A stretch of 64,000 bases of DNA from assembly GCA_900095095.1 (NCBI GenBank), contig FMBT01000391.1, forward strand, positions 62,001 to 126,000, read 5' to 3'. Under the pieces are notes generated by a model, which was not told the DNA's origin, did no database searches, and saw nothing but the letters and a program-made list of their open reading frames with translations. Below, one piece after another: positions 1 through 64,000 of this stretch (its first letter is position 1; each line of letters begins with the position of its first letter). The translations under genes were made by a program, and so were the position numbers. The stretch is from Fragilariopsis cylindrus CCMP1102 (lineage: Eukaryota > Bacillariophyta > Bacillariophyceae > Bacillariales > Bacillariaceae).

Positions 1-3000
1 GTTTCAAAAGTTTGAACACATGCTGTCTGGACTTAATATTTTCACTCATCCAGTCATTGGCATGCGCCCAAAACATATTTCCAGAAAACACAACTCCAAG
101 AACAACAAGACCTCCTCCGGAAGCCATCTACATGTCTTCTTTGCACGCAAGCGCAGTAGGAAGAGGCGCTCTGTTATCTTAGGACCAATTCCAAACTTGG
201 TGAATGATAACAGTTGTACTGATAGCAATCGAACCAAGGATCGAACCAATACTAATACCCAGTCTCGATCCAAGAACCAAACCAAGATCCCTATTACCCC
301 TCCGAATACGTCGGTCATCTATCCTATAGATGATCCATCATGTCAAGATATCACATGGTATGATGCCATCTCTCCTTACTGGACTGGTGGTATGATTTGG
401 GACGGCGCCTATGTCCTTAATCATCAGGTTGTTTCTGTTACAACTGATCCTATCTTTGTTTCTGATTTACTTCCAGCATTTGAATTGTCTGCTACAATTC
501 AAACACCGAAAGCAAGGAGTGGGGGTAAGCATGTCGGCCCACGGACCACCATTGCTATTGATAGCGGATCTACTATTCACATCTTCAAGGATGCCTTCCT
601 TCTGGCTGACATCCAAGCTGATGAAAACAGTTCTATTTCTGTACGCACTACAGATTCGAAGTTCCAAATCAAGGATATCGGACGTCTATGTGATGACCTT
701 GACACTTTGCCTCTCCCATCTGATGGTTACTATTTCTACCCTAATGGAGTGGCTAACTTGCTATCACTGGCCATGCTAACTGATACCAAGCGAGTTGTTA
801 TGGATGAGGATCAGCATATTGTCATGGCACATCAAACCGTAAAAGGGGAGAGTGCACACTTTTCTGCAATTGATTGTAGAAGAGCAGCAAAAGTCAGAGA
901 TCTCCAAGAAGTGCTAGCATGTCCTAGTGACTTTGACCTGGCTAATGCAATTGAACATAATGTCATTGGCAACAGCCCTTTTACTAGAAGGGATGTGCGT
1001 ATCGCCAAGAAGATATTCGGACCTGATGTACCAGCAATGAAAGGAAAGACTGTCAAGAACAAGAGCATTATGCCAAGAGAAGATGACGTAACAGACGTCC
1101 CACCTTTCATCATGAAAGAATACTCCAACGTCCACCTAGCAATTGATATCATGCATATCAATGGAATCAAGTTTCTTATATCGTACTCCAAGCATATTGG
1201 TCTGATACAAACGTACTGCGTTCGAAAGAACAATCGCGATGCCATACTGGCATGCATCCTAAAGATAATACAAACATACAAAAGTAGGAGTGTATTTAAG
1301 GTTGTAACGATTGAAGCAGATGGTGCATTTGAATGCATCAAGCATGAGCTACAAGACAAGCCATACAACATCACACTATCAACGTGTGATGCAGGTAGGC
1401 ACGTTGAGACCGTCGAATGACAAATTAGATTCCTCAAAGAAAGAATCAGAGCAGTAAGACTAATGATGCCTTATAAGAAACTTCCAAAGCGTTTCACTGT
1501 TGAAATGGTCCTCCGAGTTACAATGTTAATCAACTCATTACCGAAACAGAATGGCATCCATTCCGTATTATCTCCAAGAGAAATAGTAACAGGAAAGAAG
1601 TTTAGATGCCCCACTATCAAGGTAGGGCAGTATGTTCAAGGACATACTGGGGGAACAAACAGCACTGATGAAGAGAGATCTATCGATGCCCTGTACATCG
1701 GTCGCGCTGACAATGGTAGTGGTCATGTTGTATTCAAGTTGAACACCAAGCAACCTGTATCCGTTAATCGTGTTACAATCATCCCAACGACTGATGCACT
1801 AGTCAATACTGTCACTAACATTGGAGAGCAAGAACAACAACCGGAAGGAATTGAATTTGCCGACATCAATGGAAGAGTCACGTTAGATGACTTTGCTGCT
1901 AATGTAATCAATGACGATGACAGTAATGCCTCTGATACTGATTTCAAAATGGATGAGGAATATCGAGAGGAACTTCAAAAGGAGTTGAAGCTCGAGGCGA
2001 AAGACAAGACGATTAAAGAATCGGATCCTGACTCAAAAGGATTTGGCAGTGACAGTGATGTCCCTGACTCGCAAATCGACTTCTTTCAGAACCCAATACA
2101 GCAACACAACAGAGACACTCTTAATGAAAATGAAGATGAACCTGTTATCCTTGAAAGTCGCACTCAACGTCAAAGCAGGAGTGTGGAAAGGATAAGAAGA
2201 AGAACAAGAAGAGACCCATCCTTGAAGAAGATGCAAATCTAATCGAAGATGATCTTGATGATGATGATATGATGCAATCCAGCATAGCATCTAAAGATGA
2301 CACTATTACTAGTGATGCATCTGAAGAAGAAGAAGAAGAGAAACCTTCCATACCCCATGAACTTGGTTTCAATAGGGGGTTAAAGGAATTCGGCGCAATG
2401 GGATATGAAGCAACTATGAAGGAGCTTGATGACAACCTCCTAGGAATGGGAGCAGTGAAGATGTTATTACCATCGGAAGCAAGCCGTTCAATACGATTCG
2501 AAGCCCTAAACTATCTTATGTTCCTAAAAAGAAAAAGATGTGGAAAGGTTAAAGCAAGAGGATGTGCGGATGGGAGACCCCAACGTGAATACATATCAAA
2601 AGATGAGTCCAGTTCACCAACTGTATCTATATATGCTCTAATGACATCCTGTCTAATGGATGCTATTGAAGGCAGGAAGGTTGCTACATGTGATATACCA
2701 GGCGCTTTCCTGCAGGCTGATTACCCAGCTGATAAGGACTGTTACCTCAAGTTCGAAGGAGCAATGGTGACAATGATATGTGCCATTGATCCTAAATACA
2801 AGCAGAATATAGTGGAGAGGAATGAAAAAGAATATGTATATGCCAAACTGACCAAGGCCGTATATGGTACACTCCTTGGAGCTATCCTATTCTACAAGAA
2901 GCTCAGTAAGCAATTGATTGAATGGGGGTATGAACCAAACTGCTATGATAGATGTACTTTCAACAAAATGATTGAAGGGAACCAATGCACTATCCAATTT

Positions 3001-3724
3001 CATGTGGACGACCTGAAAATATCGCACATGAAGCAATCTGTAATAGACTCAGTACTTGATGATGTAAACAAAGAATTTGGTACCATCAAGAAGCCATTAT
3101 CAGCTACCACTGGTGACATACATGACTACCTCGGCCTGACCATTGACTAAAGTGAAAAGAACAAGGTTAAGTTCACTATGTATGACTATCTAGAAGACAT
3201 ACTGGCCGAAATGCCAAGCGATATGAATGGAACCGCTCCCACACCAGCTAGTGATAATCTGTTTGATGTGGATGAGGATTCAGAACTATTGAATGAAAAA
3301 GAAGCAGATTTCTTCCACCGATCGACAGCTCGGTTGTTGTTTGCTGCTAAGAGGGCAAGACCAGATCTTCAAGTGGCTGTTGCTTACCTCTGCACCCGAG
3401 TCAAAGCTCCTACACGCTCTGACTATCGAAAGTTGACCAGAGTGATGAAATATCTGAGGTTGACAATATCCATTCCTCTCGTGTTGGGATGGGATGGAAG
3501 TGGAAAACTGTTGTGGTCAGTAGACGCATCATTTGCTATACACAAAGACATGAGAAGTCATACTGGTGCTGTGTTAACATGGGGCCAGGGCGCGCTGATG
3601 TCGATGTCCTTAAAGCAAAAGATCAACACGAAGAGCTCCACTGAAGCAGAACTGGTTGGAGTTGATGACGCTATGAATTTTATTGAATGGATTCAATTAT
3701 TCGTTGGGGAGCAACTCAAGTCAA
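1..3724 (+). mobile_element. Ty1/copia-type LTR retrotransposon fossil, partial
   Basis: Order of parts is protease, integrase, reverse transcriptase, RNase H, which is the copia order; diatom genomes are known to carry many such elements. An aspartic protease motif (DSGST) lies around 550-620, integrase core around 1100-1400 with its C-terminal region beyond, reverse transcriptase around 2500-3150 (catalytic box of the form FHVDD), and RNase H around 3500-3720. The left end lies outside the window and no LTR is seen. The right side stops inside RNase H where a piggyBac-like element begins at a TTAA, and the missing remainder was not found elsewhere in the window. The copy is broken, with roughly three or more breaks in coding. 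With no LTR pair its age cannot be dated; it is older than the transposon inserted into it. Confidence 0.9.
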
Positions 3725-4209
3725 TTAACAGCTTTCAAGCTATAAGGATTTTTTTGCCGATTTCTAATTTTTTTTACTAGTTAATTCACGTGTTATTTTT
3801 CCAAAAAAAATAATTTAACTTAGAAAATATAGCGAATTTTCACTGGTTGATTGCTAGATAAATACAAAATCATTCAGCCTGTTAGATGGCGCTAGATGGA
3901 CTTGAACTAGACACCTCAGTTATTAATAATATCATTCTAGCCAAATCCAATGGATTTTGTGGAAGATTTTATTACGCTGAAGTTAGACAACGGATTTGAG
4001 TACATAAACCATGAAGCGCGCTAAATTAACACGCGCTAAATAGCAGTGTTTTCGATCGAAAATCAAGATTGATAATGGGAAATCCGAGTAACCACACACA
4101 TGCTAATAATATGTGGTCTTCCACTCAACTACAGTAAAAAAGAAGATAACGGACATGATCTCCATTAAACAGAGGTTATATATTACCTGGTTAAGTATCT
4201 ATTCATTTG

Positions 4210-6113
4210 TCATACCAGAAATACCAGAAACAACACTACATTCAGTACTACTGCCTGGTCCTTAACTGCATTACAAAGCCACATATCGTATCCCTTCTCA
4301 ATAGTACACTCCTCACACTTATAGTTTGTTCTATGTGCTCTTCTTGGTTTCAGTGGTTTATTCAAACCAGGGCACAACTTGTACTTGCAGTATACCTTAT
4401 TAGGAAGCACCATTGCTAACGATTGATGACGTCTCCCCGGCAGTTGCTTCATTACTTTACGAAATTTCTTCTTCTGTCTATAGATAGTACTTTTATCTAT
4501 AGACGATATAGATGATTGGGGAGTACGTGCATGCATTCCTCCAGTCCCATTGGCTCCTGGAGAAGAAAATGGTTGGATAACTGAATCAGATCTTATACTT
4601 CTACCATCCACAGATGTAGAAGTAGTAATATCCTTTGTGGCGCTTGGAGGAGCGCCATAATCCCGCTGTCACATAGGATCACCTCTTTGAAGAAGAGAGT
4701 GTGTCAAATTATGTATGCATTCTTTCAAAGGCATACATTTCCTGTCAGGATGGACCATCTTATAAATAACACAGTACAGCTTGTAAGCATTGTTAAGATT
4801 CATATTGAAGTAACGGGCTGCTAACTTGGGAGCCCAACCATGGAGATGGGATTCAGTTGATAGGTCATACTTGGCTTCGGCCCATTGCCTTTATCAATCT
4901 TGTGATAGGTGTTGCAGTAGTCAATCTGTTGAGCATTGCAATCAACATCAGTTTGGTCCCTAGATCGTTTGCCGGTGACTGGATCTCTTACTCGTCTCTT
5001 CATTCCACCCTCAACAATAGTAGGAGAGTGAAAATTAGAAAGTGTCTTGACAAAGTTGTTGTCAGCCCAAACAGCATGCACAATTGGCTTGGTCTTGTGT
5101 TGGTAGAGGAGAGACTTGTGTGTGCCCTTCACGAGTTCCTTCTCCTTGATAGCAAGCTTGCCTAACTTTCCACCACCAGTCCGAGACGATTGACAAGTAC
5201 CAACCATGTTAATACCCCACTCCTCTCTTCCAACTTGACACATGGCATCACCCATGTAAGCAGAATCCATGACAACACAATGACCCTTATGTTTGTAAGG
5301 CTCAAGCATAAGGTCATAGAGAGACACCATCTTGAGTTTCGTTGCAGTATGGCTGCAACGAACGTCCACATCCTCATCAAATCTACCACCATAGACCCTA
5401 GCAAACAACTTGTATGTATGTAGGGGACTTTCAGTGATACAGACAGTATGTAGAGTAGCACCAGTTCGAATTGGTTTTGGCTCTGGTCCTATAGTCATGA
5501 CACTATGATACCAGCCAGCCACTCGACTCTCATCAGTTGTGATCCATCTTCCAGCATGAACTACAGCTTGCCACCGCTTGTAAGTAGTAAGTAGAAGAAG
5601 AAGAAGGAAGGTAGGTTAGTAATTGATTCGAAACATGATAATAACAACAACAACAACACTACATACCTTATTATATGCATCTTCTAATATACCAAACTTC
5701 AATCGATGTACTGCCATATTAGGGTCAGCATCGACTTTAGTTTCATATATATCCAGCCAATCATCAGCTCCCATAAGGTCCCAATCGTCACTGTAGTGAA
5801 GGCAGCTAGTCATATCTTCCAAAGCATCTCCTTGCCGTACGACTTCAAAAGGGAGATTGAATGATTCAATGGTAGAGTGCTGTGTGTTGCAGTATTCAAG
5901 GATTGCATCATATGCAATGAGATACTGATCATCATCATCTTGATCATCCAATTCAATAAACCATTTTTGGTTCACTATATCAAACGACATTATCTTACCA
6001 TCATGTTTATATGATCCAGTATAACCAACCCACCAGTGGTCGGGTATCTTCACAGATAGTCCTACTAGTGAATCGGCCCATTCTACATCAATTTTCTTTG
6101 TCCTAGGTGCCAT
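4210..6113 (-). pseudogene. piggyBac-like transposase, copy A (broken)
   Basis: Exon 1 starts at the ATG at 6113 (MAPRTKKIDVEW) and ends at 5667. A 90-bp GT-AG intron (5577-5666) follows, and exon 2 continues from 5576. The DDE/DDD domain is recognisable: first Asp in TTDESR, second in CVVMDSAYMGD, third in ADNNFVKTLSNFH, as in piggyBac D268/D346/D447. The C-terminal cysteine-rich domain (CKYKLCPG, then YKCEECTIEKG, WLCN) is at 4250-4450. Compared with copy C, exon 1 lacks a large internal segment (about 190 residues) after residue 110. A one-base loss near 4890 shifts the frame after KIDKGNG. The gene end is also damaged. It is non-functional as it stands. Confidence 0.8.
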
Positions 6114-6410
6114 TGTAGTTGAATATTTTTAATTATATTTCTTACTGGATTGTAATATTATGAAAATACGTAAAATGCGTGGTAAAGTTAACGAAAATAG
6201 CTAGTGACTAAATATTCAAAGCTAGTAGTTACTTAGTATGAAAATTTGAAATATTTAGTTGAAAAAAAGGATTTGTTAGTAAATTTTGCTAGTTATTTTC
6301 CCAAAAGTTTACAAGACTGACCATTTGACTCATATTTTTGATGCGTTGATCGCCTCTTTTTTGTGTGACTTCAACAATTTTTCAAATTTTGAGTCTTGGA
6401 CGCGAGTCAC

Positions 6411-7006
6411 ATTGCGCTTCAGTGGGCATTTGTTTCAACCTGCAACGGAGTTTGCTTTCATTTAAATTTGTACAACCGCCGGTAGTCTTTCTAGGGTCAG
6501 TGAGTAACAGCCTTTCAGGTTTGTTCCGGCGCTTATGTCATTGTCCTTAAGAAATTAAACAGGCAGGTCTTTCCTGTCGAAGCCTTTAATGACATCTTCC
6601 AGATCTCTTCCTGGATGAGATTGCGCTTCAGTGGGCATTTGTTTCAACTTGCAACGGAGTTTGCTTTCATTTAAATTTGTACAACCACCCGTAGTCTTTC
6701 TAGGGTCAGTGAGTAACAGCCTTTCAGGTTTGTTCCGGCGCTTATGTCATCTTCCTTAAGAAATTAAACAGGCAGGTCTTTCCTGTCGAAGCCTTAATGA
6801 CATCTTCCAGGTCTCTTCCTGGATGAGATTGTGCTTCAGAGTGCACTTGTTTTAACCTGCATCGTAGTTTGCTTTCATTGAAATTTGTTAGACTGAGTAG
6901 TGTGGAAAGAATATCAATAGAGAAATTTTGCCAACAAAAGGCAGAGTAACGAGATAGAACAACCGCCCGTAGTCTTTCTAGGGTCAGTGAGTAACAGCCT
7001 TTCAGG
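6411..7006. repeat. 208-bp tandem repeat, about 2.8 copies
   Basis: Copies begin at 6411, 6620 and 6828 (periods 209 and 208), each opening with ATTGYGCTTC and containing GTCTTTCTAGGGTCAG and GTAACAGCCTTTCAGG. The first two copies are nearly identical. The third is more diverged and has about 60 extra bases before GTCTTTCTAGGGTCAG. The array lies where the 5' subterminal region of copy A should be. Function is unknown; it may be an expanded subterminal repeat or a separate insertion. Confidence 0.85.
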
Positions 7007-7045
7007 CATCAATAAAATACTCTGCACATCTACTTGCTTCAGTTG

Positions 7046-8090
7046 TTAACAGGATTCAGGTTATAGAGAATTTTTTGCCGATTTCTTATTTTTTTAATAG
7101 TAAATTCACCCGCTAATTTTCCAAAAAAAAAAAATTTAACTTAAGAAATATAGCCAATTTTCAGTGGTAGAAAGCTAGGTAAAGACAAAAGCATTCAGCC
7201 TGTTAGTTTGCGCTAGATCGACTCAAACCAACGGCCTCAGTTATTAATAATATCGATCTAGCTAAATCCATTAAGATCTGTAGAAGTTTTTATTACCTTG
7301 AAGTTAGCCAACAGATTTGAGTATATATTTCATAAAGCGCGCTAAATTAACACGCACTAAATACAGTGATTTTCGATCGAAAATCAAGATTGATAACGGG
7401 AAATTTCCGAGTAACCACACACATGCTAATATTATGTAGTCTTCCACTCAACTACAGTAAAAAAGAAGATAACGGACATGATCTCCATTAAATAGAGGTA
7501 ATGAATCACCTGGTTAAGTATCTACTACTCTGTTAGCTCGGATACAACACTATTTTCAGAGGTAAGTACTGGTGATGGTGCTGTATATAATTTCATGTCT
7601 AAATGGTATGCTGCATGACAATTAACCACTGTCTGGATTCCATCCACTGTTTTGATTGAATTACATAGCCAAAAATCCGATCCCTTCTCCATAGAACACT
7701 GCTCACATACATACTTTGATGGATACGCTCTTGGTCTCTTTGCTTCAGTATTGAAAGTCATAGACATCAAGCCAATCCTCATTTCCCATGACATCCCAAT
7801 CATCACTGTAGTGCAGGCAGCTAGTCAAGTCTTCCAAAGCATTCTTTGGCATTGATTCCTGAATCGATGGAACAGCATTAAAGATTTCTCTTGTACAGAA
7901 TATTTGACTCATCGATTGATTTCCAAAAAGCATATGTGAAGCATCCTCTGGCTCTTGGCAATGGACATTCTGGTGAAAATGTCATCAAACTCTTGAGGAT
8001 CATCTTGAAGATCATCATCATTAGGAGGTAGGAGTGTGTCATCATTGTCATGAATGACAGTTGTAACGTAAGAAGGTGTGGTCATCTTAA
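7046..8090 (-). mobile_element. piggyBac-like transposon, copy B, internally deleted
   Basis: TTAA 7046-7049 is followed by CAGGATTCAGGTTATAG and then a 470-bp non-coding stretch matching the 3' flank of copies A and C. Coding remnants on the minus strand join the cysteine-rich C-terminus directly to a segment from the N-terminal half, so the central catalytic region is deleted. The right side ends at TTAA 8087-8090, where a MITE begins. The true right end of copy B was not found beyond the MITE. Confidence 0.7.
7525..8085 (-). pseudogene. piggyBac-like transposase remnant, copy B
   Basis: Reading from the minus strand: an ATG at 8085 opens an acidic, Asp-rich leader (MTTPSYVTTVIHDNDD) unlike the N-termini of copies A, C and D. 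Then comes LFGNQSMSQIFCTREIFNAV and DLTSCLHYSDDWDV, shared with C and D, and then directly the cysteine-rich C-terminal region (YVCEQCSMEKGSDFWLCN, CHAAYH) ending in SVVSELTE at 7525. The catalytic core is missing. The acidic leader may mark a second transposase subfamily or a true N-terminus lost elsewhere. Confidence 0.7.
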
Positions 8091-8637
8091 CAGCTTTCAA
8101 GCTATAAGGAATGTGGTCGTATTTTACGAGTGTTAATAACACGCGATAATTTTCATATAAAAAGATGAAAAAAGATGAAAAACTTTGAAAGTTGATATTA
8201 ATATAAATAAAAACCCAATTTAATACAGATTTGACGCATGAAGACAGCAACCTTATATTTGATCACAGTGGTATGTAGCCATCTCTGGTACAAGAAGAAT
8301 TACGTTATTTCTTATCAGTATATAAATACTTCAACTCTTTATAGATTAAAAAAATTGCGCAGAAAACCACTTAGAATATTCCAAAGGCTTTTACTACTGC
8401 CTGGTTCAATCTCTGCACCTCTTCGAATTTTCAAACTGTTCTGGCCACTAATTAATTTTATTCTCTCGTATAAACGCTGTAGGTGCGTTGGATACAAAGA
8501 AATCACTACATGGCATGTGATCCGCTTGCTATGATTACACAGATAGTCAATATCAATAGTTGATATCATGCGTGCAAGCGAGTGATATAATAACTTGAAT
8601 GAGATAATCACATGCTGGTACGCCTACCGTCTGTTAA
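8087..8637. mobile_element. TTAA-flanked MITE (family member 1)
   Basis: A 543-bp non-coding element (8091-8633) lies between TTAA 8087-8090 and TTAA 8634-8637. It begins CAGCTTTCAAGCTATAAGG and ends in CTG. It shares blocks with the MITEs at 11682 and 13455: AAAAAGATGAAAAA, GATTTGACGCA, AAAATTGCGCAG, and TATAAACGCTGTAGGTGCG. The right terminal repeat is poor beyond CTG. It lies two bases upstream of the ATG of the copy B remnant. It is presumably mobilised by piggyBac-like transposase. Confidence 0.7.
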
Positions 8638-11600
8638 CAGCTTTCAGGCTATAGGGATTTTTTTGCAGATTTCTTATTTTTGGTTCATTTTCATCACTTT
8701 ACGATTCAATAGGAAATATAATCAAAATATTAAGAGTAAAATGGCATAAAATGGCTCCTAGAAGCCCCCAAATTAGTTTAGAATGGGCCAAATCATTAGT
8801 AGGACTGTCTATGAAGGTCCCTGATTACTGGTGGGATGGTTGCAAAGGTTATAGGCTAAATGATGGTGTAATTGATTCATACGATAGTGTTCAACAAAAA
8901 TGGAATTTATTACTAAACAGTAGAGACGATAATGATCGATATCTTATGAATTATACTGCTGTTTCTACCTATGCTGATAACGACTCCTCCACTATTGACG
9001 AGTACCAGCTTTCATTCGCTGCTATCTATGATGGTGATGATATTATTGATGCTAATAATGGCATTAGGTATTTTCGAACACCTCCTTCTGAATGGAGTAA
9101 AGTTGAGTTGGAAGCTGGAGGGTGGAAGAACAATAGATCCGATTGAATGGACTGGAGAGAAGGAGGATATTGTAAATATAACTTAAATATAACTGATGAG
9201 GAGATCGAATCATTAAGAGACATTGATGGAGAGATTCGATTTGAAAAAGTTTTTGAATGGGTTCTTCCAAGGTTTGGTGAAGATAAGAATGAAACTTTGT
9301 TTGATTGGCAAGCTGCAAGAATGAGGAATTACATGAGAAAGAAAGTGGTTGAAGATGGATGGAAACCAAAATACTATCAAGGTGATGATACGATTCAACC
9401 TGATCATGTAGCAAGATTCTATGGTACATTGCTTGCTAAGATGCTAACTGGTAGTCGATCGATTAGTCAAATGTTTTGTACAAGAGAAATCTTCAATGCA
9501 GTACCACTCATTCAAGAATCAATGCCAAAGAATGCTTTGGAAGATCTCACTAGCTGCCTTAACTACAGTGACGATTGGGATCCTATAGGCGACCTTGATT
9601 GGGATGAGGTTTATGATGATCCAAAAGTTGTTGCACCACCACACGCAGCAAGACATAGAGTGAAGCATGGGATATTAGAAGATTGCTATATTCAGGTATG
9701 TAGTATATTTGTTGTTGTTGTTGTTGTTGTTTCGAATCGATTACAACCTACCTTCCTTGTTCTTCTTCTTCTTCTTCTTCTTACAAGCAATGGCAGTACT
9801 GTGTCAACCCATCAAAATGGATCACAACTGATGAAAGTCGAATTTGCAGGCTGGTATCATAGTGCCATGACTATAGGACCAGAGCCCAAACCAATTCAAA
9901 CTGGGGCTACTCTTCATACTGTCTGCATTACTCAAGGTCCTCTCAGCTCATACAAGCTATATGCTAGAGTGTTTGGTGGTAAAGACGATCAAGATATGAA
10001 CATACATAACAGGCATACTGTTAAGAAGTTGAAGATGGTATCACTGTATGATTTTATGCTTGAATCCTTTAAACATAAAGGTCATTGTGTTGTAATGGAC
10101 TCTGCCTACATGAGTGATGCAATGGCTCAAATCGGTCGAAACCATTGGGGTATTAATATGGTTGGTACTTGTCAATCGGATCGAACAGGGGCTGGAAAGC
10201 TTGGCAAGGCTGCTGTCAAAGCAAAGGAAGTTGTTATTGGTAGTCATGAAACTCTTATGTACCAACACAACACAAAGGCCTTGCTTTATACTGTTTAGGG
10301 TGACAACAACTTTGTCAAGACGCTTTCTAACTTCCATTCTCCAGTTGTATTAAGAGGAGAAATGAAAAGGAAGAAAAGAAATCGATCAACCAAGAGAAGA
10401 GATAGAGAGTTTAGTGATGTCGATTGTCCTATACAACAAAAGGATTACTGTGAAACATATCATTTGATTGATAAAGGCAATGGTGCTGAAGCCAAGTATG
10501 ATCTCTCTACTGAATCACATTTGCATGGTTGGTCCCCCAGGTTAGCAGCCAGATATTTCAATATGAATATTAATAATGCCTACAAGATTCATTGTTATCT
10601 GTTTAAGAAGCATCATCCAACCAAAGTCGTAATGCCCTTAAAAGAGTGCATCCATAATCTTACCCATTCACTACTTCAAAGAGGTGATACTATGAGGAAG
10701 AGAGGTAGTGGAGCTCCACCCAATTTCATCATCTGTGGATGGAAGAAAGATTTGATCTGATTCAGTTAGACAACCATTCACCTCTCCTACTGCAACAGTA
10801 ACTGGTACACCCCAAACACCAGTGTCTGGTTTAGGTGCTAGGGCTCTCCAGTATCGACAAGTTGCTTCTAAACTACAAAAGAAACGCCAGCCTGGAAGGA
10901 ATCATATGTCGATTCCAGTGATTGTTAAGAACAATAAGGCTACATCTTATTGCAAGTACCACAAATGCCCTGGTAAGAATACTGGAGCAAAGAGAAAAAG
11001 ACCCTACATGTCAAAGTATGCATGTGAAGGGTGTGGTTTGGAGAAGGGAATCGATTTTTGGCTGTGTAATTCAACCAAGGATGTGGATGGAAATTTGGTA
11101 GTAGTTGATTGTCACACAGCATATCATGTGCAAAAGAAATTATATACAGCACCATCCCCAGTACTTACCACTGAAAGTAGTGTTGTATCCGAGCTAACAG
11201 AGTAGTAGATACTTAACCAGGTGATTCATTACCTCTATTTAATGGAGATCTTGTATGTAATCTTCTTTTTTACTTTAGTTGAGTGGAACACCACATACTA
11301 TTAGCATGTGTGTCGATACTCGTATTTCCCATTAACAATCTTGATTTTCAATCGAAAATCACTGTTTTTAGTGCGTGTTAATTTCGCGCGCTTTATGGTA
11401 TATATACTCAAATCCGTTGGCTAACTTCAAGGTAGTAAAAACTTCTACAGATTCCAATGAATTTGACTAGATCGATATAATTATTTGAAGTGCCTTTGGT
11501 TCAAGTCCGTCTAGCGCAAACTAATAGGCTGAATGCTTTTGTCTTTACCTAGCATACAACCACTGGAAAATAGCATTATTCGCTAAGTTAAATTATTTTT

Positions 11601-11681
11601 TTTCGAAAATTAACACGTGTTTTAACTAGCAAATTTTTCTATAAAAAGACGAAAAAATCCTTATAGCTTGAATCCTGTTAA
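8634..11681 (+). mobile_element. piggyBac-like DNA transposon, copy C, complete ends
   Basis: The element spans 8638-11677 (3040 bp) with TTAA at both ends (8634-8637, 11678-11681). The terminal inverted repeats are about 28 bp: left CAGCTTTCAGGCTATAGGG, right end in reverse CAGGATTCAAGCTATAAGG, both followed by a T-run. It carries one degenerate transposase gene on the plus strand and a 470-bp 3' flank. It is the best template in the window for judging the insertions in copy D. Confidence 0.88.
8751..11205 (+). pseudogene. piggyBac-like transposase, copy C (broken)
   Basis: It starts at the ATG at 8751 (MAPRSPQISLEWAKSL), matching copies A and D. An in-frame TGA lies at 9144-9146. A GT-AG intron (9696-9787, 92 bp) follows EDCYIQ. 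One extra T after the first catalytic Asp motif (TTDESR) shifts the frame. A TAG replaces Trp before GDNNFVKTLSNFH at 10296. The second Asp lies in CVVMDSAYMSD. A further frame change after residue 10760 leads into the cysteine-rich C-terminus (CKYHKCPG, YACEGCGLEKG, WLCN, CHTAYH) ending in SVVSELTE at 11205. All three catalytic Asp positions survive but the gene cannot be read through. Confidence 0.85.
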
Positions 11682-12266
11682 CAGGATTCAGGTTATGGCT
11701 CGGGGTGCCGAGCCACTTTTTGTGATCAATTTTTCTTAGGGGTGTTTCTCCTCCAAAAATCGGACTTACAGCCCCCTATTGAGACACAGCGCGTCTCCGT
11801 TCAACAACGTGTGCTTTCTTATTCAGTGAAAATACACGAAAAGTTCTTTGTATGGTCCGCACCTACAGCGTAATATTGGGCAATAATAATAAATCGGAAG
11901 AGCCCTCTGGGAAAATTTGCGAAGAGGTGCAGGGATTGAATCCGGCACGTGTAATAGTGCGAGGAATATTCTAAGTGATTTTCTGCGCGATTTTTTCATA
12001 ATTCAAATATTCAAAATATTTTCAATATCATACGAGTCAACAGAACTAATCCTGTGGGAGAGTTGGTTACACCCCACCGGGTTTACAGTAGGGACGCTGG
12101 TTCGATCCTTACATGGGTCGAATCTGCACTGATTTGGAATGATGTATTTATTATTATTAGCTTCCAAAGTTTTTCATTTTTTTTCATCTTTTTTAACTGA
12201 AAATTATCGCGTGTTTTTTACTAGTGAAAAATTGCGCAAAAATCCTTATAACCTGAATCCTGTTAA
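11678..12266. mobile_element. TTAA-flanked MITE (family member 2)
   Basis: A 581-bp element (11682-12262) has terminal inverted repeats CAGGATTCAGGTTAT / ATAACCTGAATCCTG and TTAA on both sides. The left TTAA is also the right TTAA of copy C. The right TTAA falls exactly where GTTAAGTATC occurs in the transposase 3' flank of copy A, so the MITE sits in the 3' flank of copy D. It holds a tRNA-like A/B box pair near its right end and a second block (AGGTGCAGGGATTGAATCC) shared with other members. No protein coding. Confidence 0.88.
12055..12108 (+). promoter_or_regulatory. tRNA-like internal Pol III promoter (A and B boxes) in MITE 2
   Basis: TGGGAGAGTTGG at 12055-12066 resembles the A box (TRGYNNARNNGG, one mismatch), and GGTTCGATCC at 12099-12108 matches the B box. 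The spacing from A start to B start is 44 bases, as in a normal tRNA (positions 8 to 52). Acceptor and T stems do not pair well, so this is a tRNA-derived segment and not a working tRNA gene. Confidence 0.65.
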
Positions 12267-13450
12267 GTATCTATTCATTATTTGTTAGTTCAGAAACAAC
12301 ACTACATTCAGTAGCAGCACTTGTATCATAACACATTTCTGCATGATATTGCAAATGACAACTGACCACTGTTTGAACTCCATTAACTTTCTTTGTCGTA
12401 TGACAAAGCCAAAAGAGAATCCTTTTTCCACAGTACACTGCTCACATTGATAGACTGTTTTATAAGGTCTTTTTACTATGGCTTTGCTCTTGAGACCTGG
12501 ACATTTTTCGTATTTACAGTAGGGTCCACTTCCAGGTTTATCATTATCCTTACTCCTTACAAGACATGTCATTGGTTGATGAACACGATCAGGCTGTAGC
12601 TTCTGTCGCTTCTTAAAAGCTTGTTGTTTTTTGAGCTTATTCCTACTACTAACCTCAGTAGTAGAAGACGACCGAGGTGTACCCATATCAGTTCTAGCTC
12701 CTTGGGATGGTGGAGAAGAAAAGGGTTGTCGGATTGAATCAGATCTAATACTTCTACCCTCAGTAGATGTAGTAGCAATATCCTTTGTGGCGCTTGGTGG
12801 AGGTCCTGTACCCCGCTGTCACATCGGATGACCTCTTTGTAGAAGAGAGTGTGTCAGATTATGTATGCATTCTTTCAAAGGCATCTCTTTCCTTCCAGGA
12901 TGAACCATCTTATAAATAAAACAGTACAGCTTGTAAGCATTGTTAAGATTCATATTGAAATAACGGGCTGCTAATTTCGGACCCCAACCATGCAAATGGG
13001 ATTCAGTTGATAGATCATACTTAGCTTCAGCACCATTGCCTTTATCAATCTTATGATAGGTCTTGCAGTAGTCAATCTGTTGAGCATTGCAATCAACATC
13101 AGTTTGATCCCTAGCTCTTCTCTTGGTAACTGGATCTTTTATTCTTCTCTTCATCCCACATCAACTATAGTAGGTGAATGAAAATTAGAAAGCGTCTTGA
13201 CAAAGTTGTTGTCAGCCCAAACAGCATGCACCAATAACTTTGTGTTGTGTTGATAGAGGATAGATTTGTGTGTGTCCTTTTCAATTTCCTTGTCCTTTTA
13301 GCCTGCTTCCCCAAACGTCCACCACCAGTCCGAGACGATTGAACAGTACCAACCATATTAATACCCCACTCTTCCCTTCCAACTTGACACATAGCATCAC
13401 CCATGTAAGCTGAATCCATGACAACACAATGACCTTTGTGCTTCCATGGA

Positions 13451-14001
13451 TTAACAGGATTCCTGTTATAAGGATTTTTTTGCGATTTTGCGCGTGTTAA
13501 AAACACGCGTTAATTTACAGAAGAAATTTCCAAAAATAAGATGAATATCTTTGAAGGTGCAAATATATGTGAAGAGAGTGACAAAACAAATTAAGATTTG
13601 ACGCATTAGCAACTCGAACCCAAGCCTGTCTAGAACGCCCGTTAAGGCATTGCCAACTCAACCACATTGATCAGTAGTTACGTTGATTCATACATTCACT
13701 CAAATTTTTTTTAAGTTTTTAAATTATAAAAATTGCGCAGGCATACACTGAACGTGATACTTAGCGCTAACCGCAAATTTTCCTACTATGGCTCTTCCAA
13801 ATTATTATTATTGCCTCGTATAAACGCTGTAGGTGCGTCCGATACAAAGGAATTTCGTGTATTTTCACTGAATAAGAAAGCACATGCCGGTAAACGGAGA
13901 CGCGCTGTGTCTCAAGCTGGGGCTGTAGGTCTGATTTTTGGGGGAAATATACCCCTACAAAAAAAGCACCCCAAAAAGTGGCAAAACAGGAATCCTGTTA
14001 A
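13451..14001. mobile_element. TTAA-flanked MITE inside transposase D (family member 3)
   Basis: A 543-bp element (13455-13997) has ends CAGGATTCCTGTTATAAGG and AACAGGAATCCTG and clean TTAA duplications (13451-13454, 13998-14001). It lies between the DNA coding for MVSLYN and that coding for HKGHCVVMDSAY, so it post-dates copy D. It is in reverse orientation to member 2 and shares its right-end block (GAGACGCGCTGTGTCTCAA) and the AAACGCTGTAGGTGCG block. A tRNA-like A/B box pair is on the minus strand. Confidence 0.9.
13611..13664 (-). promoter_or_regulatory. tRNA-like internal Pol III promoter (A and B boxes) in MITE 3
   Basis: On the minus strand, TGGTTGAGTTGG (13664 to 13653) matches the A box consensus TRGYNNARNNGG perfectly. 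GGTTCGAGTT (13620 to 13611) matches the B box. The starts are 44 bases apart, as in tRNAs. The T-loop sequence TTCGAGT is well formed, but the stems pair only partly. It occupies the same relative place in the MITE as the pair in member 2. Confidence 0.7.
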
Positions 14002-14896
14002 GCATTACATTGTAAAGAGAGACCATCTTGAGTTTAGTTGCAGTATGGTCGTACCTAACATCGACATCCTCATCATTCTTACCACCATACACCCTAGCAA
14101 ACAACTTGTATGTATGTAGGGGGCCGTTGGTGATACAGACAGTGTGAAGAGTAGCTCCAGTTCGAATTGGTTTGGGCTCTGGTCCTATAGTCATGACACT
14201 ATAATACCACCCAGCAACCCTACTCTCATCCGTGGTGATCCATTTTCCGGGTTTGACTAGCTCTTGCCATCGCTTGTAAGTAGTAGAAGAAGAAGGAAGG
14301 TAGGTTAGTAATTGATTCAAAAGTTAATAACAACAACAAATACACTACTACATACCTTATTATACGCATCTTCCAATAATCCATACTTCAATCGATGTGA
14401 GGCAGTCGATGGATCACATTCAACCTTAGGCTCGTCATAGACATCAAGCCAATCCTCATCTCCCATGACATCCCAATCATCACTGTAGTGCAGACAGCTA
14501 GTCAAGTCTTCCAAAGCATTCTTTGGCATTGATTCTTGAATCGATGGAACAGCATTAAAGATTTCTCTTGTACAGAATATTTGACTCATCGATTGATTTC
14601 CACAAAGCATTTTAGCAAGCATTGCTCCATATAACCTCGCAACGTTGTCCTCTTCAATTTGATTCTCTCAACTGAAGTACTTGGGCTTCCACCCATCTTC
14701 AATCATTCTTTTCTTCATGTAATTTTTCATCCTTGCAGCCTGAAAACTAAATAAAGATTCACTTTCCTCTTCACCAAATCGTGGAAGGCACCATTCAAAT
14801 ACTTTTTCATACCTGATCTCCCTCCTATCATCCATTAACAGTCGAATACCAGCTTGTGTTATGTTAACAGTGAACTCCTCATTTGTTCCAGTCCAT

Positions 14897-15904
14897 TCAA
14901 GGCGCGTTCCAGCTCAAGGTGATATTTTGTGGGACACGCGACTCAACTGCGCGATAGCTCGCGACGACAGAAAATTCTTCAAAATTATTAAGAGTTGAAA
15001 TGGAAAATTATTCACATCAACATGAAAATGGAAATGTATTGAAACGAACCTCCATGGGTATCGCTCTATTTAACATACGCTTATTAGAAGAAATATAGAT
15101 ATTTGTATCGTTAAGAGAAGAAAAAAGTTTGGGTGTGATTTGGTCATCTGGGGAAAATTCTATGAAGATTTATATAGGTGGCAGGCGAATTTCGAATCGC
15201 CAGGAAGAGGTGCATAAGAGAGGGAAGTTAAAAATCAAATAATGGACTAATAGATAAAGTGCTAATCCAGATGTCTCTATTACTGTTATATTAGTCAATG
15301 CGATAATTTGTATAGTTATTAGTACATTAAGAGACGACCCATTATCATCGGGAATATTGGACGTGTTTTTTCGGAAAATCCGATCATGTGTGTCTTTTAC
15401 TAAGAGAGAGTTTACGTACTTAAATATAGATCCAATTCGACCCAAACTTTTTGTCATTGTTAAGAGTACCAAGATCTATATTTCGTCTCATAAGCTTTTG
15501 TTAAATAGATCGATATCCATGGAGGTTCGATTCAATACATTCCCATTATCAAGGTGTTAATAGAGGAAAATTCCTACTTTCACTGCGTTGGTGCGCGGTG
15601 AATTAATTATTTTCAACTTTGTCGAAGTACGCCATATGGGGGAAATTCTCCTTGGAGAAGTACCAGCTTATCTCCTACACTACCTAGACCTGGCAGTAGA
15701 TTGGAATGTGTAGAATGTCTATGGATAGGTACTGAAGAAGGTTTGAGGAGCAACCATACAGTTAAAAATCCCCCCGATTGATGGTACTTTCACTGCATAG
15801 CGCGTGTTGTAGAGGGTGTAAACCAATCCCGCGAACAAGCGTCTGTCCGAAGATTGTCACACAGTAGCGAAAACGGAACCACGTTGAGCCGGAACGCGCC
15901 TCAA
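14897..15904. mobile_element. 1000-bp non-autonomous TIR element with 4-bp target duplication (copy 1)
   Basis: The element is 14901-15900. Its terminal inverted repeats are about 20 bp (GGCGCGTTCCAGCTCAA / TTGAGCCGGAACGCGCC). TCAA is duplicated at 14897-14900 and 15901-15904. Copy C shows the uninterrupted site (CCGATTGAATGGACTGG at the start of its second transposase piece), which fixes both boundaries. It holds long internal inverted arms: 15020-15150 is the approximate reverse complement of 15430-15555, both containing CGAACCTCCATGG on one strand. No coding. Related to the copies at 51707 and 52330. The superfamily is not assigned. Confidence 0.88.
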
Positions 15905-16727
15905 TCGGTTCAATTGGACGTCCACAGCATCATCAACTTGAGACCATTCATCAGTTGGTGTTAGTGAATACAGTGTCCCATTCTCAGTTACAATCTCATC
16001 ATCTCCTTGTCGTACCACCTCATAAAAGGAAGATGGAAGGAATCAATGGTAGAGTGCAGTTTGTTGCAGTATTCAAGGATTGCATCATATGCCATGAGGT
16101 ACTGATCATCGTCATCTTGATCATCCAATTCAATAAACCATTTTTGATTCACTGGATCAAATGAAACTATCTTACCATCATGTAAATATGTTTCAGTATA
16201 ACCAACCCACCAGTGGTCGGGTACCTTCACAGGACATCCTACAAATGAATCGGCCCATTCTATATCAATTTTCTTTGTCCTAGGAGCCATTGTACTGTAA
16301 TATTCTATATTGTAGTTTTGCTAGTTAAGTTTACAAGACTGACCATTCGATCCATATTTTCCATGCGTTGATTGCCTCTTTTTCGTGTGAGTTCAACAAT
16401 TTTTCAAATTTTGAGTCTTGGACGCGAGTCACATCAGAATATTTGACCAAAAATGGCCGTTGTTGTGCGACACATTTTTGCATCTCTCCAATCCAATCAC
16501 TGGTGGGCCGAAATTAAGTAGGTACAGGCACGTGAGGGTGACCGTTGGGCTGTTACAAATCCCAGGGGAGTACTATTAAGTACATAAAAAGACACGTGCA
16601 CTTGAACGGAGAGGTACTGTGTCTCAATAGGGGGTTATAAGACCATTTTTGACTGAATAACACCCCAAAGAAAAAAGTACCCCAAATACCTGCGCCATTA
16701 ATGGAGCAATAGCCTGAAAGCTGTTAA

Positions 16728-17260
16728 AAATAGTGTAAAATGTGTGAATGTAGGATTTTCTGGAAGAGGGGGTGGGGGGGGATTTCTGGTGTTTTATGTC
16801 TAAATTGCCAAAATTTCTTGGTTTTTTGTGTTTTTGGCCAAAATCTGCGTGTAGGATCCTGCGCGTGTAGGATTAATTGAATTCGGGATTCATTCATTCT
16901 TGGCGTGAAGGCGTGAGGAAGAGCAGAGGTGACAACTTGACAACAACAAACAAACAACGAACAAGAACTATCGAACAAGAAAATACCAACGACAAACAAA
17001 GCAAAATATGAACACCACAGTACTACTACAGTAAAGTAACTCTTCTTTACCAACAACCAAACCAAACCAAGCCAACGATCGGAGAGGTGACAGTAAGCAG
17101 AAAGTCAATTCTATTCTATTCAATTCAATTCAATTCAATTCAAGTGAGTAGTAGTAACAAAAAGTTGTAGCTCCTATATACAGTACATACGGGACAGTAC
17201 GGGACAGTACAGTATTATTCTACAAATTAGATACAGAAGATAAAGTAACGATTTATAATT
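16728..17260. other. Upstream region of ATG5
   Basis: No gene is seen. A segment at 16825-16890 is an inverted copy of 24025-24095. A CAATT pentamer run lies at 17113-17143, about 120 bases before the ATG, followed by repeated GGGACAGTAC. Promoter elements cannot be assigned with confidence. Confidence 0.5.
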
Positions 17261-19417
17261 ATGAAATCATCATTATCATCATCATCTTCTTCTGGTAATA
17301 ATCAAAATGATGATGGTGGTGGTAGTGGTGGTGGTGGTGGTGTTGATAAGGAGAAGGACGAGGACGAGGACGTAACAGTAGTAGCAGTAATAGTGGGAAA
17401 GAAAACCTCAACAACGCAAACCACTACTACTTCGTCGTCGTCATCGTCGTCGTCGTCATCGTCATCTGATTATAATTATAATTATAATTATTATAATAAA
17501 ATACGTCAAATCAATTTTAAGGATGGTAAAATACCAATCAGAATATCATTAGGTCAAACATCAGTAGGAACATCCACATCCTCCATACCGGATCCAATAC
17601 ATGTCTTAGTATCACGACAAACTTTTCTACATATTGGATTAGAAGTTGTGGTACGTAAATTATATAACTATTCACCAGATATATATACTACTACTAATGG
17701 TTGGAAAAGTAATTGCAATAGTAATAGTAATGGCAGCAATACTCAACCGTCATCGTCGTCGTCGTCGTCGTCTTCGTCTTCGGCAGCATCATCATCATCA
17801 TCGGCAATCTCTTTTGATCGTAATGGTTCGACACCAATTAAAGTCGTTATTCAAGAAGACGAAGACAGCAGCGGGGATGAAGTTAACAACAAAGTAAAAG
17901 AAAAAGATAACGATAGTCATGCTGATGAGAATGAGAAGAAGAAGAAAGACAAACAGGATATTACTACGGATACGAATACTACTACTCCTGCTGCTGATAA
18001 CGCTGATGACGACGCTGATGACGGTGGTGATGGTGCTTCTGGTGGTGCTGATACTGCTGATGCTGATACTGATACCGATAATACTGATATTAATTCTAAT
18101 TCTTATCCTGTTTGTTGGTTTGAAGATAGTATCACAAAACAACCATTACGATGGCAATATTTTGTGGGTGTATTATTTGATTCGATACATGGTCATCCAC
18201 CATTACAATCATCAACATCAACATCAACAACTAATTGCTTGCCATGGGAAATTACATTACATTTTCAATCGTATCCACATCAGCAATTATTAGAATTGAA
18301 TAATTCAGGCGGCGTAGAAGGTGGTGGTGGTGGTGTAATAGAAACAATTCAACAAACGTATAAAAATTCATTAAAACAAGGTTTATCTATCCAATATGGG
18401 AATCCAAAATATTCACTGAATATGACAAAATTATCGCATATAAAAATATGGAATGCAATAGTATGTCAATGTCAAACCAATGATGGTAGTAATAACAATA
18501 ACAATAACAATAACAATAACGATAACAATAATAGTGATTATTATTTAAATCATATACAGTCAATATTATTAAATCCAAAACCAATTATAATAGAAGTATT
18601 GGACACGACGATGACGACGACTACGAAAGCAACAACAATAACGTCAGCAATAACGTCAGCGTCAGCGACAACTGATGATTCTGAAAATAGCAAAAAAACA
18701 AAATTCAATACCACAAGTTCTGATAATAATGACAACAACAGCAACAACAACAATAAAAATGATAAAAATGATAACAATAACGATTCAGCTTTAGTTTCAG
18801 ATTCAGTTTCGACGAAATGTACTACTACTTCAGCAGCGTTACCTTTACCTTTGACGAATACCAATACCAACATAAATACGAATACAAAAATGAGTAACAG
18901 CAATAATAATAGTATTATAACACGATATACATTCAACAATAAAGATCTTGTTATGATACCAATACGACTATCAATTGATCCAATGAAACCAATGATACAA
19001 AAACGATTTGATTATAATAGAAACGACAATAATAATAATAATGATCCAATGACATTAGGATCATTACTTTGTATTTGGGTACCGCAATATTTCTGTTATT
19101 GTGATGATGACAAGGATGATAATGACGAGAATAATAGAGACGAAAGAACAACACCAAAAAAAACAGTAGTACGAACCAAAACAATCTATGCAAATAAAGA
19201 AGAAGAAGACGACTCGTCTATTATATCATCATCTGATACTAGTCCTACCACTATAACAAAGAATAGCAGCGAAAAAAAGAAGAAGGAATCAATGAACAAA
19301 AAGATATATTGGTGTGTTGCTGGAGTAGTACCACCATTAGAAACATCAGTTATTGATTTATGGTTAGCATTACGTCATCCAGATAATTTTTTATATATTT
19401 CAATAATTATTACCTGA
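17261..19417 (+). CDS. ATG5: Autophagy protein 5 (ATG5), with large low-complexity insertions
   Basis: ATG5 is conjugated to ATG12 and, with ATG16, directs lipidation of ATG8 during autophagosome formation in the cytosol. The 718-residue single-exon protein has all three family regions in order: an N-terminal ubiquitin-like fold from about residue 80 (IPIRISLG, then HVLVSRQTFLHIGLE), a helical middle (PLRWQYFVGVLFD, LPWEITLHFQSYP), and a C-terminal ubiquitin-like fold from about 553 ending in VVPPLETSVIDLW and HPDNFLYISI. The Lys in TYKNSLKQG (residue 368) aligns with the ATG12 acceptor lysine (human K130). Family members are usually about 275-350 residues; the extra length is Ser, Asn, Asp and Thr runs between the domains. 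The start is the first ATG, followed by a Ser-rich leader. Expression control is not visible. Confidence 0.92.
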   Translation: MKSSLSSSSSSGNNQNDDGGGSGGGGGVDKEKDEDEDVTVVAVIVGKKTSTTQTTTTSSSSSSSSSSSSDYNYNYNYYNKIRQINFKDGKIPIRISLGQTSVGTSTSSIPDPIHVLVSRQTFLHIGLEVVVRKLYNYSPDIYTTTNGWKSNCNSNSNGSNTQPSSSSSSSSSSSAASSSSSAISFDRNGSTPIKVVIQEDEDSSGDEVNNKVKEKDNDSHADENEKKKKDKQDITTDTNTTTPAADNADDDADDGGDGASGGADTADADTDTDNTDINSNSYPVCWFEDSITKQPLRWQYFVGVLFDSIHGHPPLQSSTSTSTTNCLPWEITLHFQSYPHQQLLELNNSGGVEGGGGGVIETIQQTYKNSLKQGLSIQYGNPKYSLNMTKLSHIKIWNAIVCQCQTNDGSNNNNNNNNNNDNNNSDYYLNHIQSILLNPKPIIIEVLDTTMTTTTKATTITSAITSASATTDDSENSKKTKFNTTSSDNNDNNSNNNNKNDKNDNNNDSALVSDSVSTKCTTTSAALPLPLTNTNTNINTNTKMSNSNNNSIITRYTFNNKDLVMIPIRLSIDPMKPMIQKRFDYNRNDNNNNNDPMTLGSLLCIWVPQYFCYCDDDKDDNDENNRDERTTPKKTVVRTKTIYANKEEEDDSSIISSSDTSPTTITKNSSEKKKKESMNKKIYWCVAGVVPPLETSVIDLWLALRHPDNFLYISIIIT

Positions 19418-20882
19418 CTTGACTTGACTCGACTCGACTCGACTTGACTTAAACTGAAAAAGAGAAGATTGAAATAATAATGATGATACTAATAATTGGG
19501 CAAAATTAATCGAATGCTTAAATACAGCATACGATCGACTGAAAAAAGAAACGTAACGAAACAAATTAAAAATATAATGATAGTATGGTAAATGAATGGT
19601 TCTGCCGCGGGACAACAAAATTTGAATCTCCATCCGAATTATATTTTTGATCAGCACTATATTATTATTCATAGCCACTTTGAGTAGAAGCAGAAGTATT
19701 AGTAGTAGTGAGTATCATTGATTTGATTCATTCATTCATTTATGCACTCATGCATTCAAGCATTCAATTAACTATAGACGCACCACTAAACCATTTCTTT
19801 TCAACATTTGTCATGGCTACCGTACAGCAAGAGTAGTAGTATTCATTTTTGATTCATTCGATTGATTGTTGAGACTTGTCTCGAAAAGAACAGATTGCTT
19901 CTACTGTATTTCCCATCCCTGTTTCCTCTGTCATCTACGGTACTCCCCATCCCCCCCCTCATTTCACTTTTCTACCTACCGTACCTTTCCCCCTCCTTCT
20001 CTCTGGGCCCTCCAGCCTCCAGTACTGTAAATATTGTGCTTGATTCGTACGAGCTATCGGTAAAAAGCGTTGAGAACCCTTAAAATCGGTCCTAAAATCT
20101 ACCAATCGACAGGAAATTTAAAAATAAAATGAGATTTTGAAAGTTTTCGACTCACTCTCCACCCTTTTATAATGTGAAAATTCCTTACGATAGCGCGTGC
20201 GAATCAGAGTTGCACGAGGAGGTACTATGTCGTGAATGGGTCTTTTACAGTCGATTTAAGAGACTTTCACCTTATTACTCCCTCCAGCTAACGCGTAATT
20301 CGCACGCGCTATCTCGAGGAATTATTACACGATAAAAGCGTGCTGAACCCTTAAAATCTTCGTAAAATCTTCACTTACTGTATTTTTAATTTTTCGTACA
20401 TTTCGCTTTTTCTTTATTACACAACTCCTTAAGAAAACGGAAGATCACACTCTCGCTCTAAGTACACTGATTCCGCGATAATATGTTGCCAGCGCGCACA
20501 TATTGAAACTTTCTTTTGATATCTACAGTACCGCTAAAAAAGTGTTACTGTACACACGTGTCAAAATATCATCGTCATCTAACGTCACAATAAATCCTCG
20601 CTGTAACGTAACTGTAAGTAGCATGCAAAACAAAACAAAAAAAGCATAACAAGCAAAACAAACACAACAAGCAAACTAGCTAGTGTCTAGTAGTAGTTGA
20701 ACGTGTCTAGCATTCAGACTCGGACTCGACTCGACTCGACTCTCAACCTCAATCGTGCCCTCGCATCACTTCACTTTAACCGATCGGTTCTATTATAGAG
20801 AAATAGAATAGAATATTATAGAGAAAGGAAAAAAGCACATTTCTGCGGATACCGACCGTATACGTAGACCGGCAATAATAAA
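19418..20882. other. Intergenic region between ATG5 and the sulfotransferase
   Basis: No gene is supported. It contains CGACT/TGACT pentamer runs just after the ATG5 stop (about 19420-19450) and before the next gene (20729-20741), and a palindromic unit at 20180-20322. Confidence 0.5.
20180..20322. repeat. Inverted repeat (hairpin-type unit)
   Basis: The left arm 20180-20206 and right arm 20296-20322 are reverse complements over about 25 bp with a few mismatches; the core GATAGCGCGTGCGAA is perfect. Flanking the unit, AACCCTTAAAATC is repeated directly at about 20078 and 20347. This may be a small MITE or a hairpin-forming regulatory sequence. Confidence 0.7.
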
Positions 20883-23140
20883 ATGGCAGCAAGTCGTAGT
20901 AGTACTACACGTAATAATAATAATAATAATAATAGTAATAATAATAATAATGAAAGTAATAGTGGAAGTGGAAGTAGTGGAAGTCATGATGATCCTGTAA
21001 TAATTAAAACAGCACAGCAGCACAACAAATATGTTCTAATTTTAATTTGTATCGTATTTGTTGTTATTACTACAATATATTCAGAATCGGATCATATGCC
21101 TTCCTTAAGCAGCGCAAATTCCATAAGTTTATACTACTCTAGTAATACTACTAGTGGTACTAGTGTTAGTGGCGATACAATTACTGATGCAATTACTGAT
21201 GTCTCATCATCGTCATCGTTATCGTTATCGTCTATTGTAACAACAATTAACACTAACACTAACACGACGAAAACGGAAACGGAAACGAAAAAGAAGAAAT
21301 TCATTCTAATACATATCGGACCAAGTAAGACAGGTACAACCTCAATCGTAAGTACTACTATAATATACTCTACTGCATGTATTGCATTATACTACTGTTG
21401 TTTACTCTCAATGCATTGCAATTGCAATTGCATTACGTGTACGTGTACGTGTACGTGTACGTGTACAACACACAGTAGAGCAGGTGAAGAAATAATAGGA
21501 ACGATTTTTTTCTTCTTCTTCTTCTTCTTCTTCTTCTTCTTCGTCTTCTCTAACATAGGATTCGATTCGATTCGATTCAGATTCATTCATCACCCTCACT
21601 ATCAATTCGGATTTTTCTTAATTTTTGTTTTCTTCGCCGCCACCCTTCTTCTTTAAAAAAAAAACTACAATAAACTGATATGAATGAAATTCAGCAAAAA
21701 GATTCTGGTCAAAATAAGGATTTTCAAACTGCACTTCAACTTGATAAAGTTGTATATATAGGAAAATATTCTGATCGATCAAAAAGACTACCATTTACGA
21801 ATTCATATAGATGTATGAAGCTGCATTTTACCAGTAATATAACATATACACATTATACTAGTATTGCTGATGACAATGATACAAATAATGAAGTAATGAA
21901 ACTAAAACGACGACAACAACAACGACAAGATATGATTGATACATGTTGGTCAAAAAATAAATATATACTGGATTCAAGCATAGTGGGTTCAGATGAAGGG
22001 TATAGTTATAAAGGAGGAACAGAATTTACAAATAAAATCAAAGATTTCTATAAAGTATTCATTGATTATTTTGACTATGATGAAATCATTATTGTTGGTG
22101 CATATCGACGATATTATGATTGGTTACCAAGTACATATAAAGAAGAGATGAGGAAGTTTTGTTTATCATATAATTTACAGTATACAATGAATCCAAATTC
22201 AACTTCTGATAAAGATAGTACCAGAAATAAAGCGTGCAAGTCGGTATGGAAATATATATCGGGTTATATAAATAGAGGAATAAAAAATTTCAGTACGGAT
22301 CCCTATCGTAATATACATGTAACATTACCATTAGCACGTGAAGTATTGAAAGAATTATCATCAACAAATTCAACAACCAGTAGTAATAATAGGACTAGTA
22401 ATAATAATAGTAATAATAATAATACTCATCGTGTTGAAACATTAAATTATTTTCAATTAAAACCAAATGAAAAATATTATAATACTATAACAACAGAATT
22501 ATACTGCAAGATATTAGGTAACAGTTACACACCAAATACATGTGAATATTCACGTTATGCTAAAGCTATTGTATCACACAAGGGTTCATTAGATAATATG
22601 CCATATAAATTAATTATTCATGAGGCACAAAAAAGAAATTGGATAACAGGTTTTCCAAAAGATTATAAAAGAATTGAAAAATTTATAAATACAACAATTA
22701 TACCAATACAAAATATATCACCGACATCGACATCAAAAGGTGGTGGTAAGAATCCTATAGTATATACATGGGAAGATTTACAAGAATATCATAAGCTTAT
22801 AATGATAAACAATAATACTACTGGTTCGAACAAGAACAAGAACAAGAACAAAACGATGAATAAATTAGGACAATTCTTACCACTAGTTTGTCCATCAAAA
22901 GACAAATTAGAAGAATTCTTAAAAAAATCATTATCATTTGAAGAACAAATTATGCCAAAATCATTTATATTAAGTGAAGTAGGTGAAAAAAAACATTCTA
23001 TCGATTTTTGGAATCTTGCAGATAGTGGTGCATATTGTTATATCGATATACCAAAATTATTTGATGGTGGTAATGGCAATGTCAATATACAAACATGGGA
23101 TCAATTTTTAGATGAACGTATGACTATTACTAGCTGGTAA
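20883..23140 (+). CDS. Type II membrane sulfotransferase-family protein
   Basis: Two exons: 20883-21347, a GT-AG intron 21348-21694 (347 bp, holding GTAC and CTT microsatellites), and 21695-23140, giving 636 residues in phase. An Asn-rich cytosolic leader is followed by one membrane anchor (about residues 50-67, VLILICIVFVVITTIYS) and a Ser/Thr-rich stem. The 5'-phosphosulfate-binding loop FILIHIGPSKTGTTSI spans the splice site, and a 3'-phosphate-binding-like stretch VGAYRRYYDWLPS lies about 130 residues later. The layout fits a Golgi carbohydrate sulfotransferase using PAPS, but the acceptor is unknown. Part of its 3' coding (about 22737-22820) is duplicated at 24350-24430. Confidence 0.75.
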
Positions 23141-24334
23141 CTAACTAACTACTAGCTAACTATAACATCTGGTAGCCTATCTGGTAACGCTAGAAGTGTG
23201 TTAGCGTGTACCCATACTCTGCTGTTAACGCTGCATCATTTCTATATTCGAAAAACAGTAACAACAACCGATCAAATTGATTGATCGATCGATTGAATTC
23301 AAATAGACCTTGACATGTTAATGAGAATAGAAAGATGTAGATCATGGTCCACCTAGTGCACAGAGGTGAGGGTGCTTTCCTTTGGAGTCGATTCTACAAA
23401 GACACGAATGATTTGATTTTTCTGAAAAACACATCAAATATACACGTTGACAATGGATCCCATTTCAAGGCTCTAATAATAAAACCAACTACCTTTTACT
23501 TAACAGTACAACGATAATAGACTACACTCTATTATGTATCTGGCTCTTACTCTATCTATTATACGATTCGTATTTCTCTTCTCATTTGCACTCTTATTGT
23601 GTGACGTTTCGACATTTGGCTCTGTATTCATTCGCACCTCCACAGAAACCCCCCCCCTCCCCGACCGAATTAAACCCCAATGATTTCTTTGTTTTCCCCG
23701 TATTAGTTAGGTACATAAGTATTGTAGTATTAATTTCGAACCATTGAAAGTGAAGATAGTGCCGGTTAACATTTTCCATTGTCGTCATCTGCGTTTGTTG
23801 ATGTGAATTTTGAACGATTGTTTCTTCTTTTTATATTCTAATTCTAATGTCCCAGCAGGGCCAGGCAGAATAAAAAAAATAACAAGTGCGCGAATTAGGG
23901 TGCAGAGGTAAACCCCTCAATTTCAATCAAAATTTATAGCGCTTACAGTCAATTCGCGACATGAAGGGGATACGATTATTTATTGTTGCTTTTTGGAAGA
24001 ATGCTGTGTTGCATTGCAACTGGGTGATTCCCGAATTCAATTAATCCTACAATCCTACAATCCTACACGCGCAGATTATGGCGAAAAACACACAACAACA
24101 CAAAATTATGGCGAAAAACACACATACCTACAAAGTACATGCATGGATAGACAATTAAGACGAATTGTACTATCGATAATAAACTCACAAATTACAATAC
24201 ACACACATTATACTCTCTACCATCACACGATACCTGTCTTCGATCATACTTAGCCTTCGCATACTTAGCCTTCGCAACGCCATCCAACATACTTAGCCTT
24301 CGCATCGCATACAACATACTGTGCGTACAAGAAC
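23141..24334. other. Intergenic region
   Basis: No gene is supported. It holds an inverted copy (24025-24095) of sequence upstream of ATG5, a poly-C tract near 23649, and tandem CTTAGCCTTCGCA units at about 24250-24305. Confidence 0.5.
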
Positions 24335-24460
24335 AACAACAAGAAACAAGTGTGGTGGTAATAATCCTATAATAGATACATGGGAAGATTTACAAGAACA
24401 CCATAAGCTTATAATGATAAACAATAATACGACAACTACAGGCCATACCATGGAGAAAGA
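24335..24460 (+). pseudogene. Duplicated fragment of the upstream sulfotransferase gene
   Basis: The stretch encoding NPIIDTWEDLQEHHKLIMI is nearly identical at DNA level to 22737-22825 of the upstream gene (NPIVYTWEDLQEYHKLIMI). The similarity fades on both sides. It has no start and no intact domain. It lies directly before the GC-rich sulfotransferase relic. Confidence 0.75.
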
Positions 24461-24514
24461 CAACCAACCAACCACCACACGAATACTACCGCAAGGATTC
24501 CGAAACGATTCTTT

Positions 24515-25608
24515 GTGCTGTTGTGTTCTGTTGGGGTCGCGACGATGAGTATCTTTCCATTTCCAAATCTCAACTGGGTTCCTATTTGGTGGACCGTGAA
24601 ATCCCCCACAATCCTTGGAGACCCGTTCTTGACCGATGGACGACAAATGCCTACGAACTGGCCAGCGAATTGTCAAAATCGCCGTGGCGTGCGTCGCTAC
24701 CGTCCCCCGAACGACCCTTTGTCTTTTTCCACATCCACAAGGGGGGCGGATCGTTGATAGGGACAATTTTGTTTCGGTCGTCCAAGATGCACGGATTGGA
24801 CCACTGGATTCCCTGCATGAACGGAACGCGCTGCGTCCCCTTTAGCTTGCCTCTGTACAACGAAAAGCAACTGCGCAAGGCAGTCTACGCCGGACATCTC
24901 AACTGGTCGCACATGGCCCAGCTTATGCGGGAAACAACCCGGAACGTTAGGGACCGCGATCAGCCAACTACGAATCGAACCTTCGAAATCAACGACGATC
25001 ACGAAACGGAACGCACCGATGTCTACCTGTCCCTCCGAGACGATGATTGACAGCACTCGTTCGGAAGCTGCCTCGCAAATATCCGTTCGACCGTGAGCCG
25101 TGTCGTGAGCTGTTGGAACTTCCGGTTCGTCCAAGCCAAACGCGGCAGCTGGAATCTTCCGGTTGCTTCCAGCATGACGGTCGAAGAATGGGAGACCTTA
25201 CTGTCGGATGCCGTCGATTCGTATGGCAATGGCTGCAACAATGAGATGTACAGGATTTTTGGGAGCACCCAGCACGAACCATTTGTCAATAAGCTCTCGG
25301 TCGAAACCTACGGAGCGACCCACTACCTGGACGAGCTAGATACAGTGTTGGGTCGGATGGCAAAATGTGTGATGATCCGGGTCGACCGGTGTGCGGACAG
25401 TAACACCATCCTGAAACACTTTTTGCCGTGGATAGATGCTGGGGACCTCTGCCAAACGCGGGAAAATAAAAGCACCCTTCCCACAACCATTACAAACGAG
25501 GCCAAGGAAGCTATCCTCGCGCAAAACACCTTTGACGATCTGGTCTTTCGATTTGGTGCGGAACTTTTCGAGGCGCAGCTGAAGGTGGCCAGGGATGGGC
25601 GGCGGTAG
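24515..25608 (+). pseudogene. GC-rich sulfotransferase-like gene, interrupted
   Basis: One frame runs from 24523 to 25608 with a single in-frame TGA at 25048-25050. The N-terminal piece has a phosphosulfate loop-like motif FVFFHIHKGGGSL and a Cys-containing stretch (HWIPCMNGTRC). The C-terminal piece has VSRVVSCWNF (the usual continuation of a sulfotransferase LRDP..R..S motif) and ends NTFDDLVFRFGAELFEAQL, typical of the family's C-terminus. About 48 in-frame bases containing the TGA lie between LRD and VSRVVS, and look inserted. No ATG opens the frame, so the 5' end is missing or in another exon. Its GC content is clearly above that of the neighbouring AT-rich genes, suggesting a different origin or history. 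Confidence 0.65.
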
Positions 25609-25869
25609 GAGGAGGAGGAGGAGGAGGAGAAGAGAACACGTCGACTGGCCTGGCTAGCTAGCTAGATAGAGGTGGAATTGACAAATAAAACAAAAACCAA
25701 ACAACGAAACGAAACGAAAAAAAGTCAGGCAGGCAGGTAGGCATACATGCTTGTACAAATGAACCTTGGTCAAGTGTCATGTACTATATATTATACACCT
25801 TTATGCGATGGTATTGTGTACATTAAGCTAGGAAATCATTATTGTTGATTAACTACATATTCGTGCATA

Positions 25870-28180
25870 TCATTTTTTGCGTGTGTAAATAAATGAATTT
25901 ATTATGTTATTTGTATTTTTTGATGATATCATATTATTGTATTGTATTTCAATCCGAATGGACCACATCCTCCTCTTCCTTCTGTTCACGAATTTTTTTA
26001 ATTCCTTTGCTGCTTTTGCAAAATTAGATATAGATGCCTGTCGTAATTCTTTGGAAGATCCTTGTTGTGTCCATGTATCTGTATACGACACACGAGTACT
26101 ACCACGAGAATTTGCTTTTACTGGCGATACTCTGTTATTGCTGCTGCTGCTGCTGCTGCTGTTGTTACTTTTGCTGCTGCCACCAGAACGTCTCTTCCTT
26201 GTTGACAACGGTACATTTCTCGTGCTGCCACCGGAACGTCTTTTCGTTTTTGACGACAATGATTTTCTTGGTGTGCTGCTGTCTTTGTTGTTGGTCGAAT
26301 TATTTTTTCTTCCTCGTTCCATGATTTCAATGTTTTCAATGATGATAAAGAGACAGAACGTCGTCGTAGCTGATATTGTTGAGGTCGAGATGATAACGTG
26401 TCGTCCTCCTTCTTCTTGTTATTATCATTCTTGTGGTTTTGCCATTCGTTGTTGTCGTAATCCTTATCGTCGTCCAATTCTTGTTTCTTTTCCTTTGCTT
26501 CCTTTTGCATTTGAAGTTGTTGAGTTAAGTATTGTAATGTATGGAATGTTCGTGCTTGGATTCTTGTTAAATTCCCCATCTGATCTTCTAATGTATCAAG
26601 TTGTTCACGTAATTCTAATGGTTCACCATCACCAGAATGATCAGAAAATTTGGAATCATCATTATCATCATCATCATCATCATCACCGTATCGTGCACTC
26701 ACACCCTCTAAGTGAGCTCGTTCTTGTTCGTCTAATGTACCAATTGCATCACAAATAACAGCAATAATTAAATTCACCACCACAAATCCTGATATAAAAA
26801 CAAATACAATAGATGGCAACCATGCCCATTTATTTGTTACCATAATTTCACGTGTTATACCTGACCATCCATCCAATGTCATAAATTGAAATAAGGTTAA
26901 CAACGTTGCGGACAGTGATCCAAAGTAGTCACTTTCTCCAGTTTCAACTTCACTAAATAATTGTGTAAACATAACACCAAAGATGTAGAAAATTAACAGT
27001 AACATTAAAAAGATCGCTGCCATCCTTGGCATAACCTCCACCAGTGCTAAAATTAAATTTCTCATAATTTTAACACGTGTTATTAAACGAAATGCTCTAA
27101 ATATACGAAATGCTCTGATAATTTGTACTGATTGGAATGCCCAACTCATACCAATAATAATTAATCAAATACTAACCACCCGTCATACAATAAATGATAA
27201 CCATGATATATAAATTGCAATACTAATTCAATTGTAAATATAATTAAAAATACTTGGTCAGTTATATCAAATATATTTGACAATGTTGGATTTAATTTAA
27301 TATAATCATATGTTGCAATCCCCATCATAATTGCATTAATTGTTATAAAACCTACCATAATTAATTGTACATATGGATTATTTACAATTTGACCACATTT
27401 CAAACGAAATTTTTGTATTTCATCCAAATATTTATTATTCATAGCACGTGTAGTACTACTACTACTTTCATCGTCGTCGTTGTCTCCGGAATTACTATCT
27501 TCATTATTATTGACGTCATGATCATCATGATCATTTTCCTTTTTGCCGTCCTTCTGGTTCTTGTTGTGCTTCTTCTTCGCATCGGCGAGTGTATTAGTGG
27601 CAAATTCAGGAGGTGCTGCACGTTCATTATTATTGTTGTTGTTATTATTGTTGTTATTATTATCATAGTATTCATTTTCTTCTGTAACAGCACTTATATT
27701 ACTATTAGTACTATTATTATTATTATTATTATTGATCACCACCAATGTTGTTAATTAAATCCTCTGAATAACCAAATTCTATACTTCCTTCGTCTTCTTC
27801 TTCGTCATCTTCTTCATCAACAGTATCAATCAGTCTATTACTATGATTATTTTCAATTAAAGAATCATTAAAACTACCAGTATAAGTATCTTGAATTCGG
27901 TCTTGGTCATTATTGTTTTTCATCCCGCCGCACCGCCGCCGCTACTGCCTCCAAGGCGTCCACCCGTTAATCTATTCATGAGTGATGTTGATATTAATGA
28001 AGTAAATATATCTTCTTCTTCTTCTGATGCTGCTGCTGGTTTGGTTTCAAAAAAGTTAATCTCCACTTCTTCGTGTTCTTCGTGTTCTACGTCGTGTTCT
28101 ACGTCGTCGTCGTCTTCGTCGTCGAGAAGATTATGCTTTCTAGAGGTATTATCGTCTACTGTATGTGTTGAGGATGACAT
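25870..28180 (-). CDS. EukCat-type single-domain voltage-gated cation channel 1 (frame-disrupted)
   Basis: One six-helix voltage-gated channel domain, of the kind that assembles as a tetramer like bacterial NaChBac; diatom EukCat channels conduct Na+/Ca2+ and support fast excitability. The start is at 28180 (MSSSTHTVDD) with an acidic leader. S1 (FITINAIMMGIATYDY) to S3 (DGWLVFD) lie at 27161-27400. S4 (IRAFRIFRAFRLITRV) to S6 lie at 26760-27149. The filter is TLDGWSG where NaChBac has TLESWAS. The cytosolic tail has a coiled-coil-like QLDTLEDQMGNL. The frame changes in the leader, near 27160 (one base missing beside the GATTTA seen in its paralogue) and in the basic tail, which reads best to about 25870. 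Either a recent pseudogene or assembly losses. Divergent from channel 2. Confidence 0.82.
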
Positions 28181-29060
28181 GATGTACTGTAATATTATTT
28201 GTTATCTCGCTGCTGGGCGGAAGTTGTCAATACAAAGCAGATAAACAAAAAGCACTTCGTACAGTACATAAGACGTAAGAAAGTTCATGCATGTACAATA
28301 AATTAGTTAGCATACACGCACGGTAGTTATTCTCCTAAACGGAAGTATGCAGAAAAATGAGGAATATTTTTACTTAAATGCAGATTTTGAGATTTTGTCA
28401 TATACATCTCATTATTAAAAACAAATATAACCTTAAAATAAGGGGTAAGTAAATTTTGTATGAAAACTGCCGTTCTTTGAAAAACTCCGGCCATCTAATT
28501 ATTGTATAAAAAATAATATTTTTTCGAGCATGCGGAGGAGAATTACTTATGGGGACACCGACCACGCATAAGTTTGATCTATCATTATTGTTCACTTCGA
28601 TCGCATACTTACAGTACTTACTTCTAGCTACGGTATTAGTACAGCATAGAGCCAGGCAGCATAATTATTTTTTGCAGCTAGCACATCAGCCAGCCTTTCA
28701 TGCAAAAAGAGTACGGTAGACGACGACGACATCTATCTACTGTATCTATCTATTACAGTATAGAAGTAGTGAATATACGTACAGCAGATAATTCAAATCC
28801 TGCTTTACCAACGCGGCACACGTCACACACTACGGATCAACTGAACAGCGAAAGAAAGAGACGCGACTTTTTTGCTTTCGAAACAAAAAAACACGCACTA
28901 ATAGATTGAATTGAATTGAATTGAGTTGAATTCGAGTCTGTCTAGCATAGGAAAGATCTGATTGTATTCGTGTTCGTGTACGTGTGTGCGTGTTCATCAC
29001 GGAAGTGTCTACAGCAACAACAAAAAACGCCGTTGATTCCAAGAAATTTAAAAAAAAGTC
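28181..29060. promoter_or_regulatory. Shared upstream region of the divergent channel pair
   Basis: About 880 bases separate the start codons of the two head-to-head channel genes. No gene is seen. CGTACAGTAC lies near the channel 1 side (28258), and a GAATT pentamer run (28908-28930) lies about 140 bases before the channel 2 ATG. A bidirectional promoter is plausible but not shown. Confidence 0.45.
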
Positions 29061-31370
29061 ATGGCACCGATGTCTACTTCACCACGTAATAACGTAAGAA
29101 ATCGTGACGGGACGACTACGTACAATTCGAAGAAAAGTCCCCGTCGTGATGATGGTATTGGTGACGATAACGACAACAGCAACAGCAATGATTACGACTA
29201 CACCACCACAAACCGGAACAACGACATCGCAGCTGTCCCGGCAGGTCTTAGAAGACGACGTAAAAATGGAACAAGAAGGAGTAGTGTTGACAATGATGAT
29301 GATGATGCCGAAAATAAATACGAACACAGTCCACCTAAGGCTGAAATCGGACGATTCGCTCCACCGTTATATCCTTTTATACATATAAATGAAGTTCCTG
29401 CTGCTGTTGGTGGTGGCGGCGGCGGATTTTCAACTCCTCCCCGTACCACATCACCTAAACCAACAACAAATCGAAGAGACAATAATGATGAAAAAAAAGA
29501 AATAGATGACAATGAATTTCATCGTGAGGAACCTAAATTGAAAAATCCTTTCTCATCATCAGTACCGCCGGTGGCACGGGCAGGAACAGAATCAACAGCT
29601 AATTTAAATAGTTCTAGGAGTTCAATCTTTGCTGAATTGAATTGTGATTACAACAATGATGATGACTGTAGCATTAATAATAATAACGATAAACAAATGG
29701 TTAGATTCGATGAGGATACTAACTTCGATGAAGAAGAGGGTTATAAAAAGAATGACAGCAAAGATGGTGATGATAATGACAGTAACAGTAGCAGTAACAA
29801 CAAGAACAATGATGATAATGAAAGAAGTACAGCATTAACAACAGCTAAATCTTTTCTTGTAAAGATTCAACGTAGTCGATATTACATTGGTGGTTTAGTT
29901 AATAATGAATTTGTACAATTAGCAATTATATTATTGATTGTTACTAATGCAATTATGATGGGATTAGCAACAATGGATTGGGTAAAAGAAAATCCTGAAG
30001 TTTCAAGAATATTTAGAGGAATCGATAAAGGATTTCTTGTCATATTTACAATAGAAATATCTATGCAATTATATTATTTTGGTATAGCATTATTCCAAGA
30101 TGGTTGGTTAGTATTTGATTTAGTTATTGTTACTATATCATGGGCATTCGAATCACTCCAAGTTATACGTGCATTTCGGATCTTTCGTGCATTCCGTTTA
30201 GTAACAAGAGTTAAACCATTACGTGATTTAATATTAGCTATCGGACAGGTATTACCAAGAATGACTGCAATTGGTTTTCTGTTGATAATAATATTTTATG
30301 TGTTTGCTGTATTGTTTACAGAATTATTTTCTGATCTTGAATTAAGTGCAAATTATTTTAACACATTAGAAGATTCATTATTCACATGTATGCAAATGAT
30401 GACATTAGAATGGGGTGACGTGACACGTGAAGTAATGGAAGAAACTAATCGATGGTGGGCATGGATACCATTTGTGAGTTATATTGCACTTTCTGGATTT
30501 GTTGTATTTAATTTAATTGTTGCTGTTGTTGTTCAGGCAGTTGCAGCAACAGAAGAAACAGTACGTGCATTAGATGGAATTGAAAGTGATAATCCAATAG
30601 ATAAATTAAATGAAGCACAAGAACGGATTGATTTACTCCAGCATCATTTAGATAATATGATGATTGAACAGGAGCATATCCAATCTATGTTAGAAACAAT
30701 GGCAGGTGAATTTTTAAATTTAGCATCAGAACGTATGAAAGCTGAGTATCGTGAAACAAAATTAAGAGATGAAATTAATAGAAGGATTGACTATCAAAAG
30801 AAAATGGAATCAAAACAAAAAGAAGAATTTCAACAACAACAACACCAAAATCAAAACCAACAAGAAGGTCAAGATCAAGAACCACAAGCATCTTTAACAG
30901 ATCGTGAACGAAAAGTATCGGAACGCAGAGAAAAAGTTGAAGATATGTACCAATCATTATCAAGTTCTGTCTCGTTGCATAATCAATCATTTCACGGGTC
31001 AAGTAATGATATTACACGAACACCACGTACAAGACGAAAAAAAGCAGTAATATTTTCGGATAGAACAAAACCAGAAATGGTACGAGATAATTCGGGTACA
31101 AGTTTAGTTTCTCGTGATAAAAGTATTAATAGTCGTGATAAAAGTATTGGTAGTACTGGCGACAATTCTTGTCCTGATGCACTGTTTAAAAATTCACCAA
31201 AACGTGATAGAATAACACAAAGTGCACCAACGAATCGAAAAAAATTAGACCTAAATGCAGCGCAATATAGTACATCAGCAGCAGCCGCAGCACAAGGCCA
31301 GAGTGGAAAAGAAAGTATTAATAAAGCTAAAGCAGGTTGGAAATCTATGCTTGCTATTAAACAGCTATAA
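29061..31370 (+). CDS. EukCat-type single-domain voltage-gated cation channel 2
   Basis: Intact 769-residue single-exon gene. Disordered N-terminus (1-270), then S1 (about 284-305), S2 (316-340), S3 (DGWLVFDLVIVTISWAF), S4 with arginines every third residue (VIRAFRIFRAFRLVTRV, about 364-385), S5 (397-424), pore and S6 (468-495). The pore motif is MTLEWGDV with Glu450; relative to NaChBac TLESWAS it is one residue shorter between Glu and Trp. A coiled coil (about 520-560, ERIDLLQHHLDNMMIEQ) should hold the tetramer. The long basic/Ser-rich tail has repeated RDKSI motifs. It is a paralogue of the divergent neighbour. Plasma-membrane action potentials or Ca2+ signalling is the family role; the ion preference here is open because of the altered filter. 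Confidence 0.9.
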   Translation: MAPMSTSPRNNVRNRDGTTTYNSKKSPRRDDGIGDDNDNSNSNDYDYTTTNRNNDIAAVPAGLRRRRKNGTRRSSVDNDDDDAENKYEHSPPKAEIGRFAPPLYPFIHINEVPAAVGGGGGGFSTPPRTTSPKPTTNRRDNNDEKKEIDDNEFHREEPKLKNPFSSSVPPVARAGTESTANLNSSRSSIFAELNCDYNNDDDCSINNNNDKQMVRFDEDTNFDEEEGYKKNDSKDGDDNDSNSSSNNKNNDDNERSTALTTAKSFLVKIQRSRYYIGGLVNNEFVQLAIILLIVTNAIMMGLATMDWVKENPEVSRIFRGIDKGFLVIFTIEISMQLYYFGIALFQDGWLVFDLVIVTISWAFESLQVIRAFRIFRAFRLVTRVKPLRDLILAIGQVLPRMTAIGFLLIIIFYVFAVLFTELFSDLELSANYFNTLEDSLFTCMQMMTLEWGDVTREVMEETNRWWAWIPFVSYIALSGFVVFNLIVAVVVQAVAATEETVRALDGIESDNPIDKLNEAQERIDLLQHHLDNMMIEQEHIQSMLETMAGEFLNLASERMKAEYRETKLRDEINRRIDYQKKMESKQKEEFQQQQHQNQNQQEGQDQEPQASLTDRERKVSERREKVEDMYQSLSSSVSLHNQSFHGSSNDITRTPRTRRKKAVIFSDRTKPEMVRDNSGTSLVSRDKSINSRDKSIGSTGDNSCPDALFKNSPKRDRITQSAPTNRKKLDLNAAQYSTSAAAAAQGQSGKESINKAKAGWKSMLAIKQL

Positions 31371-31439
31371 AAGAGCGATGGTGATATCTTGATGATGTGA
31401 GGAAAGATAGATGTTACTACTATTATTCTATCTCAAAAA

Positions 31440-32053
31440 TTAAATTTCTAAATATGCTTCAATTGATTCTTTCATATTATATCCATTATCTTTTAATAAT
31501 GCAATACAAACAGAATCATCTTTTTCACCGGTAACATTTTTCATTTTAATGATTGTTGCTTTTTCTAATTCTTCTTTTGATGTTGCACCACCCATCAATT
31601 GACTGTCGATATCACGTTCTTCCTTCCTTCTTAATACAGCACGTTCTATTTGTATATAATGAAAATGGACAAAAACAAAAACGTTAGGGGGTATCTCAAA
31701 ACAGAACACACGCGTTCTTCTTTTCTTTATTGTGCTGAGTGCCGAGCTTATGAAAACTCAAGAATGCATCGCATCACATGATCCCATTCTATTCTATCCA
31801 CGCAATCGCTCGTCGTAAGTCCAACGATTTATCTATAAAAACTACCCCACGTACCTAATGAAAAATCATCAAGGTCATTACTGTTATTACTGTTGCTATT
31901 ATTGCTGTATCTCATATAATCTTCACGTATTTCTACTGGTAGTTTAATTGGTGGTCGTGATGCATCATTTGCAGCTAATCCAATTAATTTCAATTGACAT
32001 GTTGTTAGATTAGGATAGTCAAGATTATCGTCGACCATCATGTTCATATTCAT
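31440..32053 (-). CDS. Small two-exon protein with UBA/CUE-like C-terminus
   Basis: Exon 1 32053-31855 and exon 2 31645-31440 flank a 209-bp GT-AG intron (donor GTACGT, acceptor AAATAG). Spliced in phase they give 134 residues. The start at 32053 (MNMNMMVDDN) is chosen because it opens the protein-like part (LTTCQLKLIGLAANDASRPP). The C-terminal 45 residues (EKATIIKMKNVTGEKDDSV, then ALLKDNGYNMKESIEAYLE) resemble the three-helix UBA/CUE ubiquitin-binding fold, with the closing pattern of a hydrophobic pair, NGYN and a last helix. No family name is assigned. It is convergent with channel 2, with stop codons about 70 bases apart. Confidence 0.65.
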
Positions 32054-33405
32054 AATGATGATGTATGTGTGGCGGTATGCTGTATGCTGTATGCTAATCT
32101 TCGTCAGGATCAGTTGTCTCCCACTCCTTTTTCCCTTTCTCTCTCTCACTCTCTTTCTCTCTCTCCATTCGTTGAGAAGTGTATGTGTTGTGTCGCTTTC
32201 TTTTTAGTGTTTTGTGTTGTTTGCTTTTCTGGTTTTGTTCCTTTCTTCTCAACATACCGTTTTGAGTCGTGTACAAAAAAGTAGAACAAAAACATTTTTT
32301 TTTTTTAAATAGACAAAAACAAAAAACAGTTCTGTTTTCCCCCGAACTCTTTGATGAAAATTCAAAATTGCGGGGGGCAAACCAAATATTACATATCTGC
32401 CTTCTTGTTGAAATTGTTGACAACTCTGTTGAACAGTGGATGGAGGCCTGATTCCTTTTTTGTCAATTAGGGTTACTAAAGATTGTGAATAATAATTATG
32501 AGTGCTAGCTAGTGAGGTTGTAATTGAAGATGTGAGAAATGATGTGAAGAATGATGTAATGGGCTGTTTGGATTTACTGTTTGAATTGGTTTGCCGTTGC
32601 CATTTTTGGTGCACGGGCTGATATTCTAACAGAAACTTGTGTGTGAATACCTGTTATCATTGAGTTGTTACACATGATGATGATGTGTACAGTGTGTACA
32701 TCCAACTTGTTGTTTCAGGCTCCTTCTCATGCTTCTCATGCGCATGACGGTGATGTATGCAGTGCACATTTTGATAGTACACAGTGCATGCGTTGACCCT
32801 GTGTCTCTGCATACACCTTGCCATACTATTGGCACCACGCATGCTGCTGTTCCTGCTGCTGTCATTTCCTTTCACATAATTGTGTATGAGGCTGCCATTG
32901 AAAAATTGTTGTTGTTATTTGAACATGCCTACTACCTATTGCCATCATAATATCTGTACATGCATATCTTTTGCAGTTTGACATGTTGTTCATGTATATA
33001 ATGTATCATTGTAGTTTAACATGATGATGTATCAGGATGTATACATGGCATCATCTTCTTTGCTCTACCAATGTTGCTGCATACCTGCTGTGTGCTAAGT
33101 TCATGTATAATATAAGTGCACAGAATAAAAATATAGACTGTATGTGTAGCCCATTCAACATCTGGTTGATTTGCCTATAATGCTGGTTAGGTGCTGTACA
33201 GGGTAGTCATCTAGTGTTATGATTGCATATTTTACAGAGCCAAAGGCAAAAACGTCTATACAGGCTTTAGGTAAATGTGGGTATTCTTAGTAGTGTTAGT
33301 TAACAACTCCGTTGCATCCTCCATGACAGAAAATGCAGCGGAACTTTATATATAATAATCCCTTCCACATATTTCTACCATTTCAAATATATATTACTGA
33401 TCTGA
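32054..33405. other. Intergenic region
   Basis: No gene is supported. A CTCTCT-rich stretch lies near 32130-32165, presumably in the leader of the small minus-strand gene. A weak copy of the eIF4A3 upstream repeat (GTGTACAAAAAAGTAGAA) is at 32269. The rest is AT-rich with many TGTACA-like motifs. Confidence 0.45.
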
Positions 33406-33909
33406 TTAACAGGATTCAAGCTATGACTGCCCATGGGCGGCCACCCCCTCTCAAAGGCACACGCTTTCTTATCAAGATAAGATACGCTCTGATTGCTTTG
33501 TATGGGCCGCACCTTTGCTACAAACTGGGACAATAATAATAGTTTGGAAAGAGCTAAGTGGAATATTCGCGAAGAGGTGCAGGGATCAAACCCGGCACAA
33601 AAAATGGTGAAGTGCATGTGCCTGCGCCATAGATGTTTTGGTTTAAGTACTCAGAATATTTGTCCATCTGTAAGAATCACATAACTACTCTTGTAGTAGT
33701 GGAGATGGTGACAACCCACCAGGTTGATTAATCAGGCCTTGGTCTAACTGGTAATGCGTCGAATCTAGATTCATTTTGACACATCCTTCATCTTTATTTG
33801 CACCTCTAAAGATTTTCATCTTTTTTGGAAATTTCTTTTGAGAATTGATGCGTGTTTTTAACAAGCATAAAATAACACCAAATTCCTTATAGCTTGAATC
33901 CTGTTTTAA
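33406..33909. mobile_element. TTAA-associated MITE (family member 4)
   Basis: The element is 33410-33903 (494 bp), starting CAGGATTCAAGCTATG after TTAA 33406-33409 and ending TATAGCTTGAATCCTG. The right target site reads TTTTAA, so the duplication has drifted by two Ts. It shares the GAAGAGGTGCAGGGATC.AACCCGGCAC block and AATATTCGCG with member 2. An A-box match (TGGTCTAACTGG, 33740-33751) is present, but the B box is lost by deletion. This copy lies far from the 5' cluster, inside ordinary intergenic DNA. Confidence 0.85.
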
Positions 33910-35555
33910 CTAAGGTGGGTGATAACAGTGGGATAAATAATACACATCATGATGTATTACAGTAGTAGCAGCAGTAACATATTCCATCATGGTGAATGCA
34001 TAGTCTCTAGAAGTATTTTTCGGTATGACCAAAGAATTGACAAGGCAGCCTGATCTGATTTACTGTAGCTAAAGCTAGCTCATATGTATGTATGTACTTT
34101 GAAGTATGTATGTATGTTTGGATCGTGTTACATGTAGGAGTAAGACACAAGTAACGAGTGAATAACTGACTAAGAACTGACCATACGAGCAGATACGCAC
34201 CACTGCTAATGAGCAACTAAGCTCACACTTCTAATAAACACTATTAATATTTGCATACTAATGAAGGAACTTCACGATACATACCCTGTCTTTTTTTCTT
34301 TTTTGCTAAGATACAGTACACTACTATGATTTTGAATGAGTAGAATCGAGTCAAGTTGTGTACCAAAAAAGTAGAAAACAAAAAAGCAGAAAGAAGCAAA
34401 GTTTACACCCAAACTACATACTAAAAAGCTAAACTCAAGATTAAATTACCCCCCCCCCCCCATCCCGCCCTCGTTCGACCATTGATTTTTGATTTGTTCG
34501 TTGTACACTGTATGTAAATTATACAAAAATAGTTGGCTTAAATCACAATAGCAGTGAATTATCTCAAGCCTTATTGATGTCCACTTTCTTTCCAGCTCTA
34601 AGAATATTGTTGGGTTTGCTAGATTTTTAGGTCTATTGGTGGATATGTGTCTAGATGAAATGAACATGACATGGCCCAAGGCAAAGAACCTTCTGTGGAA
34701 GGAGCAAAAAATTCAATGTGAAGATAGGGTTGACATTAAGTTCAGCTGGCTTCACAACTAGGAAGAACAGGATGGTTTTCCCACTATGACCAAGAAACTG
34801 GAGTGTGTGAAAAAACCACGAAGAGTGCCTCTCCAGCTGGTTGTTAGTTACATGCATTTTATACAATATTTATGATTTTATTCATGACTAGAAGATAAAT
34901 CAAGGATACCTATGATATGTGTGCAAGCCGAGGGAACTGATGTTCTACTACTAATACCCTTCTACCCAGGAACCATGCATGCATGCATGCATGCATGTGT
35001 GTGTTCTTCACTGGCTATCTACCTTAAATTGAGGATTATTACCAATCAGGTGCTGTTGAAAATGTGACCCCTTCTAATAGGTCAGGAGCAATAGAAATAG
35101 GAACTAAATTTCACTCTATTCGTATACAAAAAAGTACAGTACTGTAGAAAACAAAAAAGCAAGTCAGAAAGAAAGAAGAAAGCAAAGTTTTCCTTCCCCC
35201 GAATTAAAACACTCAAAAAAGCTAAAATCAAAATCTTTTTAAAATTACCAGCGCGCCCCCCCCCCCCCTCCTCGTTTCGTTCGCACAGTAGATTTTTTGA
35301 TTTGTCATTTGATTTGTATACGCACGCTACGGTAACCAATCAAATCAAAAAAAAAAGTTAAACGCACAAAGGCAAGGCAACATCGCGAACAGAACTGAGA
35401 ACTATCAACACAAACAAGCAAAGAGGGAACAAACAACAAAACCTTTCCGTCCAACCAGGATAACAACAGCAACAACAGCAACAACAACAGTACACAACAA
35501 GAACAAGAACAAATAATCAATAATAGTACTGATACAAGATACAAGATATACAATC
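33910..35555. other. Upstream region of eIF4A3, with an internal duplication
   Basis: No gene is supported. Sequence at 34358-34505 recurs at 35122-35322 (see repeat). ATGC repeats lie near 34976-34997. CAACAG-rich leader sequence precedes the eIF4A3 ATG. Confidence 0.5.
34358..35322 (+). repeat. Direct duplication with poly-C tracts upstream of eIF4A3
   Basis: Copy 1 is 34358-34505, copy 2 is 35122-35322. Shared blocks in order: GTAYACAAAAAAGTA, GAAAACAAAAAAGCA, GAAAGAAG, AGCAAAGTTT, AAAAGCTAAA, then a poly-C tract of about 14 (34448 and 35256), TCGTTCG or TTCGTTCGC, and GATTTTTGATTTG. A shorter third match lies at 32269-32340. It is probably a duplicated promoter/leader segment. Confidence 0.65.
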
Positions 35556-37052
35556 ATGCCAAAATCAAAAGGAGGAGGAGGAACAGCAGGTGGACGAAAA
35601 TCTCGTCGAAATGATGAGGCACCATATGAAAGTGGCGAAATCAATGAAGAAGCACTAAAATCACAACGAGGAGGAGGAGGATCTGGTGGTAATAAAAATC
35701 AGCCACCACTAAAATCACAACGAGGAAATAAAGATCGTAGTACTAATCGTGATAATCGTGATCGGCAACAACGCCGTCCTGGTCGTGATAGTCTTGATTA
35801 TCATCGTGATAATAATACTAAAGATAATCGACGTAATAGAAATAATAATAAGGGTGCCAGAAATAATAATAATAACAATACTAGAAAGAATTTGGAGAAT
35901 GATATTAATACACCATGTTTGACCTTTGATGATATGAAATTAAAAGATGATTTATTAAAAGGTATATATGCCTATGGATTTGAAAAACCATCTGCAATCC
36001 AACAACGTGCCATTAAACCTATTGTATTAGGACGGGATGTGATTGCACAATCACAATCGGGTACCGGAAAGACCGCAGTTTTTTCCATTGCCTCATTGCA
36101 ATTATTAGATACCTCCTCCTCACGGGACGTACAGGTATTAGTATTAAGTCCCACACGTGAATTAGCAGAACAATCCCAACGTGTGATGCAAAGTCTGGGT
36201 GATTTTATGAATGTGAATTGTCATGCCTGTATTGGTGGTAAGTCATTAGGACTTGATATAAAAGAATTAGAAAGAGGGGGTGTACAAATCGTATCTGGTA
36301 CACCTGGACGGGTCTATGATTTAATTAAACGAAATAATTTAAAAATGGATCGATTGAAATTAATGATATTAGATGAAGCCGATGAAATGTTATCACGTGG
36401 TTTTAAAGATCAAATTTATGATATTTATCGTTTCTTACCACCCTCGTGTCAAGTTGTATTAATGAGCGCAACACTACCATCCACTGTATTAGAAATGACT
36501 ACCAAATTTATGAATGATCCAATTAAAATTTTAGTGAAAAGAGATGAATTAACATTAGAAGGTATATCTCAATTTTTTATATCGGTATCGAAAGAAGAAT
36601 GGAAATTTGATACATTATGTGATTTATATGATACCATGACAATTACACAAGCTGTAATCTTTTGTAATACGAAACAAAAAGTGGATTGGTTAGCAACTAA
36701 ATTAAAAGAAAATAATTTTACTGTTTCCTCCATCCATGGTGATTTAGATCAAGATCAACGTGATAAAGTAATGGAGGAATTCCGTTCGGGATCATCACGT
36801 GTATTAATTGCCACTGACTTATGGGGACGTGGTATTGATGTCCAACAAGTAAGTTTAGTTATATGTTATGATCTACCAAGTAATCGTGAATTATATATAC
36901 ATAGAATTGGTCGTTCGGGACGATTTGGTCGGAAAGGTATAGCAATTAATTTTGTCAAAGATGGTGATGATACAAGACTCCTTAAGGATATAGAACAATT
37001 TTATTCTACACAAATTGATGAAATGCCTGCTAATATTGGTGATTTAATCTAA
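35556..37052 (+). CDS. EIF4A3: DEAD-box RNA helicase eIF4A3 (exon-junction complex / FAL1)
   Basis: ATP-dependent RNA clamp of the exon-junction complex in the nucleus, and FAL1-type rRNA helicase in yeast. The 498-residue single-exon protein carries every DEAD-box motif: Q ([13 protein letters not shown]), I ([10 protein letters not shown]), Ia (PTRELAEQ), Ib (TPGR), II (DEAD), III (SAT), IV (VIFCNT), V ([11 protein letters not shown]) and VI ([13 protein letters not shown]). The C-terminus [15 protein letters not shown] is the eIF4A3 signature (human [16 protein letters not shown]) and separates it from eIF4A1/2. An unusual R/G/N-rich N-terminal extension of about 125 residues, with a duplicated LKSQRG motif, precedes the core. 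The start is the first ATG of the frame. Confidence 0.95.
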
Positions 37053-37539
37053 AAGTTAGAAATTTGAAATTGAGTTTGAATGAATGGTAGGAGGAGGTAC
37101 GGTAGATACAGTAATTGTTATACATACAATCCAATGTGTGGTACATATCGGATGGTAAGGAAGACAGGCAAGCTAAACGAACGAGAAAAAAAAACATAAA
37201 AAAAAAAATAATTATACACACAAAAGCAAAGCAATCAAATCAAATCAAGTAAAATCAATTTATCATTACCAGCAGCATCAATCACCATTGTCACAACTAC
37301 TAGTACGAGCAATAGATCACTTCCTTTCTTTCCTTCGAATTAGTTAGTTAGTTAGTTTTGTCTTCTACTAATATCTTAAAAAGCTTAGGTAGTTTTCGTG
37401 TTTGTTTTGAATACTAGACAAACTTAAGTTTCGTTTGTACCCTGTTGTAAACGAGATTTCTTACTAGCTAGCTAGCTAGCTCTGCTATTATCTAAAGTAT
37501 TTATCGCCTTATCTTATCTCGTCTTATATCTTTTCTTAG
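37053..37539. other. Intergenic region (convergent gene ends)
   Basis: Nothing coding is seen. It contains short AATCA, GTTA and GCTA repeats and lies between the 3' ends of eIF4A3 and the methyltransferase. Confidence 0.5.
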
Positions 37540-38684
37540 TTAGAAAGTTTTCAAAATATTTTCATAATCTGCTTCTGTTGCTTCATACGCATATTCTTGA
37601 AAAGGAATAAGAATATTTGTTGGATTCTCCTCGTCGTCGTTGTCATCATCTGCTGTTACTGGAGTTGGATCATGATGAATAATTAAATGAATTGGTATAA
37701 TACCATCTATATATTTTTTTGAATCACAATCTTTTTTGGAATTACAAAATATGGATATTTGTAAATTATATAAATATAATTTTGTGATCCCTGTCCATGG
37801 AGGTTCTCTTTCATCAGTCAATTGATTATAACATCCATTTTTTATATTTGTATATAAATCCCATTGAGATTCTCTATTTGCTTGTCCAACAATAAATATA
37901 CTACTACCAGGGCGTTTCTTAGATGATTCTTCTTCATCATCTCCACTGACACTGACACTACCAGGGTTCATAAATTTACGACATGTATCCATAATTGGTC
38001 GTAATAGATGATAATAATAGGCAATATCCGAACCTAATACTAAATCAACATATGGTATATCACTATTATCATCTCTCCAATCTAATTTTTTAGTTGTTAT
38101 CGTAGCTTGAAGATTACTAGTGTCATTGTCATTTTCATTCTTAGTATTTGCAGTAATAGTTTTTGTAATAATTCAATTGCATCATTATCATATTCTGTTA
38201 TAATACAGTTACAACTTTTTTCTGCAGCGACCATACCAGCTAATCCACGACCTGCACCTAATTCAGCAATATCTTTTCCTTTGGAAAAAACTTTAAATTC
38301 ATTCGATTGTAATAATATTGCTGATGCAAATGCTGATAGACAATGTTGACTTGCTAAACTACCATTATTATCTTCATTGATTTCAGGAAATTTTAATATT
38401 AATTCATTATTGTCATCATCACCTGTGTCACTGTTACGACCGTGAATAGTATTAATTTTAATAAGACTTGATCCTAACTCATTGTCATCTATCGAAGTAG
38501 ATCGTTCTTCTACGCATGATCCTAAATCAATATTACCTTCCCAAGAAAGAAGTGTTGATTTTCGATAATCAGTTTTGATTGTATTACTAAGACTATGAAC
38601 ATGACATTCCTGCTTGGTAAATATTGAACCAGCAGAGAGAAGAATCACGAATATTATATTCCTTGCATTGACATTCGTCATCAT
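37540..38684 (-). CDS. METTL21-like (methyltransferase family 16) protein, one frame change
   Basis: SAM-dependent class I methyltransferase of the protein-lysine type. The start is at 38684 with a hydrophobic N-terminus (FVILLSAGSIF) that could be a signal or anchor. Motif I is ELGAGRGLAGMVAA (about residue 142), followed by TEYDNDAIELL. The next part reads in another frame: KKLDWRD, then VDLVLGSDIAYYYHLL, the LDW.D and GSD..Y motifs of the family. It runs on through MDTCRKF to the stop at 37540. The change falls at a short A-run near 38165, where one base seems missing. The substrate is unknown. The C-terminal half has a D/E-rich loop absent from typical family members. Confidence 0.78.
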
Positions 38685-39275
38685 ACTGCTTACTACTGCT
38701 CTTCTTGTGCTTAAATGTCAGATGATATCAGATTTCAGATTTCAGATTTCAGATTTTTCCCTCTTTGTGAAGGAACAAATAAATCAAGGATGAAAAAAAA
38801 TAAAAAAAATGAACGAAATCAGCGGCATCGGCATCTGCTTGATGGAAGTCGCCGCCTTTGCGCCGCCCGAGACTCGAGACTCAAAATCTCAGCCAATCAC
38901 AAAAGCAATTGTTCTTTGCGGAAGGGTTTGCCAACTAAACAAGAAGCAACACGCGCACAAAGCAACAACGACGTTTTTTTGTTGTTGAAGAAGAGCAAAA
39001 AAAAAGGCAAACGTTGCTTCGCGAACAAGAAAAATCAATCACATATCACATTCAACATCATCATCATCATCATCTTTTATCGTTTATCTTTTATATCAAA
39101 TCCGCCCTCTCCCTCTCCCAACGACTCCATCCATCCTACTATCATCTTGAATGAATCTGCATACCATAAGCAGCCTTTTTCGAAATACAATTTGAATCGA
39201 ATTGAATTGAAATTCAAAAATCAATACCGATTCGATTTCGATTCAATTCAAAAAAACTGGACGACAAAATAAATA
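38685..39275. other. Divergent upstream region
   Basis: It separates the methyltransferase start from the PDZ locus start. Direct repeats of ATTTCAG lie at about 38727-38757, and an AATTGAATT-rich stretch at 39185-39250 is next to the downstream ATG. A long open frame on the plus strand (38715-39272) is low-complexity and not supported as a gene. Confidence 0.45.
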
Positions 39276-41925
39276 ATGAAGACTACAATCACTCCTCCTC
39301 CTCCTCCTTCTCCTCCCAGTAGTGCAGCAGCAGTAGTAGTAGTAGTCGATAAGAGTTGCAATGACAAAAACAATCGCAGCAGAGGTTTCAGCAACATTAG
39401 TAGTATGACATCATGTACTACTTCTGTTGCGAGTCGTCAACAACAACCGGTTACTTGCAATAATATTAATATTAATAATAAGGAAGAAGAAGAAGAAGAA
39501 GAAGAAGAAAAGGAAAAGAATTCCAAGATCAACGAGTTGGTACAAATTTATTATCAACAGCAACAGCAGCAATTATTGTTGTTCTTACAGAATCAGCAAC
39601 AGATTCAACAACAACAACAACAATTCTATCCTAATCCTTTGTGTCATCCACAAAATAGTAGGAATCAAGCACAAGCACCTCCTCCGTCGTCGTACATACC
39701 ATTAAACCCGTTACAGTTACAGTCACATCCGTATCCATCCCTTCAACAATCGTATAATCCCTCATTATCAATATCATTCCCCCATTGCAATTCAATTTCC
39801 ATTGGTAGCAACAATAATCCAGTTGTGAGTCCTACTATTGCTATGCTTCAACAACAACAACAACAACAACAACAGTGCTGTAAGCCTTCTCCTTCGCCGC
39901 CTCTTTCTTCTCCTTCTTCTGTACGACCAACAATAATTACTACTCAACTTGGTCGTCGTCGACCGTCGTCTACGTGTTGTTGCTGGATAGAGATTATTTC
40001 TTCGATGATACACCACCAACAACAGGTAGTTTCTTCTTCTTCTTTGAGGAATAATAATGACAAAACCAACAACAATAAAATAAGAGTATCAAAATTAAAA
40101 TCTTTAAAATTTGTGGCAATAAAAATGGAGCGTAATTCATATACACAACCATGGGGTCTTGGTTTTGTTTCTACTACTAGTACTAGTACTACGAAATCAT
40201 CATCATCACCAACATCACCATCCTCCTCCTCACAATCACAACAACAACAACAACAAAATCGTGTTATAGTGGTATCATCACCATCATCATCGTCATCATT
40301 TTCATCTTCAACATCATCCTCAAACAAAACGAGAAGAATTACAATCACGACGTGAATGTCAAATGGACTCGTGTTGTCTTCCCTTATCAACATACATTAA
40401 ATCGGAACGGTATTTATCGTAGCAATAACAACAGAAGCAGCAACAGTAACAACAATTTTTTTGATCCAGAACATTATTCGGAACAATTAAAACGAACTAT
40501 GAGTACTACTACTACTACCGATGCTGATCAAGATAAAGATGATAGTGGGATCCGTCCTGGTGATATTGTAGTTGCAATTGATGGTCGATCTATATTCGAA
40601 TTTGATACTATCAACAACAGTAACAACAACAACCACAAGACGAAGAGTAGCAATGTTACGTCGGAAATGACATCCTATTGAAATCAGTTAAATCTGTTTG
40701 TTTCGTCGTATTACGTCATCCAGATGTTGTTACTACAGGAGTTAATATCAATGAAGTCAATATGGATACTAAGAATAACAACAATAAGAAATATGTATAC
40801 AATCCAATTCGGACATCCTCAATGGCAAATATTAAATGGAATAAAATATTATTTTTGTCAACGTCACCAGTACCAGCACCAGCGACAGCACCACTACTGC
40901 TTCCACCCTTACATGTACAACAACAACAACAAACTTTATATCATCATCATCAAAGACAACTATCATCAATCAAGAAATTACAACCACCATCTTTTATCGT
41001 CGATACCAAAGAATCTTTTCTATTACCATCTATTCCAACAGAAACAAAGTTACATTTCAAAATTGGATTATACGACGAAAAAATACAGTATGGAGAAGTC
41101 GATACAAGGTATACAAATATAAAAATAATATTAATAATAAAATATTAAGTAAAGAAGAAAAGGAGAAGAAAAAGAAAGTTAAAAAGCTGCAACAGCAGCA
41201 GAAGAAGCGCAATGATAGTGGAAATGATGCTGATGGCGATAATGAAAATGATAATGAAAATGATAGAAATAATTCAACAATACCGAATGTGGACGCTGTG
41301 GATGGGACTATGATGAATGTTGATTTTTGGACAATCAAGGATTTATTTCATTTCAGGATTGGATATCATCAAGAAATAAAACATGGAAAAGATCATATAG
41401 TTGGAATCAAAAGAAACGACAACGTATACAAAATGATTGTTTTGATAAAGTTGTTTACTTACCATGGAGTACTGCTACTACTAATATAATTCAAATTCAA
41501 ATACAAATAATAATACAATTTCCCAACAGAGGCAAACAACAAAATCATTTTCCACGAAGACGGCAAGGACAAGTGATAATGACAATACCAAGCGTAAACG
41601 CGATCCGGATCATCAGTCGTCACCGTCCGGTGCGGGTTCTGATACCGATTGTTCGATCGAAATATTTGAACAATGGTTAAACGTTCGTCGGTATCAATGG
41701 AGGATGTTACGAAGAAGAAGGAAAAGACAGCAAAATCAACAGGAAGTGGATCGTCATACTGACGATAGGGCAACTACAAAAGACAACACGCCACCTTGTA
41801 CGACAACGAGTGCCATCGTTTCTACCGCTTCTTCTGATGATGTAAAGTCGTCATCGTCGTTGAACGATAGTCCTTGTGATGGTTCTACTACCCTCGTATT
41901 TCTTCTTTATCCGCCTCAGAGGTGA
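39276..41925 (+). CDS. PDZ-domain protein, reading frame broken several times
   Basis: Starts at the ATG at 39276 with Pro-, Ser- and Gln-rich sequence. A PDZ domain is spread over three frames: the carboxylate-binding loop in QPWGLGFV (about 40147), then SGIRPGDIVVAIDGRSIFEF (about 40540), then a final strand VCFVVLRHPDV (about 40690). Beyond it are a basic/acid stretch and two Trp-rich basic motifs (FQDWISSRNKTWKRSYSW near 41345; FEQWLNVRRYQWRMLRRRRK near 41670). Coding quality is continuous but the frame changes at least five times, with no obvious introns. It probably continues into the F-box-like/ankyrin part (41922-42782) as one gene. The cause is decay or assembly losses in repeats. 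Confidence 0.6.
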
Positions 41926-42782
41926 ATGGTGGTAGTAGAATTCCTGTATGTAAACGGAAACTGGATTTTGTTTTATCTAATAAAGATCAAGAAATGGCAT
42001 ACATTGATGAAATTTTAGAGGAGAAAGAAAAAGAAAAGGAAGAATTGAAACGACAGCGTGCAGAACGACCACCAATTGATATTCAGCGTTTTCTTGATGC
42101 ATCTAATGGTATACCCGATGATATTATCGTACATTGCTTCTCATATTTACGACAAGAAGAACATGGGAAGATGTTAGTCATTAACATACAAACATCCAAG
42201 TCATTACAAGATCGGTACAATGTATGGAAACAACTTTGTCCTAGTCATTGGATATTACCACGCCGACCAAGAAAGCCATGGCATACTTTGTATCTAACAA
42301 GATTGCGAAAAGAACAGGAACTACATCAAAAACGTTGGGATGATTTACTAATTAAATGTGCCGCTGCACTTTTTAAACGAGATGATTTACAAAAAGTTGA
42401 AAAATTAATCTTAAAAGCTGAAAAGGACTTTGGTTTTGATTTAAATTATTCAAGTGGCGTTGTATGCGAAAGGAATTCAATATTAAATCTAGCAGTCATA
42501 AATCAACGACATAAGGTTGTACGGTGGTTAGTCGACACGAAAGGTACCAATATTGAAACATACGATAGAGGAAACTTTACTCCACTTTTGAATGCAGCAT
42601 GGAACGGTGATCGGTACTTAGTCCGTTTCTTTTTACAGCGACAATCGAATCGCAATGTACACGGTACACAACATTACACAAAAGGTATTGCACCGCCGGA
42701 TTTTCGAGGTTTGACAGCAGAAAAATGGGCGGAAAAAAGAGGTTTCCCCGATGTTGCAAAACTAATCAAAATAGGCTATTGA
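41922..42782 (+). CDS. F-box-like and ankyrin-repeat protein (likely C-terminal part of the PDZ locus)
   Basis: 286 codons. A coiled-coil stretch (EEKEKEKEELKRQR) leads into an F-box-like helix region (IPDDIIVHCFSYL, about residues 64-76, followed by VWKQLCPSHW). Two to three ankyrin-type repeats follow (NSILNLAVINQRHKVVRWL, then FTPLLNAAWNGDRYLVRFFL) and a closing TAEKWAEKRGFPDVAKLI. There is no good ATG start: the frame opens at GTG and reads upstream without a break into ISSLSASEVNGGS, so this piece probably joins the preceding locus. If so, the product may link a peptide-binding PDZ domain to a substrate adaptor of SCF ubiquitin ligases; that role is inference. Confidence 0.7.
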   Translation: MNGGSRIPVCKRKLDFVLSNKDQEMAYIDEILEEKEKEKEELKRQRAERPPIDIQRFLDASNGIPDDIIVHCFSYLRQEEHGKMLVINIQTSKSLQDRYNVWKQLCPSHWILPRRPRKPWHTLYLTRLRKEQELHQKRWDDLLIKCAAALFKRDDLQKVEKLILKAEKDFGFDLNYSSGVVCERNSILNLAVINQRHKVVRWLVDTKGTNIETYDRGNFTPLLNAAWNGDRYLVRFFLQRQSNRNVHGTQHYTKGIAPPDFRGLTAEKWAEKRGFPDVAKLIKIGY

Positions 42783-42999
42783 AAAGATATGCTATTATGA
42801 AATTAACATTTTAATATAACTATAGTATCAAAAGTAATCATTCCCCGTCACACGCAAGTAGAAGACTAGAATATAACTACTTCAATTTTGATTCAACAGA
42901 TAGGTGGGGGAATAGATACCGGTACGACGAGATATAAAAATGGTTATAATAAATAGCTTAGTTACAATAATATATGTGTGCATGTATATATGCAGTCTA

Positions 43000-44811
43000 C
43001 TAGAATGTTGGAAAGGCGGATACTTTTTGTGGTGATATGCTTGTATTGAATCCTTTTGACTCAAATCCAAACGATTCCCAGTCTCCTGATTGATCGAAGC
43101 CGTCGAACTGGGCACTAAACGGTGATTTTTCTGTGTATTCAAGATGCTCTTCTAGATTCGTTAGGCTTGTAGTCTTCTTAATTCTATTCGATCCGATATT
43201 TGATGTCTTCGGGGTATCTGGAACCACACTCAATATTCTAACAGGAGTGCTGGGGCATTGCGACATACTGTCGTTCTTAATATCATCGAATTTCACCCAT
43301 CCGTCGACATTCAGATCTACTTCATCAGGTGCTAAACAATCGCTGAAGTCAAATATCATGTCAGTTTCGGATGCTTCGTTCGACTGCGTTCTGGTCACTA
43401 CCTTTTCGATATCAACGGGCGTGTCAAAACTTTCGTCGAATCCTTTTGGTACGGCTGGAATATCTGCTCTATTATTACCATCTTGATCCGTAGTAGAAGA
43501 TTCAACTATCAACATGCTGATAGATGGAGAAGCAATGACCTTTTCATCGTCTTCTCTGTCGATCTCCATATCTGAAACAATTTGATCTAAATCTGGATCA
43601 GCATCTGCGTGCGGTGTAAGCAGTGCGGCCGGTTCTTTCTTTACTTCTACCTGTTCCAACTCGTTCGAAGGTATTCCTTCTGGCTCCAACTTCTTCGAAT
43701 TCTTCGAAGGTGCGTGATCTACAGAACTGTCCGACACGGAGGAAGTTATTTCCTTCACACTAGACTGACTATTCGATAGAGGCGCGACCGGTAGGGAAGG
43801 CGACTTGATTGTCCTGTCATAAGAAGATAATTCGTTTTTCACTATTTCCGGTTCTAACTTCTTGGAATGTGCATGACCTCTGGAACTCTTCGAAGAAGAC
43901 GGAGTTCTTACATTCACACTCGACTGACTCTTCGACACGATAGATTTATTACCTTTCTTATTCTTTGTAAATGAGCTTATCAAACCTCTTACTCCACCAA
44001 ACTTAGAAGCCTTCTTCGTTTCCGAAAAAGTTTGTGGCACGTCGAGAGATGTGTTATGGTCCAGTTGCGATTCAGGGACGTCGATTTCATCCTTGGCTGT
44101 GGGTCGATCTTGATCTTCGACGGTCTCCTTCTTTCGTTCGTAACATTCCTCCTCTTTCTTTTCTTCAAAGACTTCACGTCGGTTACTTTCCGGAGATGAA
44201 TTTGGCGTAGATTTTCTTTCTCTTATTGTAGAATCAAACATTCCGATTAATGATTTGACAGCGCTATCCGGAGCACCTGCGTCTCGAGTAAATGACGATG
44301 GACGTACTTTCAGCGGTTTTCGTGGTGCTTCTGCTTTAGTAACATCTACTTTAGTAACGAGTAAGTCCTCAAATACGTCGACCTCAGATGATTTTTCACA
44401 AACCTCTGTTGTAGAAAATGAAAGTGACGCTGCAGGTTCTGAAATAACGGCTTCAGCAGCAATATCGAACATGCCATCGAAGGGTTTAGCAGTATCGAAT
44501 ATGCCGTCGAATATATCGACGTTGAAATTATCCGAAAATGATTTTACACCGGCTTTAGCAGTATCGATTGTGGTGCACGTAAAATTTTCTCCAAAAGATT
44601 TACTTTCCTTCTTTTGTCCCGGAGATGAGGATTGCTTTCCTTCTATGAGATTTGCTGCTGTCTTCATAGCAGAGATTTCTTCTGACGTAGTATTAGCTGT
44701 AGTTGCAGTAGTATGGATCGCTTCCGTCTCAGATATCACCTCCAATGACTCTGATAGCGTACCTACTAGTCTATTTGTAGTGTCAGACGCATCTCCTACA
44801 GACATATTCAA
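43000..44811 (-). CDS. Hypothetical low-complexity protein, C-terminal part
   Basis: 603 codons, Ser/Asp/Lys-rich, with no recognised domain. Repeated short motifs occur: FDGIFDTAKPFDGMFDIA, and SKSSRGHAHSKKLEPEIV echoed later as DHAPSKNSKKLEPEG. Trp-containing segments near the end (VDGWVKFDDI; SGDWESFGFESKG) could be linear binding motifs. Upstream, in another frame, coding sequence (HTSSETTKDSLNMSV) continues towards the gene at 44869-47349, so the two are probably one gene of about 1450 codons with two frame changes near 44830-44880. Confidence 0.6.
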   Translation of the reverse strand: MNMSVGDASDTTNRLVGTLSESLEVISETEAIHTTATTANTTSEEISAMKTAANLIEGKQSSSPGQKKESKSFGENFTCTTIDTAKAGVKSFSDNFNVDIFDGIFDTAKPFDGMFDIAAEAVISEPAASLSFSTTEVCEKSSEVDVFEDLLVTKVDVTKAEAPRKPLKVRPSSFTRDAGAPDSAVKSLIGMFDSTIRERKSTPNSSPESNRREVFEEKKEEECYERKKETVEDQDRPTAKDEIDVPESQLDHNTSLDVPQTFSETKKASKFGGVRGLISSFTKNKKGNKSIVSKSQSSVNVRTPSSSKSSRGHAHSKKLEPEIVKNELSSYDRTIKSPSLPVAPLSNSQSSVKEITSSVSDSSVDHAPSKNSKKLEPEGIPSNELEQVEVKKEPAALLTPHADADPDLDQIVSDMEIDREDDEKVIASPSISMLIVESSTTDQDGNNRADIPAVPKGFDESFDTPVDIEKVVTRTQSNEASETDMIFDFSDCLAPDEVDLNVDGWVKFDDIKNDSMSQCPSTPVRILSVVPDTPKTSNIGSNRIKKTTSLTNLEEHLEYTEKSPFSAQFDGFDQSGDWESFGFESKGFNTSISPQKVSAFPTF

Positions 44812-44868
44812 ACTGTCTTTAGTTGTTTCACTTGAAGTATGTAAAAATCATTCATGTTCAGTGTTGAT

Positions 44869-47349
44869 TCACCGGACGTATCTAATGTTTGATGGTGTTG
44901 AACCAAAACTAAGGTCTGCTTGGTTGAGCCTACTACCGAGTACGCGTTGAATTAACTCATCTACTTTTGTATTAGTAACCTTAGCGAATTTATCAGCTTT
45001 CGTATTCGCATGTTCCATCAATGCATCAACTTTCGTATTCGCTGCTTTCAATAAATCTTTACCTTCTTCAAACATAGTATCGCCTTCTTCGAGTAGATCA
45101 ACAGGAGCGAAAGCATTGGGTTGTTTCTGATTGTTCCCTGATGATGAAATTGAATTCCAAGACGATGAATGGTGAATGATTTTAGAATCAAAAAAATCTG
45201 GTACCTTGAAATTTGGTTTTGATCGATTATTCGACGACAACGGCGGCAGTGATGATGGCGCAGCAGTGGTAGCAGCCTTCCTCGACGTACTTGTTTCTTT
45301 TGAAAAATCAGCTAACTCATCAGTCGTATCAAAAGAAAAGATCGAACCAACACCATCAGAAATACCCGATAAAATGGATGCAGCGGTTGCATCGGAACCA
45401 GATCGTGCATGTCGTGTGGTCAATTTTTTGGATGATGACACCACCGTTGAATCAAAAGTTGAAATACCCGATAAAATGGATGCAGCAGTTGCATCGGAAT
45501 CAGATCGTGCATGTCGTGTTGTCAATTTTTTGGATGATGAGACGACTGTTGAATCAACAGTTGCACGACTATCATCATCCGTTAGTAGGTCGTTTATACG
45601 ATTTCGACGACGACGAACACGAGTACTACTACCACGATCACTAGATATAACACTACCATTACTACCACGATGACCGTGATGGGATGACGCTGGTGAGAAT
45701 GGTAGTGGTGCTGAACAACCAAATGCCGTAGTGAATGCATCACGTATATCTAATATCATACTTTCAGATTCTTCATCGGACGAGTATTCATTATCCATAT
45801 TATTATGGTATCTTTTAACACGATTAGCAGGAGTAAATCCGAGCATTTTATCAAATGCCAAACTAACAGCATGTCCCATAGCATTTGAATTGCTACTTTT
45901 CGTTGAATCATTATCCATAGATCCTGCTGTTGAACTTTTTGAGTGTCTGTTGGATGATGATTTAGTATTATTCCTCATCTTACTACTGCTGCTACTACCG
46001 CTTCTGCTTGATGATTTTGGCGGCCGCGATGATGATGGTGATAATTTCCTGCTACGATTTTGTGCTGCTATCCATGCTACTCGTCTTGCTTTTGTAGAAT
46101 TCTCACTCATCTTGCTATCACAATCTTCTTGTTCTTCGTCATAAACATCAACATCACCACCAACGACAACGGTTTCATTCGTATGTGGTCGATGATAAAC
46201 ACGTGATGTTAATCTTTTCATTGATGGTAAATATAATGAATCAGCAGAAGTGTCAAGTGAAGGAGGAGCTAATGCTGCAGCTGCTGCCTCTGGAACTGCA
46301 GCAATAACACGAGTACATTGTAGTCGAGACGAGGGTCGATCACTAATAGCATTATCAGCTGTGTTGCTGTTGTCACCATCATCCTCTGAGAGCATATAGG
46401 ATGGTAATGTCTTTTGTATCGATGGTAATAATAGTGAATCAGTAGAAATGTTATGTGAAGGAGGATCTATAGGATCACGCACACTACGAATCGTTGGAAC
46501 GCCACCGAAATGTTTGATATTGCTAAAAGGCGCAGTCGCAGTTCCTTCTTTCTTCTTCTTCATCTTGTCAACGGTATCCTTGTCATTATCCTCGGAATAA
46601 TCGTCCTCGTCGTCATCTTCCTCTATTACCGGCGTTGGATGAGAAACTAAACAATCGTTGAATCCGAATAAGGTAGTATCATCGGACGACAGGGGAGTAG
46701 TTGTAGTAGTTGTAGTACCGAATGGTACGAAATTCATAGTCATCTGATTTCTATCATCGTTATCGTTATCGTCGTCGTCGTCATCATGACCGAAATTTCC
46801 TCCAATATCTTCCCCTACTAGGTCTTCATCCTCATCCTCATCTTCATCATCTACACGCTCACTCTCTGATAATTCTAATCCAACAGATTCTGATTCTGTT
46901 GATGCCAACTCTTCTTCTTCTACTGCTACTACTGCTGCTGGTACTGCCGGCAGAGGCAGAGTAGATGCGGGAGTAGAAGCAGAAGATTCGAGTTCAGAAG
47001 AACGAATAGTATGCTTTTGACGCCTTACAAAACGTCCTACACTACTGTTCTTACGTAGTGCACTATTTTCTTTATTTTGTGGTAATTGTTTTATTGGTGG
47101 TTGAAATCCACGTCGTCCTCTTCCTCTTCCAGAATAGTAATCGTACGACGATGGTAGCATCTTTTTGCTGGTATTGCTGTTATTGCGAGTATTGCTGCTG
47201 CTGCTGATGCTGTCGTTGTTCTTTTCTGGAGTGACTACAACTACCGGTACAATAGATTCTGCTGCTACTGCTGCTGCTGCTACTGCTACTGATAATCCAT
47301 CAGATTCAGGCCAGTCGACACTAGCTGAGCTCTGATCAACAACGTCCAT
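44869..47349 (-). CDS. Hypothetical low-complexity protein, N-terminal part
   Basis: Starts at the ATG at 47349 (MDVVDQSSASVDWPES). 826 codons, with acidic Asp runs, a basic patch (YYSGRGRGRRGFQPPIKQLP) and Ser-rich stretches. A 34-residue unit (STVVSSSKKLTTRHARS..) is duplicated in tandem. Near the end, NTKVDALMEHANTKADKF is a short degenerate heptad-like repeat. The motif SLDTSADSLYLPSMKRLTSR resembles an earlier NISTDSLLLPSIQK, so a longer degenerate repeat exists. No known family is recognised. It probably continues into 43000-44811. Confidence 0.65.
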   Translation of the reverse strand: MDVVDQSSASVDWPESDGLSVAVAAAAVAAESIVPVVVVTPEKNNDSISSSSNTRNNSNTSKKMLPSSYDYYSGRGRGRRGFQPPIKQLPQNKENSALRKNSSVGRFVRRQKHTIRSSELESSASTPASTLPLPAVPAAVVAVEEEELASTESESVGLELSESERVDDEDEDEDEDLVGEDIGGNFGHDDDDDDNDNDDRNQMTMNFVPFGTTTTTTTPLSSDDTTLFGFNDCLVSHPTPVIEEDDDEDDYSEDNDKDTVDKMKKKKEGTATAPFSNIKHFGGVPTIRSVRDPIDPPSHNISTDSLLLPSIQKTLPSYMLSEDDGDNSNTADNAISDRPSSRLQCTRVIAAVPEAAAAALAPPSLDTSADSLYLPSMKRLTSRVYHRPHTNETVVVGGDVDVYDEEQEDCDSKMSENSTKARRVAWIAAQNRSRKLSPSSSRPPKSSSRSGSSSSSKMRNNTKSSSNRHSKSSTAGSMDNDSTKSSNSNAMGHAVSLAFDKMLGFTPANRVKRYHNNMDNEYSSDEESESMILDIRDAFTTAFGCSAPLPFSPASSHHGHRGSNGSVISSDRGSSTRVRRRRNRINDLLTDDDSRATVDSTVVSSSKKLTTRHARSDSDATAASILSGISTFDSTVVSSSKKLTTRHARSGSDATAASILSGISDGVGSIFSFDTTDELADFSKETSTSRKAATTAAPSSLPPLSSNNRSKPNFKVPDFFDSKIIHHSSSWNSISSSGNNQKQPNAFAPVDLLEEGDTMFEEGKDLLKAANTKVDALMEHANTKADKFAKVTNTKVDELIQRVLGSRLNQADLSFGSTPSNIRYVR
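45359..45562 (-). repeat. 102-bp coding tandem duplication
   Basis: GAAATACCCGATAAAATGG recurs at 45359 and 45461 (period 102 bp, 34 codons) with few differences between the copies, keeping the reading frame of the hypothetical protein. Confidence 0.85.
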
Positions 47350-49866
47350 CTTTGTTGCTATTAGGAAATGTTACGCAGTAGGCAATCGCAATTCTTCACG
47401 CACGATCGTCAACTATATTTTCCAATTTACTTTCTCTTTGCTGCTGCTGCCGATCTTCACTAGAATAATATCTTCTCTCTCACTCTCTGTACAACAGCCG
47501 ATACTCTTTCTCGTCTCGTGGGTCACTGTTTTGTTTTTACACAAGAGTAGTTGCCAATGAAGATTATGTGATCCTGTTGGCTGTGTTTGATCTTTTCCAA
47601 CACGTGCAGTTGCTGACAAACAACTTTGTTTATTGGCATGTGTGCCGCTTTCTCATTCTTTAATAGATACGGTTGTGTTGTACAGTAGCTACACAGTACA
47701 GTAGGATGAGTAGATCCGAAGTTTTGTGAATTGGCTCGTATACTTTTACGCGGTTTTTGAACAAAATACAAATTATCCAACCTATGCTCTAAATAAAGTT
47801 AATCTGACTCGTAACGAAAAAACCTTGGGAACGTGTCTTCAGCTTAGGCCCGTAGTGGTCACGCGTATCCGTTCGGCAATGATTGCTTCATTTTTTTGCT
47901 TGACAGACTTCATCGTTGGACAAAAATATTATTATTTAAGAAGCGGGCTTTTGTCAAAGGAACCATGCACAGAACAGTAATAACTTGTTATGCTATTTAA
48001 TAGCTGCTCGCTTCGCTCCTCACCGACTTAAAAAAGGCTAGTGAGTCAGTAGTATGTACTTTGAAAATAGTAAGCCTGCAGAACTATGAAAGATAGTAAG
48101 CAAGCTTGCAGAACCTAATAGTTCTATGAACAATGGTAACCTTGCTGGTGTATACATTTTACTTCCAAGCTAACATAGCTATGATGGATTCAACATACAT
48201 TGTACCAACATACTCCTCTATACAGTACACACTTTGGTATTGTATCATCATACCCTTCTGGGCTATACACATCTTGTCGTATTAGATAGGCAGGCTATGT
48301 TACATTATTTTGAGGATCACTATCATCTATCCAACTGTGGTGCCATCATGATAACTATAAGTTGGATATATTCTATGATATGCTCTTCTAAACAAAAATT
48401 GGTACAAAAATGATCCATTATGAAAAGGTTTACTCACATATATTAAAGGAAGCTTGTGATGAGTAGAAGTAGATGTGCTTATTTTTTCAGTCAATCCTCT
48501 CACACCCTTCTCATTCAAGAAAAAAGATCAGGTTGTAGGGGATGCTCTTTATTGTTGGGGAGAATGGCCATAAATTGACTGGTGCATAACTCATCACATA
48601 TTGTTTTTATTGTAGCAGCACTAGGAGTTCATCTCTTGTCTCATAGTAAGAATACATATGCTCTATTTAGGATACTTGTGACAACAATGACAATGCATGC
48701 TGAAGCACATGTTTTCACTTAGTAGTAGTTGTTGGAATGTGTGCTGTGGCCAATGTTTGCATTCTATCTTATACAGGGTGTGGATTATACCTGTAAATGG
48801 GTGTCATGAAACCAATTCAATGAATTCCACCAACAATGCAAGCAACAACTCCTCACCAAAACTTCTTAGTCCATTTTAAATCACATCCAGGAGATCTGGG
48901 ATGTGCTAAGACAGTATCATTATAGGAGTTACTTGTTAACATAGATCAAATTCTCAAAAACAACAAGCACTGTCACACGGTAAAAAATACTAAAACATCA
49001 GCAAATTCTTTCAAACACTACTTGTACAACTGATCGATCAACTGATCAATCAATTCGTCAATTAAGAACAGTCTACAGACAATGGAATTTAAGTAAATTA
49101 ATCATAACACAATCATGTGGGAGGAAAGATGGAGATGATGTTCCACCCAGAGGCATAGAGGAGGTGCAGCTGTTTATTTACTTGATGGGAGTCATAATTC
49201 CGCGCGCGATAAATCGAAAAGGGGTTGTCCTAGTTGGCTGTTTTAGCGTGTGATTTTACACGTGCTTTTTTGCCAACGAGTTAAGTTCACGACAGTGTTT
49301 ACGCTGTCATCCGGTCCCTTGTTTTGACTGGTGAACTCTGTGTGTCTTGATACCAACTAGTAGGACAGTATGGTAGAAAGAACTGGAGAAAAGGGTTGGT
49401 TGTTAGCTTGTAACAGCGTCCTGTATTTCGGTACGGAGTACGAGTTAAACAGAGGTTAGCAGAGGCAACAGCAGCGGAGGTGCGGTTTGTCGGAACCATG
49501 GGATTTTCTTATATCACATCCGGTCTGTCAGTACTTCTAGGTCACTCCTGGTAATCGCGCACACGCGCGCAGTGAAACTGTGATTGAAGTGATGACGTCA
49601 TTTCCAAGGTCTATTAACACGACTGAAGGAAACAGTCAGCTTGGGACTAAGTCCGTACTTATAGGTCACTCCTGGACTTGCGCACGTGCACAAGTGATAC
49701 TGTTACTTAAGTACGTGGCTGGCGACAAGACGAATGGTAGTTAAAAGAAGACCCACATACAAGCTAGGTGAGCCTCTTTTGATTATCCTTTACAGTAATG
49801 TAGGAACAGAAGTAGTAGCAAGATTCCTAGTAAATATGGCCCTGTCAGTCTTGGCGCAGCCTCCAT
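47350..49866. other. Gene-poor region
   Basis: No gene is supported over 2.5 kb. It is AT-rich with only short chance frames. A diverged direct repeat with GGTCACTCCTGG lies at its right end (49531-49715), and GATCAACTGATC palindromic motifs near 49030. Confidence 0.45.
49531..49715 (+). repeat. Imperfect direct repeat, about 58 bp, two copies
   Basis: Copy 1 begins GTACTTCTAGGTCACTCCTGG at about 49532 and copy 2 begins GTACTTATAGGTCACTCCTGG at about 49656. Both continue with a CGCRC-rich core (CGCGCACACGCGCG versus TTGCGCACGTGCAC), then GTGA.ACTGT and end in AAGT. Spacing is 124 bp. Function unknown. Confidence 0.6.
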
Positions 49867-50385
49867 TCAAAGGTGAATAGTAGGGATTGACGAACATGTT
49901 GGAGCAGAACTTGGGATGAAACTTGGTGCATCACTTGGAGAGCTTGGTAAAGAACTAGGGTTGGTGGTCTCAGTTGGAGATGCGGTTGGTGAAGCAGTAG
50001 GGATTGAAGAACGTGTTGGAGCAGAACTTGGGACGAAACTTGGTGAGGAGCTTGGTACACCACCTGTAGGATCTGGAGTAGGTGCTTCAGTAGGTGCTTC
50101 AGTAGGTTCTGGAGTAGGCGCTAAAGTAGGTCCTGCAATAGGTGCTCGAGTAGTTGCTAAAGTAGGTCCTGCAATAGGTCCTACAGTAGGTTCTGGAGTA
50201 GGTGCTTCAGTAAGTTCTGGAGTAGGATCTGGAGTAGGATCTGGAGTAGGTGCTACAGTAGGATCTGGAATAGGTGCTTCAGTAGGATCTGGAGTAGGTG
50301 CTTCAGTAGGTTCTGGAGTAGGCGCTAAAGTAGATCCTGCAATAGGTGCTTGAGTAGTTGCTAAAGTAGGTCCTGCAATAGGTCC
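49867..50385 (-). CDS. Pro/Thr-rich repeat protein fragment
   Basis: The minus strand is open for about 172 codons with no start: a TAA lies just upstream at 50386-50388 and the stop is at 49867-49869. It encodes repeats such as APTPEPTEAPT, GPTLAPTPEP and PTPDPTEAPIPDP, then SSSPSFVPSSAPTRSS, twice. Pro/Thr/Ser linker repeats of this kind are common in diatom secreted and cell-wall-associated proteins. The plus-strand reading (Gly/Val repeats) is rejected as the mirror frame. It is likely an exon or broken piece of a larger extracellular protein; no neighbouring domain was found. Confidence 0.6.
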   Translation of the reverse strand, partial: GPIAGPTLATTQAPIAGSTLAPTPEPTEAPTPDPTEAPIPDPTVAPTPDPTPDPTPELTEAPTPEPTVGPIAGPTLATTRAPIAGPTLAPTPEPTEAPTEAPTPDPTGGVPSSSPSFVPSSAPTRSSIPTASPTASPTETTNPSSLPSSPSDAPSFIPSSAPTCSSIPTIHL

Positions 50386-51190
50386 TTATTAAATAGATGA
50401 TTGACGCTTCTGATATGGTAAGTCTTCTTTAACTAGTGCTTGCATTTGATGCCATGGCGTGATTCAGGTGTTGCTAGTTAATGGCTATTTATAATCAATC
50501 AGTGCTGTTGCAACAGCACAAATTTGGGTTTCTAGGCCAACATTGTTCATGGGATTTTCCCCCTTTAGGTGGGGGTTTTTCTGCCACATCCCTGAGATGA
50601 TCAATAACTACTGAGTGGTGGAGTTATTTTTAGGCCATGCTATGTATTGTTTGTATTGCCATTGTTTCAGTTCGACAGTGCATTTTTATTTTATAACTTG
50701 TAATTATTGCCATCGAGTTCGACAGTGCACTTGTTGCCATTGAATAAGTGTTGAGCACAGAAATCGTACGAGGTTGTGTGCCCTCCAAGAAGTTACTTTA
50801 ATCAATACAGTGTAGTAGCGTAGTACAGTGGCGGGTCGTCCGGTGACTTTCTGTCTTTCTAAGGCTTTGAGGATCGAAGAGGCAGCTACTATAATTAAAT
50901 AATAAGTTATATACTTGATGGGAGTCAATTCTACAGACACATGGTATTTTTTTGAAGATAAAAAACAAGTCCAACATACCCACTGATAATGGTCACCCTT
51001 CTAACACTCTAATGGTTCATTACTATTATAACAATGATAGACACTTCTATACGGGTACTCTGTCTAGTCTACTCTATACTATTCATTTCAGAACCCTCCT
51101 CTCTTATATTATATGCACCTCTTGTGGCAGTTCAATGTTTGCCTACTCATTCCTCCAACCTCGCAGTATTCCCCCCAAATGACCAAATTA
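50386..51190. other. Intergenic region
   Basis: Nothing coding is supported. GTTCGACAGTGCA occurs twice (about 50670 and 50718). Confidence 0.45.
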
Positions 51191-51706
51191 CACTCAAACT
51201 TTTCCTCCTTATATAGTGTATGGAGATCTTTAATTTGTCTGGTAAGTCTGCACTAAACAGATTGATTTAAATGGAGGTATGGCCAAGGGATTTTCCATTG
51301 ATATGTTGATGGAATAGTTTTCCATTCCATTCAAATTCTTAATCAGATGGAATAATTTTCCTAACAGGAGGAGGTATCTTATACGCATGGTCCAAATTGA
51401 GCCTGCAGATAGTCACTTCATCTAAGAACATGCCTGTTGGTTGCTGTTTGCTCATGTGAGGCACTCAAACTTTTCCTCCTTATATAGTGTATGGAGATCT
51501 TTAATTTGTCTGGTAAGTCTGCACTAAACAGATTGATTTAAATGGAGGTATGGCCAAGGGATTTTCCATTGATATGTTGATGGAATAGTTTTCCATTCCA
51601 TTCAAATTCTTAATCAGATGGAATAATTTTCCTAACAGGAGGAGGTATCTTATACGCATGGTCCAAATTGAGCCTGCAGATAGTCACTTCATCTAAGAAC
51701 ATGCCT
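51191..51706 (+). repeat. 271-bp tandem repeat, two copies, second interrupted
   Basis: Copy 1 starts at 51191 and copy 2 at 51462 with CACTCAAACTTTTCCTCC; they are almost identical. Copy 2 is cut at 51706 by a 2-kb nested insertion, and its last bases (GTTGGTTGCTGTTTGCTCATG) resume at 53677. The uncut copy 1 shows the original site. Confidence 0.92.
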
Positions 51707-53676
51707 GGCGTGTTCCGGCTCAACGCTGCATTTTGTGGGACATGCGCGATACCTCGCGACAAGGAAAATTCTTTTGGAATCATTAAGAATTGAAATGGAA
51801 TTATCATGACAATGGGAATGTATTGAATCGAACCTCCATGGGTATCAATCTATTCAACAAAAGCTTATGAGACGAAATATAAATATCTGTACTCTTAACA
51901 AGGGCAAAAAGTTTGGGTTGAATTTGGTCATCTGAAGAAAATTCTATGACAATATATATGGGTGGAAGGCGAATTTTGAATCGCCAGGAAGAGGTGCATA
52001 AGAGAGGAAGATTAAAAATCAAATAATGGACTAATAGATAGAGTGCTAATACAGATGTCTCTAGTACTGTTATATTAGATAATGCAATAATTTTCATTGT
52101 TATTGGTATATTAAGAGAGGACCCATTATCACCAGGTATGTAGGACTCGTTTTTCCGAAAAATCCGATCATGTGCGTCTTTTTCTAAGAGAGAGTTTAAG
52201 TAGTTAAAACAGGACCAAATAAAACGCACTTCTTCGTATCTATTAACAGTAACAAGTGCTTTCTTTGAACCCACTCTTGTATTAAACAAGCCGGCATCCA
52301 TGGAGGTTCGATTCAATACAGTTCCCATTGGCGTGTTCCGGCTCAAGGTGGCATTTTGAGGGACACTCGCGACTAAAAATTTTGATTCAAATAATATGCG
52401 CGATGGCTCGCGACAGGAAAATTATTTTGAAAATAATTAAATTATTAAGTATTGAAATGGAAATTATCCCATCATCATTACAATGGGAATGTATTGAACC
52501 GAACCTCCATGGCTATTGCTCTATTTAACATACGCTTACCAGACGAATTATAGATATTGGTACGCTGAATAAGGGAAAAAGTTTTGGTTGAATTTGGATA
52601 TCTGGGGAAATTTCTATGGGGTCGTACATGACTGGAAGGCAAATATCGAATCGCCAGGAAGAGGTGCATAAGAGAGGCAAATCAAAAATCAAAGAATGGA
52701 TTGATAGATAAAGTACTAGTACAGAAGTCTCTATTAGTATTCTATTAGTTAATGCGATCGTTTTTATCGTTATTGGTATATTAAGAGAGGACCCATTATC
52801 AACGGGCATATTGGACGTGTTTTTTTGGAAAATCCGATCATGTGTGTCTCTTACTAAGAGGGAGTTTAAGTAGCTAAAATTCCACTAGATTAAATCGAAA
52901 TTTTTTGTGCTTGTTAAGAGAACAAGCATCTGTATTTCGTCTCATAAGCTTTTGTTAAATAGATCGATATCCATGGAGGTTCGATTCAATACATTCCCAT
53001 TTTCAATGTGCTAATAAGGAAAATTTCTACTTTCACTGCGTAGGTGCGTGATATTTTAATCCCGCGACGCGAATAAATAATATCACGACGGAGCCATATG
53101 GGCGAAATTCTCCTTGGATAAGTACCAGGTCATTAGCTACACTACCTAGACCAGTCGACAATTTGGAATGTGTAGAATCGACAGGGATTGGTACTGGAGA
53201 AGGTTTGAGGAGCTACCATACAGTTAAAAATCCGCCCGATTGATGGTACTTCACTGCATAGCGCGTGTTGTAGAAAATCGTCTGTCCGCAGATTGTCCTT
53301 TTTTGTCGAAATATGCGCAGCCTTGAGCCGGAACGCGCCCATTGTCATGTGTTAATAAGGAATTTTCCTTCTATTTACTGCATAGGTGCGCGTTAATTAT
53401 TATCTTCAACTTTGACGACGTGTACTCAATATGGGGGAAATTCTCCTTTGATAAGTACCAGGTCATTGACTACACTACCTAGACCTGTCGACAATTTGGA
53501 ATGTGTAGAATGTCTAAGAATAGGTACTGGAGAAGGTTTGAGGAGCTACCATACAGTTAAAAATCCGCCCAATTCTTGGTACTTCACTTGATTCCTCGCG
53601 TTGTAGAAAATCGTCTGTCCGCAGATTGTCACACAGCGCACAAAACAGAACAGCGTTGAGCCTTAACGCGCCGTCT
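51703..53676. mobile_element. TIR element with 4-bp target duplication, outer copy (copy 2)
   Basis: The element is 51707-53672, split by an inner copy. The ends are GGCGTGTTCCGGCTCAACG and, in reverse, GGCGCGTTAAGGCTCAACG. The target is GCCT at 51703-51706 and GTCT at 53673-53676 (one base drift); the intact 271-bp repeat unit gives the empty site. Without the inner copy it is about 950 bp. It has no coding and the same internal inverted arms (CGAACCTCCATGG) as copy 1. Confidence 0.88.
52326..53343. mobile_element. TIR element with 4-bp target duplication, inner copy (copy 3)
   Basis: The element is 52330-53339 (1010 bp), with ends GGCGTGTTCCGGCTCAAGG and, in reverse, GGCGCGTTCCGGCTCAAGG. 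The target duplication CATT is perfect at 52326-52329 and 53340-53343. It lies inside the outer copy of the same family, so it is the younger insertion. Non-coding. Confidence 0.92.
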
Positions 53677-53702
53677 GTTGGTTGCTGTTTGCTCATGTGA
53701 GG

Positions 53703-54129
53703 CATGTTGTTTCTCTCTCTGTATAAGAATTTTCATCTATTCAAGGTGTTGGGTTCCTGCAATAGACGCTGTAAGCTATATTCATATTCATTTATTACTG
53801 CATTTTCATGAGGAGCTTTCCTCCTCACAGCAGAGCTCTAGAGGAGGTGTTCTCTTTTCCAGGTAGGATGTGTTCCCTTTTATAAGAAGTATGAAGTGTA
53901 AGGGCAACAATTCACTTGCAATGGAATGGGGGACTTGTTTGTTGGTGGTCTTGGTGCATACTCTACCTTCCATATTCCTTTGTAGCACTACACCAGGTTG
54001 TACCTTTTACTTTGCCATGCAGATATGGGGGTCACAGGTTATGCATCTAGAGAGACAGAGAGAGAGAGAAATAACACAAGGTTTTAGTTTGATGCAGAAA
54101 TAATATGAGAGTCAGCGGTATATTCTTGC
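53703..54129. other. Intergenic region
   Basis: No gene is seen. A GAGAGA tract lies at about 54050-54070. Confidence 0.45.
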
Positions 54130-54585
54130 TTTTCGCTCGATTTTTATTTCGCAAAACGAAAAACTGAACACATGCAAAGTGGATGTAGAAATGTTCCAGA
54201 CTCTTTTATTCGAGATCCAACCAAAAATTCCTAACTTGCTCTGCCTTGATCTAGTGGAAAACAAGGTCGAAAGCGTCAAGTCGGTGGTGCATACTAAAAT
54301 CAAAGTGGTAACAATCGAACTGTTACAAAATCGCTTCAAGTCTTGAACTTATGCGGCAACCCTATTAAGGAAAAACTGGGTGAGGATCCTATTGAGAAGG
54401 CGGCTCTGTTGAGCCTTCTTGAATCATACATTACGGTATACTGTCTATAGGTGAAAAATATTTGTACAGACTAGACCCAGACATAGAGTTTGCACAACGA
54501 ATCAATCATGCTGGGCGTAGCATTGTTGAAAGCGGTGGTATTAACAGGAGTCACTTCCTCTTTCGCTTTGGCCTACTACAATCCT
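54130..54585 (+). pseudogene. Leucine-rich-repeat protein relic
   Basis: The frame ending at 54344 encodes IPNLLCLDLVENKVESVKSV, a leucine-rich repeat. A second frame at 54297-54451 encodes KSLQVLNLCGNPIKEKLGED, the cap pattern of such repeats. A third (about 54466-54585) encodes RLDPDIEFAQRINHAGRS, resembling the conserved segment after the repeats in many diatom LRR proteins. Three frames in 450 bases and no start mean a decayed gene end. Confidence 0.6.
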
Positions 54586-55210
54586 AGAAAAGAAAGGGCG
54601 TACAAAAAATCCGGTCATATCTGCCCATCATATATCCATGGTCAAATGAAAGAGAACGTAAGAATGCCACAGGACTTTACTATTTAGTTCGTGAAGTCGG
54701 GCCGACACTGAATAGTCGAAGAACCGCTTCTAGTGGAATGAATAACGGTGACGATGACAATGATGACAGCGACGACGGCGATGACAGCGGCGACAAAATG
54801 ATGATGCAGGAAAGATCCCATCGAAACGTAAAGCTATAGATATCGAAACTATGACCTCCACTGTGTTCGGTTGTGCTGCTGCTGCTGAAGTAGTGAATCC
54901 ATCGAAACTGACCTATCTTGATTAGGGAAAGGATAGATCCATTGGGAAAGTGCCATAGATAAAAAAAACAAGAGACATATACGGTACTACCGCAAGAATA
55001 CACAAAAAATAGAAAGCTTCTCCCCACGACAAACGTTTGGTAGGCAAAAAGGTAGGAAAAAAGAACGATAGTATGATAAACGTATCTTGCATTTATTTAG
55101 ATTACAAATAAAAGTCTACTTTTTAATATTGATGCAACTGCAAACAGTTGTCCCTATCATTTCTCCGATTTCTTTTTATGTAGATCGTTATGATGGTCGT
55201 GCGTCATCCA
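54586..55210. other. Intergenic region
   Basis: No supported gene. GACGATGACA-type repeats at about 54748-54800 may be a decayed acidic coding tract. The region adjoins the 3' end of the hydrolase gene. Confidence 0.4.
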
Positions 55211-58200
55211 TTATCGTCCATTATCGTCGTCGTCTGAGGAGGTGGAACCGTATAATTCTACATCTAAGGAATATGAAAATGCTGAAAAAGTCTTATCAAG
55301 GATGTGAGTTGAATATATTCCACCATCTTGATCTATACACCGTCCACTATAAATCGGTACATTCTTTCTTCGTAATACATATCGAAATGCTGGAACGACG
55401 ATATGAGGAATGCAAAATTCTGCACATTCATAATCTTCTTCACCTGCGTCATCGTTGCCGGCAAGCCATCGTAAAAAAGATTGAGATGTGTCAGTAAGAA
55501 GATGACGTCGTTGCCGTTGTCTATTGCCACCCCCTTCTTCTGCTTCTTGATCGTTGGAAGATTCCGATGATAAGAATGATGATGCTGCTAGGTCATCAAT
55601 ATCAATTGTATAGAATGATTGACATCCTGTATAGAATGATTCAACGTATAATTTATCAGGAATTGCAACAATAGTAACAAATAGCGGAATGACCAGTAAA
55701 ACAAAGAATGCCAATAGGCCAACACAAGCAACTCGTCGTATAAATTTCCATTTCCTAGTACGATTATGATCTGGACACGTCGATCGTTGATCATCCATTG
55801 TTTCATAGACAATACCACTGCCATCTGTACTACTACCATAACCACCACCACCACCACCCCTGCTGTCGTAATCAGAACTTGCATTATCATCATGTGCTTG
55901 ATAATCATTCGTGATGTTGTTATTGTCTCTTCCACCCCCACCTCCTCTTGGTCGGTCTGTAGCACTTAATTCTATATTGATGCCATTACGCGTACTACTA
56001 CTAGCGGCAGCAGCAGCTATCATAGCAGCGGTAGGAGTAGTACCAGTTTGCTGTTGTTGCTGTTGGATGCGTTGCTGCTGTTTTTGTTGTTGTTTTAATA
56101 CATTCATTGGTCCTGGTAACCATGTATCAAATTGACGTACAATATTAAGTTTTGCAAGAATTGGACCAATTATACATGCAGTTATTATCATTACCCAACT
56201 ATTCCCTAATGGAAAAATAAATACCAAGAGGAGAAAATCAAATACAATAACCAGCATAGGTAAAATTGGTCGTAGGAATGTATTCCAATATAATGTTATA
56301 TGAAAAGACTGTAGTCCAATTAATAATGGTACTGATGTTGTACTTGCACCACGTTGACTTGGTATTAAACAATATGATGCATTAATTATTGTTGCTACTA
56401 TAACTGCAATTGATAAAAATAAGTATGGTGAATTGTAGTCATGTCTCATTCTTGATTCTAATTTACTTGTTCTAAGATAAATGTATATCATTGCTATTAC
56501 ATATGTTGCTATACCACTAACCATGAAATTGGATGTAAATAATCGATACCATTGATGTTGGTATACAATTAATGCAGGATTATTTATACCAAATAATGAT
56601 AGTCCTATAGAATTTGGACCGAAGGATGGATTATTAATTGGATGTGCAAATTTTTGTTCATATATCATAAATAAAAGATAAATGGTTATGCAAACAGTAT
56701 ATCCTGCAGTAACAGGATATTCTGACAATGGAATCACTATAGAACGTATCTTTCTTTTTAAAGATGAAAAAGAATAAGAATAATGATTTTTTTTCGATTT
56801 TGATTTTGTTGCTGTTGCTGTTGTTTGAACTGTGTTGTCATTATTGTCGTTATCATTATCCGTCATACTCATCTTTAGAAGTCCTTTCCTCTTTTCATTG
56901 TTGTGATTGTTTGGCAGGGCTGATGATTCACCGTTTCCATTCTCATCCACATTCTCATCCACATCCTCATTCTCATCATTATCCTCATTATTATGTGATA
57001 ATACTGTTGAACGATGTATTCTATAAAATACTAAACCAGTTCCAAAACTTACACCTACTGCAATAGAAACCAATAATGCACTTACGGATGGTCGAGTTGA
57101 CATGATCATAGTATCTTCCTTAAAAATTGATCCAGCATAATTTTGAAAATCAGATCCACCCTCATTAATTGCATAATATAAACCAAATGTACAATGACCT
57201 TCCGAATCAATCCAATACGAATCAACGTTATTAGGATGTTTCTTTTCTATATACGATATAGAATCTGTTATTTCTGTATACCACGAATCTTCACCATAGT
57301 TATTATTATTATAATCATCGTCATAGTTACCATAGTTACCATCATCATCATTGTTACCGTAATCATCATCATTATTGCCATCATCATCATCATCAGCATC
57401 GTCATCGTTATAACTACCACTCATATATTGATAATACATTAAACTAATAGGATCACTAGTATGTGAAATAAATCCCCATTTATTTCTATTATCACCTTTT
57501 TTTAATATATAATCCCACATCATCTTTGGATATTCTTCACCACCACCATCAATGAATTTGCCATATGGTAGACCAATTTTGGATAGTATAGATTCCACAT
57601 TCCAATTCGGTAATGCATTATTTAAAAAGTAAGTTGGTGTTAAGTAAACTGGTGAATCCATAATACTTGCAATTTGTGTGGATCTATGACCAAAATGATT
57701 ATAATGTTTATGAATCAATGATTGTACAACAGGAATAGCTGTCCCACCCGCAGAACAACCTGTTACCGCAACATGACGTAATGATGGGAAATTTTTATAC
57801 ATCCAATTTAATACAAATTGTATATTTTCTGCACCATTATGATGAACTGTCATCCTATTATTGTCATCGTTTTTGTCATCGACATTATCATTACCATCAT
57901 CATTACCGTCATCATTGGTATTATATATCATTGTATTAGATCCTAAATGAATATCTTGTGTACAATATGGTACTATTATTGTATTGTATTGAGTAAAATC
58001 AACACCATTATCATTATGGTCACTATCTTTATCATCACTATTACTGTTGCCCAAAGTTCCGCTACATAACATATTGATCGCATTACCATTTCCATTATTA
58101 TTACTATTACCATTACCATTACCATTTTGACTTGTAGTACCATATTGTATTTCTTGACATGATTTTCCTAACAGATCATCTAGTTCTTCTTTCAAATATA

Positions 58201-58633
58201 AGTAACTTGCTTGTTTTTGACATGTATAGGAATCCCAACATGCTCCACCTCCCATAATTTCTATCAATATACGTTCTGTATTCATTTGACGTTGAGATGG
58301 TTTACTAAAATAAAAACAAAATTCGGATCCATTACCACACATTGGTTGTGCAACTTGTTCATTATTGGAAGTTGAATTATTATTATTTTTGTAGCTGATG
58401 TTGTTGTTGCTGTTTGAAGAAGAAGAAGAAGAAGAAGGACAAATTTTGTAGAATTGATTCGGATTCAATAAATTTAATGGTCTACCATCATTTATCGTAT
58501 AAGATTCTTCATCGGGATTATACCACGAAGAAGATGATGATGATGATGATGATGACATGGTATTGCGGTGCAATTCGTTGTAGTTTCTTTGTTGCTGTTG
58601 TTTCTTTCTGCCGGTATTGCACATGTATTGCAC
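55211..58633 (-). CDS. Pectin-acetylesterase/Notum-like hydrolase fused to a rhomboid-like membrane domain
   Basis: Intact 1140-codon single exon. Residues about 95-505 are a pectin acetylesterase (Notum-type) alpha/beta hydrolase: CGNGSEFCFYF, EIMGGGACWD, nucleophile Ser294 in VTGCSAGG, Asp394 in HTSDPISL and His480 in SEGHCTFGL. An Asp/Asn-rich loop splits the last two. A membrane helix follows (515-537), then a multi-helix region (637-830) with HQWYRLFTSNFM and RGASTTSVPLLIGL, patterns of rhomboid-like proteins. The catalytic His of rhomboids (AHLGG) is not seen; the matching place reads ACIIGPI, so this domain is probably non-proteolytic. Another helix (967-990) precedes a Cys-containing C-terminal domain. 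The substrate (acyl group on polysaccharide or protein) is unknown. The first ATG (58633) is used; a second, MSSSSS, is 26 codons on. Confidence 0.85.
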   Translation of the reverse strand: MQYMCNTGRKKQQQQRNYNELHRNTMSSSSSSSSSSWYNPDEESYTINDGRPLNLLNPNQFYKICPSSSSSSSNSNNNISYKNNNNSTSNNEQVAQPMCGNGSEFCFYFSKPSQRQMNTERILIEIMGGGACWDSYTCQKQASYLYLKEELDDLLGKSCQEIQYGTTSQNGNGNGNSNNNGNGNAINMLCSGTLGNSNSDDKDSDHNDNGVDFTQYNTIIVPYCTQDIHLGSNTMIYNTNDDGNDDGNDNVDDKNDDNNRMTVHHNGAENIQFVLNWMYKNFPSLRHVAVTGCSAGGTAIPVVQSLIHKHYNHFGHRSTQIASIMDSPVYLTPTYFLNNALPNWNVESILSKIGLPYGKFIDGGGEEYPKMMWDYILKKGDNRNKWGFISHTSDPISLMYYQYMSGSYNDDDADDDDDGNNDDDYGNNDDDGNYGNYDDDYNNNNYGEDSWYTEITDSISYIEKKHPNNVDSYWIDSEGHCTFGLYYAINEGGSDFQNYAGSIFKEDTMIMSTRPSVSALLVSIAVGVSFGTGLVFYRIHRSTVLSHNNEDNDENEDVDENVDENGNGESSALPNNHNNEKRKGLLKMSMTDNDNDNNDNTVQTTATATKSKSKKNHYSYSFSSLKRKIRSIVIPLSEYPVTAGYTVCITIYLLFMIYEQKFAHPINNPSFGPNSIGLSLFGINNPALIVYQHQWYRLFTSNFMVSGIATYVIAMIYIYLRTSKLESRMRHDYNSPYLFLSIAVIVATIINASYCLIPSQRGASTTSVPLLIGLQSFHITLYWNTFLRPILPMLVIVFDFLLLVFIFPLGNSWVMIITACIIGPILAKLNIVRQFDTWLPGPMNVLKQQQKQQQRIQQQQQQTGTTPTAAMIAAAAASSSTRNGINIELSATDRPRGGGGGRDNNNITNDYQAHDDNASSDYDSRGGGGGGYGSSTDGSGIVYETMDDQRSTCPDHNRTRKWKFIRRVACVGLLAFFVLLVIPLFVTIVAIPDKLYVESFYTGCQSFYTIDIDDLAASSFLSSESSNDQEAEEGGGNRQRQRRHLLTDTSQSFLRWLAGNDDAGEEDYECAEFCIPHIVVPAFRYVLRRKNVPIYSGRCIDQDGGIYSTHILDKTFSAFSYSLDVELYGSTSSDDDDNGR

Positions 58634-58683
58634 GTGTATTGTACAGTGCAGAGGGAGTCGCCGTCTCTCTCTTTCTCTTTCTT

Positions 58684-58733
<50 letters not shown>

Positions 58734-59915
58734 ACTTTTGCTGCTGTACTACAAGTACGCTAGCCCAGATGAGAACAATAGCCAGAATAGAACGTCGCTC
58801 TACTTTAGCGTAAACGCTGATAGCAATTATGAAGAACAATGCATGTTATGTCTCTATGTTTTGTTGTATGATCGATTTAGAAATAAAAATGCTCAGCCGT
58901 TTATTAACGTTATCGTAACTTGCGTTTTAGAATGCTTTTTTTTGTGCAGCTAACTTTACACTGTATCGGCGAATGAATATTCTTTTTGAGTACACACATA
59001 CAAGAACAAGCAAAGCAAGAAACAAACTAAAAAGTAATGTGCCATCCGCACGACTCGAACCATTCTACAAATATAGCAAAAATAAAAATTCCCGTGGCGC
59101 CTTTTTCTCCTCTTCCATACTTTTCCTCTTTTTGAGTTGAGAGCATGCATAACTTACCGTACCCGTAAAACCGTTAACAACCTCAAATTAAGCAAATAAT
59201 ATATATATTGTATTGGAGTTGGTTCTTGAGTGATGCATTCATGCATGCATGCATACCATGATCGAATATATCGATTGTGTCTCTTTGTCTATCGCCACTC
59301 CACTCTATTACACAGCATGCATACCTTACATGCTTTCCCCACTCAATTCCGAAAGATGAAAATGAAACAAAACAAAATTTTGTATGTTTGTTCTCTGTCA
59401 TCACGTCAGACGGACAAGAACCGAACGGCGACGAGCGAAATACATACAATATGATTGATTCGATCCATATTCGATTCCGTACAAGAAAAATTCAAAACAA
59501 ATTTCTTAACATATCAATTGTATACATAATACTAGTACGACGCTTCCTCCTTCGCAATCTGCAGTGCAATCTCCGTTACGTTAGATATAGGATGCGAGTC
59601 GAGTCGACCAACAAAACAACACAAACAAAACCATACTAAACTGTCTACTTTTTCATTCGCATTCGAAATGAAAATTTTAGAAAAGGCTGGCAGACATGAA
59701 GGAATGACAACGACGACGCCGATAACGACGAATACAACTCCTATTTCCAGTTTACCTTCTTCTATGATAAAAAATACACTACAATGCAATGCAATGCAAT
59801 ACAAATACGATACGGCAGAACATGCTGTTACTACAACTAACCACGGCATATTAAAATAATGCATACTAAATAAATCGAGAAGAAGCACAACTATACATCA
59901 TACGCTTTTTGTATC
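58634..59915. other. Divergent upstream region with CT microsatellite
   Basis: No supported gene. A CT-rich microsatellite (about 58664-58732) lies just upstream of the hydrolase start, on the strand that makes it GA in its leader. ATGCATGC repeats lie near 59235. CAATG pentamers lie near 59783. Confidence 0.5.
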
Positions 59916-62057
59916 ATGTTCAACGACAGTAGTGGATGTATAGGCAGCGATCATGATGACAATGTCGACTTCGATAATTCCCCTACTGATGGTGATGATC
60001 AACTATCATTATTATTATTACCGGCAAGTATGAGTCTACCCGAGAGACTAAACGAGGATGATTATGCTGGCGCTACCGCTGCCAAAATCAGTGATGTTGA
60101 TGATGATAATGATGATGTATTGAGTACATCTATAATGAGTGCACCGTGTACTTTCCAAGAAGTTATTGTTGATGGACACGACGATGTCATTGAAATTGAT
60201 GATGTCGACAATATCTTACCGTCACTACCATCGTCGTCATCGTTACCGTCACAACGATCGTCGCAACTCTCATTCTCTGATATCATGGATGTACCATCCG
60301 AACGTCAATTACCTACCGAAGACTACAATGACAACAATGATGATGATGATGATGATGAAACTATTCCCGAAAATTCTTCTACTACACACTGTGGTGACAA
60401 AAGCGAGGGTGCTGTTACTGCTTCTGCTACTTCTGCTTCTGCAGGAATTGATAAATTGCATCAACATCACTATCATCGCTGCAATAGCAACAGCAACAAA
60501 GAAAGTATCGGATTATCATTATCTACTCTACTGCCTTCATCGCCGTCCTCGTCATTATCGACATCGACATCACGGTCATCACCATTAAAAGATTTACATC
60601 CATCTTCTACATCTTTTTCAGAATACACATCCTTTGCTAAATCGTTCAATGGTAAGTATATTTATCCGAAAAATCATTTAACATCTCATAGTAAAGGAGA
60701 AGTAGGACAAGAATATACCGTTGAAAAGTTTAAACAATTTTTAGAATCTATTATGAAAGAAAATGATAATGACAATGATGAAGATTATAATAATGAAAAT
60801 GAGGATAATAATCATAATGATGGTGGTACTTTTATGGATGGTAGAAGTGTAATTTGTTCTTCAAACGATGATGATGACGATGCTACTGCTACTGCTACTG
60901 CTGATGATAATGGCCATAATGGCGTCGTTGACGATAATGAGAATGATGGTTATCATGGTAAGGATAGTAAGGACAATACTATTGTTTGGCCGGAAACATT
61001 ATTACGTTCCCCTGATATGATGAATGATGTACCAAATGGTATATTATTTGTTTTGATCGGATGTTAGATTGTATTGATCCTAATCCTCGTAATCGCAACA
61101 AGAATTGTTCATGCTTTGCTGATTTAGATGACGATGATGATTGGTCGTTATCAATCTCCCATCGTTCTATTGTATCATTAAAAGACCTGGTAGCAGCGGG
61201 TAGAGAAGATGACGGTGATGGTGACAGTACTGCTGATTGCTCGATCAGTACAACTGGTGGTGACTATAGCTTAGATTATCTACTCAGTGGTAGTGGAGGA
61301 GGCGGCAGCGGCGGCAGGGGTCAATTAGTGTTACCGTCACCGGTCCTAGACAAGAACGAGTCAGGTATTCATAGTGACGGATTTGAGTGTATGATGTTTC
61401 CGTGTATGTGGGAGGAAACGCCTTCTCCATATGATGAAAATGAGGGTTCTCGACGACCTATTGCCGTCGTCGGAAAGAAGAAGAAGGATAGGAAGAAAAA
61501 GAAGAAAATCATCCGTGTTCTAGCTTCCGCTGATACCGGTAGGAAGAGAAAGTGGAACGGTAGTAGTGGCAGTGGCAGTGGGGGTAATGGTAGATATCGC
61601 AGCAGTAGAAATCCGTCTACTAGTTGTAATCGCAACAGGAAAAAGACTATTTACCATCACTCACGACTTGAACCTCTTCGAGGAAAGAATTAACAAGGAT
61701 TGTGACTACGAAGACGATGGTGATAAGCTCATCAACATCAGCAACGACGACACGTACTTCAACGATCAACATCAACATCACGAAAAATCAGCAATGGTTG
61801 TTGAATTTCCTCCTCTATTAAAACTAGCGAAGATAGTTCAATTAGATAATGAGAGTACTGATGGTGGAAGTGATCGAAGCAGCATTCATAGCAATAACAA
61901 CAAGGAAGGTATCGATGACGATGACAATAGCAGCTTATCAGAACTCTTCGATGGACTTACGTTCGAATCGCCATCGGATGAGAAGGATGAATTAGATTAT
62001 TTCTTAGATCGAACTTCCCTGACCGAAGAAACTAGTCATCTCAGTTATAGTAGTTGA
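59916..62057 (+). CDS. Acidic low-complexity hypothetical protein (two frame changes)
   Basis: Starts at the ATG at 59916 (MFNDSSGCIGSDHDDN). Coding runs in one frame to about 61065, a second to about 61690 and a third to the stop at 62057. At 61045-61060, adding one base would join FVL to DRMLDCIDPNPRN, which suggests a one-base loss. It contains Asp/Asn runs, a moderately conserved-looking stretch EYTVEKFKQFLESIMKEN (about residue 270), a basic Lys-rich patch (KKKDRKKKKKIIRV) that could be a nuclear signal, and an acidic C-terminus (LSELFDGLTFESPSDEKDEL). No known family. A transcriptional or scaffold role would be guesswork. Confidence 0.6.
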
Positions 62058-62834
62058 GGTGCGTTGCGGAATGTTGAATCGAAACGCAACGCAACGCAAT
62101 GGAATGGAATTGGAATTGAATTCAGATTTTATGGCAAAATGATGAACGCGTCATCCCAAAAAGTAACAGTCCCTTGTTTCCTTGTTCTCTACACACAGAG
62201 AAGATGTACCAAATAAATGTGGTGTATATTTCGAACACTTCCCTCCATCAATATTGGTGAAACTAGAGCTGTTTTTTACATCAGTAAGTGTTACGCACAT
62301 TATTCATTATTCAAACTTAGTTATCCTACAATACTTTAATAAATAGTACTAACCAGTAATAATGATAGTAAAACATCATACCTTGGTTGCAACAATACAA
62401 GTCAAGTGCATAATAGTTTGTAGTATGGTACCGTATTCAATTCGGGAATGAATATGTACTGTTGCGCGCATCATCAATTTACTTTTACCAATGGAGCGCT
62501 CCCAAAACTCAAATATGCTACGCAAATCACAAATTTTCGATCATCACCTAATTTGATTTGTGTGTTTCTGCCCCCAAACTCTTTCATGTTCATCCAAGAC
62601 TGATTCAGTCACATTTCCATCCCTTGTTACAGCTAACATACATAGTTTGCTTTTAGGTAGTGCAGTAGCATAGTGTAGAAACCGTTAGATGTTCGTTTTG
62701 GTGCGAACTAGACTAGCTACTCCTTAGCGAAAAGAGCGGGCCACTGCCATACTGCTGCATGTTGTGTACAATTACAATTTTATATAGACTAATATTTTTA
62801 CATATAATTTGTATTATTACTAGTTTTTAACTTT
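62058..62834. other. Intergenic region (convergent gene ends)
   Basis: Nothing coding is seen. CAACG/GGAAT pentamer runs lie at about 62080-62115, just after the stop of the acidic protein. Confidence 0.45.
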
Positions 62835-64000
62835 TTAAACAGCGACAATTTTATAATTCCTCCAAAGTAAAAACATACCAAGCAACATCAAGACAAGCCC
62901 TGGAATAATAAGTAGATTCAATAAGTTACGGATACTAATAAGACCCATTGCCGTAATAAATAGATCACCCACAGCACGTCCACCTGTTCCTACTAAGGTT
63001 GCTAATAACCCAGAATTGAATGTACCAACTGCTAATGCAGATGGGACTTTCATTAGAATAAAAGAAAAGATTCGGGGGACAAATTTTTTTGAATGACGAT
63101 GGTTTAGGTAGATGCTTCACAACGTATTGACTTGATGACGTCGTCATGTTACAACATAATATGATATACTTTGCACTTACCGCATTTACTCATTAATGAC
63201 GCTACAAAAGATTCGCATGCTTCTACACCAGAAAATGCGATCAATGATCCAGCTATGTACTGGTAAGGACCGACCGACCATACTAAATCTTCATTATATG
63301 TATCACTTGAATCTATATCAGCTAAATCAGTAAAGTCGACCATTAAGAACATGCCGGCGCTTGTGATACCCATGAACCACATGGCGAGATAACGATCTTC
63401 ACGGAATTGAGATAAATACCCAGCAAAGATTGAAACGGGGATAACAATTAATCCATTGACTAAATGTAAGACACCAACATTTCGTATCGACCAGGCGTAA
63501 CGATTTTTGTTATCACAGATGTAGAGCCAACAATACTCTGTATGTTTTTGGAAAGAAAGAAATATGGTCAGGGGATGATGAGAGATAAATCATAGAACAC
63601 AAAATATTTATCACAAAATATTCCTACTAACGTCCCCCTCTCCCTCACTACAAAACTTACCTCTAATGCGATCCGTTTCATAAATATCAATACCATACAT
63701 AATGCCGTGGCACGTGTCATATGTTTCATACAATATAACGGACTATGTTTCGATGGTGATGACGATGATGAACCATCGATAGTATTAAATGATCCAACAG
63801 AAATATCGTCATCATTATCTTCATCCGCAAAAGAATCCATTGTGTCAGTTGGACGTAATGCTTCCAACGAAGGACCGTTGTCTTCTTCTACCTTCCTTGA
63901 TTTAGCTTTCATCGCCACCGCATCACGTTGTTCACGTTGTTTTAATTCATCCAATCCAGAACGATTCGGTTCACGGAAAGTAATTGCTATTAAAATTGAA
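62835..64000 (-). CDS. SPX-MFS-type transporter, C-terminal part (runs off the right edge)
   Basis: Three exons are visible: from beyond 64000 to 63661, 63537-63181 and 63046-62835, with GT-AG introns of 123 and 134 bp (donors GTAAGT). The fragment starts in a membrane segment (SILIAITFREPNR), passes a cytosolic D/S-rich loop, then six more helices: LCMVLIFMKRIALES.VGSTSVIT, NGLIVIPVSIFAGYLSQF, YLAMWFMGITSAGMF, YQYIAGSLIAFSGVEACES, ALAVGTFNSGLLATL, GLVLMLLGMFLLW. The order and motifs match the C-terminal half of SPX-MFS (PHT5/VPT1-like) transporters, which move phosphate across vacuolar membranes. The SPX domain, if present, lies outside the window, so a plain MFS relative is not excluded. 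The stop is at 62835. Confidence 0.75.

Follow-up and report, generated by a model that had tools for sequence, protein, structure and literature searches.

Between positions 3725 and 16727 of the window analysed here, a 64,000-nucleotide stretch of DNA (C809:62001-126000), piggyBac-like elements and MITEs follow one another at close range. The initial annotation described them as six elements (A, B, MITE1, C, MITE2 and D) joined by single shared TTAAs. The question raised by this locus is whether the elements were stacked edge to edge, were moved as one block, or came together in another way. The assembly searched comprised 67.9 Mb in 818 contigs. Most of the 13-kb stretch consists of broken copies separated by ordinary DNA, and it holds one clear shared insertion site. 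With a probability of about 0.8, we regard it as an eroded nest of TTAA-transposon insertions that was cut by deletions and includes one true edge insertion.

Terminal motifs and family assignment

The end motif TTAACAGSWTTCARGYTAT was found 256 times in the genome when up to one mismatch was allowed (125 in forward and 131 in reverse orientation, with redundant contigs counted), and the reversed control pattern was not found at all. For end pairing, the first 100 ends listed, all with zero mismatch, were used after removal of eight ends on C449. The remaining 92 ends gave 30 pairs and 32 ends without a partner at that stringency. Seventeen pairs were of MITE size (558–599 bp) and 13 of full size, 12 of which span 3481–3553 bp; the last one, of 3415 bp on C297, is false. 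Because two ends were mis-paired there, the C297 rows were dropped from the neighbour-distance statistics. All 34 distinct MITE-sized sequences from the fetched loci (540–605 bp; variants on redundant contigs counted separately) have an AAGG-type end on one side and a different end on the other.

Pfam domain DDE_Tnp_1_7 was detected in two of the eight element reading-frame fragments scanned, namely one from A (3.1e-8, 33.7 bits) and one from C (7.3e-8, 32.5 bits; cut-off 22.4). The other six fragments, including both from D, had no Pfam match at E≤0.01, and a phmmer search with one transposase fragment against PDB sequences returned nothing at E≤1. Candidate aspartates of the catalytic DDD triad, in the motifs TTDES, VVMDSAYM and WADNNF, were read by eye, as was a putative C-terminal Cys-rich tail. 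Target site duplication of TTAA is supported by a third MITE (MITE3), which has TTAA on both sides within D, and by the single TTAA at the site of A in Copia copies without A; the MITE set was selected by TTAA at both ends and is therefore no separate test of target duplication. As the ends begin with CAGSWTTC and the terminal motif of piggyBac, CC[C/T]T (PMC2872659), is absent from them, the family is referred to as piggyBac-related and not as canonical piggyBac.

Truncated elements in the left part of the block

The TTAAs with terminal motifs reported in the initial annotation were confirmed at 3725, 7046, 8087, 8634 and 11678 (there on both sides), as were the right ends of MITE2 at 12263 and of D at 16724. 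The proposed joining of six elements by single TTAAs did not hold: only at 11678, one of five internal junctions, is there a family end on each side, because the other four adjoin non-family DNA or the interior of D.

TTAA 3725, the insertion site of A, lies inside the reading frame of a 3'-truncated Copia-type retrotransposon fragment (pol; 2155..3728, plus strand; Pfam RVT_2, 2.6e-12). Of seven related Copia loci fetched (L070–L076), three were read across this site (L071, L072 and L074), and all three run on as TTAATCCTGATTC. The remainder of the Copia element is missing here, as the 1.5 kb past the site in L070–L075 had no match in positions 1–25000 of the window or in the preceding 10 kb. 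The 1.5 kb past the site in L076 gave one match, located in a repeat that is nested in D and also present at C294.

The fragment of element A (3725..6412, minus strand) has an intact AAGG-type end, corresponding to the 3' side of the gene, and has lost about 289 bp on the right together with its right end. It also has an internal deletion of about 480 bp that close relatives retain. The family is recent enough that seven of the nine closest relatives of A are 97–99% identical to it (C307, C558, C59, C50, C195, C81 and C54), followed by C279 (96%) and C579 (94%); these values refer to best-scoring pieces over query 302–1308 or part thereof. In a search with the right part of A, homology stops at query 299, equivalent to window position 6412, in all 37 rows outside redundant contigs among the matches listed (40 of 55 candidates scored), although the full-length A-type copy C81:112584-116120 continues for about 289 bp past the break to its right end. 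A right end of A that is merely too diverged was ruled out on these grounds. The right ends of A and B, described previously as weak, are in fact lost, the copies being truncated at 6412 and 7933.

The left neighbour of the A/B junction at 7046 is a 633-bp piece outside the family (6413..7045; genome search and TRF). It matched its own place, two redundant contigs and, partially, C573 (89%, 76%) and C182 (84%) only (six of six candidates scored). According to TRF it contains a tandem unit of 209 bp in about 2.3 copies at 94% (window 6411–6888), which starts at most 2 bp from the break of A. On C573, a relative at 89% was found for one of the 209-bp units.

Element B (7046..7933, minus strand) is likewise a fragment with an intact AAGG-type end and a lost right part, and has an internal deletion at 7756/7757. 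Its positions 7500–7756 are 79–90% identical to other copies (among the matches listed; 40 of 127 candidates scored), and 7757–7933 is a transposase segment with 97.7% identity to D 14434–14610. To the left of the B/MITE junction at 8087 there are 153 bp of single-copy DNA outside the family (7934..8086), for which all three matches in the genome search were its own place and the two redundant contigs.

The MITE1 fragment (8087..8503) also retains its AAGG-type end and has lost about 170 bp on the right. Its relatives are about 590 bp long, and none of its matches to other MITEs extends past query 417 of 551 (43 rows listed; 40 of 128 candidates scored). None of the 43 listed rows outside redundant contigs reaches query 418–551 in the same search; this part corresponds to 130 bp of non-element DNA (8504..8633), the non-family left neighbour of the MITE/C junction at 8634. 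Intact left ends combined with lost right ends can create the illusion of a transposon chain. Deletion scars at the A/B and B/MITE junctions had been considered in the initial annotation, and the present data fit such scars.

Element C, MITE2 and the shared TTAA

Element C (8634..11681, plus strand; 3048 bp) has a transposase frame broken by stops and AAGG-type ends on both sides. The 48-bp AAGG-type end, expected at the 3' side of the gene, lies at its 5' side (8634–8681). In this respect C is unlike the 34 MITE-sized sequences with a single such end, and even its left end may therefore not be its own. The sole shared TTAA in the block (11678..11681) is formed by the right end of C and the left end of MITE2 (11678..12266), a complete element of 589 bp that sits at the edge TTAA of C. 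At least 23 further places match MITE2 over query 1–589 at 71–84% (40 of 164 candidates scored). The proposal that each insertion used the edge TTAA of an earlier one is borne out at this junction and fails at the other four of the five.

Element D and its nested insertions

At the MITE/D junction (12263), the right neighbour is the interior of D and not an end. The body of D (12263..16727, minus strand) lacks about 470 bp on the left and has an intact right end. It begins at an internal TTAA of the transposon; the interior sequence there, TTAAGTATC, is also found in A (4191), B and C. In the A/D alignment, D had no counterpart of A 3725–4201 except 39 bp belonging to the end of MITE3. The alignment is broken between 13443 and 14000, at MITE3 (13451..14001), which is nested in the transposase of D; its ends were read directly. 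A second insertion in D is an unrelated repeat of about 1 kb (14901..15900) with inverted arms at 15023–15134 and 15440–15551. Both insertions had been missed at first. The repeat is dispersed, with copies at C294 (82–85%; a single locus, fetched as L026 and L047) and in L076 (86%, 14948–15504). The C294 copy is interrupted by a MITE.

On the right side, the outer TTAA at 16724 adjoins other DNA upstream of an ATG5-like gene. With a Copia element lacking its 3' part around the left outer TTAA and other DNA next to the right one, the two do not represent one target duplication.

The same block on two further contigs

C449 (24,365 bp) and C567 (12,239 bp) repeat the end motifs of the block at identical spacing, as might be expected if the chain transposed as one composite, a possibility raised in the initial annotation. 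However, collinearity with C809 extends through both flanks in C449 (three neighbouring pieces, 99.29–99.93%; reaching 4.7 kb to the left and 6.6 kb to the right of the block) and through the left flank in C567 (two pieces, 99.2–99.8%; 2.3 kb), the right flank of C567 not being visible because the contig ends inside D. Overall identity is 99.2–99.9%, apart from about 80–110 bp between the pieces, left of the block, which are present in C449 and C567 and absent from C809. The block was not found with different flanks, as C449 shares both flanks of C809 and C567 the left one, and movement as a block was rejected for this reason. When the same junctions were looked for at other loci, the 32-bp joint of the block occurred without mismatch on C809, C449 and C567 only. 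We take C449 and C567 to be redundant or allelic contigs; for C449 the shared flanks refute block movement, and transposition of the chain as a composite is highly improbable. Contig redundancy can mimic block movement.

Shared TTAAs in the genome

With up to three mismatches, the 32-place joint pattern matched the joint of the block perfectly on three contigs, and C230/C781 with 3 mismatches. The core 20-mer was found exactly in the block (three contigs), at C297:15423 and at C230/C781, and with one or two mismatches at four places, on C266, C99, C360 and C558. The outer flank of the C266 near-match (L024) is not a family end; the near-matches on C99, C360 and C558 could hide decayed joints. 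Direct reading of the sequence showed an end on either side at the joints of the block and of C297 (L066); C230/C781 is a pattern match only. At L066 (C297:14841-15990) two MITEs meet at one TTAA with the AAGG-type end of each at the joint, making it the cleanest shared-TTAA pair seen apart from 11678.

Exact shared-TTAA joints were thus present at three genome places (one seen on two contigs) versus 256 matching ends, compared with a random expectation of 0.04–0.11 joints for 128–200 elements among 358,000–396,000 TTAA sites. Shared joints are rare, yet above the random-TTAA expectation; the excess is small in number, and the clustering of elements observed on C343, C189 and C297 lies outside the estimate. 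Family DNA was present within 200 bp outside 14 of the 93 fetched ends, eight of these 14 being in the block or in redundant contigs.

The excess over random raises the possibility of edge targeting, in which the transposase would prefer a TTAA bordering a resident relative and copies would stack head to tail. Insertion into the edge TTAA of a relative has already been reported for Pokey elements of the piggyBac superfamily in Daphnia pulex, where about 7% of Pokey and about 23% of mPok copies are described as lying in a TTAA flanking another copy (PMC3849761). Like the present family, Pokey and mPok target TTAA and combine full-size elements with MITEs that have common ends; they differ in the extent of edge insertion, those percentages of copies contrasting with three joint places for 256 matching ends here. 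In favour of edge targeting, CTG, the three bases preceding an edge TTAA, stood before TTAA in 3 of the 89 insertion flanks that are not at joints, compared with 7 of 535 background sites. On the other hand, the flanking bases of these 89 insertions (four joint flanks of 93 excluded) had no strong motif, and relative to ordinary TTAA sites the five edge flanks tested ranked anywhere from the top 3% to the top 44%. A strong sequence preference as the cause of edge use was not seen in the 89 flanks. The strong preference for element-edge TTAAs proposed earlier agrees with the three joint places but not with the block itself, in which one of five junctions qualifies, and the clustering on C343, C189 and C297 also speaks against it. 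Edge targeting is a possible explanation, though less likely than not. With this family, such targeting could be quantified in another lineage in addition to Daphnia.

Tandem arrays of CMITEs in Acropora corals consist of highly similar repeats and were ascribed to replication slippage (PMC2872659). As described there, these are also TTAA MITEs, some of them in tandem and one family tied to a piggyBac-like element; the units of the present block, in contrast, are diverged and represent different elements.

Origin of the block

In the eroded nest that we favour, one TTAA-targeting family with a piggyBac-type transposase and CAG-starting termini would have built the cluster together with its MITEs, landing in TTAAs of the Copia element, of intervening DNA and of one another. 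End-joining deletions would then have shortened A, B and MITE1 on the right and the Copia element at its 3' side. D would have lost its left end and received MITE3, and either MITE2 would have inserted into the TTAA at the right edge of C or C into the left edge of MITE2. The end positions, the truncation points, the missing Copia part, the nested MITE3, the single shared TTAA and the near-identical redundant contigs are observed; the order of these steps and the attribution of every truncation to deletion are what we infer. The scenario is consistent with the truncation points followed by non-family DNA, the Copia copies without A and the missing 3' part, the internal TTAA at 12263, the flanks common to the other block contigs, the rarity of shared joints, and the pairing of ends elsewhere at 3.48–3.55 kb or 558–599 bp. 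It is less easily reconciled with the shared joints in excess of random expectation and with the position of all lost right ends on one side. In addition, the four left-hand ends are all of the AAGG type and share one orientation. Random decay would not necessarily give rise to this pattern or to the one-sided loss. The missing left end of D stops exactly at a TTAA; this is rare for random deletion and would need ectopic exchange between copies or TTAA-precise rejoining. The eroded nest accounts neither for the common type and orientation of the four left-hand ends nor for the loss of the left part of D exactly at a TTAA.

One-ended transposition or misligation of TTAA overhangs would generate units composed of an AAGG-type end and the DNA up to a chance TTAA, joined to one another at TTAA. 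The AAGG-type ends at 3725, 7046, 8087 and 8634, all in one orientation, would fit such units, and at each of the first three a truncated element follows, with non-family DNA after it as far as a TTAA; the two AAGG-type ends of C, unlike all 34 MITE-sized sequences, and the start of D exactly at a TTAA would fit as well. However, the genome search yielded no copy from which the 153-bp piece could have come, C573 has a relative of the 633-bp piece and no match to A among the matches listed, and it would not be improbable for three elements to lose the same side by chance. We consider this origin of the block unlikely. It is equally doubtful, if not slightly more so, that the four ends in one orientation, the two AAGG-type ends of C and the TTAA start of D record one-ended or TTAA-overhang-joined events by which a CAG-ended piggyBac-related transposase captured and stacked flanking DNA. 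The eroded nest is retained as the preferred reading.

Neighbouring genes

The ATG5-like gene (17249–19417), which contains long low-complexity stretches, lies just to the right of the block. Further to the right, matches to the ion-channel family Ion_trans were found in reading frames 26118–27164 and 29052–31370, located on opposite strands.
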